A program made the position numbers and the translations under genes. Below, piece after piece: positions 1 through 52,920 of a DNA stretch of 52,920 bases; within the stretch, counting starts at the first letter, position 1, and the number at the start of each line of letters is the position of its first letter. This DNA comes from Cyanobacteria bacterium K_Offshore_surface_m2_239 (GTDB lineage: Bacteria; Cyanobacteriota; Cyanobacteriia; PCC-6307; Cyanobiaceae). The stretch is from NCBI GenBank assembly GCA_016882305.1, contig VGQX01000005.1:1-52920 (forward strand), given 5' to 3'. The notes beneath the pieces are model-generated. The model made no database searches. It was not told the DNA's origin and was given only the letters and a program-made list of their open reading frames with translations.

Positions 1-262
1 TGCCGTTGTTGCCGCAGAGCACCCGATCGCCCTTGCTGAGCGTGTTGATGATCCCCGCTTCCATGGCGGCCGTGCCACTGCCGGTGATCACCAGCACGTC
101 GTTCTTTGTTTGGTGCAACCACTGCAGCTGCTCGGTGGTGTGTTTGACGATCTTCTGAAAGTCGGCGCTGCGATGGCCGATCGGATGGCGCCCGAGCGCC
201 TGCAGAACCGTCTCCGGCACGGGAGTGGGGCCGGGAATCATCAGTGTGAGCTTGTCCTGCAT
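1..262 (-). CDS. Class V aminotransferase (serine/alanine-glyoxylate aminotransferase-like), N-terminal part, truncated by window edge
   Basis: Reverse strand from ATG at 262 reads MQDKLTLMIPGPTPVPETVLQALGRHPIGHRSADFQKIVKHTTEQLQWL...VLVITGSGTAAMEAGI..., typical class V aminotransferase N-terminus. Confidence 0.85.
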   Translation of the reverse strand, partial: MQDKLTLMIPGPTPVPETVLQALGRHPIGHRSADFQKIVKHTTEQLQWLHQTKNDVLVITGSGTAAMEAGIINTLSKGDRVLCGNNG

Positions 263-335
263 GGGGCGGAGAGGGGCGATCGGTGCCGCGGGGCAATCCC
301 CCAACATAAAAAACGACTTCCCCATCGTCGCACCC

Positions 336-1481
336 ATGCCTGCCGCTTCCTGTGGCTACACGCTGCCGGTGTGGGTGGCTGCGGCGGCCCGGGCCTCCGT
401 GGCTGTGCTGAGGGGGGAGGCCTCCCGCCCCGCCTGGCCCCTCCACCTGCTCCAGGGGGATGACGCCGCCCCCGCCCCCGTGCCCGTGGGGGCCGCCGCG
501 CCTCTGGGGGAGGGCTGGGCGTTGGCGGCAGCCGTCTGCGATCCAGGCGACGGCTTGGATCTCACCCGCGGCCTGACGGTGTGGGCTCTCACGCGGTGGG
601 AGGAGCGGTCGGGGGAGGGCGAGGACGACTGGCTTCGTCTGGAGGCGGGCGCGGGGGTGGGGGTGCACGCCGACAGCGGCGCGATCTGCGCGTCGGCCTA
701 TGCCCGTGCCTTGCTGGCGGCCAATCTTCGTCCGCTGGTGCCGACCGGGCTTCGCTTGCGGTTGCGATTGGTGTTGCCGCGGGGGCGCCAGCTGGCGGAG
801 CGCACCAGCAACGCCGCCTTCGGTGTGGTGGAGGGCCTGGCCCTGATCGGCACCCGCGCCGAAGCCCAGGCCAGCGCCGATCCCGTCCAGCTCGATCGCA
901 CGCTCGACGCCCTGGCGATCCGCCTGGCCGCCCCCGACTTCGACGGCGACCTCATCCTCGTGATCGGGGAGAACGGTCTCGATCTGGCCCCCCGGCTGGG
1001 GTTGCCCGCCGACCGTCTCCTGAAGGTGGGCAACTGGCTGGGGCCGGTGCTCGTCGCGGCCGGCCAGGGGGGGGTGCGGCGCCTGCTGCTCTTCGGCTAT
1101 CAGGGCAAGCTGATCAAGCTGGCGGGGGGGATCTTCCACACCCACCACCACCTGGCGGATGGTCGCGCCGAGGTGCTCACGGCCCTGGCCGCCCTGGAGG
1201 GCCTCCAGGGCGAGGCCCTCCAGGCCTTGCATGACGCCCCCACCGTGGAGGCGGCCCTTGCGAACCTCGAGGCCCGGGATCCCCCCCTCGCCGCCCGCCT
1301 GCGTCAGCGCCTGGCCGCCACCATCGAGCGCCGGACAGCGAGCTACCTGGAGCGCCACGCCGCCAGCGGTCCTCGGGTGGGGGCGGTCCTCTTTGATCGC
1401 GGGCGGCGCCTCTGCGCGGCGGGTCCCCTGGGGGCGGAGCTGCTGGCGGCCTTCTGCGGCGCCTCGCGGGGGGACGCCTAG
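336..1481 (+). CDS. cbiD: Cobalt-precorrin-5B C1-methyltransferase (CbiD)
   Basis: ORF 225..1481; MPAASCGYTLPVWVAAAARA start in frame at 336; TSNAAFGVVEGLALIGT and GYQGKLIKLAGGIFHTHHHLADGR motifs of CbiD. Confidence 0.85.
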   Translation: MPAASCGYTLPVWVAAAARASVAVLRGEASRPAWPLHLLQGDDAAPAPVPVGAAAPLGEGWALAAAVCDPGDGLDLTRGLTVWALTRWEERSGEGEDDWLRLEAGAGVGVHADSGAICASAYARALLAANLRPLVPTGLRLRLRLVLPRGRQLAERTSNAAFGVVEGLALIGTRAEAQASADPVQLDRTLDALAIRLAAPDFDGDLILVIGENGLDLAPRLGLPADRLLKVGNWLGPVLVAAGQGGVRRLLLFGYQGKLIKLAGGIFHTHHHLADGRAEVLTALAALEGLQGEALQALHDAPTVEAALANLEARDPPLAARLRQRLAATIERRTASYLERHAASGPRVGAVLFDRGRRLCAAGPLGAELLAAFCGASRGDA

Positions 1482-1538
1482 GGTTGGAGCGGTGGCCCGT
1501 TCAGGCCCAGGAGCCTGGCCTGGCGCGCATCTCCTTCC

Positions 1539-3188
1539 ATGTGTTCATTCCCATCCCCTGCCACCGTCTCCCTGAGCCCGGCCCTGGAGGCGGATCCCGT
1601 GGGTCCTCTGGCGGAGGCCCTTAGCGGCAGTCGCAAGCCAGGCATTGTGATCCTGGATTTCGGCTCCCAATATTCCGAGCTGATCGCGCGGCGCGTGCGC
1701 GAAACCGAGGTCTATTCCCTTGTGCTCCCCTGCACCACCACCGCGGAGGAGTTGCGACGGCTCGGTCCCCGCGGCGTGATCCTCGGCGGTGGGCCCAGCT
1801 CGGTCTATGAGGAGGGGGCGCCGGTCTGCGATCCCGCCCTTTGGGAGCTTGGCGTGCCCGTGCTGGGGGTCTGCTACGGCATGCAGCTGATGGTGCAGCA
1901 ACTGGGCGGCAGGGTGGTGGCCGCCGGCCGGGCCGAATACGGCAAGGCGCCCCTCCATGTGGACGATCCCACCGATCTGCTCACCAACGTGGAGAGCGGT
2001 TCGACGATGTGGATGAGCCATGGCGATTCGGTGGAGCGGCTCCCCGAGGGGTTTGTGCGTCTGGGCCACACGGAAAACACGCCCGACGCGGCGGTGGCCC
2101 ATCACGGCCGCCGGCTCTATGGCGTGCAATTTCATCCGGAGGTGGTGCACTCCACCGATGGCATGGCCCTGATCCGCAATTTCGTCTATCACATCTGCGA
2201 TTGCGCTCCGGATTGGACCACGGATGCCTTCATCGATGAAGCCATCGCGGACGTCCGCGCCCAGGTGGGAGACAAGCGGGTGCTGCTGGCCCTCTCCGGC
2301 GGGGTGGATTCCTCCACCCTGGCCTTTTTGCTTCACCGGGCGATTGGCGATCAGCTCACCTGCATGTTCATCGACCAGGGCTTCATGCGCAAGGGTGAGC
2401 CGGAGTTTCTGGTGGATTTCTTCGATCGTCGCTTTCACATTCAGGTCGAATACATCAATGCCCGCGAGCGTTTCATTTCCCGTCTCGCTGGCGTGACGGA
2501 TCCGGAGGAGAAACGCAAGATCATCGGCGCGGAATTCATCCGCGTCTTTGAAGAGGAAAGCAAGCGGCTGGGACCGTTTGACTACCTGGCCCAGGGCACG
2601 CTCTATCCCGACGTGATCGAATCCGCCGGCACCAACATCGATCCCAAGACCGGGGAGCGGGTGGCGGTGAAGATCAAAAGCCATCACAACGTGGGCGGCT
2701 TGCCCAAGGACCTGCAGTTCAAGCTGGTGGAGCCCCTGCGGCGCCTCTTCAAAGACGAGGTGCGAAAGGTAGGTCGCAACCTTGGACTGCCTCAGGAGAT
2801 CGTGGGCCGCCATCCCTTCCCGGGGCCCGGCTTGGCCATCCGCATCCTCGGCGAGGTGACGGCGGACAAGCTCAACATCCTGCGGGACGCCGACTTGATC
2901 GTGCGGGAAGAGGTGCGCGACGCCGGCTTGTATGACGCCATCTGGCAGGCCTTCGCCGTCCTCCTGCCCGTGCGCAGCGTCGGCGTGATGGGCGACAAGC
3001 GCACCTATGCCTTTCCGGTGGTGCTGCGGTTCGTCTCCTCGGAAGATGGCATGACGGCCGATTGGTCGCGCCTTCCCTACGACCTGCTGGAGCGGATGTC
3101 CAACCGGATCGTCAACGAGGTGAAGGGGGTCAATCGCGTGGTGCTGGACATCACCAGCAAGCCTCCGGGCACGATCGAGTGGGAGTGA
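1539..3188 (+). CDS. guaA: GMP synthase (glutamine-hydrolysing)
   Basis: [29 protein letters not shown] class I amidotransferase, [12 protein letters not shown]-loop, C-terminal KPPGTIEWE. Confidence 0.98.
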
Positions 3189-3260
3189 GGCGCGGCGCGG
3201 GGCTGGTCAGCGTCCCCTGGCCTCGATACCATCGGGCACCTCGATCAGGCCCGCAGCACC

Positions 3261-3881
3261 GTGACTCCCCTTGTTGCAGGCGCACAGGACCCCCAGCAGC
3301 TTCAGCGTCGCCTCCAGCGCGACACGATCCAGTTCCAGGGGAAGACCGTCTACCTGAACCCCTTCCTCTACTGGCGCCGCTTTGACGCCAACACCGACCG
3401 CTGGTTGCGGGAACCCGGCCAGCTCCCGGAGGAACAGATCCTCGCCAACCGTCGGCGCTTCTATCCCGAACTCGATTGGGACAATCTCGATCCCGAGGAG
3501 CTCCAGATTCGCGACGGCTCCGTCGAGATGTTCATCAAGAGCCTGGAGCTGATCACCACCTTCAACCCCGAGCTCACCCCCGGCCAGCTCCTGGAAGTGG
3601 AGCGCAAGATGGCCGTGACAAAGAAGAAAGCCTTTGAGCGCTGGGTGGAGCGGGCCCTGCAGCGCCGCGAGCAGCGGGTGTCGCGCGATCGCCGCCGCTT
3701 CGATCGGGAACGCTGGCTGCGGGGCTGGCTGGAATGGCTCGCCCTGCCCTCCACCCGCTCGGCCTTGCTTCCCTTCACCGGTCTGCTGGTGGTTGCCGTC
3801 GCCGCCGGCTGGTGGCTGGGCAGCCATCGCTTCTGTCCGCCCACCGTGGCCTCTCCCGCCGTGGAGGCCCCCGCCCCCTGA
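3261..3881 (+). CDS. Conserved hypothetical protein with C-terminal membrane segment
   Basis: 206 aa ORF on the same strand as its neighbours, coding-like composition, C-terminal TM segment; no family recognised. Confidence 0.6.
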   Translation: MTPLVAGAQDPQQLQRRLQRDTIQFQGKTVYLNPFLYWRRFDANTDRWLREPGQLPEEQILANRRRFYPELDWDNLDPEELQIRDGSVEMFIKSLELITTFNPELTPGQLLEVERKMAVTKKKAFERWVERALQRREQRVSRDRRRFDRERWLRGWLEWLALPSTRSALLPFTGLLVVAVAAGWWLGSHRFCPPTVASPAVEAPAP

Positions 3882-3944
3882 CCGCTCGTCCTGCCCGGCG
3901 AAGATGGCGCCAGACTGCAAGCACTCTCACCCCACCCCCTGCTG

Positions 3945-4355
3945 ATGGCAGCCGACCCCTTTGACGCCCTGCGCCTCACCCTCATGCAGGACGTGCTGCC
4001 GGTGGGCCTGGCGATGGTCGACCGGGTGCGCAAGGGAGGCCCCAAGGAGGCGCTCGCCGCCTTTGATGGACGCAGTGCTGATCCCTTGGGCAGCCTGCGC
4101 CAGGAGGGCGAGCCCGCCGCCCGCACCCTGCGCGACACCTTGGATCGCCTCCAGCCTGGCCTGGGCAATCCCGTGCTGAAGGTCGAAGTGCGCGATGTGC
4201 CACCGGAGCCCGCCGCCACCCCCTCAGCCGCGGCCAGCGACGACGGGGGCCGCGGCCTGGATCCGGGGAAGGACGATCCCGAGGAGCTTCAGGCGGCCCT
4301 CAGCCGCATCGCCGGCCGCTTGGAGCGACTTGAGCGCCTCCTGGAGGTGCGCTGA
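3945..4355 (+). CDS. Hypothetical protein
   Basis: 136 aa ORF ending 8 bp before the PBP2 gene, coding-like composition. Confidence 0.55.
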   Translation: MAADPFDALRLTLMQDVLPVGLAMVDRVRKGGPKEALAAFDGRSADPLGSLRQEGEPAARTLRDTLDRLQPGLGNPVLKVEVRDVPPEPAATPSAAASDDGGRGLDPGKDDPEELQAALSRIAGRLERLERLLEVR

Positions 4356-4363
4356 GCGATCCC

Positions 4364-6136
4364 ATGGCCCCGCTCGTTTTTCCGGGTCGTGCCCGCCGCA
4401 CGGGCCTGGCCCAGCAGGGCGCCTGGCTCATGGCCCTGGTGCTGCTCTGCGGGGGGGCCATCGTGGCGCGACTCGCTTGGCTGCAGGTGCTGCACGGGGC
4501 CGAGTTTCGGGTGATGGCCGATGAAAACCGGATCCGCTTGATTCCACGCCATCCCATCCGCGGCCGCCTGCTCGATCGCCACGGTCGGGTGTTGGCCACC
4601 AATCGGCTCACGTACACCCTCACCGTGCAGCCCCGTTTGGTGAAGGAGGGCCGTTGGACCAGCCTGCGCGATCGGCTCGCCCGGCTGCTGGACATCCCGG
4701 CGCATGTTCTGCAGAGCCGCTATGCCGCCGGCCTGCGCGCCGACGATTTTCAGATCGAGCTCGCCGGTCCCCTCACCACCGACCGGGTGCTCCGTTTCCG
4801 GGAGCAGGCCGGCCAGCTCTATGGCGCCGAGGTGGCCGTGAATGTGTTGCGGCACTACCCCCATGGCCCCCTGGCAGCCCATGTTCTCGGCACCACGAGC
4901 AGCATCACGGAAGAGGAGTACAAGCGGCTGCAGCCCCAGGGGTATCGGATCAATGACCGCATTGGTCGCAGCGGCATGGAACGGGCCTACGAAACCACCC
5001 TGCGCGGTGAATGGGGAGGGCAGCAACTGGAGGTGAACGCCGCTGGCCAGGTGCAGCGGGTGCTGGGCGACAAGCCCGCCCGTCCCGGCAAGGATCTGCG
5101 GCTCACCCTGGACCTCGACCTGCAGCAGGCCGCCGAGCGGGCGCTCGACACCGTGCGCAAGGGGGCGATTGTGGCCATGGATCCCCGCACGGGGGCCATT
5201 CGCGCGCTGGCGAGTCGACCCAACTTCGATCCCAATGTCTTTGCGGATGGCCCGACCCAGCGCCAGTGGAGCGACCTCAACCGCCCGGAAGCCCCCATGC
5301 TCAACCGAGCCTTTCAGGGCTTTCCCCCCGCCAGCACCTTCAAGATCATCACCACGATCGCCGCCCTGGAATCAGGGCGGTTCAAGGAGACCTCCACCGT
5401 GCCGACGATGGGCAGCTTCTGCTATGCCGGCCAGTGCTACGCCGACCACGGCGCCTTCGGCAGCATCGGCTTCCCCATGGCCCTGGCGGTGAGCAGCAAC
5501 AGCTTCTACTACCAGGTGGGATTGGCGGTGGGGCCGGAGCAGCTGTTCAAAGCGGCCCGGCGCCTGGGCTATGGCAGCCTCACCGGCATCGAGATCCGGG
5601 ATGAGGAAACCCCGGGGCTGCTGGGGGATCCGGCGTGGAAAGAGCGGGTGCTCGGGGAACCCTGGACGCCGGTGGACACGATCACCTCGGCCATCGGCCA
5701 GGGGGCCGTCACCGTCACCCCGTTGCAGATGGCGCGGCTCTACGCGGCCGTGGCCAACGGGGGGTGGTTGGTCACGCCCCATCTGGTGGAGCAGCCCGCC
5801 GCCCGGCGCCCGATCGGCCTGCGTCCGGAAACGCTCCGCTCCCTGCGGCTGGGGCTGCGCCAGGTGGTGACCGAGGGCACGGCGCGGATTCTCAACGACC
5901 CCACCCTTCCCCCTGTCTCCGGGAAGACCGGCACCGCCGAAGATCCGCCACGACCTGATCACGCCTGGTTCGGGGGCTATGCGCCGTCCGACGATCCCGA
6001 GCTGGTGATCATCGCCTTCGGGGAGAACAGCGGCGGCTATGGCGGCACGGTGGCGGCACCGATGGTGAAAGCCTTGATGACCACCTGGTTTCGCGACCGG
6101 CCCCGGCCGCTCCCGCCCGCGCCAGCCGCCCGCTGA
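4364..6136 (+). CDS. mrdA: Penicillin-binding protein 2 (peptidoglycan D,D-transpeptidase)
   Basis: N-terminal TM, GRLLDRHGRVLATN dimerisation motif, PPASTFKI (SxxK), SSNSFYYQ (SxN), SGKTGTAE (KTG). Confidence 0.92.
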   Translation: MAPLVFPGRARRTGLAQQGAWLMALVLLCGGAIVARLAWLQVLHGAEFRVMADENRIRLIPRHPIRGRLLDRHGRVLATNRLTYTLTVQPRLVKEGRWTSLRDRLARLLDIPAHVLQSRYAAGLRADDFQIELAGPLTTDRVLRFREQAGQLYGAEVAVNVLRHYPHGPLAAHVLGTTSSITEEEYKRLQPQGYRINDRIGRSGMERAYETTLRGEWGGQQLEVNAAGQVQRVLGDKPARPGKDLRLTLDLDLQQAAERALDTVRKGAIVAMDPRTGAIRALASRPNFDPNVFADGPTQRQWSDLNRPEAPMLNRAFQGFPPASTFKIITTIAALESGRFKETSTVPTMGSFCYAGQCYADHGAFGSIGFPMALAVSSNSFYYQVGLAVGPEQLFKAARRLGYGSLTGIEIRDEETPGLLGDPAWKERVLGEPWTPVDTITSAIGQGAVTVTPLQMARLYAAVANGGWLVTPHLVEQPAARRPIGLRPETLRSLRLGLRQVVTEGTARILNDPTLPPVSGKTGTAEDPPRPDHAWFGGYAPSDDPELVIIAFGENSGGYGGTVAAPMVKALMTTWFRDRPRPLPPAPAAR

Positions 6137-6186
6137 CCGCCTCCCGCCGGACCGCCTCCCGCTGACCCCTGCCGCCCTGTCCCGCT

Positions 6187-7338
6187 TCAGGCCACCGGGG
6201 CCATGGCACGGGACGCCACCACGGAGGTGTAGTAGTTGCGCAGCTGCTGGGTCGCGCCCGCCCAGTTCCAGCGCTCCGCCTCTTCCCGGGCTGAGGCCCG
6301 CAGGGTGCGACGCGCTTCGTCATCTCCCAGGAGGCCGTTCACCGCCGCGATCAGGGACGGGGGATCATCCGGGTCGTAGAGGCAGCCATTTTCCCCGTGG
6401 CTGACGATGTCGGGAATGCCGCCGCGATTGGCCCCGACCACCGGGCAGCCGGCGGCCATGGCCTCCAGGAGCACCAGCCCAAGGGTTTCGGTGGAGGACG
6501 GAAAGAGGAAGGCGTCGCCGCTGGCATAGGCGGAGGCCAGATCCTCGCCAGCCAGGTAGCCCACGAAGGTGGTGGCCGTCCCCTCGAACAGCCGTTCCAG
6601 CTGGGCCCGGTAGGGGCCATCGCCCACAAGGGCCAGACGCGTCTGGGGGAGAGCCGAGAGCACGGGGCGGATGCGCTCGATCTGCTTCTCGGCGGAGAGG
6701 CGGCCGATGTAGAGCAACAGATTGCCGGTGTCCTCGTGCTCTCCGTGCAGCCGGGCCCGCATGGCGTTGGAGCGCAAGGCGGGTCGGAACAGATCGGTGT
6801 CCACCCCGCGCTGCCAGAGGGCTGTGTGCTGGATTCCCTTGGCGGCCAGCTCGTTCACCATCGCGCTGGAGGTGCAGAGGTTGAGCTGAGCCTGGTTGTG
6901 GGCGGTCTTTAAAAGCTCCCAGAGCAGCGGCTCCAGCATCCCCATGCCGTAATGCTCCAGATACTTGGGCAGGTGGGTGTGGTAGCTGGCCACCAGGGGG
7001 AGGCCGCGGGTGCGCGCCAGCCAGATGCCCCCCAGCCCCAGGACGGCGGGATTCACCACATGCACCAGGTCGGGGCGGAAGCGGTCGAGCGCTTCGGACA
7101 CCGCCGGGCGGGGGAGGGCCAGCTTGAGCTCGGGATAAAGGGGCAGGGGCATGGCCGGCACGCCCACCACTCGAGCGCCGAGGAAGGTCTCCGGCGCCCC
7201 CTCGGGACAGAAGATCAACACCTCATCTCCCGCTGCCACCAGATGCTCCACCGTTTTGGTGAGACGGGTGACGATGCCGTCAACCTTGGGCAGGAAGGTT
7301 TCTGTGAAAAAAGCGATCCGCACAGAGCAACCCGTCAA
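6187..7338 (-). CDS. sqdX: Glycosyltransferase family 4, probable sulfoquinovosyltransferase SqdX
   Basis: RIAFFTETFLPKVDGIVTRLTKTVEHL; GT4 C-terminal ExxGLVLLEAMAAGCPVV; overlaps sqdB start by 4 bp. Confidence 0.9.
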   Translation of the reverse strand: MTGCSVRIAFFTETFLPKVDGIVTRLTKTVEHLVAAGDEVLIFCPEGAPETFLGARVVGVPAMPLPLYPELKLALPRPAVSEALDRFRPDLVHVVNPAVLGLGGIWLARTRGLPLVASYHTHLPKYLEHYGMGMLEPLLWELLKTAHNQAQLNLCTSSAMVNELAAKGIQHTALWQRGVDTDLFRPALRSNAMRARLHGEHEDTGNLLLYIGRLSAEKQIERIRPVLSALPQTRLALVGDGPYRAQLERLFEGTATTFVGYLAGEDLASAYASGDAFLFPSSTETLGLVLLEAMAAGCPVVGANRGGIPDIVSHGENGCLYDPDDPPSLIAAVNGLLGDDEARRTLRASAREEAERWNWAGATQQLRNYYTSVVASRAMAPVA

Positions 7339-8531
7339 GCCGGTGAAGCGAGGGCGGCAGCCTGGCGTCGGGTCCAGGCTGACAGACAGGGGATGCGCGA
7401 GCGATCGCAGCGGTCCGCCCAGCGGCGCGCCACATCCACCACCTCCGTCAGAAGACCATCATCCAGCGTGGTCGGGCTGAGACCCAGCTCGATGAAGCAG
7501 CGATTGTCCACGATCAGATCGTTTTCGACAGCCTCGTTGCGAGGGTTGGAGAGGTAGTTGATTTGGGCGCCGGTGAGGGCTGCCACCTTCTCGGCCAGGT
7601 CAGCAACGCGGTGGCTTTCGGTCATCTGGTTGAAGATCTTCACCCGCTCGCCATGGCTGGGGGGATTTTCCAGGGCCAGCTGCACGCAGCGCACGGAGTC
7701 ACGGATGTGAATGAAGGCCCGCGTCTGCCCTCCCGTGCCATGCACGGTGAGGGGATAACCGATCGCGGCCTGCATCAGAAAACGGTTCAATACCGTGCCG
7801 TAGTCCCCGTCGTAGTCAAAGCGATTGGTCAGGCGTGGATCCTTCTCCGTGAGCGCGGTGTTCGTGCCCCAGACGATGCCCTGGTGCAGATCGGTGATGC
7901 GAATATTATCGTTCTTGTTGTAATAAAAGAACAGCAGTTGATCGAGCGTCTTGGTCATGTGATAGACGCTGCCTGGATTCGCGGGGTGCAGAATCTTTTC
8001 TGTGAACCGGCTGCCATCCGGTTGGGGCACTTCAACGGTCAGGTAGCCCTCGGGAATGGTGGCGCCGCGATGGGAGCCATAGCCGTAGACCCCCATCGTT
8101 CCCAGGTGAACGATATGGATGTCCTGGCCGCTCTCCACGATCGCCGCCAACAGGTTGTGGGTGCCGTTGACGTTGTTATCAACCGTGTAGCGCTTCGTGC
8201 CGCTGGACTTCATCGAATAGGGGGCCGCCCGCTGTTCGGCGAAGTGCACCACCGCATCCGGCTTCTCCTGGCGCAGGAGCTCCAGCAGGCGTTCATAGTC
8301 CTTGGCGATGTCCAGATGCTCGAACCGGATCGGCGCTCCGCCCACCTGTTCCCAAGCCGTCAGCCGATCGCGGACCGTGGCGATCGGTGTCAGCGACTCC
8401 ACCCCCAGATCAATGTCGATCTTGCGCCGACTGAGGTTGTCCACGATGACCACATCGTGACCCACGTCCGCCAGATTCGTCGCACAGGGCCAGCCGCAGA
8501 AACCGTCGCCGCCCAGAACAAGGACCTTCAC
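7335..8531 (-). CDS. sqdB: UDP-sulfoquinovose synthase
   Basis: MKVLVLGGDGFCGWPCATNLADVGHDVVIVDNLSRRKID; SDR fold; adjacent to sqdX. Confidence 0.97.
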   Translation of the reverse strand: MKVLVLGGDGFCGWPCATNLADVGHDVVIVDNLSRRKIDIDLGVESLTPIATVRDRLTAWEQVGGAPIRFEHLDIAKDYERLLELLRQEKPDAVVHFAEQRAAPYSMKSSGTKRYTVDNNVNGTHNLLAAIVESGQDIHIVHLGTMGVYGYGSHRGATIPEGYLTVEVPQPDGSRFTEKILHPANPGSVYHMTKTLDQLLFFYYNKNDNIRITDLHQGIVWGTNTALTEKDPRLTNRFDYDGDYGTVLNRFLMQAAIGYPLTVHGTGGQTRAFIHIRDSVRCVQLALENPPSHGERVKIFNQMTESHRVADLAEKVAALTGAQINYLSNPRNEAVENDLIVDNRCFIELGLSPTTLDDGLLTEVVDVARRWADRCDRSRIPCLSAWTRRQAAALASPA

Positions 8532-8600
8532 GCCGAGACTCCTGAATGCGCGGTGCCTGACGATGAAAGCTACTACAGGCCTCAGGTCGGGCCAGCGCCC

Positions 8601-8765
8601 TCAGCTGATGCGGCTCGCCACGGCCAGGAGCGCCAGCACCAGCAGCAGCCCGCCAATCCACAGGGAGCGGTTGCCCCGCATCCCCTCTCCGGCCTCCATG
8701 ACGACCATCCGCGGCTCCTTGGCGAAGGCGTTCAGCTTGCCGCCGTCTTCTTGAGTAACCTGCAT
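8601..8765 (-). CDS. Small Ssl1498-like / light-harvesting-like single-TM protein
   Basis: MQVTQEDGGKLNAFAKEPRMVVMEAGEGMRGNRSLWIGGLLLVLALLAVASRIS; ATG at 8765 on the minus strand; pattern TxEDGGxLNxFAxEP plus C-terminal TM. Confidence 0.75.
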   Translation of the reverse strand: MQVTQEDGGKLNAFAKEPRMVVMEAGEGMRGNRSLWIGGLLLVLALLAVASRIS

Positions 8766-8867
8766 GGCCGAGTTGTCAAGGTGTGTCAACCCTATGGGGG
8801 GTGGCCGGATCTGGTGGCAAGCCGTTGCGGACTCGGCATGGTTCGTCACACAGCGTTGGCTCTCGGC

Positions 8868-9725
8868 TCAGGTCCCCACCCGCCCCTGGAGCGGCGAGCT
8901 CGCCGCCGCCTCGGCGCGCATCGGCAACCGGCCCGCCAGATGGGCCAGGCGACCGGCCCGGGTGGCCAGCGCCATGGCGTGCGCCATGGCGGCCGGATCG
9001 CCAGCCAGTGCGATGGCGCTGTTGATCAGCAGGGCGTCCGCCCCCATCTCCATCGCCTGGGCGGCCTCGCTGGGCACGCCGATGCCCGCGTCCACCACCA
9101 CAGGCACCCGGGCGTTCTCGATGATCAGTCCGATGTTGGCGGCGTTGCGAATGCCCTGGGCCGAGCCGATCGGGGACCCCAGGGGCATCACCGTGGCGCA
9201 ACCCGCCTCCTCCAACCGCTTCGCCAGCAGGGGATCGGCGTTGATGTAAGGCAGCACGGTGAAGCCCTCCCGCACCAGCTGCTCGGCGGCGGCGAGGGTG
9301 CCGAAGGGATCGGGAAGCAGATGGCGCCCCTCGGGGATCACCTCCAGCTTCACAAAGGTGTTGTCTTCCTGCCCGGCCAGCTTGGCCAGCTCCCGACCCA
9401 GACGGGCCACCCGGATGGCCTCCTCGGCCGTCGCGCAGCCGGCGGTGTTCGGGAGCATCCAGATCCGTTGCCAGTCGATGGCCTCCATCAGCCCAAGGTG
9501 GCCCTGGGCCTGGCTTTGAACCCGACGCACGGCAACGGTGACAATGGCGCAGTCACTGGCCTCCAGGCTGGCCCGCATCAGCTCCAGGGAGGGATATTTT
9601 CCGGTGCCGGTCATCAGCCTGCTGGCAAAGCGCCGGCCGCCGATCACCAGCTCATCCCCGGAGGCATCCCCGGACGGACCAGACCGGAGATCTGCTGGAG
9701 CGGATGGGGTTGGCAAGGGGCACAT
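8868..9725 (-). CDS. thiG: Thiazole synthase
   Basis: [53 protein letters not shown]. Confidence 0.96.
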
Positions 9726-9783
9726 GGGAGGGAGTCTTTCCCATCACAACCTTCTAGTGTGCGTCGGCAGCCGTTCGATCGTG

Positions 9784-10332
9784 ATGCCTCTGCCGCTGGC
9801 CCTGGCTTCCTTCCTTCTGGCGGCCAGTCCCACGCCCGCCCCCACCGGGGAGGTGTTCTTTCCCTACACCACGCCCGTCGTCGCCCCCGAAGTGACGCCC
9901 ACCCAGGGGGTGGAGTCTTATGACCCGGTGGGGCGGGCTCAGCTCATCGCCGAGCGGATCCCTCGCACCTGGCGCGGCAGCTATCGGCCCTTCGGGGGCG
10001 GCGCCTCCGTGCCGGCGGTGCTGCAGCTGCGGCAGGTGACTCCCCTCGGCCAAATGGTTGATCTGCGGGGCGAGATCAGCCTGGCGGGCCGCACGAGTCC
10101 CGTGCAGGGCAACATCAACGCCAAGTCCAATCAGCTTGACCTGCTCATCCTCGGCACCAACATGTCAACCCTGCTGGAGCCTGGCGGTGAGTTTCAAGGC
10201 CAGCAGGGCCTCTCCCTCAGCGGCTGGTTGCCAGATCGGTTGACCACTCCAGGGGGACGCCTGCAGCTCAGTCCCGGCCCCGCGCCCAGCGCCGCCTCCG
10301 GATCGGGCGGAGTGGTGCGTGGTCTTTGGTGA
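9784..10332 (+). CDS. Hypothetical secreted protein
   Basis: ORF 9538..10332, likely start MPLPLALASFLLAASPTPAP (signal-like) at 9784; no family recognised. Confidence 0.6.
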   Translation: MPLPLALASFLLAASPTPAPTGEVFFPYTTPVVAPEVTPTQGVESYDPVGRAQLIAERIPRTWRGSYRPFGGGASVPAVLQLRQVTPLGQMVDLRGEISLAGRTSPVQGNINAKSNQLDLLILGTNMSTLLEPGGEFQGQQGLSLSGWLPDRLTTPGGRLQLSPGPAPSAASGSGGVVRGLW

Positions 10333-10389
10333 GCGTCTGAAGGAGGCCAGCCGACTCAGCACCACTCAGGATCCGGTGGCTTCAGCGGC

Positions 10390-10944
10390 TCAAGCGGCTG
10401 GCGGGGTGGCGACACCAGCCCGGCGATCCAGCGACTTGAGGCGTTTGCTCGCGGTTTTGTTCCCCGGTTCCAGGGCAAGAGCCTGGGTGTAACTTTGGCG
10501 CGCCTCTTCTTCCTTGCCCTGTTTTTCCAGAGCGAAGGCCAGGTTGTTGAGCGCCACCGGATAGTTCGGCTGGGCCTTGAGCGCGGAGCGGTAGTGGCGG
10601 ATGGCCGCAGGGAGCTTGCCTTGGGCGGCCAGGGCAAACCCCATGGCGTTTTCCATGAGGGCGATGGCCTCCGTCGGACAGCTCTCGGCTTGGGATTGCT
10701 TGAGGGCGCTTTTGAGGGTGTCCGTGGCCTGGCCGTACAGGCGCTTGCGCAGCTGCACGGAAGCCAGCTCATAAAGGCTGGCGGCATCCAGAGCGTTCCC
10801 CTCAGCGGTTTTGGCGCCTCCCAGCCGGGAGAGGATCACCTCCTCGCGACGCACCTTCAGGATTTGCCGCGCCACCACCACGGCGGCGATGGCCAGCAGC
10901 CCGATCAGGCCAAGCAGGTAGGCATCGGGCAGGAAATCGGCCAT
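10390..10944 (-). CDS. TPR-repeat membrane-anchored protein
   Basis: N-terminal TM (LLGLIGLLAIAAVVVARQIL) followed by TPR repeats (AIRHYRSALKAQPNYPVALNNLAFALEKQG). Confidence 0.8.
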   Translation of the reverse strand: MADFLPDAYLLGLIGLLAIAAVVVARQILKVRREEVILSRLGGAKTAEGNALDAASLYELASVQLRKRLYGQATDTLKSALKQSQAESCPTEAIALMENAMGFALAAQGKLPAAIRHYRSALKAQPNYPVALNNLAFALEKQGKEEEARQSYTQALALEPGNKTASKRLKSLDRRAGVATPPAA

Positions 10945-10960
10945 GGGGAGAGGAGCGCCC

Positions 10961-11308
10961 TCAGGGCAGGGCCGTGGTCACAACGGTGCTGAACGCGGCG
11001 GGATCCGCGATGGCCAGCTGGGCCAGCATCTTGCGATTGAGGCGGATGTCAGCCTTCTTCATCCCGCCGATCAGACGGCTGTAGGTGGTCTGGTTTTGCC
11101 GGGCTGCGGCATTGATCCGGGCAATCCAGAGGCGGCGGAAGTCACGCTTGCGCCGACGCCTGTCGCGATACGCATTGCACAGGGCCTTCATCACCCGCTG
11201 ATTGGCAGTGCGGAAGAGGCTGCCGCTGCCAGCGCGGAACCCCCTGGCCAGCCGAAGAATCTTGTTGCGGCGTTTGCGGGCGACGTTGCCTCTTTTGACG
11301 CGGGTCAT
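10961..11308 (-). CDS. rplT: 50S ribosomal protein L20
   Basis: [43 protein letters not shown]... Confidence 0.98.
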
Positions 11309-11371
11309 GGCTCAGTGAAGGGATGGAGTGTCGGTCGGAACGAAAAGGGCCGGCGGGGCGGCCCGGCTGGT

Positions 11372-11569
11372 TCAGGCGTAGGGAAGCATCAGGGCGACGT
11401 TGTCGCTGTCGCGTTCGTCCACCACGGCCATGGTGCCCAGGTAGCGCTTGCGCTTGGGGCTCTTGTGATCGAGGAGGTGGTTGCGGAAGGCCCGCCGACG
11501 CACAAACTTGCCGCTGCCGGTGGCCCGAAACCGCTTGGCGGCCGCTTTGCGGGTTTTCAGTTTCGGCAT
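11372..11569 (-). CDS. rpmI: 50S ribosomal protein L35
   Basis: [42 protein letters not shown]; upstream of rplT. Confidence 0.98.
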
Positions 11570-11635
11570 CTCAGCCTAACGCACACAAACAAGCAGAGTA
11601 CGACGCGACTTCCCCCCCTTCCAAGCCCTCCGCCC

Positions 11636-13225
11636 ATGCCCCCTCGAGTTCGCCCGCGCCGGAGCGCCGTCGCCGCCCCTTTCCCCAGGGTGTTGGCGAC
11701 CCCCTGGATTCTGGGGGCGACGCTTCTGCTCAACGGGGGCTGTCGCGCCGCTGACCAGGCCCCCCGTCTTCAGTGGCCCGTCGCCGCTCCCCCGCCGATT
11801 CAGGCCGGGAATCCGGTGATCTGGGTGGCCCTGGCGGCGCGCTTGGGGCCGTCGACGCCCTCAGCGGCCCAGGGAGCCGCCCCGTTGCGGCTGCGCGCCG
11901 CCAGTGGCTCCCTCACCCTCGAGGACGAGGCCGGGCAGCGGCTCAGCGCGCCGGAGGTCACCCTCCGCTGGCGCTGGGAGCCCCTGCCGCAGCCCTTCCT
12001 TGTGCGTCGCCGGGTGCTCGGCCCCTTCGCCAGCCACGAAAGCGCCGAAGCGGCGGCCCGACCCTGGGTCGAGGCCGGTCTCCAACCCGTGATTGCCAAG
12101 CCGGCCGACTGGGAGGTGTGGGCGCCCGCAGAGGCCGCCGATCCTCCGGGACGCTCCTCCCGGCTCCTGGAGCGCCGGGAGGAGCGTCGACTCGTCCTGG
12201 CGTCGGAGGGGCCCAAGGGCCCCCGGGTCTGGCGAGGACCGATGCGGCTGTTGGCGCCGGCTGGCCTGCGCTGGGGGACCGGAACCTTCCGCGGCCCCTT
12301 TCGCCTGCTCCCCGACGCCCACGGCGGTTGGAGCCTGGTGGAGGAAGCCCCCCTGGAGCGCTACCTGGAGGGGGTGGTGCCCCATGAGATCGGCGCCGGA
12401 TCGCCGCCGGAGGCTCTGGCGGTCCAGGCGGTTCTGGCGCGCACCTGGGCGGTGCGCAATCGCGATCGCTTCCGGGCGGATGGCTATCACCTGTGCGCCG
12501 ACACCCAGTGCCAGGTGTACAGCGATCCCGGCCAGGCGAGCACCCCCGTGCGTCAGGCCATCGCCAGCAGCCGCGGTCAGGTTCTCGTCGCGGCGGATCA
12601 GCCGATCCACGCCGTCTATCACGCCAGCAACGGCGGCGTGGCCGCCGGGCTGGAGGAGGCCTGGAACGTCGACCCCGTGCCCTATCTGCGGCCCTTCGCG
12701 GATGGGGATTCCGCTTTCGCGGCGCGGACGCCCCTCCCCGTGGAGGGGGCTGGCCTCGCGACGCTGCTGCGCCAGGGGACGGGGGCGTACGGGGCGGACC
12801 ACCCCCTGTTCCGCTGGCAGCGCGCGCTGACCGCCGGCGGGGTGGAGACCGCCCTTGGGGCCAGGGGGCTGTCGGTGGGCTCGCCCAAGAGCCTGAAGGT
12901 GGTGGAGCGGGGAGCCAGCGGGCGCGTGCTGGCTCTGGAGGTCGCGGGGGCGAAAGCGACGGTGGTGCTGCGGCGTGATTCCATTCGCCGCGCCCTGCGG
13001 GAGCTGCCGAGCACCCTCTTCACGATCTCCGCCTCCCAGCCGGGTGTCTGGCTCGTGCGGGGAGGCGGATTCGGCCATGGCGTCGGCCTGTCTCAGGCGG
13101 GCGCCATCGACCTCGCGCGCCGGGGCTGGACCATGCCGGCGATCCTGCGGCACTACTACCCAGGGGCGGAGCTGAAGCTCCTCGGGGCGCTGGGGCCCCA
13201 GCCTCCGTCGCCGCCCGCCTTCTGA
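11636..13225 (+). CDS. SpoIID/LytB domain-containing protein
   Basis: Within ORF 10943..13225; likely start MPPRVRPRRSAV at 11636; LERYLEGVVPHEIGAGSPPEALAVQAVLARTWAV...GYHLCADTQCQVY and GGGFGHGVGLSQAGAIDLAR. Confidence 0.9.
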   Translation: MPPRVRPRRSAVAAPFPRVLATPWILGATLLLNGGCRAADQAPRLQWPVAAPPPIQAGNPVIWVALAARLGPSTPSAAQGAAPLRLRAASGSLTLEDEAGQRLSAPEVTLRWRWEPLPQPFLVRRRVLGPFASHESAEAAARPWVEAGLQPVIAKPADWEVWAPAEAADPPGRSSRLLERREERRLVLASEGPKGPRVWRGPMRLLAPAGLRWGTGTFRGPFRLLPDAHGGWSLVEEAPLERYLEGVVPHEIGAGSPPEALAVQAVLARTWAVRNRDRFRADGYHLCADTQCQVYSDPGQASTPVRQAIASSRGQVLVAADQPIHAVYHASNGGVAAGLEEAWNVDPVPYLRPFADGDSAFAARTPLPVEGAGLATLLRQGTGAYGADHPLFRWQRALTAGGVETALGARGLSVGSPKSLKVVERGASGRVLALEVAGAKATVVLRRDSIRRALRELPSTLFTISASQPGVWLVRGGGFGHGVGLSQAGAIDLARRGWTMPAILRHYYPGAELKLLGALGPQPPSPPAF

Positions 13226-13278
13226 AGAGCGACGCGGGTGAAGAGCGACACCGGTGCGGAGTGACGCGGCATCGGCAA

Positions 13279-13318
13279 GGAAACGGCCCCGCTCGCGTGG
13301 GCCGGGTTTCCACGTTTT
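13279..13318 (+). terminator. Probable intrinsic terminator after the SpoIID-like gene
   Basis: GGAAACGGCCC - CGCTCGCGT region - GGGCC(GG)GTTTCC stem (2-nt bulge) followed by ACGTTTT. Confidence 0.6.
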
Positions 13319-13344
13319 AAGCTGCCGTCAGCATTGGACGACCT

Positions 13345-14766
13345 ATGGGCGGCGATAGCGCAAATCATCGCCGCCCCAAGGCTGCTCTCGTCCTGTTGGC
13401 TTGTTTGATCGCTGGAGCCTTTCCCCACTGGCTGGCTCCGGCGGCTCGTGTGGTTCCTGGCCTGGGCCTCGCGGCTCTGCTGGCGGGGCACGTGGGCCGG
13501 GTGATTTTTTTCCGACCCGAGTCCTCACCTGCGTTGGAGTCCGCGGCCCCGGGCTTCTCGGAAGCCGTTGATCTCTCCCCAGGGGCGCCCTCCGGCCGGC
13601 CCGCCGTCGACGTGGTGGTGGCGGCCCGGGATGAGGAGGCCGTGATCGGCTCTCTCGTGGAGCGGGTCCTGCGGCTCCGTTGGCCCGCCGATCAACTGAG
13701 GCTGTGGGTGGTGGATGACGGGAGTGAGGACCGCACCCCCCAACGCCTGGCCGACCTGCGGGACCGTCATCCGCAGCTGAGGGTGCTGCGGCGCGAACGG
13801 AATTCAGGCGGCGGGAAGTCGGGTGCGCTCAACGCGGTGCTCGCTGAATTGCGGGGGCGGTGGATGTTGGTGCTCGATGCGGACGCGGACCTGCCCGCTG
13901 ATTTGTTGGAGCGGGTGATCCCCTATGCCGAGATCGGAGGCTGGGGGGCGGTGCAGCTGCGCAAAGCCGAAACCAACGGAGCCCTGAACTGGCTCACCCG
14001 TGCCCAGGCGATGGAGATGGCCTTTGACGCGGATATCCAGGAGGCGAGGCTGGCTCGGGGCGGGGTCGCGGAACTGCGCGGCAATGGCCAGCTGTTGCGA
14101 CGGGACGCGGTTCAGGCCGCCGGTGGGTTCAATGAGGCCACGATCACCGATGACCTCGATCTGAGTTTCCGGTTTTTATTGGCTGGCCTGCCGATTGGCG
14201 TGCTCTGGAATCCGCCGGTGAGCGAGGAGGCTGTGACGACCATCCCCGCCCTCTGGCGCCAGCGTCAGCGCTGGGCGGAAGGGGGCTTTCAGCGTTATCT
14301 CGATTACAGCGATCAGCTGTTGTCGGATCGCCTCACCTCGTCCCAGCGATGGGATCTTGGCGCCTTCCTCATTCTTCAGTATCTGCTGCCTGTGATGGTG
14401 GTCGCCGACCTTGTCGCGGCCCTGCTCACCAAAACGCTGCCGGCGTTGTGGCCCTTCCCGCTGATCATGCTCACCGTCTCCGGTTTTTCCATCACCAGCG
14501 GCTGCAGACGACGCGGGGAGGGACCAGAGCTGCCGCCGCCGACCCACGCTAATGTCTTGTTGACCGTTATTTATCTTCTTCACTGGTTCGCCGTGATTCC
14601 CTGGGTGATGCTGAAGATGGCGCTGTTGCCGAAAAGTCTTGTCTGGCAGAAAACAAATCATGCCGGCGTGGCTAGCGGTTCGGGATCGTCCATTCCCGTT
14701 TGCTCAGATCTTGTGATCACGCCAACTGGACAAGCCCTCGATCTGGATGATGACATTGTGATCTGA
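13345..14766 (+). CDS. Glycosyltransferase family 2, membrane-bound
   Basis: VDVVVAARDEEAVIGSLVERVL, LWVVDDGSEDRTPQRL, LDADADLP, ITDDLDLSFR, QRQRWAEGG (QxxRW); C-terminal TM segments. Confidence 0.9.
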   Translation: MGGDSANHRRPKAALVLLACLIAGAFPHWLAPAARVVPGLGLAALLAGHVGRVIFFRPESSPALESAAPGFSEAVDLSPGAPSGRPAVDVVVAARDEEAVIGSLVERVLRLRWPADQLRLWVVDDGSEDRTPQRLADLRDRHPQLRVLRRERNSGGGKSGALNAVLAELRGRWMLVLDADADLPADLLERVIPYAEIGGWGAVQLRKAETNGALNWLTRAQAMEMAFDADIQEARLARGGVAELRGNGQLLRRDAVQAAGGFNEATITDDLDLSFRFLLAGLPIGVLWNPPVSEEAVTTIPALWRQRQRWAEGGFQRYLDYSDQLLSDRLTSSQRWDLGAFLILQYLLPVMVVADLVAALLTKTLPALWPFPLIMLTVSGFSITSGCRRRGEGPELPPPTHANVLLTVIYLLHWFAVIPWVMLKMALLPKSLVWQKTNHAGVASGSGSSIPVCSDLVITPTGQALDLDDDIVI

Positions 14767-14966
14767 ATGCGCAGGGAACGAATAGGAGCGATCCTTTTCC
14801 CCCTATGTGATGAGAGTGATGGTTGCCGATCGACACAAGATGACCCGTTAGCGGATTGTCAAATCATGCCTTGTTTGAAGCTAGCCGGTTTCTTTCGAGA
14901 CGAGCCATCCGCGTGGATCATCCAGAATGGGGCCCTTGGACCCCCCTCTTTGCTTTGCAGACGACG

Positions 14967-15890
14967 ATGAAACGTTCCGCTCAACCTCTAATCTCTGTCA
15001 TCATTCCAGTTCTCAATAGTCGTGAAGTCATTGAAACGGCTATCAACTCGCTTGCTGTTCAGACGTTTCGCGGTTTTGAAGTCATTTTGTCGGACGGCGG
15101 CTCCGTGGATTGCACGGTTGAATATGCCTTGAAAACACTGGCCTTGCATTGTATTGAAGCGTCGGCGATTGTTGCCAAAGGTTCATCAATTTATGGAGCC
15201 ATTAATCACGCTGTTCGTTTGGCCCGAGGACAATGGGTGTATGTCCTGGGTTCTGATGATACGCTTTACACTCCAACTGTTTTCGATGAGGTTAGCCGAC
15301 GTCTGGTTGTTACGTCTGCTGATGTTGTTTATGGCGATGCCTGGTTTGAGGCCAACGGTGGCTTTGTCTATGGAGGACCCTTTTGGCTGAATCGGTTGGC
15401 TGCCCTCAATATTTGTCATCAGGCCATCTTTTATCGCGCCAGTCGAATCGCGCAAGTTGCGCTCACGTATTATGAAAAATATGAATTGCTTGCTGATTGG
15501 GATTATAATCTCAAGTTGTTTTCCTGTTGCCGCTTTGAGCATATGCCATTGTTGATCAGCCGCTTTTCTTGTACGGGGCGATCTTCTACCAGGACCGATG
15601 AAAGGTTTGAGGCGGACCGCTATGCGAACATCGTCAAGTACTTTGGTTGGAGAGCTTACTTTCTCCTGAGTCCTGATTGGTTGTCCCGGGGGGTGGCGCC
15701 ACGACCTTCCCGACTCAACACGATCGGTCTCGCAATGAATCGCCTGGTTTATAAGATCTCCAGAACTATCTCGCCTGAACGTCAATCTCTTAATTTACGT
15801 CAGCTAGTCTTTGCCGGATCGCAGCTTCCCTTGAACCTTCATCCGCAGGGAACGCAACCCCAACGTCCACCAAAGCCTATGGGGGCGTGA
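14967..15890 (+). CDS. Glycosyltransferase family 2 (WcaA-like)
   Basis: MKRSAQPLISVIIPVLNSREVIETAINSLAVQTFRGFEVILSDGGSVDCT, GSDDTLY; in-frame ATG at 14967. Confidence 0.9.
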   Translation: MKRSAQPLISVIIPVLNSREVIETAINSLAVQTFRGFEVILSDGGSVDCTVEYALKTLALHCIEASAIVAKGSSIYGAINHAVRLARGQWVYVLGSDDTLYTPTVFDEVSRRLVVTSADVVYGDAWFEANGGFVYGGPFWLNRLAALNICHQAIFYRASRIAQVALTYYEKYELLADWDYNLKLFSCCRFEHMPLLISRFSCTGRSSTRTDERFEADRYANIVKYFGWRAYFLLSPDWLSRGVAPRPSRLNTIGLAMNRLVYKISRTISPERQSLNLRQLVFAGSQLPLNLHPQGTQPQRPPKPMGA

Positions 15891-16831
15891 AGTTCGTAAA
15901 GTAAGCGATAGGCTTTTCTGTGGATCCACCAGTTCCTGGCGGAGGCTGGCTCAAGGCCGATGGAAAACCATAGACGCGCTAGATGCTCCCTTGCCAACGT
16001 GAGGTTGCCTGGCTCCCTCCAGGCCTGCGTTGTTTCTAGGATCCAAGAGGTGATACTGCAGCATTCGTCAAGATAATTGTCGCGTTGAGAACGGCGAACC
16101 GTGTTGGCGTGAAATCTATAGTAATTAAGCGGTTTTGCTGCATAGGCAAGCGAATGTTCTCGCATGATACTTACCCAGAGGATAAGGTCTCCACCGAGCT
16201 TGTAATCAGGCTTGAGAAGATAGGGGCTTGTATAATGTTGACGTTGAAAAACAACCGCACTTGCATTGGGGATGATATTTTTTATTGCCGTAAAGCTGAG
16301 GGCAAAGTAAGTTCCGTCAACGCAAAAATCATGCCTCCAAAGATGACTGCTAATGTGGTCGGTCCATCCCTTGAGTTGGGCTGTGACTGCCGAATTTTCA
16401 TTGATGCTAAATGATTGGCAATAAGCCATGGCGGTAGCTGGATCTTCCAGTTTTGCCACCAACGTTTCCAGGAAGTCTGGCGCCGCCACATCGTCTGATT
16501 CGGCGATCCTAATCAGTTCACCTCTGGCCAGGCTAATGCCTCGATCCCATTGCGCAAATGTCGAGCCAGAGTTGACTGGGTTGATCACCAGTTGATAAGG
16601 ATAATCGCGGAGATGGCTTTTAATGACTTCGACGGAGTTGTCGGATGAGCAGTCATCTAATATGATGAGCTCGAAGTCCTGATACGTTTGTCCAATCACC
16701 GACTCCAACCTTTCTTTGAGGTAGAGAGAGTGGTTGTAATTTGGAATGATAACACTGACCTTCGGCACCATGTCTGCCTTTTCTCCAGTGGCTTGCATTG
16801 TTGTACGAGAGCATGCTTTTGTGTTGATCAT
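15839..16831 (-). CDS. Glycosyltransferase family 2
   Basis: VPKVSVIIPNYNHSLYLKERLESVIGQTYQDFELIILDDCSSDNSVEVI, ESDDV. Confidence 0.92.
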   Translation of the reverse strand: MINTKACSRTTMQATGEKADMVPKVSVIIPNYNHSLYLKERLESVIGQTYQDFELIILDDCSSDNSVEVIKSHLRDYPYQLVINPVNSGSTFAQWDRGISLARGELIRIAESDDVAAPDFLETLVAKLEDPATAMAYCQSFSINENSAVTAQLKGWTDHISSHLWRHDFCVDGTYFALSFTAIKNIIPNASAVVFQRQHYTSPYLLKPDYKLGGDLILWVSIMREHSLAYAAKPLNYYRFHANTVRRSQRDNYLDECCSITSWILETTQAWREPGNLTLAREHLARLWFSIGLEPASARNWWIHRKAYRLLYELHAPIGFGGRWGCVPCG

Positions 16832-16953
16832 CTGGAGCGTTGCTCGCGTGGAGCCTAAGACCTAATCGATGGAATGGGTTCATCCCTTGAGAAAATAGTA
16901 TCAGGGATTTCTCGATACCTGGGTCCTCTGGTCACGATGGATTCGTTCTCATC

Positions 16954-16995
16954 GCGCCCGCAGCGATGCACCCGCAGCGAGGCACCCGCAGCAAG
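16954..16995. repeat. Three 14-bp tandem units (GCRCCCGCAGCRAK type)
   Basis: gcgcccgcagcgat / gcacccgcagcgag / gcacccgcagcaag followed by a partial gcacc. Confidence 0.8.
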
Positions 16996-17041
16996 GCACC
17001 AGGGTCGCCGCTTGTGTTCTCCGCCGATCCCAGAGGATCCT

Positions 17042-17092
17042 GCCCCCACGGCCATCCCCTGCCGCACAAACCCTTGGGATGGCCGTGGGGGC
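17042..17092. repeat. Perfect 17-bp inverted repeat with 17-nt loop
   Basis: GCCCCCACGGCCATCCC (17042-17058) and its exact reverse complement GGGATGGCCGTGGGGGC (17076-17092). Confidence 0.9.
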
Positions 17093-17188
17093 GGCCAGAC
17101 CTGTTCAACCTCGCCTCAGGGCATTCGCGCTTGGGCAGGACACCAAAGGAATGCGATCAGACTAAGGGCTGATCGCTGTGCTTGACGA

Positions 17189-19111
17189 TTATTCTTTATT
17201 GCCCTCCATATCAACAACTTGTCCGTTGAAGAAATCAGCCAGCAGCAGCGTTGATTCCTCTAATAAACGGGCCTCCGCTTGCGTTTGCGTCTTCTCTGGA
17301 ATTGCCCCATTGACATTCGCTTCAATCTGGCCCTCAGGGCCAGGGGCGGGCAGGGGGGCCTCTGTGGCCAGCGGCTCTTGCTGCTTGGGTTTGGGGGCGC
17401 CTTGGACTTCCCGGAAGGCAATGCTTGCCTCCGGACTCTTGTCGAGCTCGTCCAGAGGGGGAGGCTCTGCTGGACCAACCGCCTGTGGTCTATCGCTGGC
17501 GGTGGCGGTGGCGGTCGCAGGGAGTGCGGAGGCGGGAGGGATGGGCGGAACTGGGGGTGCAGGGCTTGACGCCATCGCATCGCGGACCGCGCCATCGGAG
17601 TGCTCGTCGCGGTCGCTGGCTTCGAGCGTGACCTGCCGAGGGCTGCCGAGAGCCGCCTCCATCGCCTTTTCAAGCAGGGGCAGCCGGCTTTGCACCATGG
17701 TGATCCAGGTGCTGGCCACCCTCACCACAGCGCGCCGCTCATCCAGCCGCTTCAACCTGGCCTGTTGTGAGAGCAACATCCGCGTCGAGGGAAGCTGAAG
17801 CCCGGCCAGGATCCGCTGCCAAAGCTCGTCCAGTCCCGGCGTCGCCTCCGCCTGCGAGATCGCTGGAGCCGGTTGAGCCGGAGCCTGGGTCCTGGTCGCT
17901 GCGGGAGGCGTGGACCTCCGCGGCTGCGCGGGAGGGCTGGACTCGGCAGGGCTGGGGGGCTTGCTGGCGAGCGGTGCCGCCGCCGCCCTCGCCGGTGATG
18001 GGGGCGTGACTTCCGCCAGAAGCCCGAGCAGGATGACCTCCAGCCAAAGCCTGGGTTGAACGCTGTGGCGCAAGTGCTGCTCGCTTCCCTTCAAGGCGGC
18101 ATGCCACTGAATCAGCCGGTCTTGGCCGATTTTCCCGGCCAGAGGGGCCAGTTCGCCGCGCAATGGCGGAGACACGCTGGTCAGCTCCAACCGTTCCGGC
18201 GCCACTCCAGCCAGGAGCAGATCCCGCAACAGGGCAACAAACCCTTGAAGCACGGCGTTGGGGTCCCGACCGCGATTCAGCAGATGCCGTGAGGTTTCCA
18301 CCACGCCAAGAGGGTCGCCAGCGGCCATGGCTTGCGTCAAGGAGAGCAATTCTTCTTCCGGAACCGCGCCGATGAGGTCCCAGACGGCATAGGCTTCGAT
18401 GGGAGGCGGCAGCAGGCTGAGTTGGTCCAGAAGGCTCTCCGCGTCCCGCAGGCCGCCCTGTGCTCGCTGAGCCACGAGGTGCAGGGCCTCGGGGGTGATG
18501 GCGATCTGTTCCTGGTCCGCGATCCAGGACAGGTGGTTTTCCAGCGCCTCCAACGGGATGCGACGAAAATCGAAGCGCTGACAGCGAGACAGGATGGTGG
18601 GAAGCACCCGCTGGGGATCGGTGGTGGCCAACACGAACACCACCTGGGGTGGGGGTTCCTCCAGGGTTTTCAACAGGGCGTTGAACGCCGCGGTGGACAA
18701 CATGTGACATTCGTCCACCACATAGACCTTCCAGCGGGCCTGCACCGGTGCGAAGCGGGATCGTTCGATCAGCTCGCGGATGTTGTCCACCCCTGTGTTG
18801 GAGGCGGCATCGATCTCGATCACATCGAGGGCATTGCCTGCTGTGATCGAGAGGCAGAGCTCACAGCGACCACAGGGCTCGGCTGTGGGGCCGTCGCTGG
18901 TGACGCAGTTGAGCGATCGCGCCAAGATGCGGGCACTGGAGGTCTTTCCCGTGCCCCTGGGGCCACAAAACAGATAAGCGGGAGCGATGCGTCCCGTCTT
19001 CAGCGCATTGGCGAGGGTGGCCGCGATCGTTTCCTGGCCGACCAGTTCGGACAGGCGCTGGGGGCGATATTTGTGGTGGAGTGGCTGGTAGACCTGGTCC
19101 ATGGACGCCAT
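17189..19111 (-). CDS. dnaX: DNA polymerase III subunit gamma/tau
   Basis: YQPLHHKYRPQRLSELVGQETIAATLANALKTGRIAPAYLFCGPRGTGKTSSARILARSLNC, DECHMLSTAAFNALLKTLEEPP; probable start MASMDQVYQ at 19111. Confidence 0.97.
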   Translation of the reverse strand: MASMDQVYQPLHHKYRPQRLSELVGQETIAATLANALKTGRIAPAYLFCGPRGTGKTSSARILARSLNCVTSDGPTAEPCGRCELCLSITAGNALDVIEIDAASNTGVDNIRELIERSRFAPVQARWKVYVVDECHMLSTAAFNALLKTLEEPPPQVVFVLATTDPQRVLPTILSRCQRFDFRRIPLEALENHLSWIADQEQIAITPEALHLVAQRAQGGLRDAESLLDQLSLLPPPIEAYAVWDLIGAVPEEELLSLTQAMAAGDPLGVVETSRHLLNRGRDPNAVLQGFVALLRDLLLAGVAPERLELTSVSPPLRGELAPLAGKIGQDRLIQWHAALKGSEQHLRHSVQPRLWLEVILLGLLAEVTPPSPARAAAAPLASKPPSPAESSPPAQPRRSTPPAATRTQAPAQPAPAISQAEATPGLDELWQRILAGLQLPSTRMLLSQQARLKRLDERRAVVRVASTWITMVQSRLPLLEKAMEAALGSPRQVTLEASDRDEHSDGAVRDAMASSPAPPVPPIPPASALPATATATASDRPQAVGPAEPPPLDELDKSPEASIAFREVQGAPKPKQQEPLATEAPLPAPGPEGQIEANVNGAIPEKTQTQAEARLLEESTLLLADFFNGQVVDMEGNKE

Positions 19112-19856
19112 TCTGGCCCATGGTCCAGGATGCGGTGGCGCAGGCGGGTGGTTGTCATAGCGTGCAAGCGAAGTCGCTGGAAAAATTGGCCCAAGCAGAA
19201 TTCGACATTCATCAGACCAAGTCTTCGGTTTTTTTGGTGACAATCTGCCTGAGTTTCTGTGTCATCAAGATCTCAGCAAAATCTATTTGATCTTGACAGT
19301 CCTGGCGCTATATGAAATCATTTTTCACATGTGAATCTCGACCAGGCTGGCATGCGCTGCGAGAGCTCCATACCAAAAACATCGATGCTCAACGTGAGCA
19401 ACCCTTAATGTCCAGCGGCATTCTGCATGGTTCTTCTGGCTTAAGCTTGGAGAATAAGTTTTATTCAATTCATGAATCAGCTGCCAGGTTGTCGACATTG
19501 CTTGCTGATGAACCTCGAGAACAGACTGCGACTTCTTTTCGACGATCTTCCCTTCAGGATATTGCATCAAAATAAAAATCATCTGGTAGCAAATGAGCTA
19601 ATGCTTTGGTTGTTGACCCATCCAGCAAACGCAGTTATTTGGGTGTTCTGAAGAACTTTGCAAGATGAAATGTATTGTAGCAAAAGTGAATTAGTCATGG
19701 CAGTTTTTTCAGAAATTTATAATGCGTGCTAATTTAAGCTTTTTCGTAGACCTTGTCTTCCTGTAGCGAAGATCAATCTCCCAAAAACTGGAAGACTTCT
19801 CAGCTTTTGGGAGGACAAGTTATGCATTGAGAGGAACACTCATGTGAAAAGAACAT

Positions 19857-20771
19857 TCATGGTGAATTTTTCCGCAGCTTTTGTTTGAGCCAAAACTTTG
19901 TATAGGCCAAAAGAAGGTCTGAACGGTTGTGAAAGCGAAAGAACTCAATCCAGTCTCCAATGATTCGTGCTTGTGATGCGCGACTTCTTGGAAGAGTCGT
20001 CCACGGAGAATCAAGGTAGATTGGTGCCCTTGCTGGTACGTTCGTGATGTCTTTCGGGTGTGGGAGAGAGGCAAAGGAAAGATGGGAAAAATAGTGTGGA
20101 AAGCGATCTTTTCGTAAGAACGTTACTTCCAAAAGCCTTGGAACATTTGTCCCTAGAACTTTTGGCGGGTACATGCCCAAGGCAATATTAGGATGGGCAT
20201 GAACACAGACGAAATTTTTATCTAGTTTTTGCAGAAGCGGTCTCATGACTTGGTGAAAGACTCGTGGTCGAGTGAAGCCAACAGCAACTCGATGCAATTC
20301 AAGGATGATGATACGAAACTTTTTAAGCTGCGAATCGTCGGTGGCTAGCAGATTTCTGTATTCAGCCCCTTCGATATCCATTTGCAGCATTTGATTATCG
20401 CTGTCGGCCGGAAGCGCTGAGATCCATTGGCTGATCGATAGGCTGTCATGGCCAGAATCTGTGTCAAGCCATTTTTTCGTGAACGTCTGCATGCCGTCGA
20501 TGATGGGAGTAGAGAACTTGTCTGCATCACTGCTTGCATCAACCAAATCGCTGTGAATTCTGTGAGATTGTGCCAATTCATCCTCGAGAAACTTGAAGTT
20601 GTTGACGCCTGGAGAAAGACATCTGCTGATACCCTTAAGGTCATCCGGCACGAGGTAAGCACCATCGCCAGAGCCTCCTGTTCTAATCAAAGGATAGGGA
20701 GAAATCTTTGGAATTAGTATCTGTAGGGCCGAAAGGGCTTCTTCTGGGGTGATTGGCCTGGTGTCATCCAA
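19857..20771 (-). CDS. FkbM-family methyltransferase domain protein
   Basis: YPLIRTGGSGDGAYLVPDDLKGISRCLSPGVNNFKFLEDELA...NQMLQMDIEGAEYRNLL...FRIIILELHRV. Confidence 0.75.
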   Translation of the reverse strand: MDDTRPITPEEALSALQILIPKISPYPLIRTGGSGDGAYLVPDDLKGISRCLSPGVNNFKFLEDELAQSHRIHSDLVDASSDADKFSTPIIDGMQTFTKKWLDTDSGHDSLSISQWISALPADSDNQMLQMDIEGAEYRNLLATDDSQLKKFRIIILELHRVAVGFTRPRVFHQVMRPLLQKLDKNFVCVHAHPNIALGMYPPKVLGTNVPRLLEVTFLRKDRFPHYFSHLSFASLPHPKDITNVPARAPIYLDSPWTTLPRSRASQARIIGDWIEFFRFHNRSDLLLAYTKFWLKQKLRKNSP

Positions 20772-21281
20772 TGAATTCTTCTTTAGATCAATGCCAAAAA
20801 AACTGAGCCATGTCGCTAGCTATGATTTGACTGCCATAATCAATAGTAGCTGATGTTGGAGGAATTTTTGTGCCCGTCGGGAACAGTCTGGCCGCAGGCA
20901 CCTGGTCGCACGTGAAAACAATATTTCATCTTACTATGCTGGAAAAATGTCTTCAGTCATGAGCTAACACTGAATAGCAAAGTTCGCTTGTCCTGCCCTT
21001 CTCGCTTTGCATTTGCTGCTCAATGCTCAGCTGCTGCATGGCAGCTGGAGTGTTCTCAGGATCGCTATATGTTCATTGGGGTGGTTGGGAATGCATTTGC
21101 CCATTAGTGCCTTCAGACACCTCAATGGATCTACAAGCCTTGTGTCTTCCCTTGTGATGAAGTCCAACCCCGCTGTCGTACCCGGAACAACTCCTAAGAC
21201 CTTCCTCGACAATCAGGGGACAGAAAACCAGTCATGCAGTATGATTCCTGAAATCTTGTGTGTCATTGAAACAATGACAAA

Positions 21282-21969
21282 ATGAATAAAGTGCCCTTTT
21301 TTCGCGGGCTCAAGCTAAAACTCTTCAGACGGGAGGAGAGTCCAGACGTTTTTCTGGATCGAGTTAAAGGGGTCATACATGTTGGTGCCAATACAGGGCA
21401 GGAAAGATTGATTTATGAATCAAGACAGCTCAATGTGTTTTGGGTTGAGCCCATCCCAAATGTCTATGAAATTCTTTGACAAAACATCAGAGATCTCCCC
21501 CGTCAGCGAGCGGCACAGGCTTTGTTGCTCGATCAAGATGGAGTTCAAGTTACTTTGAACATCGCAAATAATGAGGGCGCCTCTTCATCTGTGATGTCAC
21601 TCAAAAAAACATCAAGAACTATGGCCTGGTGTTACTTATGTTGACGCTCTTGAGCTTACTTCCTCTACTTTTGGGACCTTGATTGATCAGTGTCAGGTAA
21701 ATATTAGTGATTATGATTCCCTTGTTTTGGACACACAAGGTTCCGAGCTTCTGATCCTAAAGGGTTCGATCCCAATGCTGTCTAAAATCAATTATGTTTT
21801 GATCGAAGCGCCAGATTTTGAAGCTTATGAAGGCTGTCCTCGGTTAGAGGACTTCAACCTGTTTATGAAACAACATGGTTTTCGCCTGGTTGCCAAGCGA
21901 GCTATTGCTGCCAGCTCGAAAGATTACGCCTATTATGATGTTCTCTATCGGAATAGGTCTAATAAATAA
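21282..21969 (+). pseudogene. FkbM-family methyltransferase, interrupted by in-frame TGA and a frameshift
   Basis: ORF 21282..21479 (GVIHVGANTGQERLIYESRQLNVFWVEPIPNVYEIL, stop TGA 21477-21479) continues in frame as QNIRDLPRQRAAQALLLDQDGVQVTLNIANNEGASSSV; frame changes at the A7 tract 21603-21609 and continues as HQELWPGVTYVDALELTSSTFGTLIDQCQVNISDYDSLVLDTQGSELLILKG. Confidence 0.8.
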
Positions 21970-22028
21970 TAGGTTTCCTTGGGTTGGCGGCGCAGATTTG
22001 TGATGTCCTCCCATGGGAAAGATTGATT

Positions 22029-22721
22029 CTATTTCTCTGCTCGCGTTTCCAGCGCACTCTCTATTCTTGTCTGCAGTTCTTCGACCTGGCTTAGCTGATC
22101 TGCCAGCTTCTGGGCTGCAAGCTGAAGCTGTACAAACTGATCGTCAGGACGATCTTTCCCATTCGAGCCCCAGCGTAGTTCGGCGCGGCTCAGCTCCTCC
22201 TCCAGGCGTGCCTGCAAGCTTCGCTGCAGACCCTTGAGCTGCTCGATGCTCGACCATGCCAATTCACGGCCCTTGTCCAGATGCTCGGGCTCCACTGTGA
22301 TGCCATGGCGCAACAGCATGCGTGCGCCGGTGAGCACGGCGGCAGGTATGAACTGGCCGATCGCCAGTGCGCCCAGACTGCCGGTGTGGAGCCAATCCTC
22401 CACTTGGTTGCTGCGATGACGTCCGGTTTTGCACCAGTGAGCGAAATGCTCGCAATTATTGAAAAGGAGGTTGTAATTCTGCTCTCCAAGTCGCCCCATC
22501 GCTCGACGCACCGTCACCCCGGCCGGCGAACAATTGCCAGGGGGGTAGTCCACAGTCGTCATGGCGAGACCCCGGCTGAAGTCCTCTCTGGTGCTGCGCA
22601 ATATCTCCCTTCCCTCCAGGTAGTGCGCCACCGTGCCGTCCCCCAAGTCGATTCCGTGGTGCTTGAAGAGGCCGTGTTGGCGGGGAACTTGCAGATGGTC
22701 AGCTGCGGCCACGTGCGGCAC
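22029..22721 (-). CDS. LRAT (lecithin:retinol acyltransferase)-domain protein
   Basis: HGLFKHHGIDLGDGTVAHYLEG and NYNLLFNNCEHFAHWCKTGRHRSNQVED (NCEHFA catalytic Cys block), C-terminal coiled-coil. Confidence 0.85.
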   Translation of the reverse strand: MPHVAAADHLQVPRQHGLFKHHGIDLGDGTVAHYLEGREILRSTREDFSRGLAMTTVDYPPGNCSPAGVTVRRAMGRLGEQNYNLLFNNCEHFAHWCKTGRHRSNQVEDWLHTGSLGALAIGQFIPAAVLTGARMLLRHGITVEPEHLDKGRELAWSSIEQLKGLQRSLQARLEEELSRAELRWGSNGKDRPDDQFVQLQLAAQKLADQLSQVEELQTRIESALETRAEK

Positions 22722-22792
22722 GGTGCGGGCTCATTCAGCATCGCCCCTGCCGCTTGTTGGCAGAAGGGTGCGCAGGTGGGGATTGCCGACGT

Positions 22793-24172
22793 TCACGCTG
22801 TGGCTTGACTGCCGTGATCGCGATGATCCGTTCGGCCATTGACACTGGGGATGGGGAGCACGTTCGAGCGGCTGCGTTGTTCCACCAGATCTCGCGTGAC
22901 GGTGAAGGTTTTCACATCGCGCCTGGAGGGGAGGTCGTACATCACCTCCAGCATCAATTCCTCCACGATGCCCCGCAGGGCACGGGCACCGGTTTTGCGT
23001 CGGTGCGCCTCGGCGGCGATCGCTTCCACCGCGCCGGGCTCAAAATCGAGACGGACATTGTCCATGCTCAGCAAGGTCTGGAATTGCTTGACCAGGGCAT
23101 CCCGGGGTTCTGTGAGAATCGCTTCCAAGGCTGCAGTGTCCAAGGGTTCCAGCACAGCGGTCACCGGCAGGCGGCCGATGAATTCCGGGATCAAGCCGTA
23201 GCGAACAAGATCGTCCGGCTCAAGGTGACGAAGCACGTCTGCGGCGTGGCGTTCCTTGCCTGTTTTGGGTCGACTTTGACCATCCGCCGGCAGGAAGCCA
23301 ATCGCATTGCGACCCATCCGCTTCTGCACCACATCCTCCAGGCCAACGAAGGCTCCCCCACAAATGAAGAGGATCTGACTGGTGTCGATTTGAATGCAAT
23401 CTTGATAAGGATGTTTGCGACCTCCCTGGGGTGGCACGTTGGCCACCGTGCCCTCCAGCATCTTGAGCAGTGCCTGCTGCACACCTTCGCCGGAAACATC
23501 TCGCGTAATCGAAGGATTTTCACTCTTGCGCGCGATCTTGTCGATTTCGTCAATATAGATAATCCCCCGCTGTGCTTGCTCCACATCCAGGTCTGCTTTC
23601 TGCAGCAATCTCAACAAAATGTTTTCGACGTCTTCGCCGACATAGCCAGCTTCCGTGAGGGTGGTGGCATCGGCGACGGCAAAGGGCACATCCAGAAGTT
23701 CCGCCAATGATTGAGCCAGAAGTGTTTTGCCGCAGCCCGTGGGCCCGATCAGCAGAATGTTGGATTTGTGCAGACGCGTGGCGCTGCGATCGGTCTCTCC
23801 CTGACCGTCACCCTGCCAGGCGAGGCGTTTGTAATGGTTGTAAACCGCGACAGCCAATACTTTTTTGGCTTCATCTTGTCCGACAACCTGCTGGTCGAGG
23901 CAGGCCTTGATCTGCTGGGGCTTGGGGATGGAGGCCAGGGTGGGGGCTGGCTTGGGGGTCTTCCTCTGGGCTGACTTGCGGTTTGCCTCGGCGGAAGGTC
24001 GTGCCCCGTGGGCGTGACCCTGACCGTCCACCAGCTCCTCGTCAAGGATCTCGTTGCAGAGATCGATGCACTCGTCGCAGATGTAGACACCCGGACCGGC
24101 GATCAGTTTGCGGACCTGATCCTGGGACTTGCCGCAAAAGGAACACTTCAGATGGGCGTCGAACTTGGCCAT
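22793..24172 (-). CDS. clpX: ATP-dependent Clp protease ATP-binding subunit ClpX
   Basis: [36 protein letters not shown] zinc finger; [28 protein letters not shown]. Confidence 0.98.
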
Positions 24173-24257
24173 GGACGTGGTCGATGGGGGGGAGCGTACG
24201 GGGCGGCCCCGCTTTCAGGATGCCTTCAGGTGACCGCGAGTCGGCGGACCTTAAGGA

Positions 24258-24989
24258 TCAAACCGGGGTGGGCAAGGGAATCCCCTCCACGACCCTGTCG
24301 ATTAATCCATATTCAACCGCCTCTGGCGGCGAAAGGAAATAGTCTCGGTCGGTGTCTTCGGAGATTTTCTCCAAGGGTTGGCCAGTGTGCTCAGCCAGCA
24401 GGGAGTTGAGGGTGTCCTTGAGGTAGAGGATTTCCTTGGCCTGGATTTCAATGTCCACGGCCTGGCCCTGGGCACCCCCCAGCGGTTGGTGAATCATGAT
24501 GCGAGCGTTTGGCAGCGCCAGGCGTTTGCCTTTGGTGCCGCCGGACAGCAAAAACGCTCCCATGCTCGCCGCCAGCCCGTAGCAAATCGTCACGATGTCC
24601 GGGCTGACTTGCTGCATCGTGTCGTAGATGGCCAGTCCCGCCGTCACAGAGCCCCCGGGGGAGTTGATGTAGATCTGAATGTCTTTTTCTGGATCCTCCG
24701 CCTCAAGGAAAAGCAACTGAGCCACCAAGGAGTCGGCCAATTGATCGTCAATTCCAGTGCCGAGAAAGATGATCCGCTCCCGCAACAGGCGTGAGTAGAT
24801 ATCAAAGGCCCGTTCCCCTCGGCCGGACTGCTCAACGACCGTCGGCAGCACCCCTGGAGAGGCGCCAGGGCTGGGGGAGGTCAGAGCAGCCCAAGGACGA
24901 GGACCTTGCCAGCGGCTGTGGACGGGGTGGGGCAGAACCCCGCCAGGGCCGGGGGGGAGGGGGGCGGAGTCGGGGTGGGCCAGGGTCAC
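24258..24989 (-). CDS. clpP: ATP-dependent Clp protease proteolytic subunit
   Basis: [86 protein letters not shown]; start may lie downstream of 24989. Confidence 0.96.
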
Positions 24990-25054
24990 ACGCGGGGATC
25001 TGGTAAAGAACTGGGAGCTTCAATCTATGGGGTGCGACGGCTCGCCGCCGCTGG

Positions 25055-26554
25055 TCAATCGTCCGCCTGGTCCGCCGACTTGCCACTCGTCGTCGTTCTG
25101 CCCTTGGCCTTGCTGGTTTCGGCCTTGCTGGTTGGTTCCGGCTTGGCCGCCGGCCCGTCCGTGCTGTCCGCCTCCTCAGTCCCGCCGGGCTCCTCGGCGA
25201 CGGGGTCCGCGGAAGTCTCTGTGATGGTGGAATTCTCCTCCAGCCAGTTCAGGAGCTTCTCCTGCAGCAGTTCGTCGCTGACCACCTGCCGCAGGCGCTC
25301 CTCATCAATGTCAGACGGTTGGCCCAGTTCTCGGCGCAACTCGGTGGCTCGGGCGGAGATGTCGCTCTCCGACACCTCGATCGCCTCCGCGCTGGCCAGG
25401 GCGGAGAGGGCAAGGCTGCGCCGCAGACGCTTTTCCGCCTCGGGTCTGGAGGTTTCCATCAGGCTGCGCACCACGTCGTCCGTGAACACCTTCTTCACAT
25501 CCATCCCTTGCTGGGCGATCTGACGTGCCGTTTGCTCGACGAGCTGCGCCATCTCCTGCCGCACCAGCGTTTCCGGCAGTTCCACCTCCAGCTCCGCCAC
25601 CAGAGCCTCCAGCAGGGCTTCGTGCCGATTGGCGCGATGGCGCCGTTCCGCATCCGCCTTCAGCCGTTCCTCCAGATCGGCCTTGAGGTCCGCGAGGCTG
25701 CTCTTGTCGCTGGCCTGCTGGGCAAAGGCATCGTCCAGGGGAGGGAGCTCCCGGGTCTTCAAGTCCAGCAGGGTGATCGCGAACGAGGCCTCGCGGCCCG
25801 CCGCCGCCTCCTCCTGGGGATAGGAGGCCGGGAAGGCGCAGGCCACCTCTCGGCTGGCACCCACCTCCAGTCCGACAATCCCCTCCACGAACCCTGGAAT
25901 CATCCGGCCCTCCTCCATGTCCACATCCATTCCCTCGCTGCTCCCGCCCTCGATCGGAGCGCCGTTGTCGACGTACGCGCCGCTGAAACGGACGCGCGCC
26001 ACATCGCCCATCGCCGCCGGCCGACCTTCCACCGGCACCAGAGTGGCCAGCTGACGACGGGACTGCTCCAGAATCCCGTCCACCGCGGCGGGATCGAAGG
26101 CCACGGGCACCGCCTCCGCCTTCAGCCCCGTCGTCGCCCGCAGGGTGGGGCTGGGTTCCACGTCCATCTCCAGCGTCAGCACCAGATCGCTGCCTGGAGC
26201 GAAGCGATCGAGCACGGCGTCGAAGCCTTCCCGCAGCTCCGGCCGTCCCAGAGGGGCGATGTTCTCCTGTCGCAGGGCATCACGCCAGACGCTGTCCACC
26301 AGGTCTTCCAGGGCGGTGGCCCGGATCCGCAACGGTCCGAGCTGTTGAATCAACACTGACCGGGGCACCTTCCCTTTGCGAAAGCCCGGCAGCTTCACGC
26401 TGCGGCTCAACTTTTCCACCGCGGCGTCGTAACTGGCCTGGCAGCGTCCCCCGGGGATGGCCACTTCCAGGGCCACACGGCAGCCGGGGCGGGATTGGCT
26501 GCTCACTTTCAGGCCGGAGGCCTGACCGGTGGAGGGGCTGGCGGCTGGGGTCAT
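25055..26554 (-). CDS. tig: Trigger factor
   Basis: VALEVAIPGGRCQASYDAAVEKLSRSVKLPGFRKGKVPRSVL (GFRxGKxP), PPIase-like middle domain; adjacent to clpP-clpX. Confidence 0.96.
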   Translation of the reverse strand: MTPAASPSTGQASGLKVSSQSRPGCRVALEVAIPGGRCQASYDAAVEKLSRSVKLPGFRKGKVPRSVLIQQLGPLRIRATALEDLVDSVWRDALRQENIAPLGRPELREGFDAVLDRFAPGSDLVLTLEMDVEPSPTLRATTGLKAEAVPVAFDPAAVDGILEQSRRQLATLVPVEGRPAAMGDVARVRFSGAYVDNGAPIEGGSSEGMDVDMEEGRMIPGFVEGIVGLEVGASREVACAFPASYPQEEAAAGREASFAITLLDLKTRELPPLDDAFAQQASDKSSLADLKADLEERLKADAERRHRANRHEALLEALVAELEVELPETLVRQEMAQLVEQTARQIAQQGMDVKKVFTDDVVRSLMETSRPEAEKRLRRSLALSALASAEAIEVSESDISARATELRRELGQPSDIDEERLRQVVSDELLQEKLLNWLEENSTITETSADPVAEEPGGTEEADSTDGPAAKPEPTSKAETSKAKGRTTTSGKSADQADD

Positions 26555-26590
26555 GGACGGGGCCGGACGGCGGGCAATCCCTCATCCTAA

Positions 26591-26635
26591 GAAAGTGGCT
26601 CCGGAGGAAGTGACTCCGGAGGAAGTGGCTCTGGA
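26591..26635. repeat. Three 15-bp tandem units upstream of tig
   Basis: gaaagtggctccgga / ggaagtgactccgga / ggaagtggctctgga. Confidence 0.85.
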
Positions 26636-26889
26636 TCCATTGAGAGCGTATTCTTGGCAAGACGCTCAGTCGAGTCGATATACCCAGCTATCCTTGGCAC
26701 CTTGGCCAGCTGTCTTTGGGCCAACCGTTCTCAGAGCGCTTGGTTCGCTGTCCACACGGGATCTCCATAACCGACCGTACCGGTCCCTTCCGGTGATCCA
26801 GCCCGCGCCTGCGCCTCATCTCTTGCTCAGCAGACCAGGACGATCCACTTTCCATCAGCCTTCCCACCCTTCTTCCGTCTCCTCCTTCG

Positions 26890-27975
26890 GTGACCACCCT
26901 TTCCACATCCGGCCCTGATTCCCAAGCCAACAGCGCGACCCGGGGCGGCCTTCCCTCCCGTCCCCTGCGGATCGGTCTTCTGGGGGCGACCGGTGCCGTG
27001 GGCCAAGAGATCCTTCATCTCTTGAAGGAGAGGCGCTTTCCCGTGCGAGAGCTGCGCCTGTTGGCTTCGCCTCGCTCCGCGGGTCAGGAGGTGATGTGGG
27101 GGGACGAGCCGTTGGTCGTGCAAGCGGTGGACGCGTCCAGTTTCCAGGGGCTCGATCTGGTGCTGGCCTCCGCGGGCGGGTCGGTGTCGCGGCAGTGGGC
27201 CCCCGAGGCCGTGGCCAACGGAGCGGTGGTGATCGACAACTCCAGCGCCTTCCGCATGGATCCCGAGGTGCCGCTGGTGGTGCCTGAGGTCAATCCCGCT
27301 GCGGCTTTCGCCCATCGCGGCATCCTGGCCAACCCCAACTGCACCACGATTCTGCTCTGCCTGGCTCTGGCCCCGCTGGAGGCCCGTCGGCGCATCCGGC
27401 GGGTGGTGGTGAGCACCTACCAGTCCGCCAGTGGCGCGGGCGCCCGGGCGATGGAGGAGCTCCGCCAGCTCACCCGCGTCGTTCTGGACGGCGGCACCGC
27501 CCAGAGCGAGGTGTTGCCCTATTCCCTGGCGTTCAATCTATTCCTGCATAATTCGCCGTTGGAAGAAAATGGCTACTGCGAAGAAGAGCTCAAAATGGTG
27601 CGGGAAACCCGCAAGATCATGGGCCGACCCGACCTGCTTCTCAGCGCCACCTGCGTGCGGGTTCCTGTGTTGCGGGCCCACTCGGAAGCCGTGAACATTG
27701 AATTCGAGGCCCCTCTGGCTGTGGAGGAGGCCCGCGCTTTGTTGGCCGAGGCTCCCGGTGTCACCATCATTGAGGATCCGGCCGCCAACCGCTTTCCCAT
27801 GCCCACCGATGTCACGGGGCGGGATCCGGTGGCCATCGGTCGTCTCCGACAGGACATCAGCCACCCCAATGCCCTGGAGCTGTGGCTGTGTGGCGATCAG
27901 ATCCGCAAGGGGGCGGCCCTCAATGCGATCCAGATCGCCGAACTGCTCATGAACGGTCAGGGAGGTTCCCCTTGA
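26890..27975 (+). CDS. asd: Aspartate-semialdehyde dehydrogenase
   Basis: [51 protein letters not shown]. Confidence 0.97.
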
Positions 27976-28880
27976 CGCGTCGTCCCTTGGAGCGCTCCCC
28001 GCGTTTCGGTCGCGTGTTGACCGCCATGGTCACCCCCTTTGGTTCGGATGGGACCGTGGATCTTCCGTTGGCGGAACAATTGGCCGACCATCTGGTGCGC
28101 CATGGCTCCGACGGACTGGTGGTGTGTGGGACCACCGGTGAGTCTCCCACCCTCAGCTGGGACGAGCAGCACGCTCTGTTCACGGCCGTGAAGGGCGCCG
28201 TGGGAGACCGCGCGGTGGTGCTGGCCGGAAGTGGCAGCAACTGCACGGCCGAAGCCGTGGAGGCCACCTGCGCCGCTGGAGCAATGGGCGCGGATGCTGC
28301 TCTGGTGGTGGTGCCTTACTACAACAAGCCTCCGCAAGCCGGCCTGGAGGCCCACTTCCGCGCTGTCGCGGAAGCCGCCCCGGATCTGCCCTTGATGCTC
28401 TACAACATTCCCGGGCGCACGGCCTGCCATCTGGAGCCGCGGACGGTGCAGCGACTGATGGATTGCGCCAATGTGGTGGCCTTCAAAGCGGCCAGCGGCA
28501 CGACGGAAGAGGTCCAGCAACTGCGAGCCCTTTGCGGCGATCGATTGGCCATCTACAGCGGCGATGATTCCCTCACCCTGCCGATGCTTGCCGTGGGGGC
28601 TGTTGGCGTGGTGAGCGTGGCCAGCCACCTGGTGGGAGACACCATTCAGGCCATGATTCAGGCTTTTCTGGCGGGAAAGAATGAGGATGCTCTGGCTCTT
28701 CATCAACAGCTCTTGCCGCTGTTCAAGGCATTGTTCTGCACCACCAATCCCATCCCTGTGAAAGCCGCTCTTGAGCTTCGCGGTTGGGCTGTTGGGTCTC
28801 CGCGTCTGCCCCTTGTCCCCGCTGACAGTCAGGTCCGCGAACGCCTTTCCTCCATCCTTGCTGCCCTGCGTCCCACCTGA
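27972..28880 (+). CDS. dapA: 4-hydroxy-tetrahydrodipicolinate synthase
   Basis: [51 protein letters not shown]; likely TTG start at 27972 overlapping the asd stop. Confidence 0.96.
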
Positions 28881-28926
28881 CGCCAAGGCTTCGCAACAAA
28901 TCAAGTTTTACCCGAGTTCTTTTTTC

Positions 28927-30891
28927 ATGACCAGTTCCGACGGCAACGCGACCAAGCCAATCTCCAAAGATGCCAAACCACCAACCCTCCGGGTTATTCC
29001 TCTGGGGGGATTGCATGAGATTGGAAAAAATACCTGTGTTTTTGAGTATGGCGACGACCTGATGATGGTGGATGCCGGCCTCGCTTTCCCGAGCGATGGC
29101 ATGCATGGCGTCAATGTCGTTTTGCCTGACACCAGCTACCTGCGCGAAAACCATAAGCGGATTCGCGCCATGATTGTAACGCATGGCCATGAAGATCATA
29201 TTGGCGGCATTCCTTATCACCTCAAGAATTTTAATATCCCTGTCATTTATGGTCCCCGACTGGCCCTCTCCATGTTGACGGGCAAGATGGAAGAAGCGGG
29301 CGTCACCGATCGCACAACCCTTCAAACGGTTGCTCCGCGCGATGTTGTTCAGGTTGGACAGCACTTCAAGGTGGAATTCATTCGTAATACCCACTCCATA
29401 GCCGACAGCTTCAGCCTGGCGATTACAACTCCTGTGGGTGTCGTTGTCTTCACGGGGGATTTCAAGTTTGATCACACCCCTGTGGATGGCGAGGTGTTTG
29501 ATCTGCAGCGCATGGCGCAATACGGCGAGCAGGGTGTGCTGTGTCTCTTCAGCGATTCCACCAACGCCGAGCTGCCCGGATTCACCCCCCCTGAGCGGGC
29601 GGTTTTCCCCAGCCTTGATCGTCATTTTTCCAAGGCGGAAGGGCGGGTGATCGTCACAACATTTGCCAGCTCGGTGCACCGGGTTTCCATGGTTCTTGAA
29701 TTGGCCATGAAGCACGGACGCAAAGTGGGCCTGCTCGGTCGTTCCATGCTCAACGTGATTGCCAAAGCTCGCGAGCTGGGCTACATGCGCTGCCCGGACG
29801 AGCTGTTCGTGCCCATCAAGCAGATTCGCGACCTGCCGGACCGGGAGATCGTTCTTCTCATGACGGGCAGTCAGGGCGAACCTTTGGCGGCACTGAGTCG
29901 CATCTCCCGCGGCGAACACCCGCAGGTTCAAGTCAAATCCAGCGACACCATCATCTTCTCCGCCAGTCCTATTCCCGGCAACACGATTTCGGTGGTCAAC
30001 ACCATCGATCGCCTGATGATGCTGGGCGCCAAGGTGGTGTATGGCAAAGGGGAGGGCATTCACGTCTCCGGCCATGGCAGCCAGGAAGATCAGAAGCTGA
30101 TGCTGGCCCTCACGCGTCCGAAGTTCTTTGTGCCTGTCCACGGGGAGCATCGCATGTTGGTTTGCCATTCGAAGACGGCTCAATCCATGGGCGTTCCCGC
30201 CGACAACATCCTGATCATTGACAATGGTGATGTCGTCGAACTCACGCCTGAGTCCATCCGGCGCGGCGAGGCGGTGAAGGCCGGGATCGAACTGTTGGAT
30301 GCGTCGCGCAACGGCATCGTGGACGCGCGTGTGCTCAAGGAGCGCCAGCAGCTGGCGGAGGACGGCGTGATCACCCTGTTGGCTGTCATCAGCACCGACG
30401 GTGTCATGGCGGCTCCGCCCCGGGTCAATCTGCGCGGTGTGGTCACCACCGCCGACCCGCGCAAGCTCTCCATTTGGGCTGAACGGGAAATCCGCTGGGT
30501 GTTGGAAAATCGCTGGAATCAGCTCTCTCGCAACAGTGGCGGCAAAGCGCCGGATGTGGACTGGGTGGGCGTGCAGCGGGAGGCCGAGGTGGGCCTGCAG
30601 CGACGGTTGCGCCGCGAGCTGCAAGTCGATCCACTGATCATCTGCCTGGTCCAGCCGGCTCCCGCCGGAAGTCCCGCGTACAAAGGGCAGGCTGACGCCG
30701 AGCCGGACACCCGACCCGCGCCCAAGGGGCGGCAGGGGTCCCGCGACCGCGGCCGGGAGGGTGGAGCCTCCGAGGCGCGTCCACGCCCCGAACCGGTGAT
30801 CAACGCCGCCAAACCCGCCGCGCCTCCGGAGGAGCCGGAACTTCCCAACGGCCGCACCCGGCGCCGTCGTTCGGCGGCTCTGGCCGGTTGA
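28927..30891 (+). CDS. rnj: Ribonuclease J
   Basis: LRVIPLGGLHEIGKNTCVFEYGDDLMMVDAGLAFP, VTHGHEDHIGGIPYHL, FTGDFKFDHTPVDG; in-frame ATG at 28927. Confidence 0.95.
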   Translation: MTSSDGNATKPISKDAKPPTLRVIPLGGLHEIGKNTCVFEYGDDLMMVDAGLAFPSDGMHGVNVVLPDTSYLRENHKRIRAMIVTHGHEDHIGGIPYHLKNFNIPVIYGPRLALSMLTGKMEEAGVTDRTTLQTVAPRDVVQVGQHFKVEFIRNTHSIADSFSLAITTPVGVVVFTGDFKFDHTPVDGEVFDLQRMAQYGEQGVLCLFSDSTNAELPGFTPPERAVFPSLDRHFSKAEGRVIVTTFASSVHRVSMVLELAMKHGRKVGLLGRSMLNVIAKARELGYMRCPDELFVPIKQIRDLPDREIVLLMTGSQGEPLAALSRISRGEHPQVQVKSSDTIIFSASPIPGNTISVVNTIDRLMMLGAKVVYGKGEGIHVSGHGSQEDQKLMLALTRPKFFVPVHGEHRMLVCHSKTAQSMGVPADNILIIDNGDVVELTPESIRRGEAVKAGIELLDASRNGIVDARVLKERQQLAEDGVITLLAVISTDGVMAAPPRVNLRGVVTTADPRKLSIWAEREIRWVLENRWNQLSRNSGGKAPDVDWVGVQREAEVGLQRRLRRELQVDPLIICLVQPAPAGSPAYKGQADAEPDTRPAPKGRQGSRDRGREGGASEARPRPEPVINAAKPAAPPEEPELPNGRTRRRRSAALAG

Positions 30892-30898
30892 GCTCCGC

Positions 30899-31873
30899 TC
30901 AGCCGATCTTGAACAGCAACAAGGAGGTCCTCAGGTCCTCCTCGTCATCTGGCGAGAGCGCCTCCTCGCTGTTCCGCGTTTTGTCCAGCGCGGGCTCCTC
31001 GACGCTGGACGCCAACACCAGGTCCACTTCCTCGGCCAGGGCTGGATTGGCCTGGTGCACCTCCACCAGCTCAGGTTCCTCCACCACCTCTGGAATGAGA
31101 GGGCGCGGGGTGAGCGAGGGGAGAACACCGTTCTGCGCGACGGCTGAGGGTGGCGCGTCTTCGGTCGGGGGTGGCGCCGCGTCTTCCGCAGTGGTCTCCA
31201 CCGTCGCCTCCGGGGTGGTCGCCCAGGGCATCACCGGCACGGTGATGTGCAGGGTTTCGTTGCTGGACGGGGCCGCGGCGGGTTGAAAGGGGTCTGCCGC
31301 CAGCCCCGGGTCGGCGCTTGTCTCCGCGTTCCGGCGCGCCGTCGGCGGGGCGACCGCTTCGTCCACCTTGGCCTCGGGTTGGGGTTGGCCGGACGGCGCC
31401 CCCTCGCGGTGCAAGGCAATCACGGGCGCCCCGTTGGATCGCTCGGGGGCGGCGGCCAGCTCGTTCGGATGGGGGGGGTCTGTTTCCGGAAGAAACAGGG
31501 AGGGCCGTCCCCGCGGCTCCTCGTCGTCCTCCGTCTCCTCCGCCACGAAGGTGGAGGAGAGGGGCTTGTGGCACTGATCCAGCCCGTCCTCAGCAATCTG
31601 CCGCAGCGAGGATTCCGCGTCGCTGTTCTGAACCACGAGATAGAGGTCCTCCGCCGCGTCGCGGTCGCCAAAGCCATGCAGGAGGGTGTGGGCCATCAGC
31701 AGATGCATGCGGTGACGCAGACCTTTGATCTCCCCGTTCGCGTTTCCCCCTGGCAGTTCGCGCAGCAGAACGGTTCCCGCCTCCAACACCGTGTCCCAGC
31801 GACCCTCGCAGTACGCCTTTTCGATGGCCTCGTAGCGACGAAGGGCCTCAACGCCGCTTAGGGAGCTCTCCAT
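30899..31873 (-). CDS. Conserved hypothetical protein
   Basis: 324 aa; N-terminal helical YEAIEKAYCEGRWDTVLEAGTVLLRELPGG, then acidic/low-complexity; family not identified. Confidence 0.7.
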   Translation of the reverse strand: MESSLSGVEALRRYEAIEKAYCEGRWDTVLEAGTVLLRELPGGNANGEIKGLRHRMHLLMAHTLLHGFGDRDAAEDLYLVVQNSDAESSLRQIAEDGLDQCHKPLSSTFVAEETEDDEEPRGRPSLFLPETDPPHPNELAAAPERSNGAPVIALHREGAPSGQPQPEAKVDEAVAPPTARRNAETSADPGLAADPFQPAAAPSSNETLHITVPVMPWATTPEATVETTAEDAAPPPTEDAPPSAVAQNGVLPSLTPRPLIPEVVEEPELVEVHQANPALAEEVDLVLASSVEEPALDKTRNSEEALSPDDEEDLRTSLLLFKIG

Positions 31874-32915
31874 GGTCGGTTGGGGATGCGCTGAACTGAG
31901 TCAGTATCAATTTGCATACATTCCAGCTGAGATGCCAGCCTCTCGTTAAAACATGCCGTCCTGATCCGTTCTTGAGGGGGAGCCGCGCCACAAGGCTCTC
32001 CAGGTCCCGCGCCGGCAGGCTGCTCCCCCAATGGCGTCGCAGCCAGGCCTGCAGGATTCGCCTCTGGTTGGCCGGTTGAAGCGCCACCAAGGCGCAACGA
32101 TCCAGCGCGTACTCCCCCTCTCCGGACTCCCGATCGGTTGCCAAGACCCCCAGCGCGAGGGAGACCAACTCCTCTTCCTGGTCCAGGTCTTCCGCCAGCC
32201 GTTCCGCCGTGTTGGCCAGCCGTGTCGTCGCACCCGGATGCAGCTCCTCCAACACCGGCAGCACCTCGGCCCGCAGTCGATTGCGGCTGAAGCGGAGATC
32301 GGCGTTGCTGGTGTCGATCCAGACGGGCAACCCCTGCTCTTGGCAGATGCGCGCGGTGTCCTGCCGGCTGAAGCGAAGAAGGGGACGCGCCAGCAGACAT
32401 CCCTCCCCCAGGGGGCGGGACGGCCGCAGCGAAGCCAATCCCTGGCGGTGACAGCCCCGGGCGAGATGAAGAAGCAAGGTCTCCGCCCGGTCGCTGGCGG
32501 TGTGAGCGGTGACCACACGCTGGCAGCCGAGCGCCTCGGCCTGTCGCCGCAGGCAGGCGTAACGCCACTCCCGCGCCTTGGCTTCCGTGCTCGGCCCAGG
32601 TTCCGCCTGATCGCGCCAAAGGGGGAGCCGCTGGGCGGCCGCCCAGATGGCCAAGGCGTCGCCCTGGGCCGCCGCCTCGGCCCGCCAGCCATGGTCGCCA
32701 TGCCAAAGGCTCAGGGTCCATCCATGACGCCCGCGCAGATCGCGCAGCAGGCCGGTGAGGGCCATGGAGTCCTGCCCTCCCGACACGGCCAGCAGCAGGT
32801 GGGCTCCCCGCGGCAGCAGGGTCGGATGGCGCAACAGGTGCCTGTGGAGCCGGTCCTGGTCCGGCCCCCAGGGAGCGGGGGCGCGCGTGGGGTCGGATGG
32901 GAGAATCACACCCAC
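31848..32915 (-). CDS. tilS: tRNA(Ile)-lysidine synthetase
   Basis: LLLAVSGGQDSMALTGLLRDL PP-loop, VVTAHTASDRAETLLLHLARG. Confidence 0.95.
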   Translation of the reverse strand: MGVILPSDPTRAPAPWGPDQDRLHRHLLRHPTLLPRGAHLLLAVSGGQDSMALTGLLRDLRGRHGWTLSLWHGDHGWRAEAAAQGDALAIWAAAQRLPLWRDQAEPGPSTEAKAREWRYACLRRQAEALGCQRVVTAHTASDRAETLLLHLARGCHRQGLASLRPSRPLGEGCLLARPLLRFSRQDTARICQEQGLPVWIDTSNADLRFSRNRLRAEVLPVLEELHPGATTRLANTAERLAEDLDQEEELVSLALGVLATDRESGEGEYALDRCALVALQPANQRRILQAWLRRHWGSSLPARDLESLVARLPLKNGSGRHVLTRGWHLSWNVCKLILTQFSASPTDHGELPKRR

Positions 32916-32932
32916 AATCTCGATAGCCTCAG

Positions 32933-33736
32933 ATGTCGCGTCACTCCAGCCTGCCTGCGCCGCTCCGGGACGCGATCCGCCAACAGCGGCTGCTCAAGGT
33001 GATTGCCGGCCTCACGAATCGCGATCCGATCGCCGTGGCGAAGATCGCCCGCGCGGCTCAGGCGGGGGGAGCGGATCTGCTGGATCTGGCCTGCGATCCC
33101 GCCTTGGTGGACACCATTCAATCCATCGCTCCGGGATTGCCCCTGTGCGTCTCCGCCGTCGACCCCGAGCTCTTCCCGGCCGCCGTGGCGGCGGGGGCCG
33201 CGATGGTGGAGATCGGCAACTTTGACGCCTTTTATCCGCTGGGACTGCGGTTTGAGGCGGCAGACGTCTTGCGCCTGACCCACCGCACCCGGGAGCTGCT
33301 GCCGGAGGTGGTCCTTTCCGTCACGGTTCCCCATGGTCTTCCCCTCGATCAGCAGGAGCAGCTGGCTGTGGCCCTGGCTCAGGCTGGCGCCGACTGGATC
33401 CAGACCGAGGGAGGCACCAGCGCGCGGCCCATGAGCCCCGGGGTCCTGGGGTTGATCGAGAAGGCCGCCCCCACCTTGGCCGCCACCCATGCCATCAGCC
33501 ACGCCCTCGCCGCGGCGGAATGGTCCCTGCCTGTGCTTTGCGCCTCGGGCTTGTCCGCTGTCACGGTGCCCATGGCCTTGGCGGCCGGTGCCGCTGGCGT
33601 GGGCGTTGGTTCCGCTGTGAATCGTTTGCGGGATGAGGTGGCCATGGTGGCTGTGGTCCGCGGCCTGCGGGAAGCCACGGGCTCCGCCGTTGCCCCGGCC
33701 AGGCGCTCTGCCTATGGTGTCGACAGTCACGCGTGA
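32933..33736 (+). CDS. DUF561 family protein
   Basis: RQQRLLKVIAGLTNRDPIAVAKIARAAQAGGADLLDLACDPALV; TIM-barrel-like cyanobacterial/plastid DUF561 pattern. Confidence 0.85.
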   Translation: MSRHSSLPAPLRDAIRQQRLLKVIAGLTNRDPIAVAKIARAAQAGGADLLDLACDPALVDTIQSIAPGLPLCVSAVDPELFPAAVAAGAAMVEIGNFDAFYPLGLRFEAADVLRLTHRTRELLPEVVLSVTVPHGLPLDQQEQLAVALAQAGADWIQTEGGTSARPMSPGVLGLIEKAAPTLAATHAISHALAAAEWSLPVLCASGLSAVTVPMALAAGAAGVGVGSAVNRLRDEVAMVAVVRGLREATGSAVAPARRSAYGVDSHA

Positions 33737-34176
33737 ACGTCATGGCCAGCTCGCTCCTCTGGCTTCTGCAGTGGCCCGTTCGCGCGGTGGTCCTTCTGCT
33801 GGTCGCCAAGCTGCCCCTTGGGGTGGAGCTGGCGAGTTTCCCTGTCGCTCTGATCTCCGCAGCGGTGATCGGCCTGCTTGGCACCTTGTTGATGGTGCCG
33901 TTGAAGCTGGTCCTCGGACCCTTTTGGGCGATCGCCTCGCTGGGCGGTCTGATCAGCCCGGTGAGCTTTGTGTTTGAGTGGTTGATCGCCATTATCCTGT
34001 TTGGTTTGGCGGCCTGGCTGGTGCAGGGGTTCCGCTTGCGCAACGGCCTTGTCAGCGCCGTGCTGGGCGCTCTCGCTTACAGCTTGATCAGCTATTTCAT
34101 CCTGCGCGCCCTCGGTCTGGAGGTTCCCCTCACCCGCGCCATGGCCTTGATCACCGGTTGGCCCCTGCCGGTCTGA
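33733..34176 (+). CDS. Hypothetical multi-TM membrane protein
   Basis: 147 aa, several hydrophobic segments; overlaps the DUF561 gene by 4 bp. Confidence 0.75.
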   Translation: MNVMASSLLWLLQWPVRAVVLLLVAKLPLGVELASFPVALISAAVIGLLGTLLMVPLKLVLGPFWAIASLGGLISPVSFVFEWLIAIILFGLAAWLVQGFRLRNGLVSAVLGALAYSLISYFILRALGLEVPLTRAMALITGWPLPV

Positions 34177-34329
34177 ACCTCGTCGCCAACCCACCGGTGG
34201 ATGTCCCCACAGCTCGAGTTGAGGACGCTTGGGGCTGGAGCGAAGCCTCCCTTGGCCGCTCTGGCCCCCAATCCGGTTTCCTGCCCCTAAACGGGCGCGG
34301 TAGGGGGATTCTCGGGTCAAAATGGTCCG

Positions 34330-36333
<2,004 letters not shown>

Positions 36334-36344
36334 GCGTCTGAGGA

Positions 36345-38174
36345 TCAGACAGCCTCTGGCGCCTCTGTGCCTTCGACCCGATGGTTCGTGGCCCCTCCCA
36401 GGCCGAACGCCGCATGGACCACCCGCAGGGCCCGCACCCCATCCGCCTCGGCCACCACACAGCTCGTGCGGATTTCGCTGGTGGCGATCATCTCGATGTT
36501 GATGGCCGCGTCCGCCAGGGCGCGAAACATTCGAGCCGCCGTGCCAGCGGTGCAGGCCATGCCCGCGCCCACGGCGCTGACCCGGGCGATGGCTGGACCC
36601 TCCTCCACGCAGGCCCCGGCCCACTGCCGCAACAGCGGTGTCAGGGCGCTTTGGGCGCCGGGGCGATCGCCGCGGCGGAGGATGAAGCTCATGTCCCGGC
36701 TGCCGCTCCCTGACCCCGTCGGCGCGCTGCGCAAGCGTTCGGATTGCACGATGGCATCCAAGCTGATGCCGGCGTCCGCCAGGGCGCGGCAGATCGTTGC
36801 CGCCGAGCCCGGCAGATCGGGCACCCCCTTCACCGTGATCTGAACTTGATTGAGATCCAGGGCCACCCCACGCACGGCGGGGGCCTCGGGATCGCTGGGC
36901 AGCGGACCTTCCCGCAGTTGAGGCTCCCCCAACTCGAAGGCCGCCGCCGCCGCCCGCAGGGCCTTCCTTCCCTGGCGTCCATCGACCACGCAGCTCACCT
37001 TCACCTCGCTGGTGGCGATCAGCCGCAAATTGATCCCCAGGCGGGCCAGGGTGTCGAACAGTCCAGCGGCCACGGAGGGGCGACCCAGGATGCCCGCGCC
37101 GGAGATGCTGATCTTCGCCATGCCCCCTTCCATCGTCAAGCTGGCCCCCTCCGCGTTGAGATCTGCCAGCAGGTGGCGACACACCTGGCCGGCGTTCTCC
37201 CGCTCGGACTCCGCCACGGTGAAGGCGATGTCATTGCTGTTCTCCTCGTGGGTGGACTGCACGATCAGATCAACGTTCACCCCGGCGGCGCCCAGGGCCT
37301 CAAACAAACGGGCCGCCACCCCCGGTCGATCGGGCACGTCCGAGAGGGCCAGCACGGCCTGGTCGCCTTCCAGTTGCGCCCCATCCACGGGCTTGCCCAG
37401 CTCCAGTCCATCGCTGCCCACGGGCCGGCTGGCGCCGCTGGTGAGGGCGGTGCCCGCATCCTCCGTCCAGCTGGAGCGCACTTGCAGGGGGACGCCGTAG
37501 TTGCGGGCGATCTCCACGGCGCGGGGATGGAGCACGGAGGCGCCCAGGCTCGCCAGCTCCAACATCTCGTCGCAGCTCACCTGCGTCATCAGCTGGGCAT
37601 CGGGCACCTTGCGGGGATCGGTGGTGAGTACGCCGGGCACATCGGTGTAGATCTCGCAGACCTCGGCCCCGAGAGCGGCGGCCAAGGCCACGGCGGAGGT
37701 GTCCGATCCGCCCCGACCCAAGGTGGTGATCTCCGGGGTGCCCGAGGGGCCCCCGCTGGTGCCTTGAAACCCGGCGACGATCACCACAAAGCCCTCTTCA
37801 AGGCGTCGCCACAACCGCTCGGTGCGGATCTCCAGGATGCGCGCCCGGCCGTGGGCCGATTCCGTGATGATTCCGGCCTGGGTGCCCGTCAGCGAGACCG
37901 CCGGCACGCCGAGGCGATGGAGGGCCATGGCGAGGAGGGCGATCGACACCTGTTCGCCGGTGGCCAGCAGCATGTCCATCTCCCGCTGGGGCGGCGCCTC
38001 GTTGATCGCCTGCGCCATGGCTGTCAGGTTGTCGGTGGTGTGGCCCATGGCGGACACCACCACCACCAGGTCATGGCCGGCCTCCCGACACGCGGCGATG
38101 CGTCGGGCGACCGCCTGGATCCGTTCCACGTCGGCGACGGAGGTGCCTCCGAATTTCTGGACGAGGAGGGTCAT
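36345..38174 (-). CDS. lysC: Aspartate kinase with duplicated ACT-domain pairs
   Basis: [26 protein letters not shown] at 38174; about 610 aa, repeated [28 protein letters not shown] / [31 protein letters not shown] motifs. Confidence 0.96.
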
Positions 38175-38202
38175 CCGCGCACGGCTGCAGGTGAAGGACA
38201 AC

Positions 38203-39174
38203 TTATCGAGAAGGGTTCGCGGGGAGCAGCCAGGCCTCGCGAAAGGTGTCGCCAGGGTCTCCGCCGCGCTTGAGCGCCGCCTCCGCCTCCAGCAGTTGCC
38301 GCAGCAGGGCCAGCAGGTGCTCCTCGCTGCGACCGCGGATCTGCTTCCGCAACACATACACCCGCTTCGGGTTGCCGATGCCGGCCGCCTTGGCGATGGT
38401 CGCCACGTCCTGCTCCCCTCGCGCCTCCAGCAGGGCCACCCACAACCAGCCGCGGATCTGGCTCGAGAGGGAGGCGACGATCCGCAGGGCCGGCTCGCCC
38501 GCCGTCAAGAGGGAATCCACCAGGGCGATCGCCTCCGCCGGTCGGCCGGCCAGGAGCGCCTCTCCCACAGCCAGGGCCGTGCTGCTTCGGCCTTCCACCA
38601 ACGCGCTGACGGCCGCCGCCGTGATGCGCTCCCCTCCGTAGACCCGCAGTTTCTCCAGCTCGCTGGCCAGGCGCGCGCTGTCGCTGCCGATGGCCTGGGC
38701 CAGGGCCTCGGCGGCCCGATCCTCCAGGGTGAGCCCCAGGGCCTTCGCCGCGTTCCGCACCAGCTCCAGCTGCCCCGCCCCGTCCCAACTGGCGGGCAAA
38801 GGAAAGCTCCGCTCCTCCGCCACCGCTCGCAGCGCCTTGGTCGTGCGGAGGCGGGCATCGGGTTTTCCGCCGCTCACCAGCACCAGATGGGTGTGTTCGG
38901 GGATGGCGGGCAGACAGGCCTCCAGCGCCTCCGCCAGGGGTGGGGGGCAGACCCCGCAGAACGGGCTGCGCTGGAGGACCACCACGCGGTTCCCGGCCCC
39001 GAGGGGCGGGGTGCGGGCCTCCTCCAGGGCGCGGCGGGCCTGCTCCCCGTCCTGTCCGTCGAGTCGGCTCAGATTCATGGCGGCCCAGCTTGGATCCAAG
39101 GCCTCGCGCACCAGTTGCTCCACGGCCCGGCCCCGGGCGGCCTCATCGTCGCCCCAGTAGAGGTGGATCGGCAT
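38203..39174 (-). CDS. holA: DNA polymerase III subunit delta
   Basis: [28 protein letters not shown]...[11 protein letters not shown]; HolA-like. Confidence 0.88.
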
Positions 39175-39185
39175 CAGGGCCTGAC

Positions 39186-39809
39186 GTGAACGATTTCGAC
39201 CATCCGATCTTCTCGGAAAGCCTGCGCCGCATCCGCGCCTGGCTGGGGGACACCGGCCTCTCCGGCTTGGAGCGCGATGTTTTGGAGCGCCTGGTGCACA
39301 GTGGCGGCGATCTCAGCCTGGCTCCGGACCTCCGCTTGAGTCCCGGCGCCTGTGTCCTCGGGGCTGAGGCCCTCGCCGCTGGCGCGCCGATCCTCACGGA
39401 CACCGCCATGGCCGCCGCCGCAGTCAGCCCCATGGCCCGTCGCACGTTCGGAAACCCGGTGCGTTCGGTGTTGGATTGGGCTCCTGCTGTGGCCCCGTCC
39501 GGCGGGACCCGGGCGGCGGAAGGCATGGCTGTCGCCCTCGAACGCCATCCCGGAGCCGTGGTGTTGATCGGCAGCGCTCCAACGGCCCTCGAGCGTTTGC
39601 TGGCGCTCACCGAGGGGGGCGGTCGGCTCCCACCGGCCTTGGTCATCGGCATGCCGGTGGGCTTTGTTGGGGTGTTGGAGAGCAAGCGGTGTTTGGCGGC
39701 CAGCGGTCTGCCTCAGATCCGACTGGAGGGCAGCCGCGGAGGGGCCGCCCTGGTGGCCGCGGCGGGCAATGCCTTGCTGCGGGGGGCCTGGCTCGCCCGG
39801 CCGCGCTGA
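39186..39809 (+). CDS. cobH: Precorrin-8X methylmutase
   Basis: Within ORF 38940..39809; GTG start VNDFDHPIFSESLRRIRAWLGDTGLSGLERDVLERLVHSGGDLSLAPDL, GMPVGFVGVLESKRCL. Confidence 0.9.
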   Translation: MNDFDHPIFSESLRRIRAWLGDTGLSGLERDVLERLVHSGGDLSLAPDLRLSPGACVLGAEALAAGAPILTDTAMAAAAVSPMARRTFGNPVRSVLDWAPAVAPSGGTRAAEGMAVALERHPGAVVLIGSAPTALERLLALTEGGGRLPPALVIGMPVGFVGVLESKRCLAASGLPQIRLEGSRGGAALVAAAGNALLRGAWLARPR

Positions 39810-39957
39810 CGCTGTCGCCCTCTGTCCTCAGAAGCGCAACGGCTGCACCCACCCAGCGCCCGCGGCGGGTCACCCTCTGGTGCTCACCGACCAGGGCCGC
39901 CTCCACCACGGCACTGAATCGGTTCTTGGCGTCCGGCAACGTCCACTGGGTGACCAC
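39806..39957 (-). pseudogene. Truncated Phd/YefM-type antitoxin remnant
   Basis: Minus-strand VTQWTLPDAKNRFSAVVEAALVGEHQRVTRRGRWVGAAVALLRTEGD resembles Phd/YefM N-termini (..DAKNxFSxVVxxAxxGxPQxVTRRGR), then runs out antisense to cobH; no toxin partner visible. Confidence 0.65.
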
Positions 39958-40152
39958 CGGACATCAGCGGTGTCCTCACTCTTGAAAGTGGTGGTCACGA
40001 ACCCGCTCCGGTGCCGCAGGGTACGCTCCATGCTTCAGCACTGACTCGTTAGCACCTGGGCCATCAAGGGGGCTTTGGCAATGGGAGGTGTTCCAACACC
40101 TGGCGCCTCAACGTGGTCAAACTTTTGTTTAAACCTGCCGCTCACCTCACAC

Positions 40153-40905
40153 TTAGGTCGGCAGTCGCCAGATCCGTTCCGCAGCATGTCCACCGGCGAA
40201 GGATTGGCTGTAGGCGGCAAAGGCTTCAATCGGAACAGGGCTCCGATAGGCCCCGATAGCCTTGCGTTTGCTTTCCATGTGTCGTTGCTCCAGTCGTAGC
40301 ACCTCGGCCTTCATCCCACTGCTCCTTCTGGTGAGTTCCTCCGCGCCCCGGGGGCTGAAGACATAGGGAGCATCCTCATAAAAGGCTACGGGCAGCCCTT
40401 CCTCCGCCAGTAGTTGTGCCATCCGGTGGGCGAGTTGGTGGTCCACGTGGTTGCCCACGGCGAGCGGTGCGAGGACCAGGGTGGTTTCGGTGAGGTGGAT
40501 TCGGGAGCGAAGAGAGGCGATCAGTGCCCGGGGCAGAGAGCTTTCTTCGGGGTGCAGGCTCCCGAAGATGTGCTCCGGCTCGGGATAGCGCCACCCCACA
40601 CCATCGGCGCGGAGGCGGTAGAGGCAGTCCTGATGATTCAGGTCGATGGATGACACCCCGAGGATTGCGAGGGCTTCTTGGTCCCGCTGCCGTCGGAGTT
40701 CCGTCAGGTCCAACGCACCAAACCGCTGGTGATAGGCCTCCGCCTGGGGTGACAAGAGGGGGCCCGGGTGGCCCGTGAACAAATTGACCACGGTGACCTC
40801 CCTGCCCAGCTCCTGCCATCGATGGATGGCACCGCCCAGGGAGAAACAGGCGTCATCACGGTGGGGGGAGATGACAAGGCAGGGGCTTGGTAGGGCGGCT
40901 TCCAT
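40153..40905 (-). CDS. PIG-L family (LmbE-like) deacetylase
   Basis: CLVISPHRDDACFSLGGAIHRWQELGREVTVVNLFTG (PHxDD) and VGNHVDHQLAHR; likely start MEAALPS at 40905. Confidence 0.88.
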   Translation of the reverse strand: MEAALPSPCLVISPHRDDACFSLGGAIHRWQELGREVTVVNLFTGHPGPLLSPQAEAYHQRFGALDLTELRRQRDQEALAILGVSSIDLNHQDCLYRLRADGVGWRYPEPEHIFGSLHPEESSLPRALIASLRSRIHLTETTLVLAPLAVGNHVDHQLAHRMAQLLAEEGLPVAFYEDAPYVFSPRGAEELTRRSSGMKAEVLRLEQRHMESKRKAIGAYRSPVPIEAFAAYSQSFAGGHAAERIWRLPT

Positions 40906-40909
40906 GACG

Positions 40910-42529
40910 TCAGTCTCCGGGAACGAGGGCCAGGATGCCTGCACAGAACAGCTCGTCCACCAGGGCAAGATCTGTTGTACCGAGAGCGGTGATCACGTCG
41001 TCCGCCTTGCGGCCGAGGATCCCGTGGATCAGGGCGTGTTTGTGTGGAGGGAGAACTTCGTTCGCCAGATCGGAGATGATGGCGCCGCTGAGGTGGTTCC
41101 AGGAGCGCACCAGTGGTCCCAGGCGGATCGTCAGCTGCTCAGAATCGAGAGTTTTGATGGACGCCTGTTCCTTGTGTTCGAGGCTGGAGAGACAGGCGGA
41201 CAGATCTTTCATCATGGTGTCATGACAATAGTTCTTCATGATGAAATCTCTCCCCCTTGCGCAGGCCTTCTTTATCGTATCTCGGCCTACTGTGCTGTCG
41301 TGGACAATCCGGTCGCCAACTTCATTGTAGCCTTTGCGGGCGCCGAATACCATGGCTTCACTTTCGATGACATTGATCCCATTGTTCTCCGGCAGAACAT
41401 GTCGCATATTGCCAGATCCGTTTGTGTAGACAGGGCAGCCATGGAAGACAGACTCTAGAACGTAGATTCCAAATGCTTCCGGAACAACGTTGTAGGAAAG
41501 TCCGAAAGTGCAGGACTGGAAGATCCTGAACAGCTGTTTCCTTGGTAGCCTGGGCATTGGAATCAACAGATCCTTCAGTCTGAGTCCCTCTTGCTTCAAC
41601 TGGTCATGCAAGCGCAGGGCCCATGGGTTGGTTGGATCCAGGAGATAGGTTTCAAGGCTGGCTAAGTCCACTTCAGTCACGAGTAGCCGTGCCTTGCGGC
41701 CCTGTTCCGCGGAAACGCGTGATAGATAGAGCATGATCTCAAGATGGGCAAATTTATCGCTTTTCCCTGGCTGAAGGGAGTGGCCGAGGAGAACGTCCTC
41801 TTTCATTGCCTGTTCCACCGCGGGCGGCAGTTGACTGAGTGCTTTGCGATCATCCTGATCTAAACAGGAGGTAGAGAGCCACGGGAGGCCTAGTCGGATT
41901 GACTTGACAGAATAGTAAGTTCTTGCATCAATACGCCATCCATTTTGCCAGCGGGGCATGGCGAGAAGCCCTTGGAGTACTTCGGCTAAGTAGAGAGAGT
42001 TTGCAAGGTAAAGATCAACATCAGTATTGCTGCTCCATATGCCCACATTCCTTGCCATACCATGAAAGAAGATCACGTTGTGCCGAGCATTTTTCTTGCT
42101 TGGAGGGCAGATCTGGACACCGCCGTCGCAATAGAGGGCTAAATCCACTGCGTTTGATGTGAGGTTGGCAAGCCTTCGGGCCTCCTTCATGGCAAAGGAA
42201 AGGCCGTTTTGAGTGGTCTTGTCTTGAATGGTCTCAACGTATGAAATGGAAGAGAGGTTGTAGCCAAATTCTTCTAGGGCCTCCTCCAGTAGGGCATTGA
42301 TGGTGTGTGGGGCACCAGGTTTGGGGTTCGTGGAGGCGTGATAAAAAAAGATATTGGCATTTCTCCCTTGGCCCGTGGCTGGGGCCCATTCTGCCGCCTG
42401 CTGTTCAGCAACCTTTCCGCTGGAGAGCTTACCCATCGCCTTGATGGAGTCGATGGTGCAACCAGACATCTTCGACCCGAATGAATGATTGGAAGACGTT
42501 ACAAGATTAAATGCTGATGATAACATCAA
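40910..42529 (-). CDS. Glycosyltransferase (GT4-like)
   Basis: CTFGLSYNVVPEAFGIYVLESVFHGCPVYTNGSGNMRHVLPENNGINV, with EX7E (EAFGIYVLE) characteristic of retaining GT4 enzymes. Confidence 0.75.
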   Translation of the reverse strand: MMLSSAFNLVTSSNHSFGSKMSGCTIDSIKAMGKLSSGKVAEQQAAEWAPATGQGRNANIFFYHASTNPKPGAPHTINALLEEALEEFGYNLSSISYVETIQDKTTQNGLSFAMKEARRLANLTSNAVDLALYCDGGVQICPPSKKNARHNVIFFHGMARNVGIWSSNTDVDLYLANSLYLAEVLQGLLAMPRWQNGWRIDARTYYSVKSIRLGLPWLSTSCLDQDDRKALSQLPPAVEQAMKEDVLLGHSLQPGKSDKFAHLEIMLYLSRVSAEQGRKARLLVTEVDLASLETYLLDPTNPWALRLHDQLKQEGLRLKDLLIPMPRLPRKQLFRIFQSCTFGLSYNVVPEAFGIYVLESVFHGCPVYTNGSGNMRHVLPENNGINVIESEAMVFGARKGYNEVGDRIVHDSTVGRDTIKKACARGRDFIMKNYCHDTMMKDLSACLSSLEHKEQASIKTLDSEQLTIRLGPLVRSWNHLSGAIISDLANEVLPPHKHALIHGILGRKADDVITALGTTDLALVDELFCAGILALVPGD

Positions 42530-42532
42530 AAG

Positions 42533-43567
42533 TCATCTTTCTTTGGAATTTGGTCCTCTGGTGCCTCGGCGCAATGCGTTGGCCAGCGTCACGGATATCC
42601 TTTGATCATTAGATTCGCCGTACCACTGAAAAAGACTGGGCAGCATCAGTTCTTTATTTCGTGGCAGCAGGTCCCGGAAGCTGGTAAGAAACCGAACGGG
42701 TCCGTACTCAAGAACCGTGAGCCGAGGACAACGGCTCTCCCATGTCCCAAGGGGCTCAAGCGCGATTGGTTGCCGCATGATGGCCCAGAGGTGCTGCGGA
42801 TCGAGCCTGTTCACCATGGAGCCTGTTGCGCAGGAGTACCAGGGCCCCCTTCCGGGCCTGGTGGGCAGAGTGTGAAGGTCGGCGGCGAGAGCCTCGAAGG
42901 CTGGTTCCAGCAAAGGGGTGTGGAACCCGTAGTTCACCCCGATGGAGACACAAATCATGTCCCGTTCAGTAAACCAGGCCAGCACCTCCTGGAAGTACCC
43001 GGTGGGGCAGGCGGCCAAATGTGCCCCGGATCCCCCCAGGAAGCTGAAGATGGGTGCGTTATCAAAGGAGGGGGGAAAGATGGTGGGGATGGGGCCATTC
43101 ACGAAGTAGCAAACCACTGGCTCTGTGGTGGTCTCGATCACGCGACTCATCCTCAGCAACCATCCCAGCACATCTCGCTCCGTACAGACACCGGAGATGG
43201 TGGCGGCAACAAGTTCCCCCAAGCTGTAGCCGATCAGCAAGTCGGGCATAGGGGCTTCGGCCAATACCGCCCGGGTCAGGAGCAGGGTGTGCAGATAGGT
43301 GGAGAGGGCGGTGCGAGCCAGGGGGGAAAGCGAGGGGGGAGTGGCGATTCCCTGCAGGAAGGGGAGGAGCGGGGGGAGTCCCAGGTCTTTGAGGATGAAC
43401 TCAAGGACCCCATGCTCTTGAAGCAGCAGGGGATCCCGGCCATGGACGGCAGCCAGGGGGCCGGGCTCGAAGGAGCCGAGGCCAGGAAGCAGGATCCACA
43501 AGTCCTGAGCGGGAGGCCGTTCCACGCAATCCCCTCGGAGCAATCGTTCAGCAGACAGTTCATCCAC
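42533..43567 (-). CDS. Free-standing acyltransferase, malonyl-CoA:ACP transacylase (FabD)-like
   Basis: WILLPGLGSFEPG (PGxGS), LLIGYSLGELVAATISG (G-Y-S-L-G nucleophile elbow), YGFHTPLLEPAFEAL (catalytic His), VLEYGPVRFL. Confidence 0.82.
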   Translation of the reverse strand: MDELSAERLLRGDCVERPPAQDLWILLPGLGSFEPGPLAAVHGRDPLLLQEHGVLEFILKDLGLPPLLPFLQGIATPPSLSPLARTALSTYLHTLLLTRAVLAEAPMPDLLIGYSLGELVAATISGVCTERDVLGWLLRMSRVIETTTEPVVCYFVNGPIPTIFPPSFDNAPIFSFLGGSGAHLAACPTGYFQEVLAWFTERDMICVSIGVNYGFHTPLLEPAFEALAADLHTLPTRPGRGPWYSCATGSMVNRLDPQHLWAIMRQPIALEPLGTWESRCPRLTVLEYGPVRFLTSFRDLLPRNKELMLPSLFQWYGESNDQRISVTLANALRRGTRGPNSKER

Positions 43568-43790
43568 GACTCAGAGACAGTTGAACGACATCCCAACGAA
43601 TGCCCTTTGAAAGCGCAGCATTAACTGGTATTCGACCAGAATTCTAACGACCGGAGCCGGGCTACTTCCACGGCGCGATGTCTTGATCATTCACATTCAG
43701 ATATTTTTCTACAAGTGATCACCACTGACCAGGCGATTCAGGATGTTTTGGAAGTATCCTTGTAGCTCCTCAGGGAGGAAGCGATTGGCA

Positions 43791-44512
43791 ATGCTGCCTT
43801 ATCTCTACTTCAGAGAATTGGAATCCTTATCGGTTAGCCCATACGATCACGCGGCAGCTAGTGTCGCTGATCGATAGGGAAACATGGGGAAAAGTCGTTG
43901 CCATTCTTCCTGCGGAGTGGCGGTTCGGGATCCACCATCTTCGGCAGATCTGTAACCATGTAGGAAATCGGCAGAACTTATGCTTTTTGTCTCGGCGCCA
44001 CACGTATGGCTGCGGTCTGCGTGGTGCCTGACAAGCCTCACATGGGGGTGGATATTGAAGGACTGTTCGGTTGCCTGCATGGGCTACTCATTGAGGATCG
44101 TATTCTGATGCAGGAAGAGATGGAGAGCCTGGTTGGCTGTGCCAGCGGTGAACGGCCACGTCTCCAGACCAAGCTTTGGACGCTCAAGGAGTCCTTGTTG
44201 AAGGCCACGGGACTTGTGTTAAACCGACCTATGGGTCGTGAGGGAATTCGTTTGGATGGATCCTTGCCTGAGAAGGCCGAGATTCCGGATTGGAATGAGG
44301 CTGGCTGCCGGGTCTTGGTTTCAGGGCAGCAAAACAATGGGTACTGTTCTGAATTCATCATCAATCTTCGCAAGCCTGAAGGTGGGAAGCTTGAGCGAAG
44401 TGATTTTTTTGGGGGAGTTAGCCTACAAAGCCTTTCTTACTTCAAGCCGATGCTCAGATCCTGCCAAAGCAAATACAAATATTCTGTGTTACAAGATTCA
44501 GTGCCGATTTAG
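43791..44512 (+). pseudogene. Sfp-type 4'-phosphopantetheinyl transferase, apparently frameshifted in its N-terminal half
   Basis: ORF 44006..44512 carries MGVDIEGL and KLWTLKESLLKATG but starts only about 13 residues before GVDIE; an adjacent frame (about 43813-44003) reads ENWNPYRLAHTITRQLVSLIDRETWGKVVAILPAEWRFGIHHLRQICNHVGNRQNLCFLSRRHTYG, like the missing N-terminal half. Confidence 0.65.
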
Positions 44513-46642
44513 GTAGCCGCCTTCGGCGTGGATGAGTTCATTGAAGCTTCCTGATTCTACGATAAGTCCATCTTTCATCACAAGTATTATATCGGCTGAT
44601 TCAATCGTGCTTAGACGGTGAGCTACCGCAATCCGGGTGATAGGAAGGTTGTTGAGGGTATCGGTGACCACCGCCTGGGTTGGTGCATCCAGAGCACTCG
44701 TAGCCTCATCAAGGATCAGCACGCTGGGATCGCCGACCAGGGCTCTTGCCAGGGCGATCCTTTGCCGTTGCCCACCCGAGATATTGGTGGAGTTTTCTGT
44801 GATTACGGTGTCAATTCCGTTTTCCAGACGTTGAATTCCATCAGCAATTGAGGCGAGTTCACAGGCGTGCATGACCTTATCAAGATCGAATTCTCTCCCA
44901 GCTTTTATAATATCAAGAATCGAGCCAGAAGGGAGGGGAGTATTCTGCATGACAACACCAATCTGCTGGCGATAGGCGCGGATCGACCACTGGCTGAGTT
45001 CAAGGTTGTCTACAAGTATCTGGCCAGATTGGGCGACATCAAATCCGAGAATGAGTCGCAGGAGTGTCGACTTCCCGCAACCACTGTATCCCGTAATCGC
45101 GGTGTATTTCTGCTTATCAATTTCAAAGGACAATCCCTTGAGAACTGGGTTTTGCATTCCGGGATACTGGAAGTAAATTCCAGACCCCCTATAGGTACCT
45201 TGCAATTCCTTCCGGATCGCATGAGGATTGTAGCCTACCTCAGGAGTTGAGTAGAGAACCACTTCTGCCCTAGCCCATAGACTTTTGACTACCGATAATG
45301 TACTGGAAAGCTGAAGAGCAGCTTGTGAAAGAAGTGTGTTGAAGCCGGCGTAGGCAACAAGGAAGCCAACAACGCTGGCAACAAGAAGACTATTTCCTAC
45401 AAGAAGGGTGTTGGGAATCATCAGAACAACAGAGCTGATAACGACCAGGTTGCCAATAGGATTGATTGACTGAGAAAGGATGGTTAATAGACCTGTATAG
45501 TACTGCATCCGCTGATTGGTAGAAGTTAGTCTAACCAGTGACTTCATCCATTGGTAAAAAATAAAGGGCTCTGAGCCGGTAGATCGAATTTGCGGCAATC
45601 CAATGACTGATTGCAGAGAAAAATTGGTTATCTCTGCAAATTGATCAAATAAGGTTACCAAAAAATTTCCTTGTTTATTTGAAAGGTAAAAAACAAGAAA
45701 AACACTAATCAATGCAAATACAAGTGCAATAGAGGCTAGCCTCCCATCATAGGAAAACATTAAAAAGAAAAAGGAGAATGAAAACAATATAGATATGAGT
45801 GATGACATGAAACCAGCAGATAAAATCTTTCTTGCCTGAGTAATTGCAGTGACTCGCGAGGCAACATCAGAAATAGAATATTTATAAAAGAAAGGGATAG
45901 GTAATTTCATCACCCTCGCCCAGGTAGCGGTTTGCAGCCGCAAGTCAACAAGGGATTCAACTTTGAGCTGGGCAAGTTTTGCATACGCGTTTGCTACAAC
46001 ACTTGCAACAAGAATAAGAAATACAAGAATAGCCGTGTCAATTAATAGCCTTTCATTCGATTGAGGGAGTACAGTCGCAACTAAATAATTGACCACCATA
46101 GGTACAACCAAAGCAAACAGAGTGACAATGACAGAGGAAACCAAGAACAGAAGAAGAGTGTCGACACTTGAAGAATATGTAAATTTCAAAACGTCTATCG
46201 CACCATTAATTGTATAGGGGAGATGCGCATAAACCTCGTAGCATATCTGCCTACATTGGGATAAAAGTCTCTTGCTATCCTTGATGCGATAGATGGAACC
46301 CGTCCCAGTATTGTAGGCAAAGGATTGAACACCATTCCTAAATACGACATAGATTGATTCGTCCGAGTTCGATTCAATTAATAAAACTTGAGTACGCTTT
46401 TTTGTGAGGTTATCCGGCACTTCTACCTCACGGAAGCAAACATCATTATTGGCAAGAAACTCACGTAGGGAGTTGGTTGTCAGGTCATCAGGCATCTGGT
46501 CCGTCGACAACCGCTGGAGAGCGAAGTTTAAGGCTAGAAATCGGTCAGAGCAATTTTGTGGCAATACAGATTGCTGAAATGCGCTCGATTCAAGTGACAG
46601 AGCAGATTCAAGCGCCTTAGAAGAAAAGACTCTGTCTTTCAT
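44498..46642 (-). CDS. ABC transporter permease/ATPase, NHLM bacteriocin-export-like (ABC2 type)
   Basis: N-terminal soluble domain of about 150 aa, TM domain, GYSGCGKSTLLRLILGF Walker A, NISGGQRQRIALARALVGDPSVLILDEATSALD. Confidence 0.85.
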   Translation of the reverse strand: MKDRVFSSKALESALSLESSAFQQSVLPQNCSDRFLALNFALQRLSTDQMPDDLTTNSLREFLANNDVCFREVEVPDNLTKKRTQVLLIESNSDESIYVVFRNGVQSFAYNTGTGSIYRIKDSKRLLSQCRQICYEVYAHLPYTINGAIDVLKFTYSSSVDTLLLFLVSSVIVTLFALVVPMVVNYLVATVLPQSNERLLIDTAILVFLILVASVVANAYAKLAQLKVESLVDLRLQTATWARVMKLPIPFFYKYSISDVASRVTAITQARKILSAGFMSSLISILFSFSFFFLMFSYDGRLASIALVFALISVFLVFYLSNKQGNFLVTLFDQFAEITNFSLQSVIGLPQIRSTGSEPFIFYQWMKSLVRLTSTNQRMQYYTGLLTILSQSINPIGNLVVISSVVLMIPNTLLVGNSLLVASVVGFLVAYAGFNTLLSQAALQLSSTLSVVKSLWARAEVVLYSTPEVGYNPHAIRKELQGTYRGSGIYFQYPGMQNPVLKGLSFEIDKQKYTAITGYSGCGKSTLLRLILGFDVAQSGQILVDNLELSQWSIRAYRQQIGVVMQNTPLPSGSILDIIKAGREFDLDKVMHACELASIADGIQRLENGIDTVITENSTNISGGQRQRIALARALVGDPSVLILDEATSALDAPTQAVVTDTLNNLPITRIAVAHRLSTIESADIILVMKDGLIVESGSFNELIHAEGGYLNRH

Positions 46643-48405
46643 TTTACTTGAGAGTCCTCAGATAGAAGTAGATTCAAGTAGTATCCAGGGACCTCTGCAA
46701 GCTCTTTTGGATGGCCTCTCTGGACAATTTTTCCGCGTTCAAGAACAATAACCTGATCGCTCAATTGTGCGGATAGCATCCTATGGGCAACCGTGATTAA
46801 TGTTCTTTCTTTCGACTTAATCACTGAAAGAACCTCTGCCTCTGTGCGATCATCCAGGGCACTTGTTGCTTCATCCATTAATATGATCGATGGGTCTCTT
46901 ATTAAAGCTCTTGCGATCTCAATTCGTTGCTTTTGACCGCCACTAAGATCTGAACCATTATCTCTCAGCATTCGATTAACACCATCAGGGTAAGAATCAA
47001 TCTCTTGGCGGAGCTTGGCGTCGCAAAGAGCCTTATAGGCATCGAGCTGATCAAATCTAGGATCCCAAAGTGTTACATTCTCAAAAATAGTTGCTCGAAA
47101 TAAGAACACGTCCTGAGCCACATAGGCCATGGACGTTCTGAGCTGTAGATCTGGAATTTCTTCCCACGGCTTTCCATCATAGAGAAGAGTTCCTTGATCA
47201 TGACTATAAAATCCAGCAATCATTTTTAGCAACGTACTTTTTCCAGATCCACTTCCTCCAACAATGGCCAAGTGTGTACCTGCTGGAATATTAAAGTTTA
47301 AACCAGAAAAGATTGGATCCTCAGCCTCAGGAAAGCGATAGTGAATGTTCTTACCTTCAATGTGGCCAATAAGGCGAGGATGGGATTGGGATTCATTTGC
47401 AGAGAATGACTGTACTCTTGGATCCTTATCATTGGCAATCACATCCGAAACACGACCAGAAAGGCCCGTCAGTTGTTGAATTGTGTTGGCAAAGTCAGAA
47501 ATATTTCCCAAAGGGGCCACAACGCTTCCAAGAAGAAACTGGAAAGCAATCAGTGATCCCAGAGTAAGTGATCCATCAAGAATAAGAAATCCACCAATAA
47601 TAACAATGGCTGCTTGAGTTGCAAAGGTGGACACGTCGCCTAAAACCGCAGTAAAAGCAACATAGAGGCTTTGAATCTGCTGACCATTCACACCAACGGA
47701 GAACTTGTCTGACCACTTATTGAAAAACTCGTTTTCTAGCGCAGATGCTTTGATACTTTCAATGGTTGAGATGCCACTTGTACCAATACCATCCGCAAGA
47801 GCTTGAACCATCGCAAGCTTTCGATTTTCACCTTCGCGCCGCTGGGTAATCTGTGCGGTGACCAGGAGATTGGCAACAAGTATTAACAATGAGATAACCG
47901 TTAATTTGACAGATATTAGAAGGGTGAAGAATAGAATAGTGAAAGCTCTTAAAATGCTTAGGCAAAAAGCAAGCAGTTTCGAAACTGCCATTTGTCCAAT
48001 CTGCATGCCCAATGCCAACCTTGCAGAAGCTTCAGCGGGTTGGTTTGAGAGAAAGAAATGAAATGGTAGGCGGAAAAGCTGGGTAAATACCGTAACACTG
48101 ACACGTCGTATAAAGAGACTTTCAAGACGCCGAAGAATAAGCATCTGAAAGGCTAAAATGGAAATAATAAGTATGGAGGAAATCAGAAGAACCCAGCTGA
48201 TTGGGACGGCAAAATTAAGACGGTTATTGATTAGATAAGAATCAATAAACTGAGAAGTTGCACCGGCGATGATTAGCTCAGGAACAATAGAGGCTACGCA
48301 GATGGGCATAAGGAGAAGAAGCGGTATCTTGTACCGGCTGAAAATATCTATAATCCAGGAAAAGGATGAACTAGGTTCTGTCAATTTTCCACTAGTTGTT
48401 GTCAT
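46639..48405 (-). CDS. ABC transporter permease/ATPase, exporter type, no N-terminal C39 peptidase domain
   Basis: 588 aa; TM domain from about residue 25; GGSGSGKSTLLKMIAGF, DLSGGQKQRIEIARALIRDPSIILMDEATSALD; 4-bp overlaps with both neighbours. Confidence 0.9.
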   Translation of the reverse strand: MTTTSGKLTEPSSSFSWIIDIFSRYKIPLLLLMPICVASIVPELIIAGATSQFIDSYLINNRLNFAVPISWVLLISSILIISILAFQMLILRRLESLFIRRVSVTVFTQLFRLPFHFFLSNQPAEASARLALGMQIGQMAVSKLLAFCLSILRAFTILFFTLLISVKLTVISLLILVANLLVTAQITQRREGENRKLAMVQALADGIGTSGISTIESIKASALENEFFNKWSDKFSVGVNGQQIQSLYVAFTAVLGDVSTFATQAAIVIIGGFLILDGSLTLGSLIAFQFLLGSVVAPLGNISDFANTIQQLTGLSGRVSDVIANDKDPRVQSFSANESQSHPRLIGHIEGKNIHYRFPEAEDPIFSGLNFNIPAGTHLAIVGGSGSGKSTLLKMIAGFYSHDQGTLLYDGKPWEEIPDLQLRTSMAYVAQDVFLFRATIFENVTLWDPRFDQLDAYKALCDAKLRQEIDSYPDGVNRMLRDNGSDLSGGQKQRIEIARALIRDPSIILMDEATSALDDRTEAEVLSVIKSKERTLITVAHRMLSAQLSDQVIVLERGKIVQRGHPKELAEVPGYYLNLLLSEDSQVK

Positions 48406-49874
48406 GATGCGTCTGTTGCGATGCCTAGGAACTTACGAAGTACAGGGATCACTAGCTGAATAGGTGTTTGTGTATCAGTCGTTACTTGGACGTTTACAGT
48501 ATTTCCTAGGCGTGTCGGAAAGGGGGGCTCTTCTCCCGAATTCCAGAGATAGCATTCTTCTTTTGTTTGGGAGTTACAGGCTTGAGTCTGGTCTTTATGG
48601 ATTTTTTGAAGCTTTACAACTACGCGAAAGGGAACTGATTGGGATGTATTGACCAATTGACCAACTTCTTGGATACCTGTCTGTGCGCTAATTTCCTCTA
48701 GGCTAGATGGAGAGGTGTCGACTCTTTCTACAGATGCAATAATCCCACCGTACTGGGCTCTGGAGATGCCTGATGGGGTCACCAAGGCCTTCATGCCAGG
48801 AAAGATTTGTGAAGCCTGCTTGGCATTGAAATACGTGGTGATATAGGTTGGAAGTATTGGATTAGAAGTTGTATAAAGAAAGGCGCTTGATCCTGTTGTA
48901 ATGGTCTGTTGATTTCTGAAGCTGGTATTAACTACGTAAAGATCCGTGGGAGCAATCAAATAGGCTTTGTTGAGATAGTCAAAAAGGGCGACTCGTAATG
49001 CTAGTAGATCGTTCTTTATGTCTGTATCTGATTGCAATAGCTTTTGTTGGGAATCCTGTATGGACTGCAATAAGGAGATAAGCTGACTGTTAGCCGTTAT
49101 TAGATTTGAGCGAAGTCCCAAGACTTGAGAAGAAGCCTGAAGATATAGACTTCGAGGTACCCATCCAATCTTTGCCAGTTTTTCAAGAGTCTTTTCCCAA
49201 TCTAATTGTTGTGCTACCTGTTCGCGGACGACCTCCTGTTGGCCCGATTGAAGCTTGTAGGAACTAATGTAGTTCTTCAGTAGTGTCTTTAACCTTTCTT
49301 CGGACTTTAGGCGAAGTCTTATAGATGTTGTAGTTTGCCTAAGTTTAGAAGCCAGCACTTCGCGATCGTTTGGAGAATCTATAATAGCTAGAACAGTTCC
49401 TCTCCGAAAAACGGTATCTATATCTTCATGGTTCTGAGGATAGAATTCATGTGCAGAACCTGATTCTTTGGGAGAGAGAGTGATCTTTGTAATGGTAGAC
49501 AGGATTTTGTTAACACTAGATCTGCTTAACTTGCGATTTCTAATTTCTCCTTGAAGAGCAATTGCTTCTTCGTCGAGGGAATCGCCATTCCAGAATTTAC
49601 GCACCCTAATATTGATTGGTGATTCCTTATTTGAGTTGGGAGACACCTGATAAAAAATAGTGCCCGTTGCTCTCGCGGGCAAACTTGATAGACCTCCTGG
49701 CGGGACAATGACACCTAAACCTTCTACCTGCATGGGGATTCTGGCGGTGTTCGACCAAACAACCCCTAGGGCTGCGATACCAATAGCAATCCATAGACTC
49801 GTTCGTAGGGGAGCCTCCAGCACTTGTACAGGTTGGGGACGATTTTCCTTGGGTTTAGGCTTTGATTCAGTCAT
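48402..49874 (-). CDS. HlyD-family membrane fusion/adaptor protein (NHLM secretion-protein-like)
   Basis: Single N-terminal TM (SLWIAIGIAALGVVWS), IPMQVEGLGVIVPPGGLSSLPARATGTI, long coiled-coil, C-terminal beta-barrel region. Confidence 0.85.
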   Translation of the reverse strand: MTESKPKPKENRPQPVQVLEAPLRTSLWIAIGIAALGVVWSNTARIPMQVEGLGVIVPPGGLSSLPARATGTIFYQVSPNSNKESPINIRVRKFWNGDSLDEEAIALQGEIRNRKLSRSSVNKILSTITKITLSPKESGSAHEFYPQNHEDIDTVFRRGTVLAIIDSPNDREVLASKLRQTTTSIRLRLKSEERLKTLLKNYISSYKLQSGQQEVVREQVAQQLDWEKTLEKLAKIGWVPRSLYLQASSQVLGLRSNLITANSQLISLLQSIQDSQQKLLQSDTDIKNDLLALRVALFDYLNKAYLIAPTDLYVVNTSFRNQQTITTGSSAFLYTTSNPILPTYITTYFNAKQASQIFPGMKALVTPSGISRAQYGGIIASVERVDTSPSSLEEISAQTGIQEVGQLVNTSQSVPFRVVVKLQKIHKDQTQACNSQTKEECYLWNSGEEPPFPTRLGNTVNVQVTTDTQTPIQLVIPVLRKFLGIATDAS

Positions 49875-49939
49875 GGGTTAGCCAATCAACGAGAACGTGG
49901 AAAGCTCAGACGTCATACAAATAACAGTCATTTATTGAC

Positions 49940-51646
49940 CTATGGTCTACCATTCTTAAGCTGCATAATAAGAACATCGGAAAGGCTAACTCCCGTGTAG
50001 TCAGGCCAAGTAGAAGTGTTCCTGTACAGACGGTTGATTGAATTATTGTGTAGCTCTATGGCTGATGCGAGAGATGTTGTTGAATCAGAAAGGGATTTGA
50101 TACTAAGGACCAAGGGTGTAATGGTGTCAACTCCAACGGAATATCTTACCCTATAGATTGCAGTTGCATTCTTTGCGGCTTGAACAGCTCTCTTGGCCGA
50201 GAAAATAGAGATTTGTGAATTTCTATAGTTGGTAAATGAACTTGCCGCATCAGCGCTAATCTGTGCTTTCTGTAGCCGAGCTGTATCTAGGGCTTGTTTA
50301 GCTAAGCGCTCTTGACTTCTTGCTAAAGATAAGTTCACCCCACCGTCATATAAGTTCCAGGTTATATTTGCTGACAAAGTGAGAGTGGTATTTAATTGCT
50401 TATTTATAGAGGGACTTAGGCCCCATAGTTCTTGTGCAATAATGCCTTTGTTGGCTAAAATGCTTGTGTTAGCATTTAGACTGAATGAGGGCAGATACGA
50501 GGCAATGATCTTCTTTGCATTCCAGCCTAAAGACTCAGCAAGCTTAGCAGATGCTTTTATTTCTTCCCGCATCTTTAATGCCATATCAATAGTTTGATTC
50601 AGCGATTGATCCCAAGAACCAATTGGCACAAACTGATCCTGAGGAACAATGTACTGATGTCCTACCTGCCCCAGTGCTTTTCCAAGCTCATTTTGGGCAT
50701 TATCTAGGGAAAGATAGGCATCAATGAGTGTTATAAGATCTTGATATAGTTGTGTCTTTTGCTGCTCAATATCAGCCTGTGAAGACAAACCGGCTTGTTT
50801 ATTCTTGCGAATCTGATTTAGTATGGCAATATCTGTTTCAACAATACTAGAGAAAGCTTTAATTAACTCGAGCGCTTTTTGAACACTTGTATAAGCAAGC
50901 TGAGTGTTGAGTATGGTATCACGTGCTGCTATAATAAAGAGTAACTTCTGTTGGTCTAGTGCCGCTGCTTGGGAGCGAATTAATGGTTGCCGTGTTGCTA
51001 GATACGGGTACCAAGACAGACCCAGGGAAGTGCTAAGTAAAGAATTGTCGGTATATGTTGAAGATGGCGAAGGTTGTGTTGATAGGCTGGGCTTATTCAG
51101 TGGATAATTTGACAATGTTTGCCATGAGTATCCGCCCAAGGCTGATATCCCAACAGAAGGATTCCACTGACGCTTAGCACTAGCAACTAAGGCATCCTGG
51201 GACTGTATTGACTCAAATGCAACGTCTAATTGTGGATTATTATTGACAGACTCAATAAGTAAATCTCGGAGAGTTGCTTGCCGAGAACCATCGAAAAGAT
51301 TCTTTTGAAAAAATTCAAGTTGTTTGATAATATCTAGCCAATCGTCCCCGCTTTCAATACTTACCAGCTTCAATAATTCCGAAGTATTGATAACACTCCC
51401 GATTTTTATGCCTAAGCCTGTATTTATTATGATTCTAGGCAGGATATCTTTGGTGGCTGTAGTATCTCCATGTGTCTTGCCTGGGATAGCAAGTGCAGTC
51501 GAAACTCGAAAGACCAGGCATATAGCTACAAAGGCAAAGCTGAATCCACGAATCCAGATTGTATAGCTCTTAGTCTGGATACGCATTTGGCATAAGTTCG
51601 TTGCATCCATAAGGCAGTTATGCAATTTATTGTATGAACTTATCAA
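49940..51646 (-). CDS. TolC-family outer-membrane efflux protein
   Basis: N-terminal hydrophobic signal; TLRDLLIESVNNNPQLDVAFESIQSQDALVASAKRQWNPSVGISALGGYSW and repeated helical halves typical of OEP/TolC. Confidence 0.88.
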   Translation of the reverse strand: MISSYNKLHNCLMDATNLCQMRIQTKSYTIWIRGFSFAFVAICLVFRVSTALAIPGKTHGDTTATKDILPRIIINTGLGIKIGSVINTSELLKLVSIESGDDWLDIIKQLEFFQKNLFDGSRQATLRDLLIESVNNNPQLDVAFESIQSQDALVASAKRQWNPSVGISALGGYSWQTLSNYPLNKPSLSTQPSPSSTYTDNSLLSTSLGLSWYPYLATRQPLIRSQAAALDQQKLLFIIAARDTILNTQLAYTSVQKALELIKAFSSIVETDIAILNQIRKNKQAGLSSQADIEQQKTQLYQDLITLIDAYLSLDNAQNELGKALGQVGHQYIVPQDQFVPIGSWDQSLNQTIDMALKMREEIKASAKLAESLGWNAKKIIASYLPSFSLNANTSILANKGIIAQELWGLSPSINKQLNTTLTLSANITWNLYDGGVNLSLARSQERLAKQALDTARLQKAQISADAASSFTNYRNSQISIFSAKRAVQAAKNATAIYRVRYSVGVDTITPLVLSIKSLSDSTTSLASAIELHNNSINRLYRNTSTWPDYTGVSLSDVLIMQLKNGRP

Positions 51647-51657
51647 GGTGGAAGCTG

Positions 51658-51906
51658 TCAGCTAATGGCGCCTGAGGCAATTCTTTTGCGGCAAGTGATC
51701 ACTTGGTTCTGAAGACAGTTTGGCATGATATTTGTCCAATTACTGTCTATGAATTCAAGGCACTCTTCTTGGCTATTGCTGGAATGAATGGTGATCCAGC
51801 CTGCCGGCGGGGCAAGCTTAAAGGACCACAAAGCATATTGGCCTTCCTGGTTCTTCACTACACGGTACTGATGGCCTTGAACGTGCCGCTGTAAATCGTT
51901 ACGCAT
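51658..51906 (-). CDS. MbtH-like protein
   Basis: HQYRVVKNQEGQYALWSFKLAPPAGWITIHSSNSQEECLEFIDSNWTNIMPNCL aligns without gaps to the remembered MbtH pattern (VVxNxEGQxSLWPxxxxxPAGWxxxxxxxSxxxCLxxxxxxWTDMRPxSL); three Trp conserved. Confidence 0.85.
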   Translation of the reverse strand: MRNDLQRHVQGHQYRVVKNQEGQYALWSFKLAPPAGWITIHSSNSQEECLEFIDSNWTNIMPNCLQNQVITCRKRIASGAIS

Positions 51907-51953
51907 GAGACTACCTTGAGCGATTACTTACTATGATAGCATAAAAATCGCAC

Positions 51954-52808
51954 ATGGCTGATTCAATGAAAATAGATATAAATCTTTGTGAAAGCCTTTG
52001 TCGAGATGGAGCAATAGTTCTCCCCGATGCTTTTACCGGTGAATCGGTTTCCACTTTGTATCGTGGCATCTCTAGGGATCTTGAGCTGATTAGTCCCTTC
52101 AAGGCGATGATACACAATAGTAGTGGTCCTGGGATGACTACTAATATCTGGCGGACTACGGAAATTGAGGAATTCAATTCCCTCTGCAATAGCCCTGAAA
52201 TGATTGATCTTGCGAGGCAACTGTTTAATGGAAAGTCTTTTCGTTTCTTGCAAGACACTTGGTTTTTGCGACCCGCAGGTTGTGAAGTCTCTATTCCTTG
52301 GCATCATGACAATATCATTGAAGGTGATCACTACTCAATTTGGATTAGTTTGACTAACCATTCACCTGGCGATTCGCTTTCATTTGTTGCGGGCTCCCAT
52401 TGCGATGGAGAAAACTATATGCCGCAGTCATACTTTGTTGAAGGACTTGAAGCCAGCTCAGAAGTTGAAGAGTATTACCAACGCTACAATCGGGCATCCC
52501 CTTCAAATTTGTCGACTGTATTTACCCCTATACCTAGTGATCAGGAGCTTTTGGCGACCCGGAAAATTCTTTCTTGGCCAACAAAGCCAGGTGATTGTAT
52601 TATTTTTAATAGCCGTTGTCTTCACTCACTGCCCAGTCATGACACCGCCCAGGAAAGAGTTGGCTTTGTCACTCGATGGATTCTTGATGGTAGTAGGATA
52701 GCTTCCCATGCCCATGACACCGTAAAGGCTATTCACGATGCAGGACTCGGCCAAGACCTTTCCGTGCAGGATGTTATTCATGGCGAATTATTCAGACGTT
52801 ATTCATAG
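51954..52808 (+). CDS. Phytanoyl-CoA dioxygenase (PhyH)-family Fe(II)/2OG oxygenase
   Basis: CEVSIPWHHDNIIEGDHYSIWISLTNHSPGDSLSFVAGSHCDG (HxD), PGDCIIFNSRCLHSLPSHDTAQERVGFVTRW (distal His and Arg). Confidence 0.88.
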   Translation: MADSMKIDINLCESLCRDGAIVLPDAFTGESVSTLYRGISRDLELISPFKAMIHNSSGPGMTTNIWRTTEIEEFNSLCNSPEMIDLARQLFNGKSFRFLQDTWFLRPAGCEVSIPWHHDNIIEGDHYSIWISLTNHSPGDSLSFVAGSHCDGENYMPQSYFVEGLEASSEVEEYYQRYNRASPSNLSTVFTPIPSDQELLATRKILSWPTKPGDCIIFNSRCLHSLPSHDTAQERVGFVTRWILDGSRIASHAHDTVKAIHDAGLGQDLSVQDVIHGELFRRYS

Positions 52809-52869
52809 CCTGAACTTTGCAAAAGGGCACCTCGAATAATGCGTGTTTTTGGCTTGCAACCTCGGATAT

Positions 52870-52891
52870 AAAAAAGCCGCCTCGGGGGCGG
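52870..52891 (-). terminator. Probable intrinsic terminator for a minus-strand gene beyond the right edge
   Basis: Minus strand reads CCGCC-CCCGA-GGCGG-CTTTTTT. Confidence 0.65.
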
Positions 52892-52920
52892 GAAGGCATG
52901 AATCTTCGCACGATTCTTTC

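Follow-up and report, generated by a model that had tools for sequence, protein, structure and literature searches.

A divergent MbtH-like protein on a probably acquired low-GC island at a contig end of a cyanobacterial genome

The open reading frame (ORF) at 51658-51906 on the reverse strand of the window, a 52,920-nucleotide stretch of contig 5 from a cyanobacterium whose family and genus were inferred from its genes and relatives, really does appear, as judged from its sequence, to encode an MbtH-type helper protein of peptide-building enzymes. The find is fairly ordinary, the MbtH-like family being already known, and the explanation that we consider reasonably probable is that of an ordinary MbtH-like protein (MLP) on an acquired low-GC island, with its client NRPS missing from the assembly. 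The features of the window on which this account draws are as follows.

51658-51906, reverse strand: MbtH-like protein, 82 aa, with the motifs ALWS and WTNIMPNCL (PF03621, PDB MbtH matches, consensus count)
51954-52808, forward strand: PhyH-family Fe/2-oxoglutarate dioxygenase (PF05721, 39 bits)
52825-52920, forward strand: end portion of an IS-like repeat in which the contig stops (matches at the ends of contigs C165 and C289)
49940-51646, reverse strand: TolC-family outer membrane efflux protein, downstream of MbtH (PF02321 and TIGR01844)
48402-49874, reverse strand: HlyD-like adaptor, NHLM type (TIGR03794, 71 bits, below the cut-off of 156)
46639-48405, reverse strand: ABC permease/ATPase, NHLM ABC1-like, without an N-terminal C39 peptidase (TIGR03796)
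44498-46642, reverse strand: ABC permease/ATPase, NHLM ABC2-like (TIGR03797, 479 bits, below the cut-off of 709)
44006-44512, forward strand: fragment of an Sfp-type phosphopantetheinyl transferase, C-terminal half only (PF01648, residues 13-81)
42533-43567, reverse strand: stand-alone acyltransferase-like protein of uncertain cluster membership (weak PF00698, 21 bits against a cut-off of 32.7)

The initial annotation had called this ORF a divergent MbtH homologue and proposed a search with the Pfam MbtH profile, and the search bore the call out: PF03621 matches at E 5.3e-14 and 51.8 bits (cut-off 27), with residues 11-54 aligned to profile positions 9-52/53, and phmmer against the PDB recovered 15 distinct MbtH sequences, several from structures solved in complex with adenylation (A) domains (PMC11253843). 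The best of these, 5u89_B (E 4.8e-12), aligns without gaps to residues 13 to 77 of the ORF, which is an open frame with an ATG start, and W27, W37 and W57, the three conserved Trp that are a hallmark of MLPs (PMC3537567), are all present, so that the gap-free core and signature Trp residues noted before were read correctly. Moreover, scored with an HMM of 25 further MbtH proteins from cyanobacteria, the ORF obtains 47.3 bits, against 10.8 for the best of 1000 composition shuffles; on such comparisons of sequence, MbtH homology is well beyond chance. The MbtH fold was taken to be a three-stranded antiparallel sheet with a C-terminal helix, and the single-sequence AlphaFold2 model of the ORF, at a mean pLDDT of 62, has three strands and then a helix; with this model, none of the Foldseek matches reached E <= 0.001, and MbtH was not among the 50 matches listed. 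The short extra C-terminus that had also been remarked upon exists, as about 17 aa beyond L65, but many homologues are nearly as long.

Divergence was scored at the 19 positions of the consensus VxxNxExQxSLWP-x5-PxGW-x12-L-x6-WTDxRPxSL; this consensus is present in over 85% of 133 MLPs (PMC7593251) and so is not strictly defining. The ORF matches at 14 of the 19 positions, the changes being S25A, P28S, D59N, R61M and S64C, the last an addition to the earlier motif readings ALWS and WTNIMP, which were exact. Among the 25 other cyanobacterial homologues, 24 keep 16-18 of the 19 positions, and the exception, L033, keeps 12, a count that rests on a translation ending at a premature stop. Identity between the window protein and the canonical cyanobacterial MbtH proteins is 31-40% over the matched part. 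P28S also occurs in one cyanobacterial homologue, L011; Ser at position 25 is kept in all 25 and is Ala in the window protein, the one unusual substitution, at what would be an A-domain contact. The equivalent residue of TxtH, S23, is predicted to form a hydrogen bond to the A domain, and mutagenesis of this Ser was reported to show its importance for solubilizing A domains, while the position of D59N falls outside the interface as counted for FscK (PMC7593251). Departure from the C-terminal motif is compatible with function elsewhere: YbdZ, the enterobactin MLP of E. coli, has WRTxTPxN in place of WTDxRPxS and works with EntF (PMC7593251), and the MLP domain of ObiF1 is functional without WTDxRP (PMC6668435). 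The block WTNIMPNCL is a milder change than that of YbdZ, and the ORF, with its Ser-to-Ala exchange at the main contact, offers one natural test of drift at the MLP/A-domain interface.

Low-GC genes extend from 44.5 kb to the contig end, with a marked GC change near 44 kb: the ABC2, ABC1, HlyD, TolC, MbtH and PhyH genes have a GC of 0.41-0.48, and the host genes holA, cobH and uvrB one of 0.61-0.73. MbtH probably lies on a horizontally acquired, low-GC genomic island, with which the gene probably arrived; no match to the island was found among plasmids. The PhyH gene is divergent from MbtH, with 47 bp between the start codons, and its nearest solved structure is MysH (E 3e-10); its substrate could not be named from relatives, which are too distant at about 25% identity. 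Upstream of the phosphopantetheinyl transferase ORF there are in-frame stops, and the N-terminal part was not found in the upstream frame tried, which suggests a truncated gene or a pseudogene.

Other parts of the window are of interest in their own right. The acyltransferase-like protein has an 89% identical copy in G361, and the trio that it forms with a PIG-L and a 539-aa protein (40136-43477) is 91% identical at positions 2554-5896 of L079, from another genome of the genus, where it adjoins an apparent purL instead of cobH, as a relocating cassette would. The 539-aa protein (40910-42529) has no Pfam, NCBIfam or PHROGs match and is 86% conserved in G361. An LRAT-family (lecithin retinol acyltransferase-like) protein is encoded at 22029-22721, near the clpX region, and a second low-GC patch (14856-20771; about 0.45-0.5 in parts) holds family-2 glycosyltransferases and an FkbM-type methyltransferase.

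The IS-like repeat, of which the contig holds 96 bp before it stops, lies 919 bp upstream of where MbtH starts, and this break has a simple cause, because the repeat recurs, near-identical over 97-101 bp, at the ends of C165 and C289 of the same genome, and its first 15-16 bp agree, but for one mismatch, with the terminal inverted repeats at both ends of an element in C175 that has a DUF772 transposase. It is this repeat that broke the assembly, and anything located past PhyH is merely missing from it. No contigs flanking the other IS end were found in a search allowing up to 2 mismatches; a low-GC island contig could have been omitted when a 65% GC genome was binned, and 20 contigs sampled have a mean GC of 0.65 and a minimum of 0.51. 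On C165, a low-GC P450 gene adjoins the same IS-like end as terminates the window.

The ORF is the sole MbtH of its genome and the sole one among 398 family genomes searched, and a single-protein scan of the genome contigs collection confirmed no close MbtH relatives. NRPSs are not foreign to the genus, since condensation (C) domains above cut-off occur in 12 of its 42 genomes, and the congeners with NRPSs do without MbtH; the resident NRPSs thus appear MbtH-independent. An MbtH in one of 398 genomes, though NRPSs occur in such a share of congeners, therefore probably marks an acquired natural-product cluster, most of it unsequenced. In the assembly itself (343 contigs, 95.6% complete, 3.3% estimated contamination), neither an NRPS condensation domain nor an NRPS-type adenylation domain was found. 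Four AMP-binding hits were set aside as candidate clients, as they look housekeeping on reading: that in C4 is acyl-CoA-synthetase-like and not an NRPS A domain, those in C135 and C107 are one acetyl-CoA-synthetase-like gene in two pieces, and that in C289 is MenE-like. Ketoacyl-synthase hits were likewise rejected as island genes, being FabF-like or within a high-GC PUFA-synthase-like locus (L036 and L037, on C165 and C67).

That the gene does not sit beside an adenylation domain had been taken as a sign of a different client. The observation stands, and extends to the whole assembly, but it loses its force as an argument because the contig is cut just past the next gene and because at 21 of the 25 other cyanobacterial MbtH loci an NRPS probe containing a condensation domain likewise matches nothing in the 1.5-kb flanks. 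Cyanobacterial MbtH genes thus commonly stand apart from A domains; the lack of an NRPS says little where the contig ends in an IS-like repeat so close to MbtH, and the proposal of a different client finds no support. Among plasmids, the homologue of highest identity (48% over 52 aa) adjoins an adenylation-domain gene.

Downstream of MbtH lie the genes of an exporter similar to NHLM systems; its HlyD-like adaptor, ABC1 and ABC2 stay below their NHLM/NHLP equivalog cut-offs (71 of 156, 469 of 853 and 479 of 709 bits for TIGR03794, TIGR03796 and TIGR03797, respectively). The match of ABC1 begins at profile position 139, and Pfam Peptidase_C39 finds no match in it, in contrast to the relative at L082:7149-9392; the peptidase is apparently kept in four family relatives examined (by length and sequence, with the Pfam test for L082), and its loss would be in keeping with a cargo that carries no leader peptide. 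The HlyD-like adaptor is 31% identical to that of a family relative. The 11 bp given earlier between MbtH and TolC hold only for a TTG start at 51646, but the ATG starts at 51610 and 51586 give 47 and 71 bp; either may be the true start, and what follows the second ATG (51586) resembles a signal peptide. LanM-like and Nif11-like genes, recognized by reading sequences, lie with related exporters in L082 and G559; in L082, a Nif11-like leader peptide (302-571) and a LanM-like protein of 1059 aa (1746-4925) lie by the NHLM exporter. An MbtH and HlyD pair in G559 was discarded as one cluster, as the two are 43 kb apart in separate clusters.

Under the explanation that we favour, an MLP would have entered the cyanobacterium on a low-GC island that brought along the exporter and tailoring portion of a natural-product cluster. 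In characterized MLPs, two Trp clamp an Ala or Pro of the A domain and the third lies on its PxxTA pocket (PMC7539972, PMC6668435); here, W27 and W37 would clamp the conserved Ala/Pro at the outer surface of an NRPS A domain, with W57 packing on the nearby PxxTA pocket, and the domain would thereby stay soluble and active. The gene of the client NRPS would lie beyond the IS-like repeat, lost in assembly or binning, S25A, P28S, R61M and S64C would be matched by the MLP's own partner, and the exporter would handle the NRPS product. For this explanation speak the above-cut-off PF03621 score, the PDB MbtH matches, the low GC of the island, the repeat at the contig end, the C domains of congeners and the plasmid homologue next to an A-domain gene; retention of every Trp of the clamp likewise argues for an ordinary MLP role. 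Against it stand the lack, in an assembly that is 95.6% complete, of any C domain or NRPS-type A domain, the replacement of Ser25, important in TxtH (PMC7593251), and the truncated phosphopantetheinyl transferase, which hints at decay. The linkage of exporter and MbtH is also unproven, because related cyanobacterial exporters serve lanthipeptide-like clusters and not NRPSs.

The main rival, which we hold to be unlikely though worth serious thought, is that the island's NRPS was removed by transposition or deletion, leaving a client-less MbtH that persists while its motifs drift. The absence of NRPS domains, the surviving C-terminal half of the phosphopantetheinyl transferase, an IS-like end beginning 16 bp after the PhyH stop and substitutions at interface sites where the 25 cyanobacterial MbtH proteins show little or no variation would fit such a relic; yet the frame is undamaged, the three Trp and 14 of the 19 consensus positions are retained, the frames of the exporter and PhyH genes are likewise open, and an assembly gap explains the missing NRPS equally well. 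Service to A domains elsewhere in the genome is more doubtful still, even though orphan MLPs serving distant NRPSs, such as MXAN_3118 of Myxococcus xanthus, are known (PMC7593251, citing Esquilin-Lebron 2018) and congeners have NRPSs, for the assembly has no NRPS elsewhere and the NRPS-bearing congeners manage without MbtH.

A client outside the NRPSs, be it an acyl-CoA-synthetase-type enzyme or an exporter or oxygenase partner, seems very improbable. The only adenylate-forming enzymes of the assembly are acyl-CoA-synthetase-like, acetyl-CoA-synthetase-like and MenE-like, and interface residues are altered, but the protein retains the Trp clamp, which is specific for NRPS A domains, and no precedent was found; moreover, those enzymes are of housekeeping types that presumably occur without MbtH in relatives. 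It is just as hard to credit that S25A and R61M fit the protein to a non-standard partner (another adenylate-forming enzyme, or the co-encoded export and tailoring pathway) in a genome without NRPSs: no positive evidence was obtained for a client of a new kind, a conceivable reading but not a supported one. Equally slim is the chance that the low-GC contig end arose by chimeric assembly or as contamination with foreign DNA, which the marked GC change near 44 kb and the estimated contamination of the bin might suggest; composition shifts stepwise across open genes (GC 0.63, 0.53, 0.61, 0.51, 0.44), and the terminal repeat also ends other contigs of the genome, as expected of a resident element. 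A missing partner is more likely unassembled than exotic.

Compared with known systems, the window protein shares with the MbtH-like family PF03621 an above-cut-off HMM score, the three Trp and a gap-free core, and differs at five of the 19 consensus positions. It is of the same length class as the 25 canonical cyanobacterial MbtH proteins and has their core, but these are near-invariant for QYSIW and WTDMRPLSLR, unlike the window protein. YbdZ is likewise a departure from WTDxRPxS, in a functional MLP whose partner EntF is known, whereas none was found here. Like MXAN_3118, an orphan MLP encoded outside any NRPS cluster, the gene stands apart from an NRPS, but the genome of MXAN_3118 has at least seven NRPS partners and this assembly none (PMC7593251). 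The exporter has the TolC-HlyD-ABC1-ABC2 gene set of the NHLM/NHLP-type exporters of family relatives, some of which adjoin LanM-like and Nif11-like genes; the relatives examined apparently keep the C39 leader peptidase, and the ABC1 of the window is without it.
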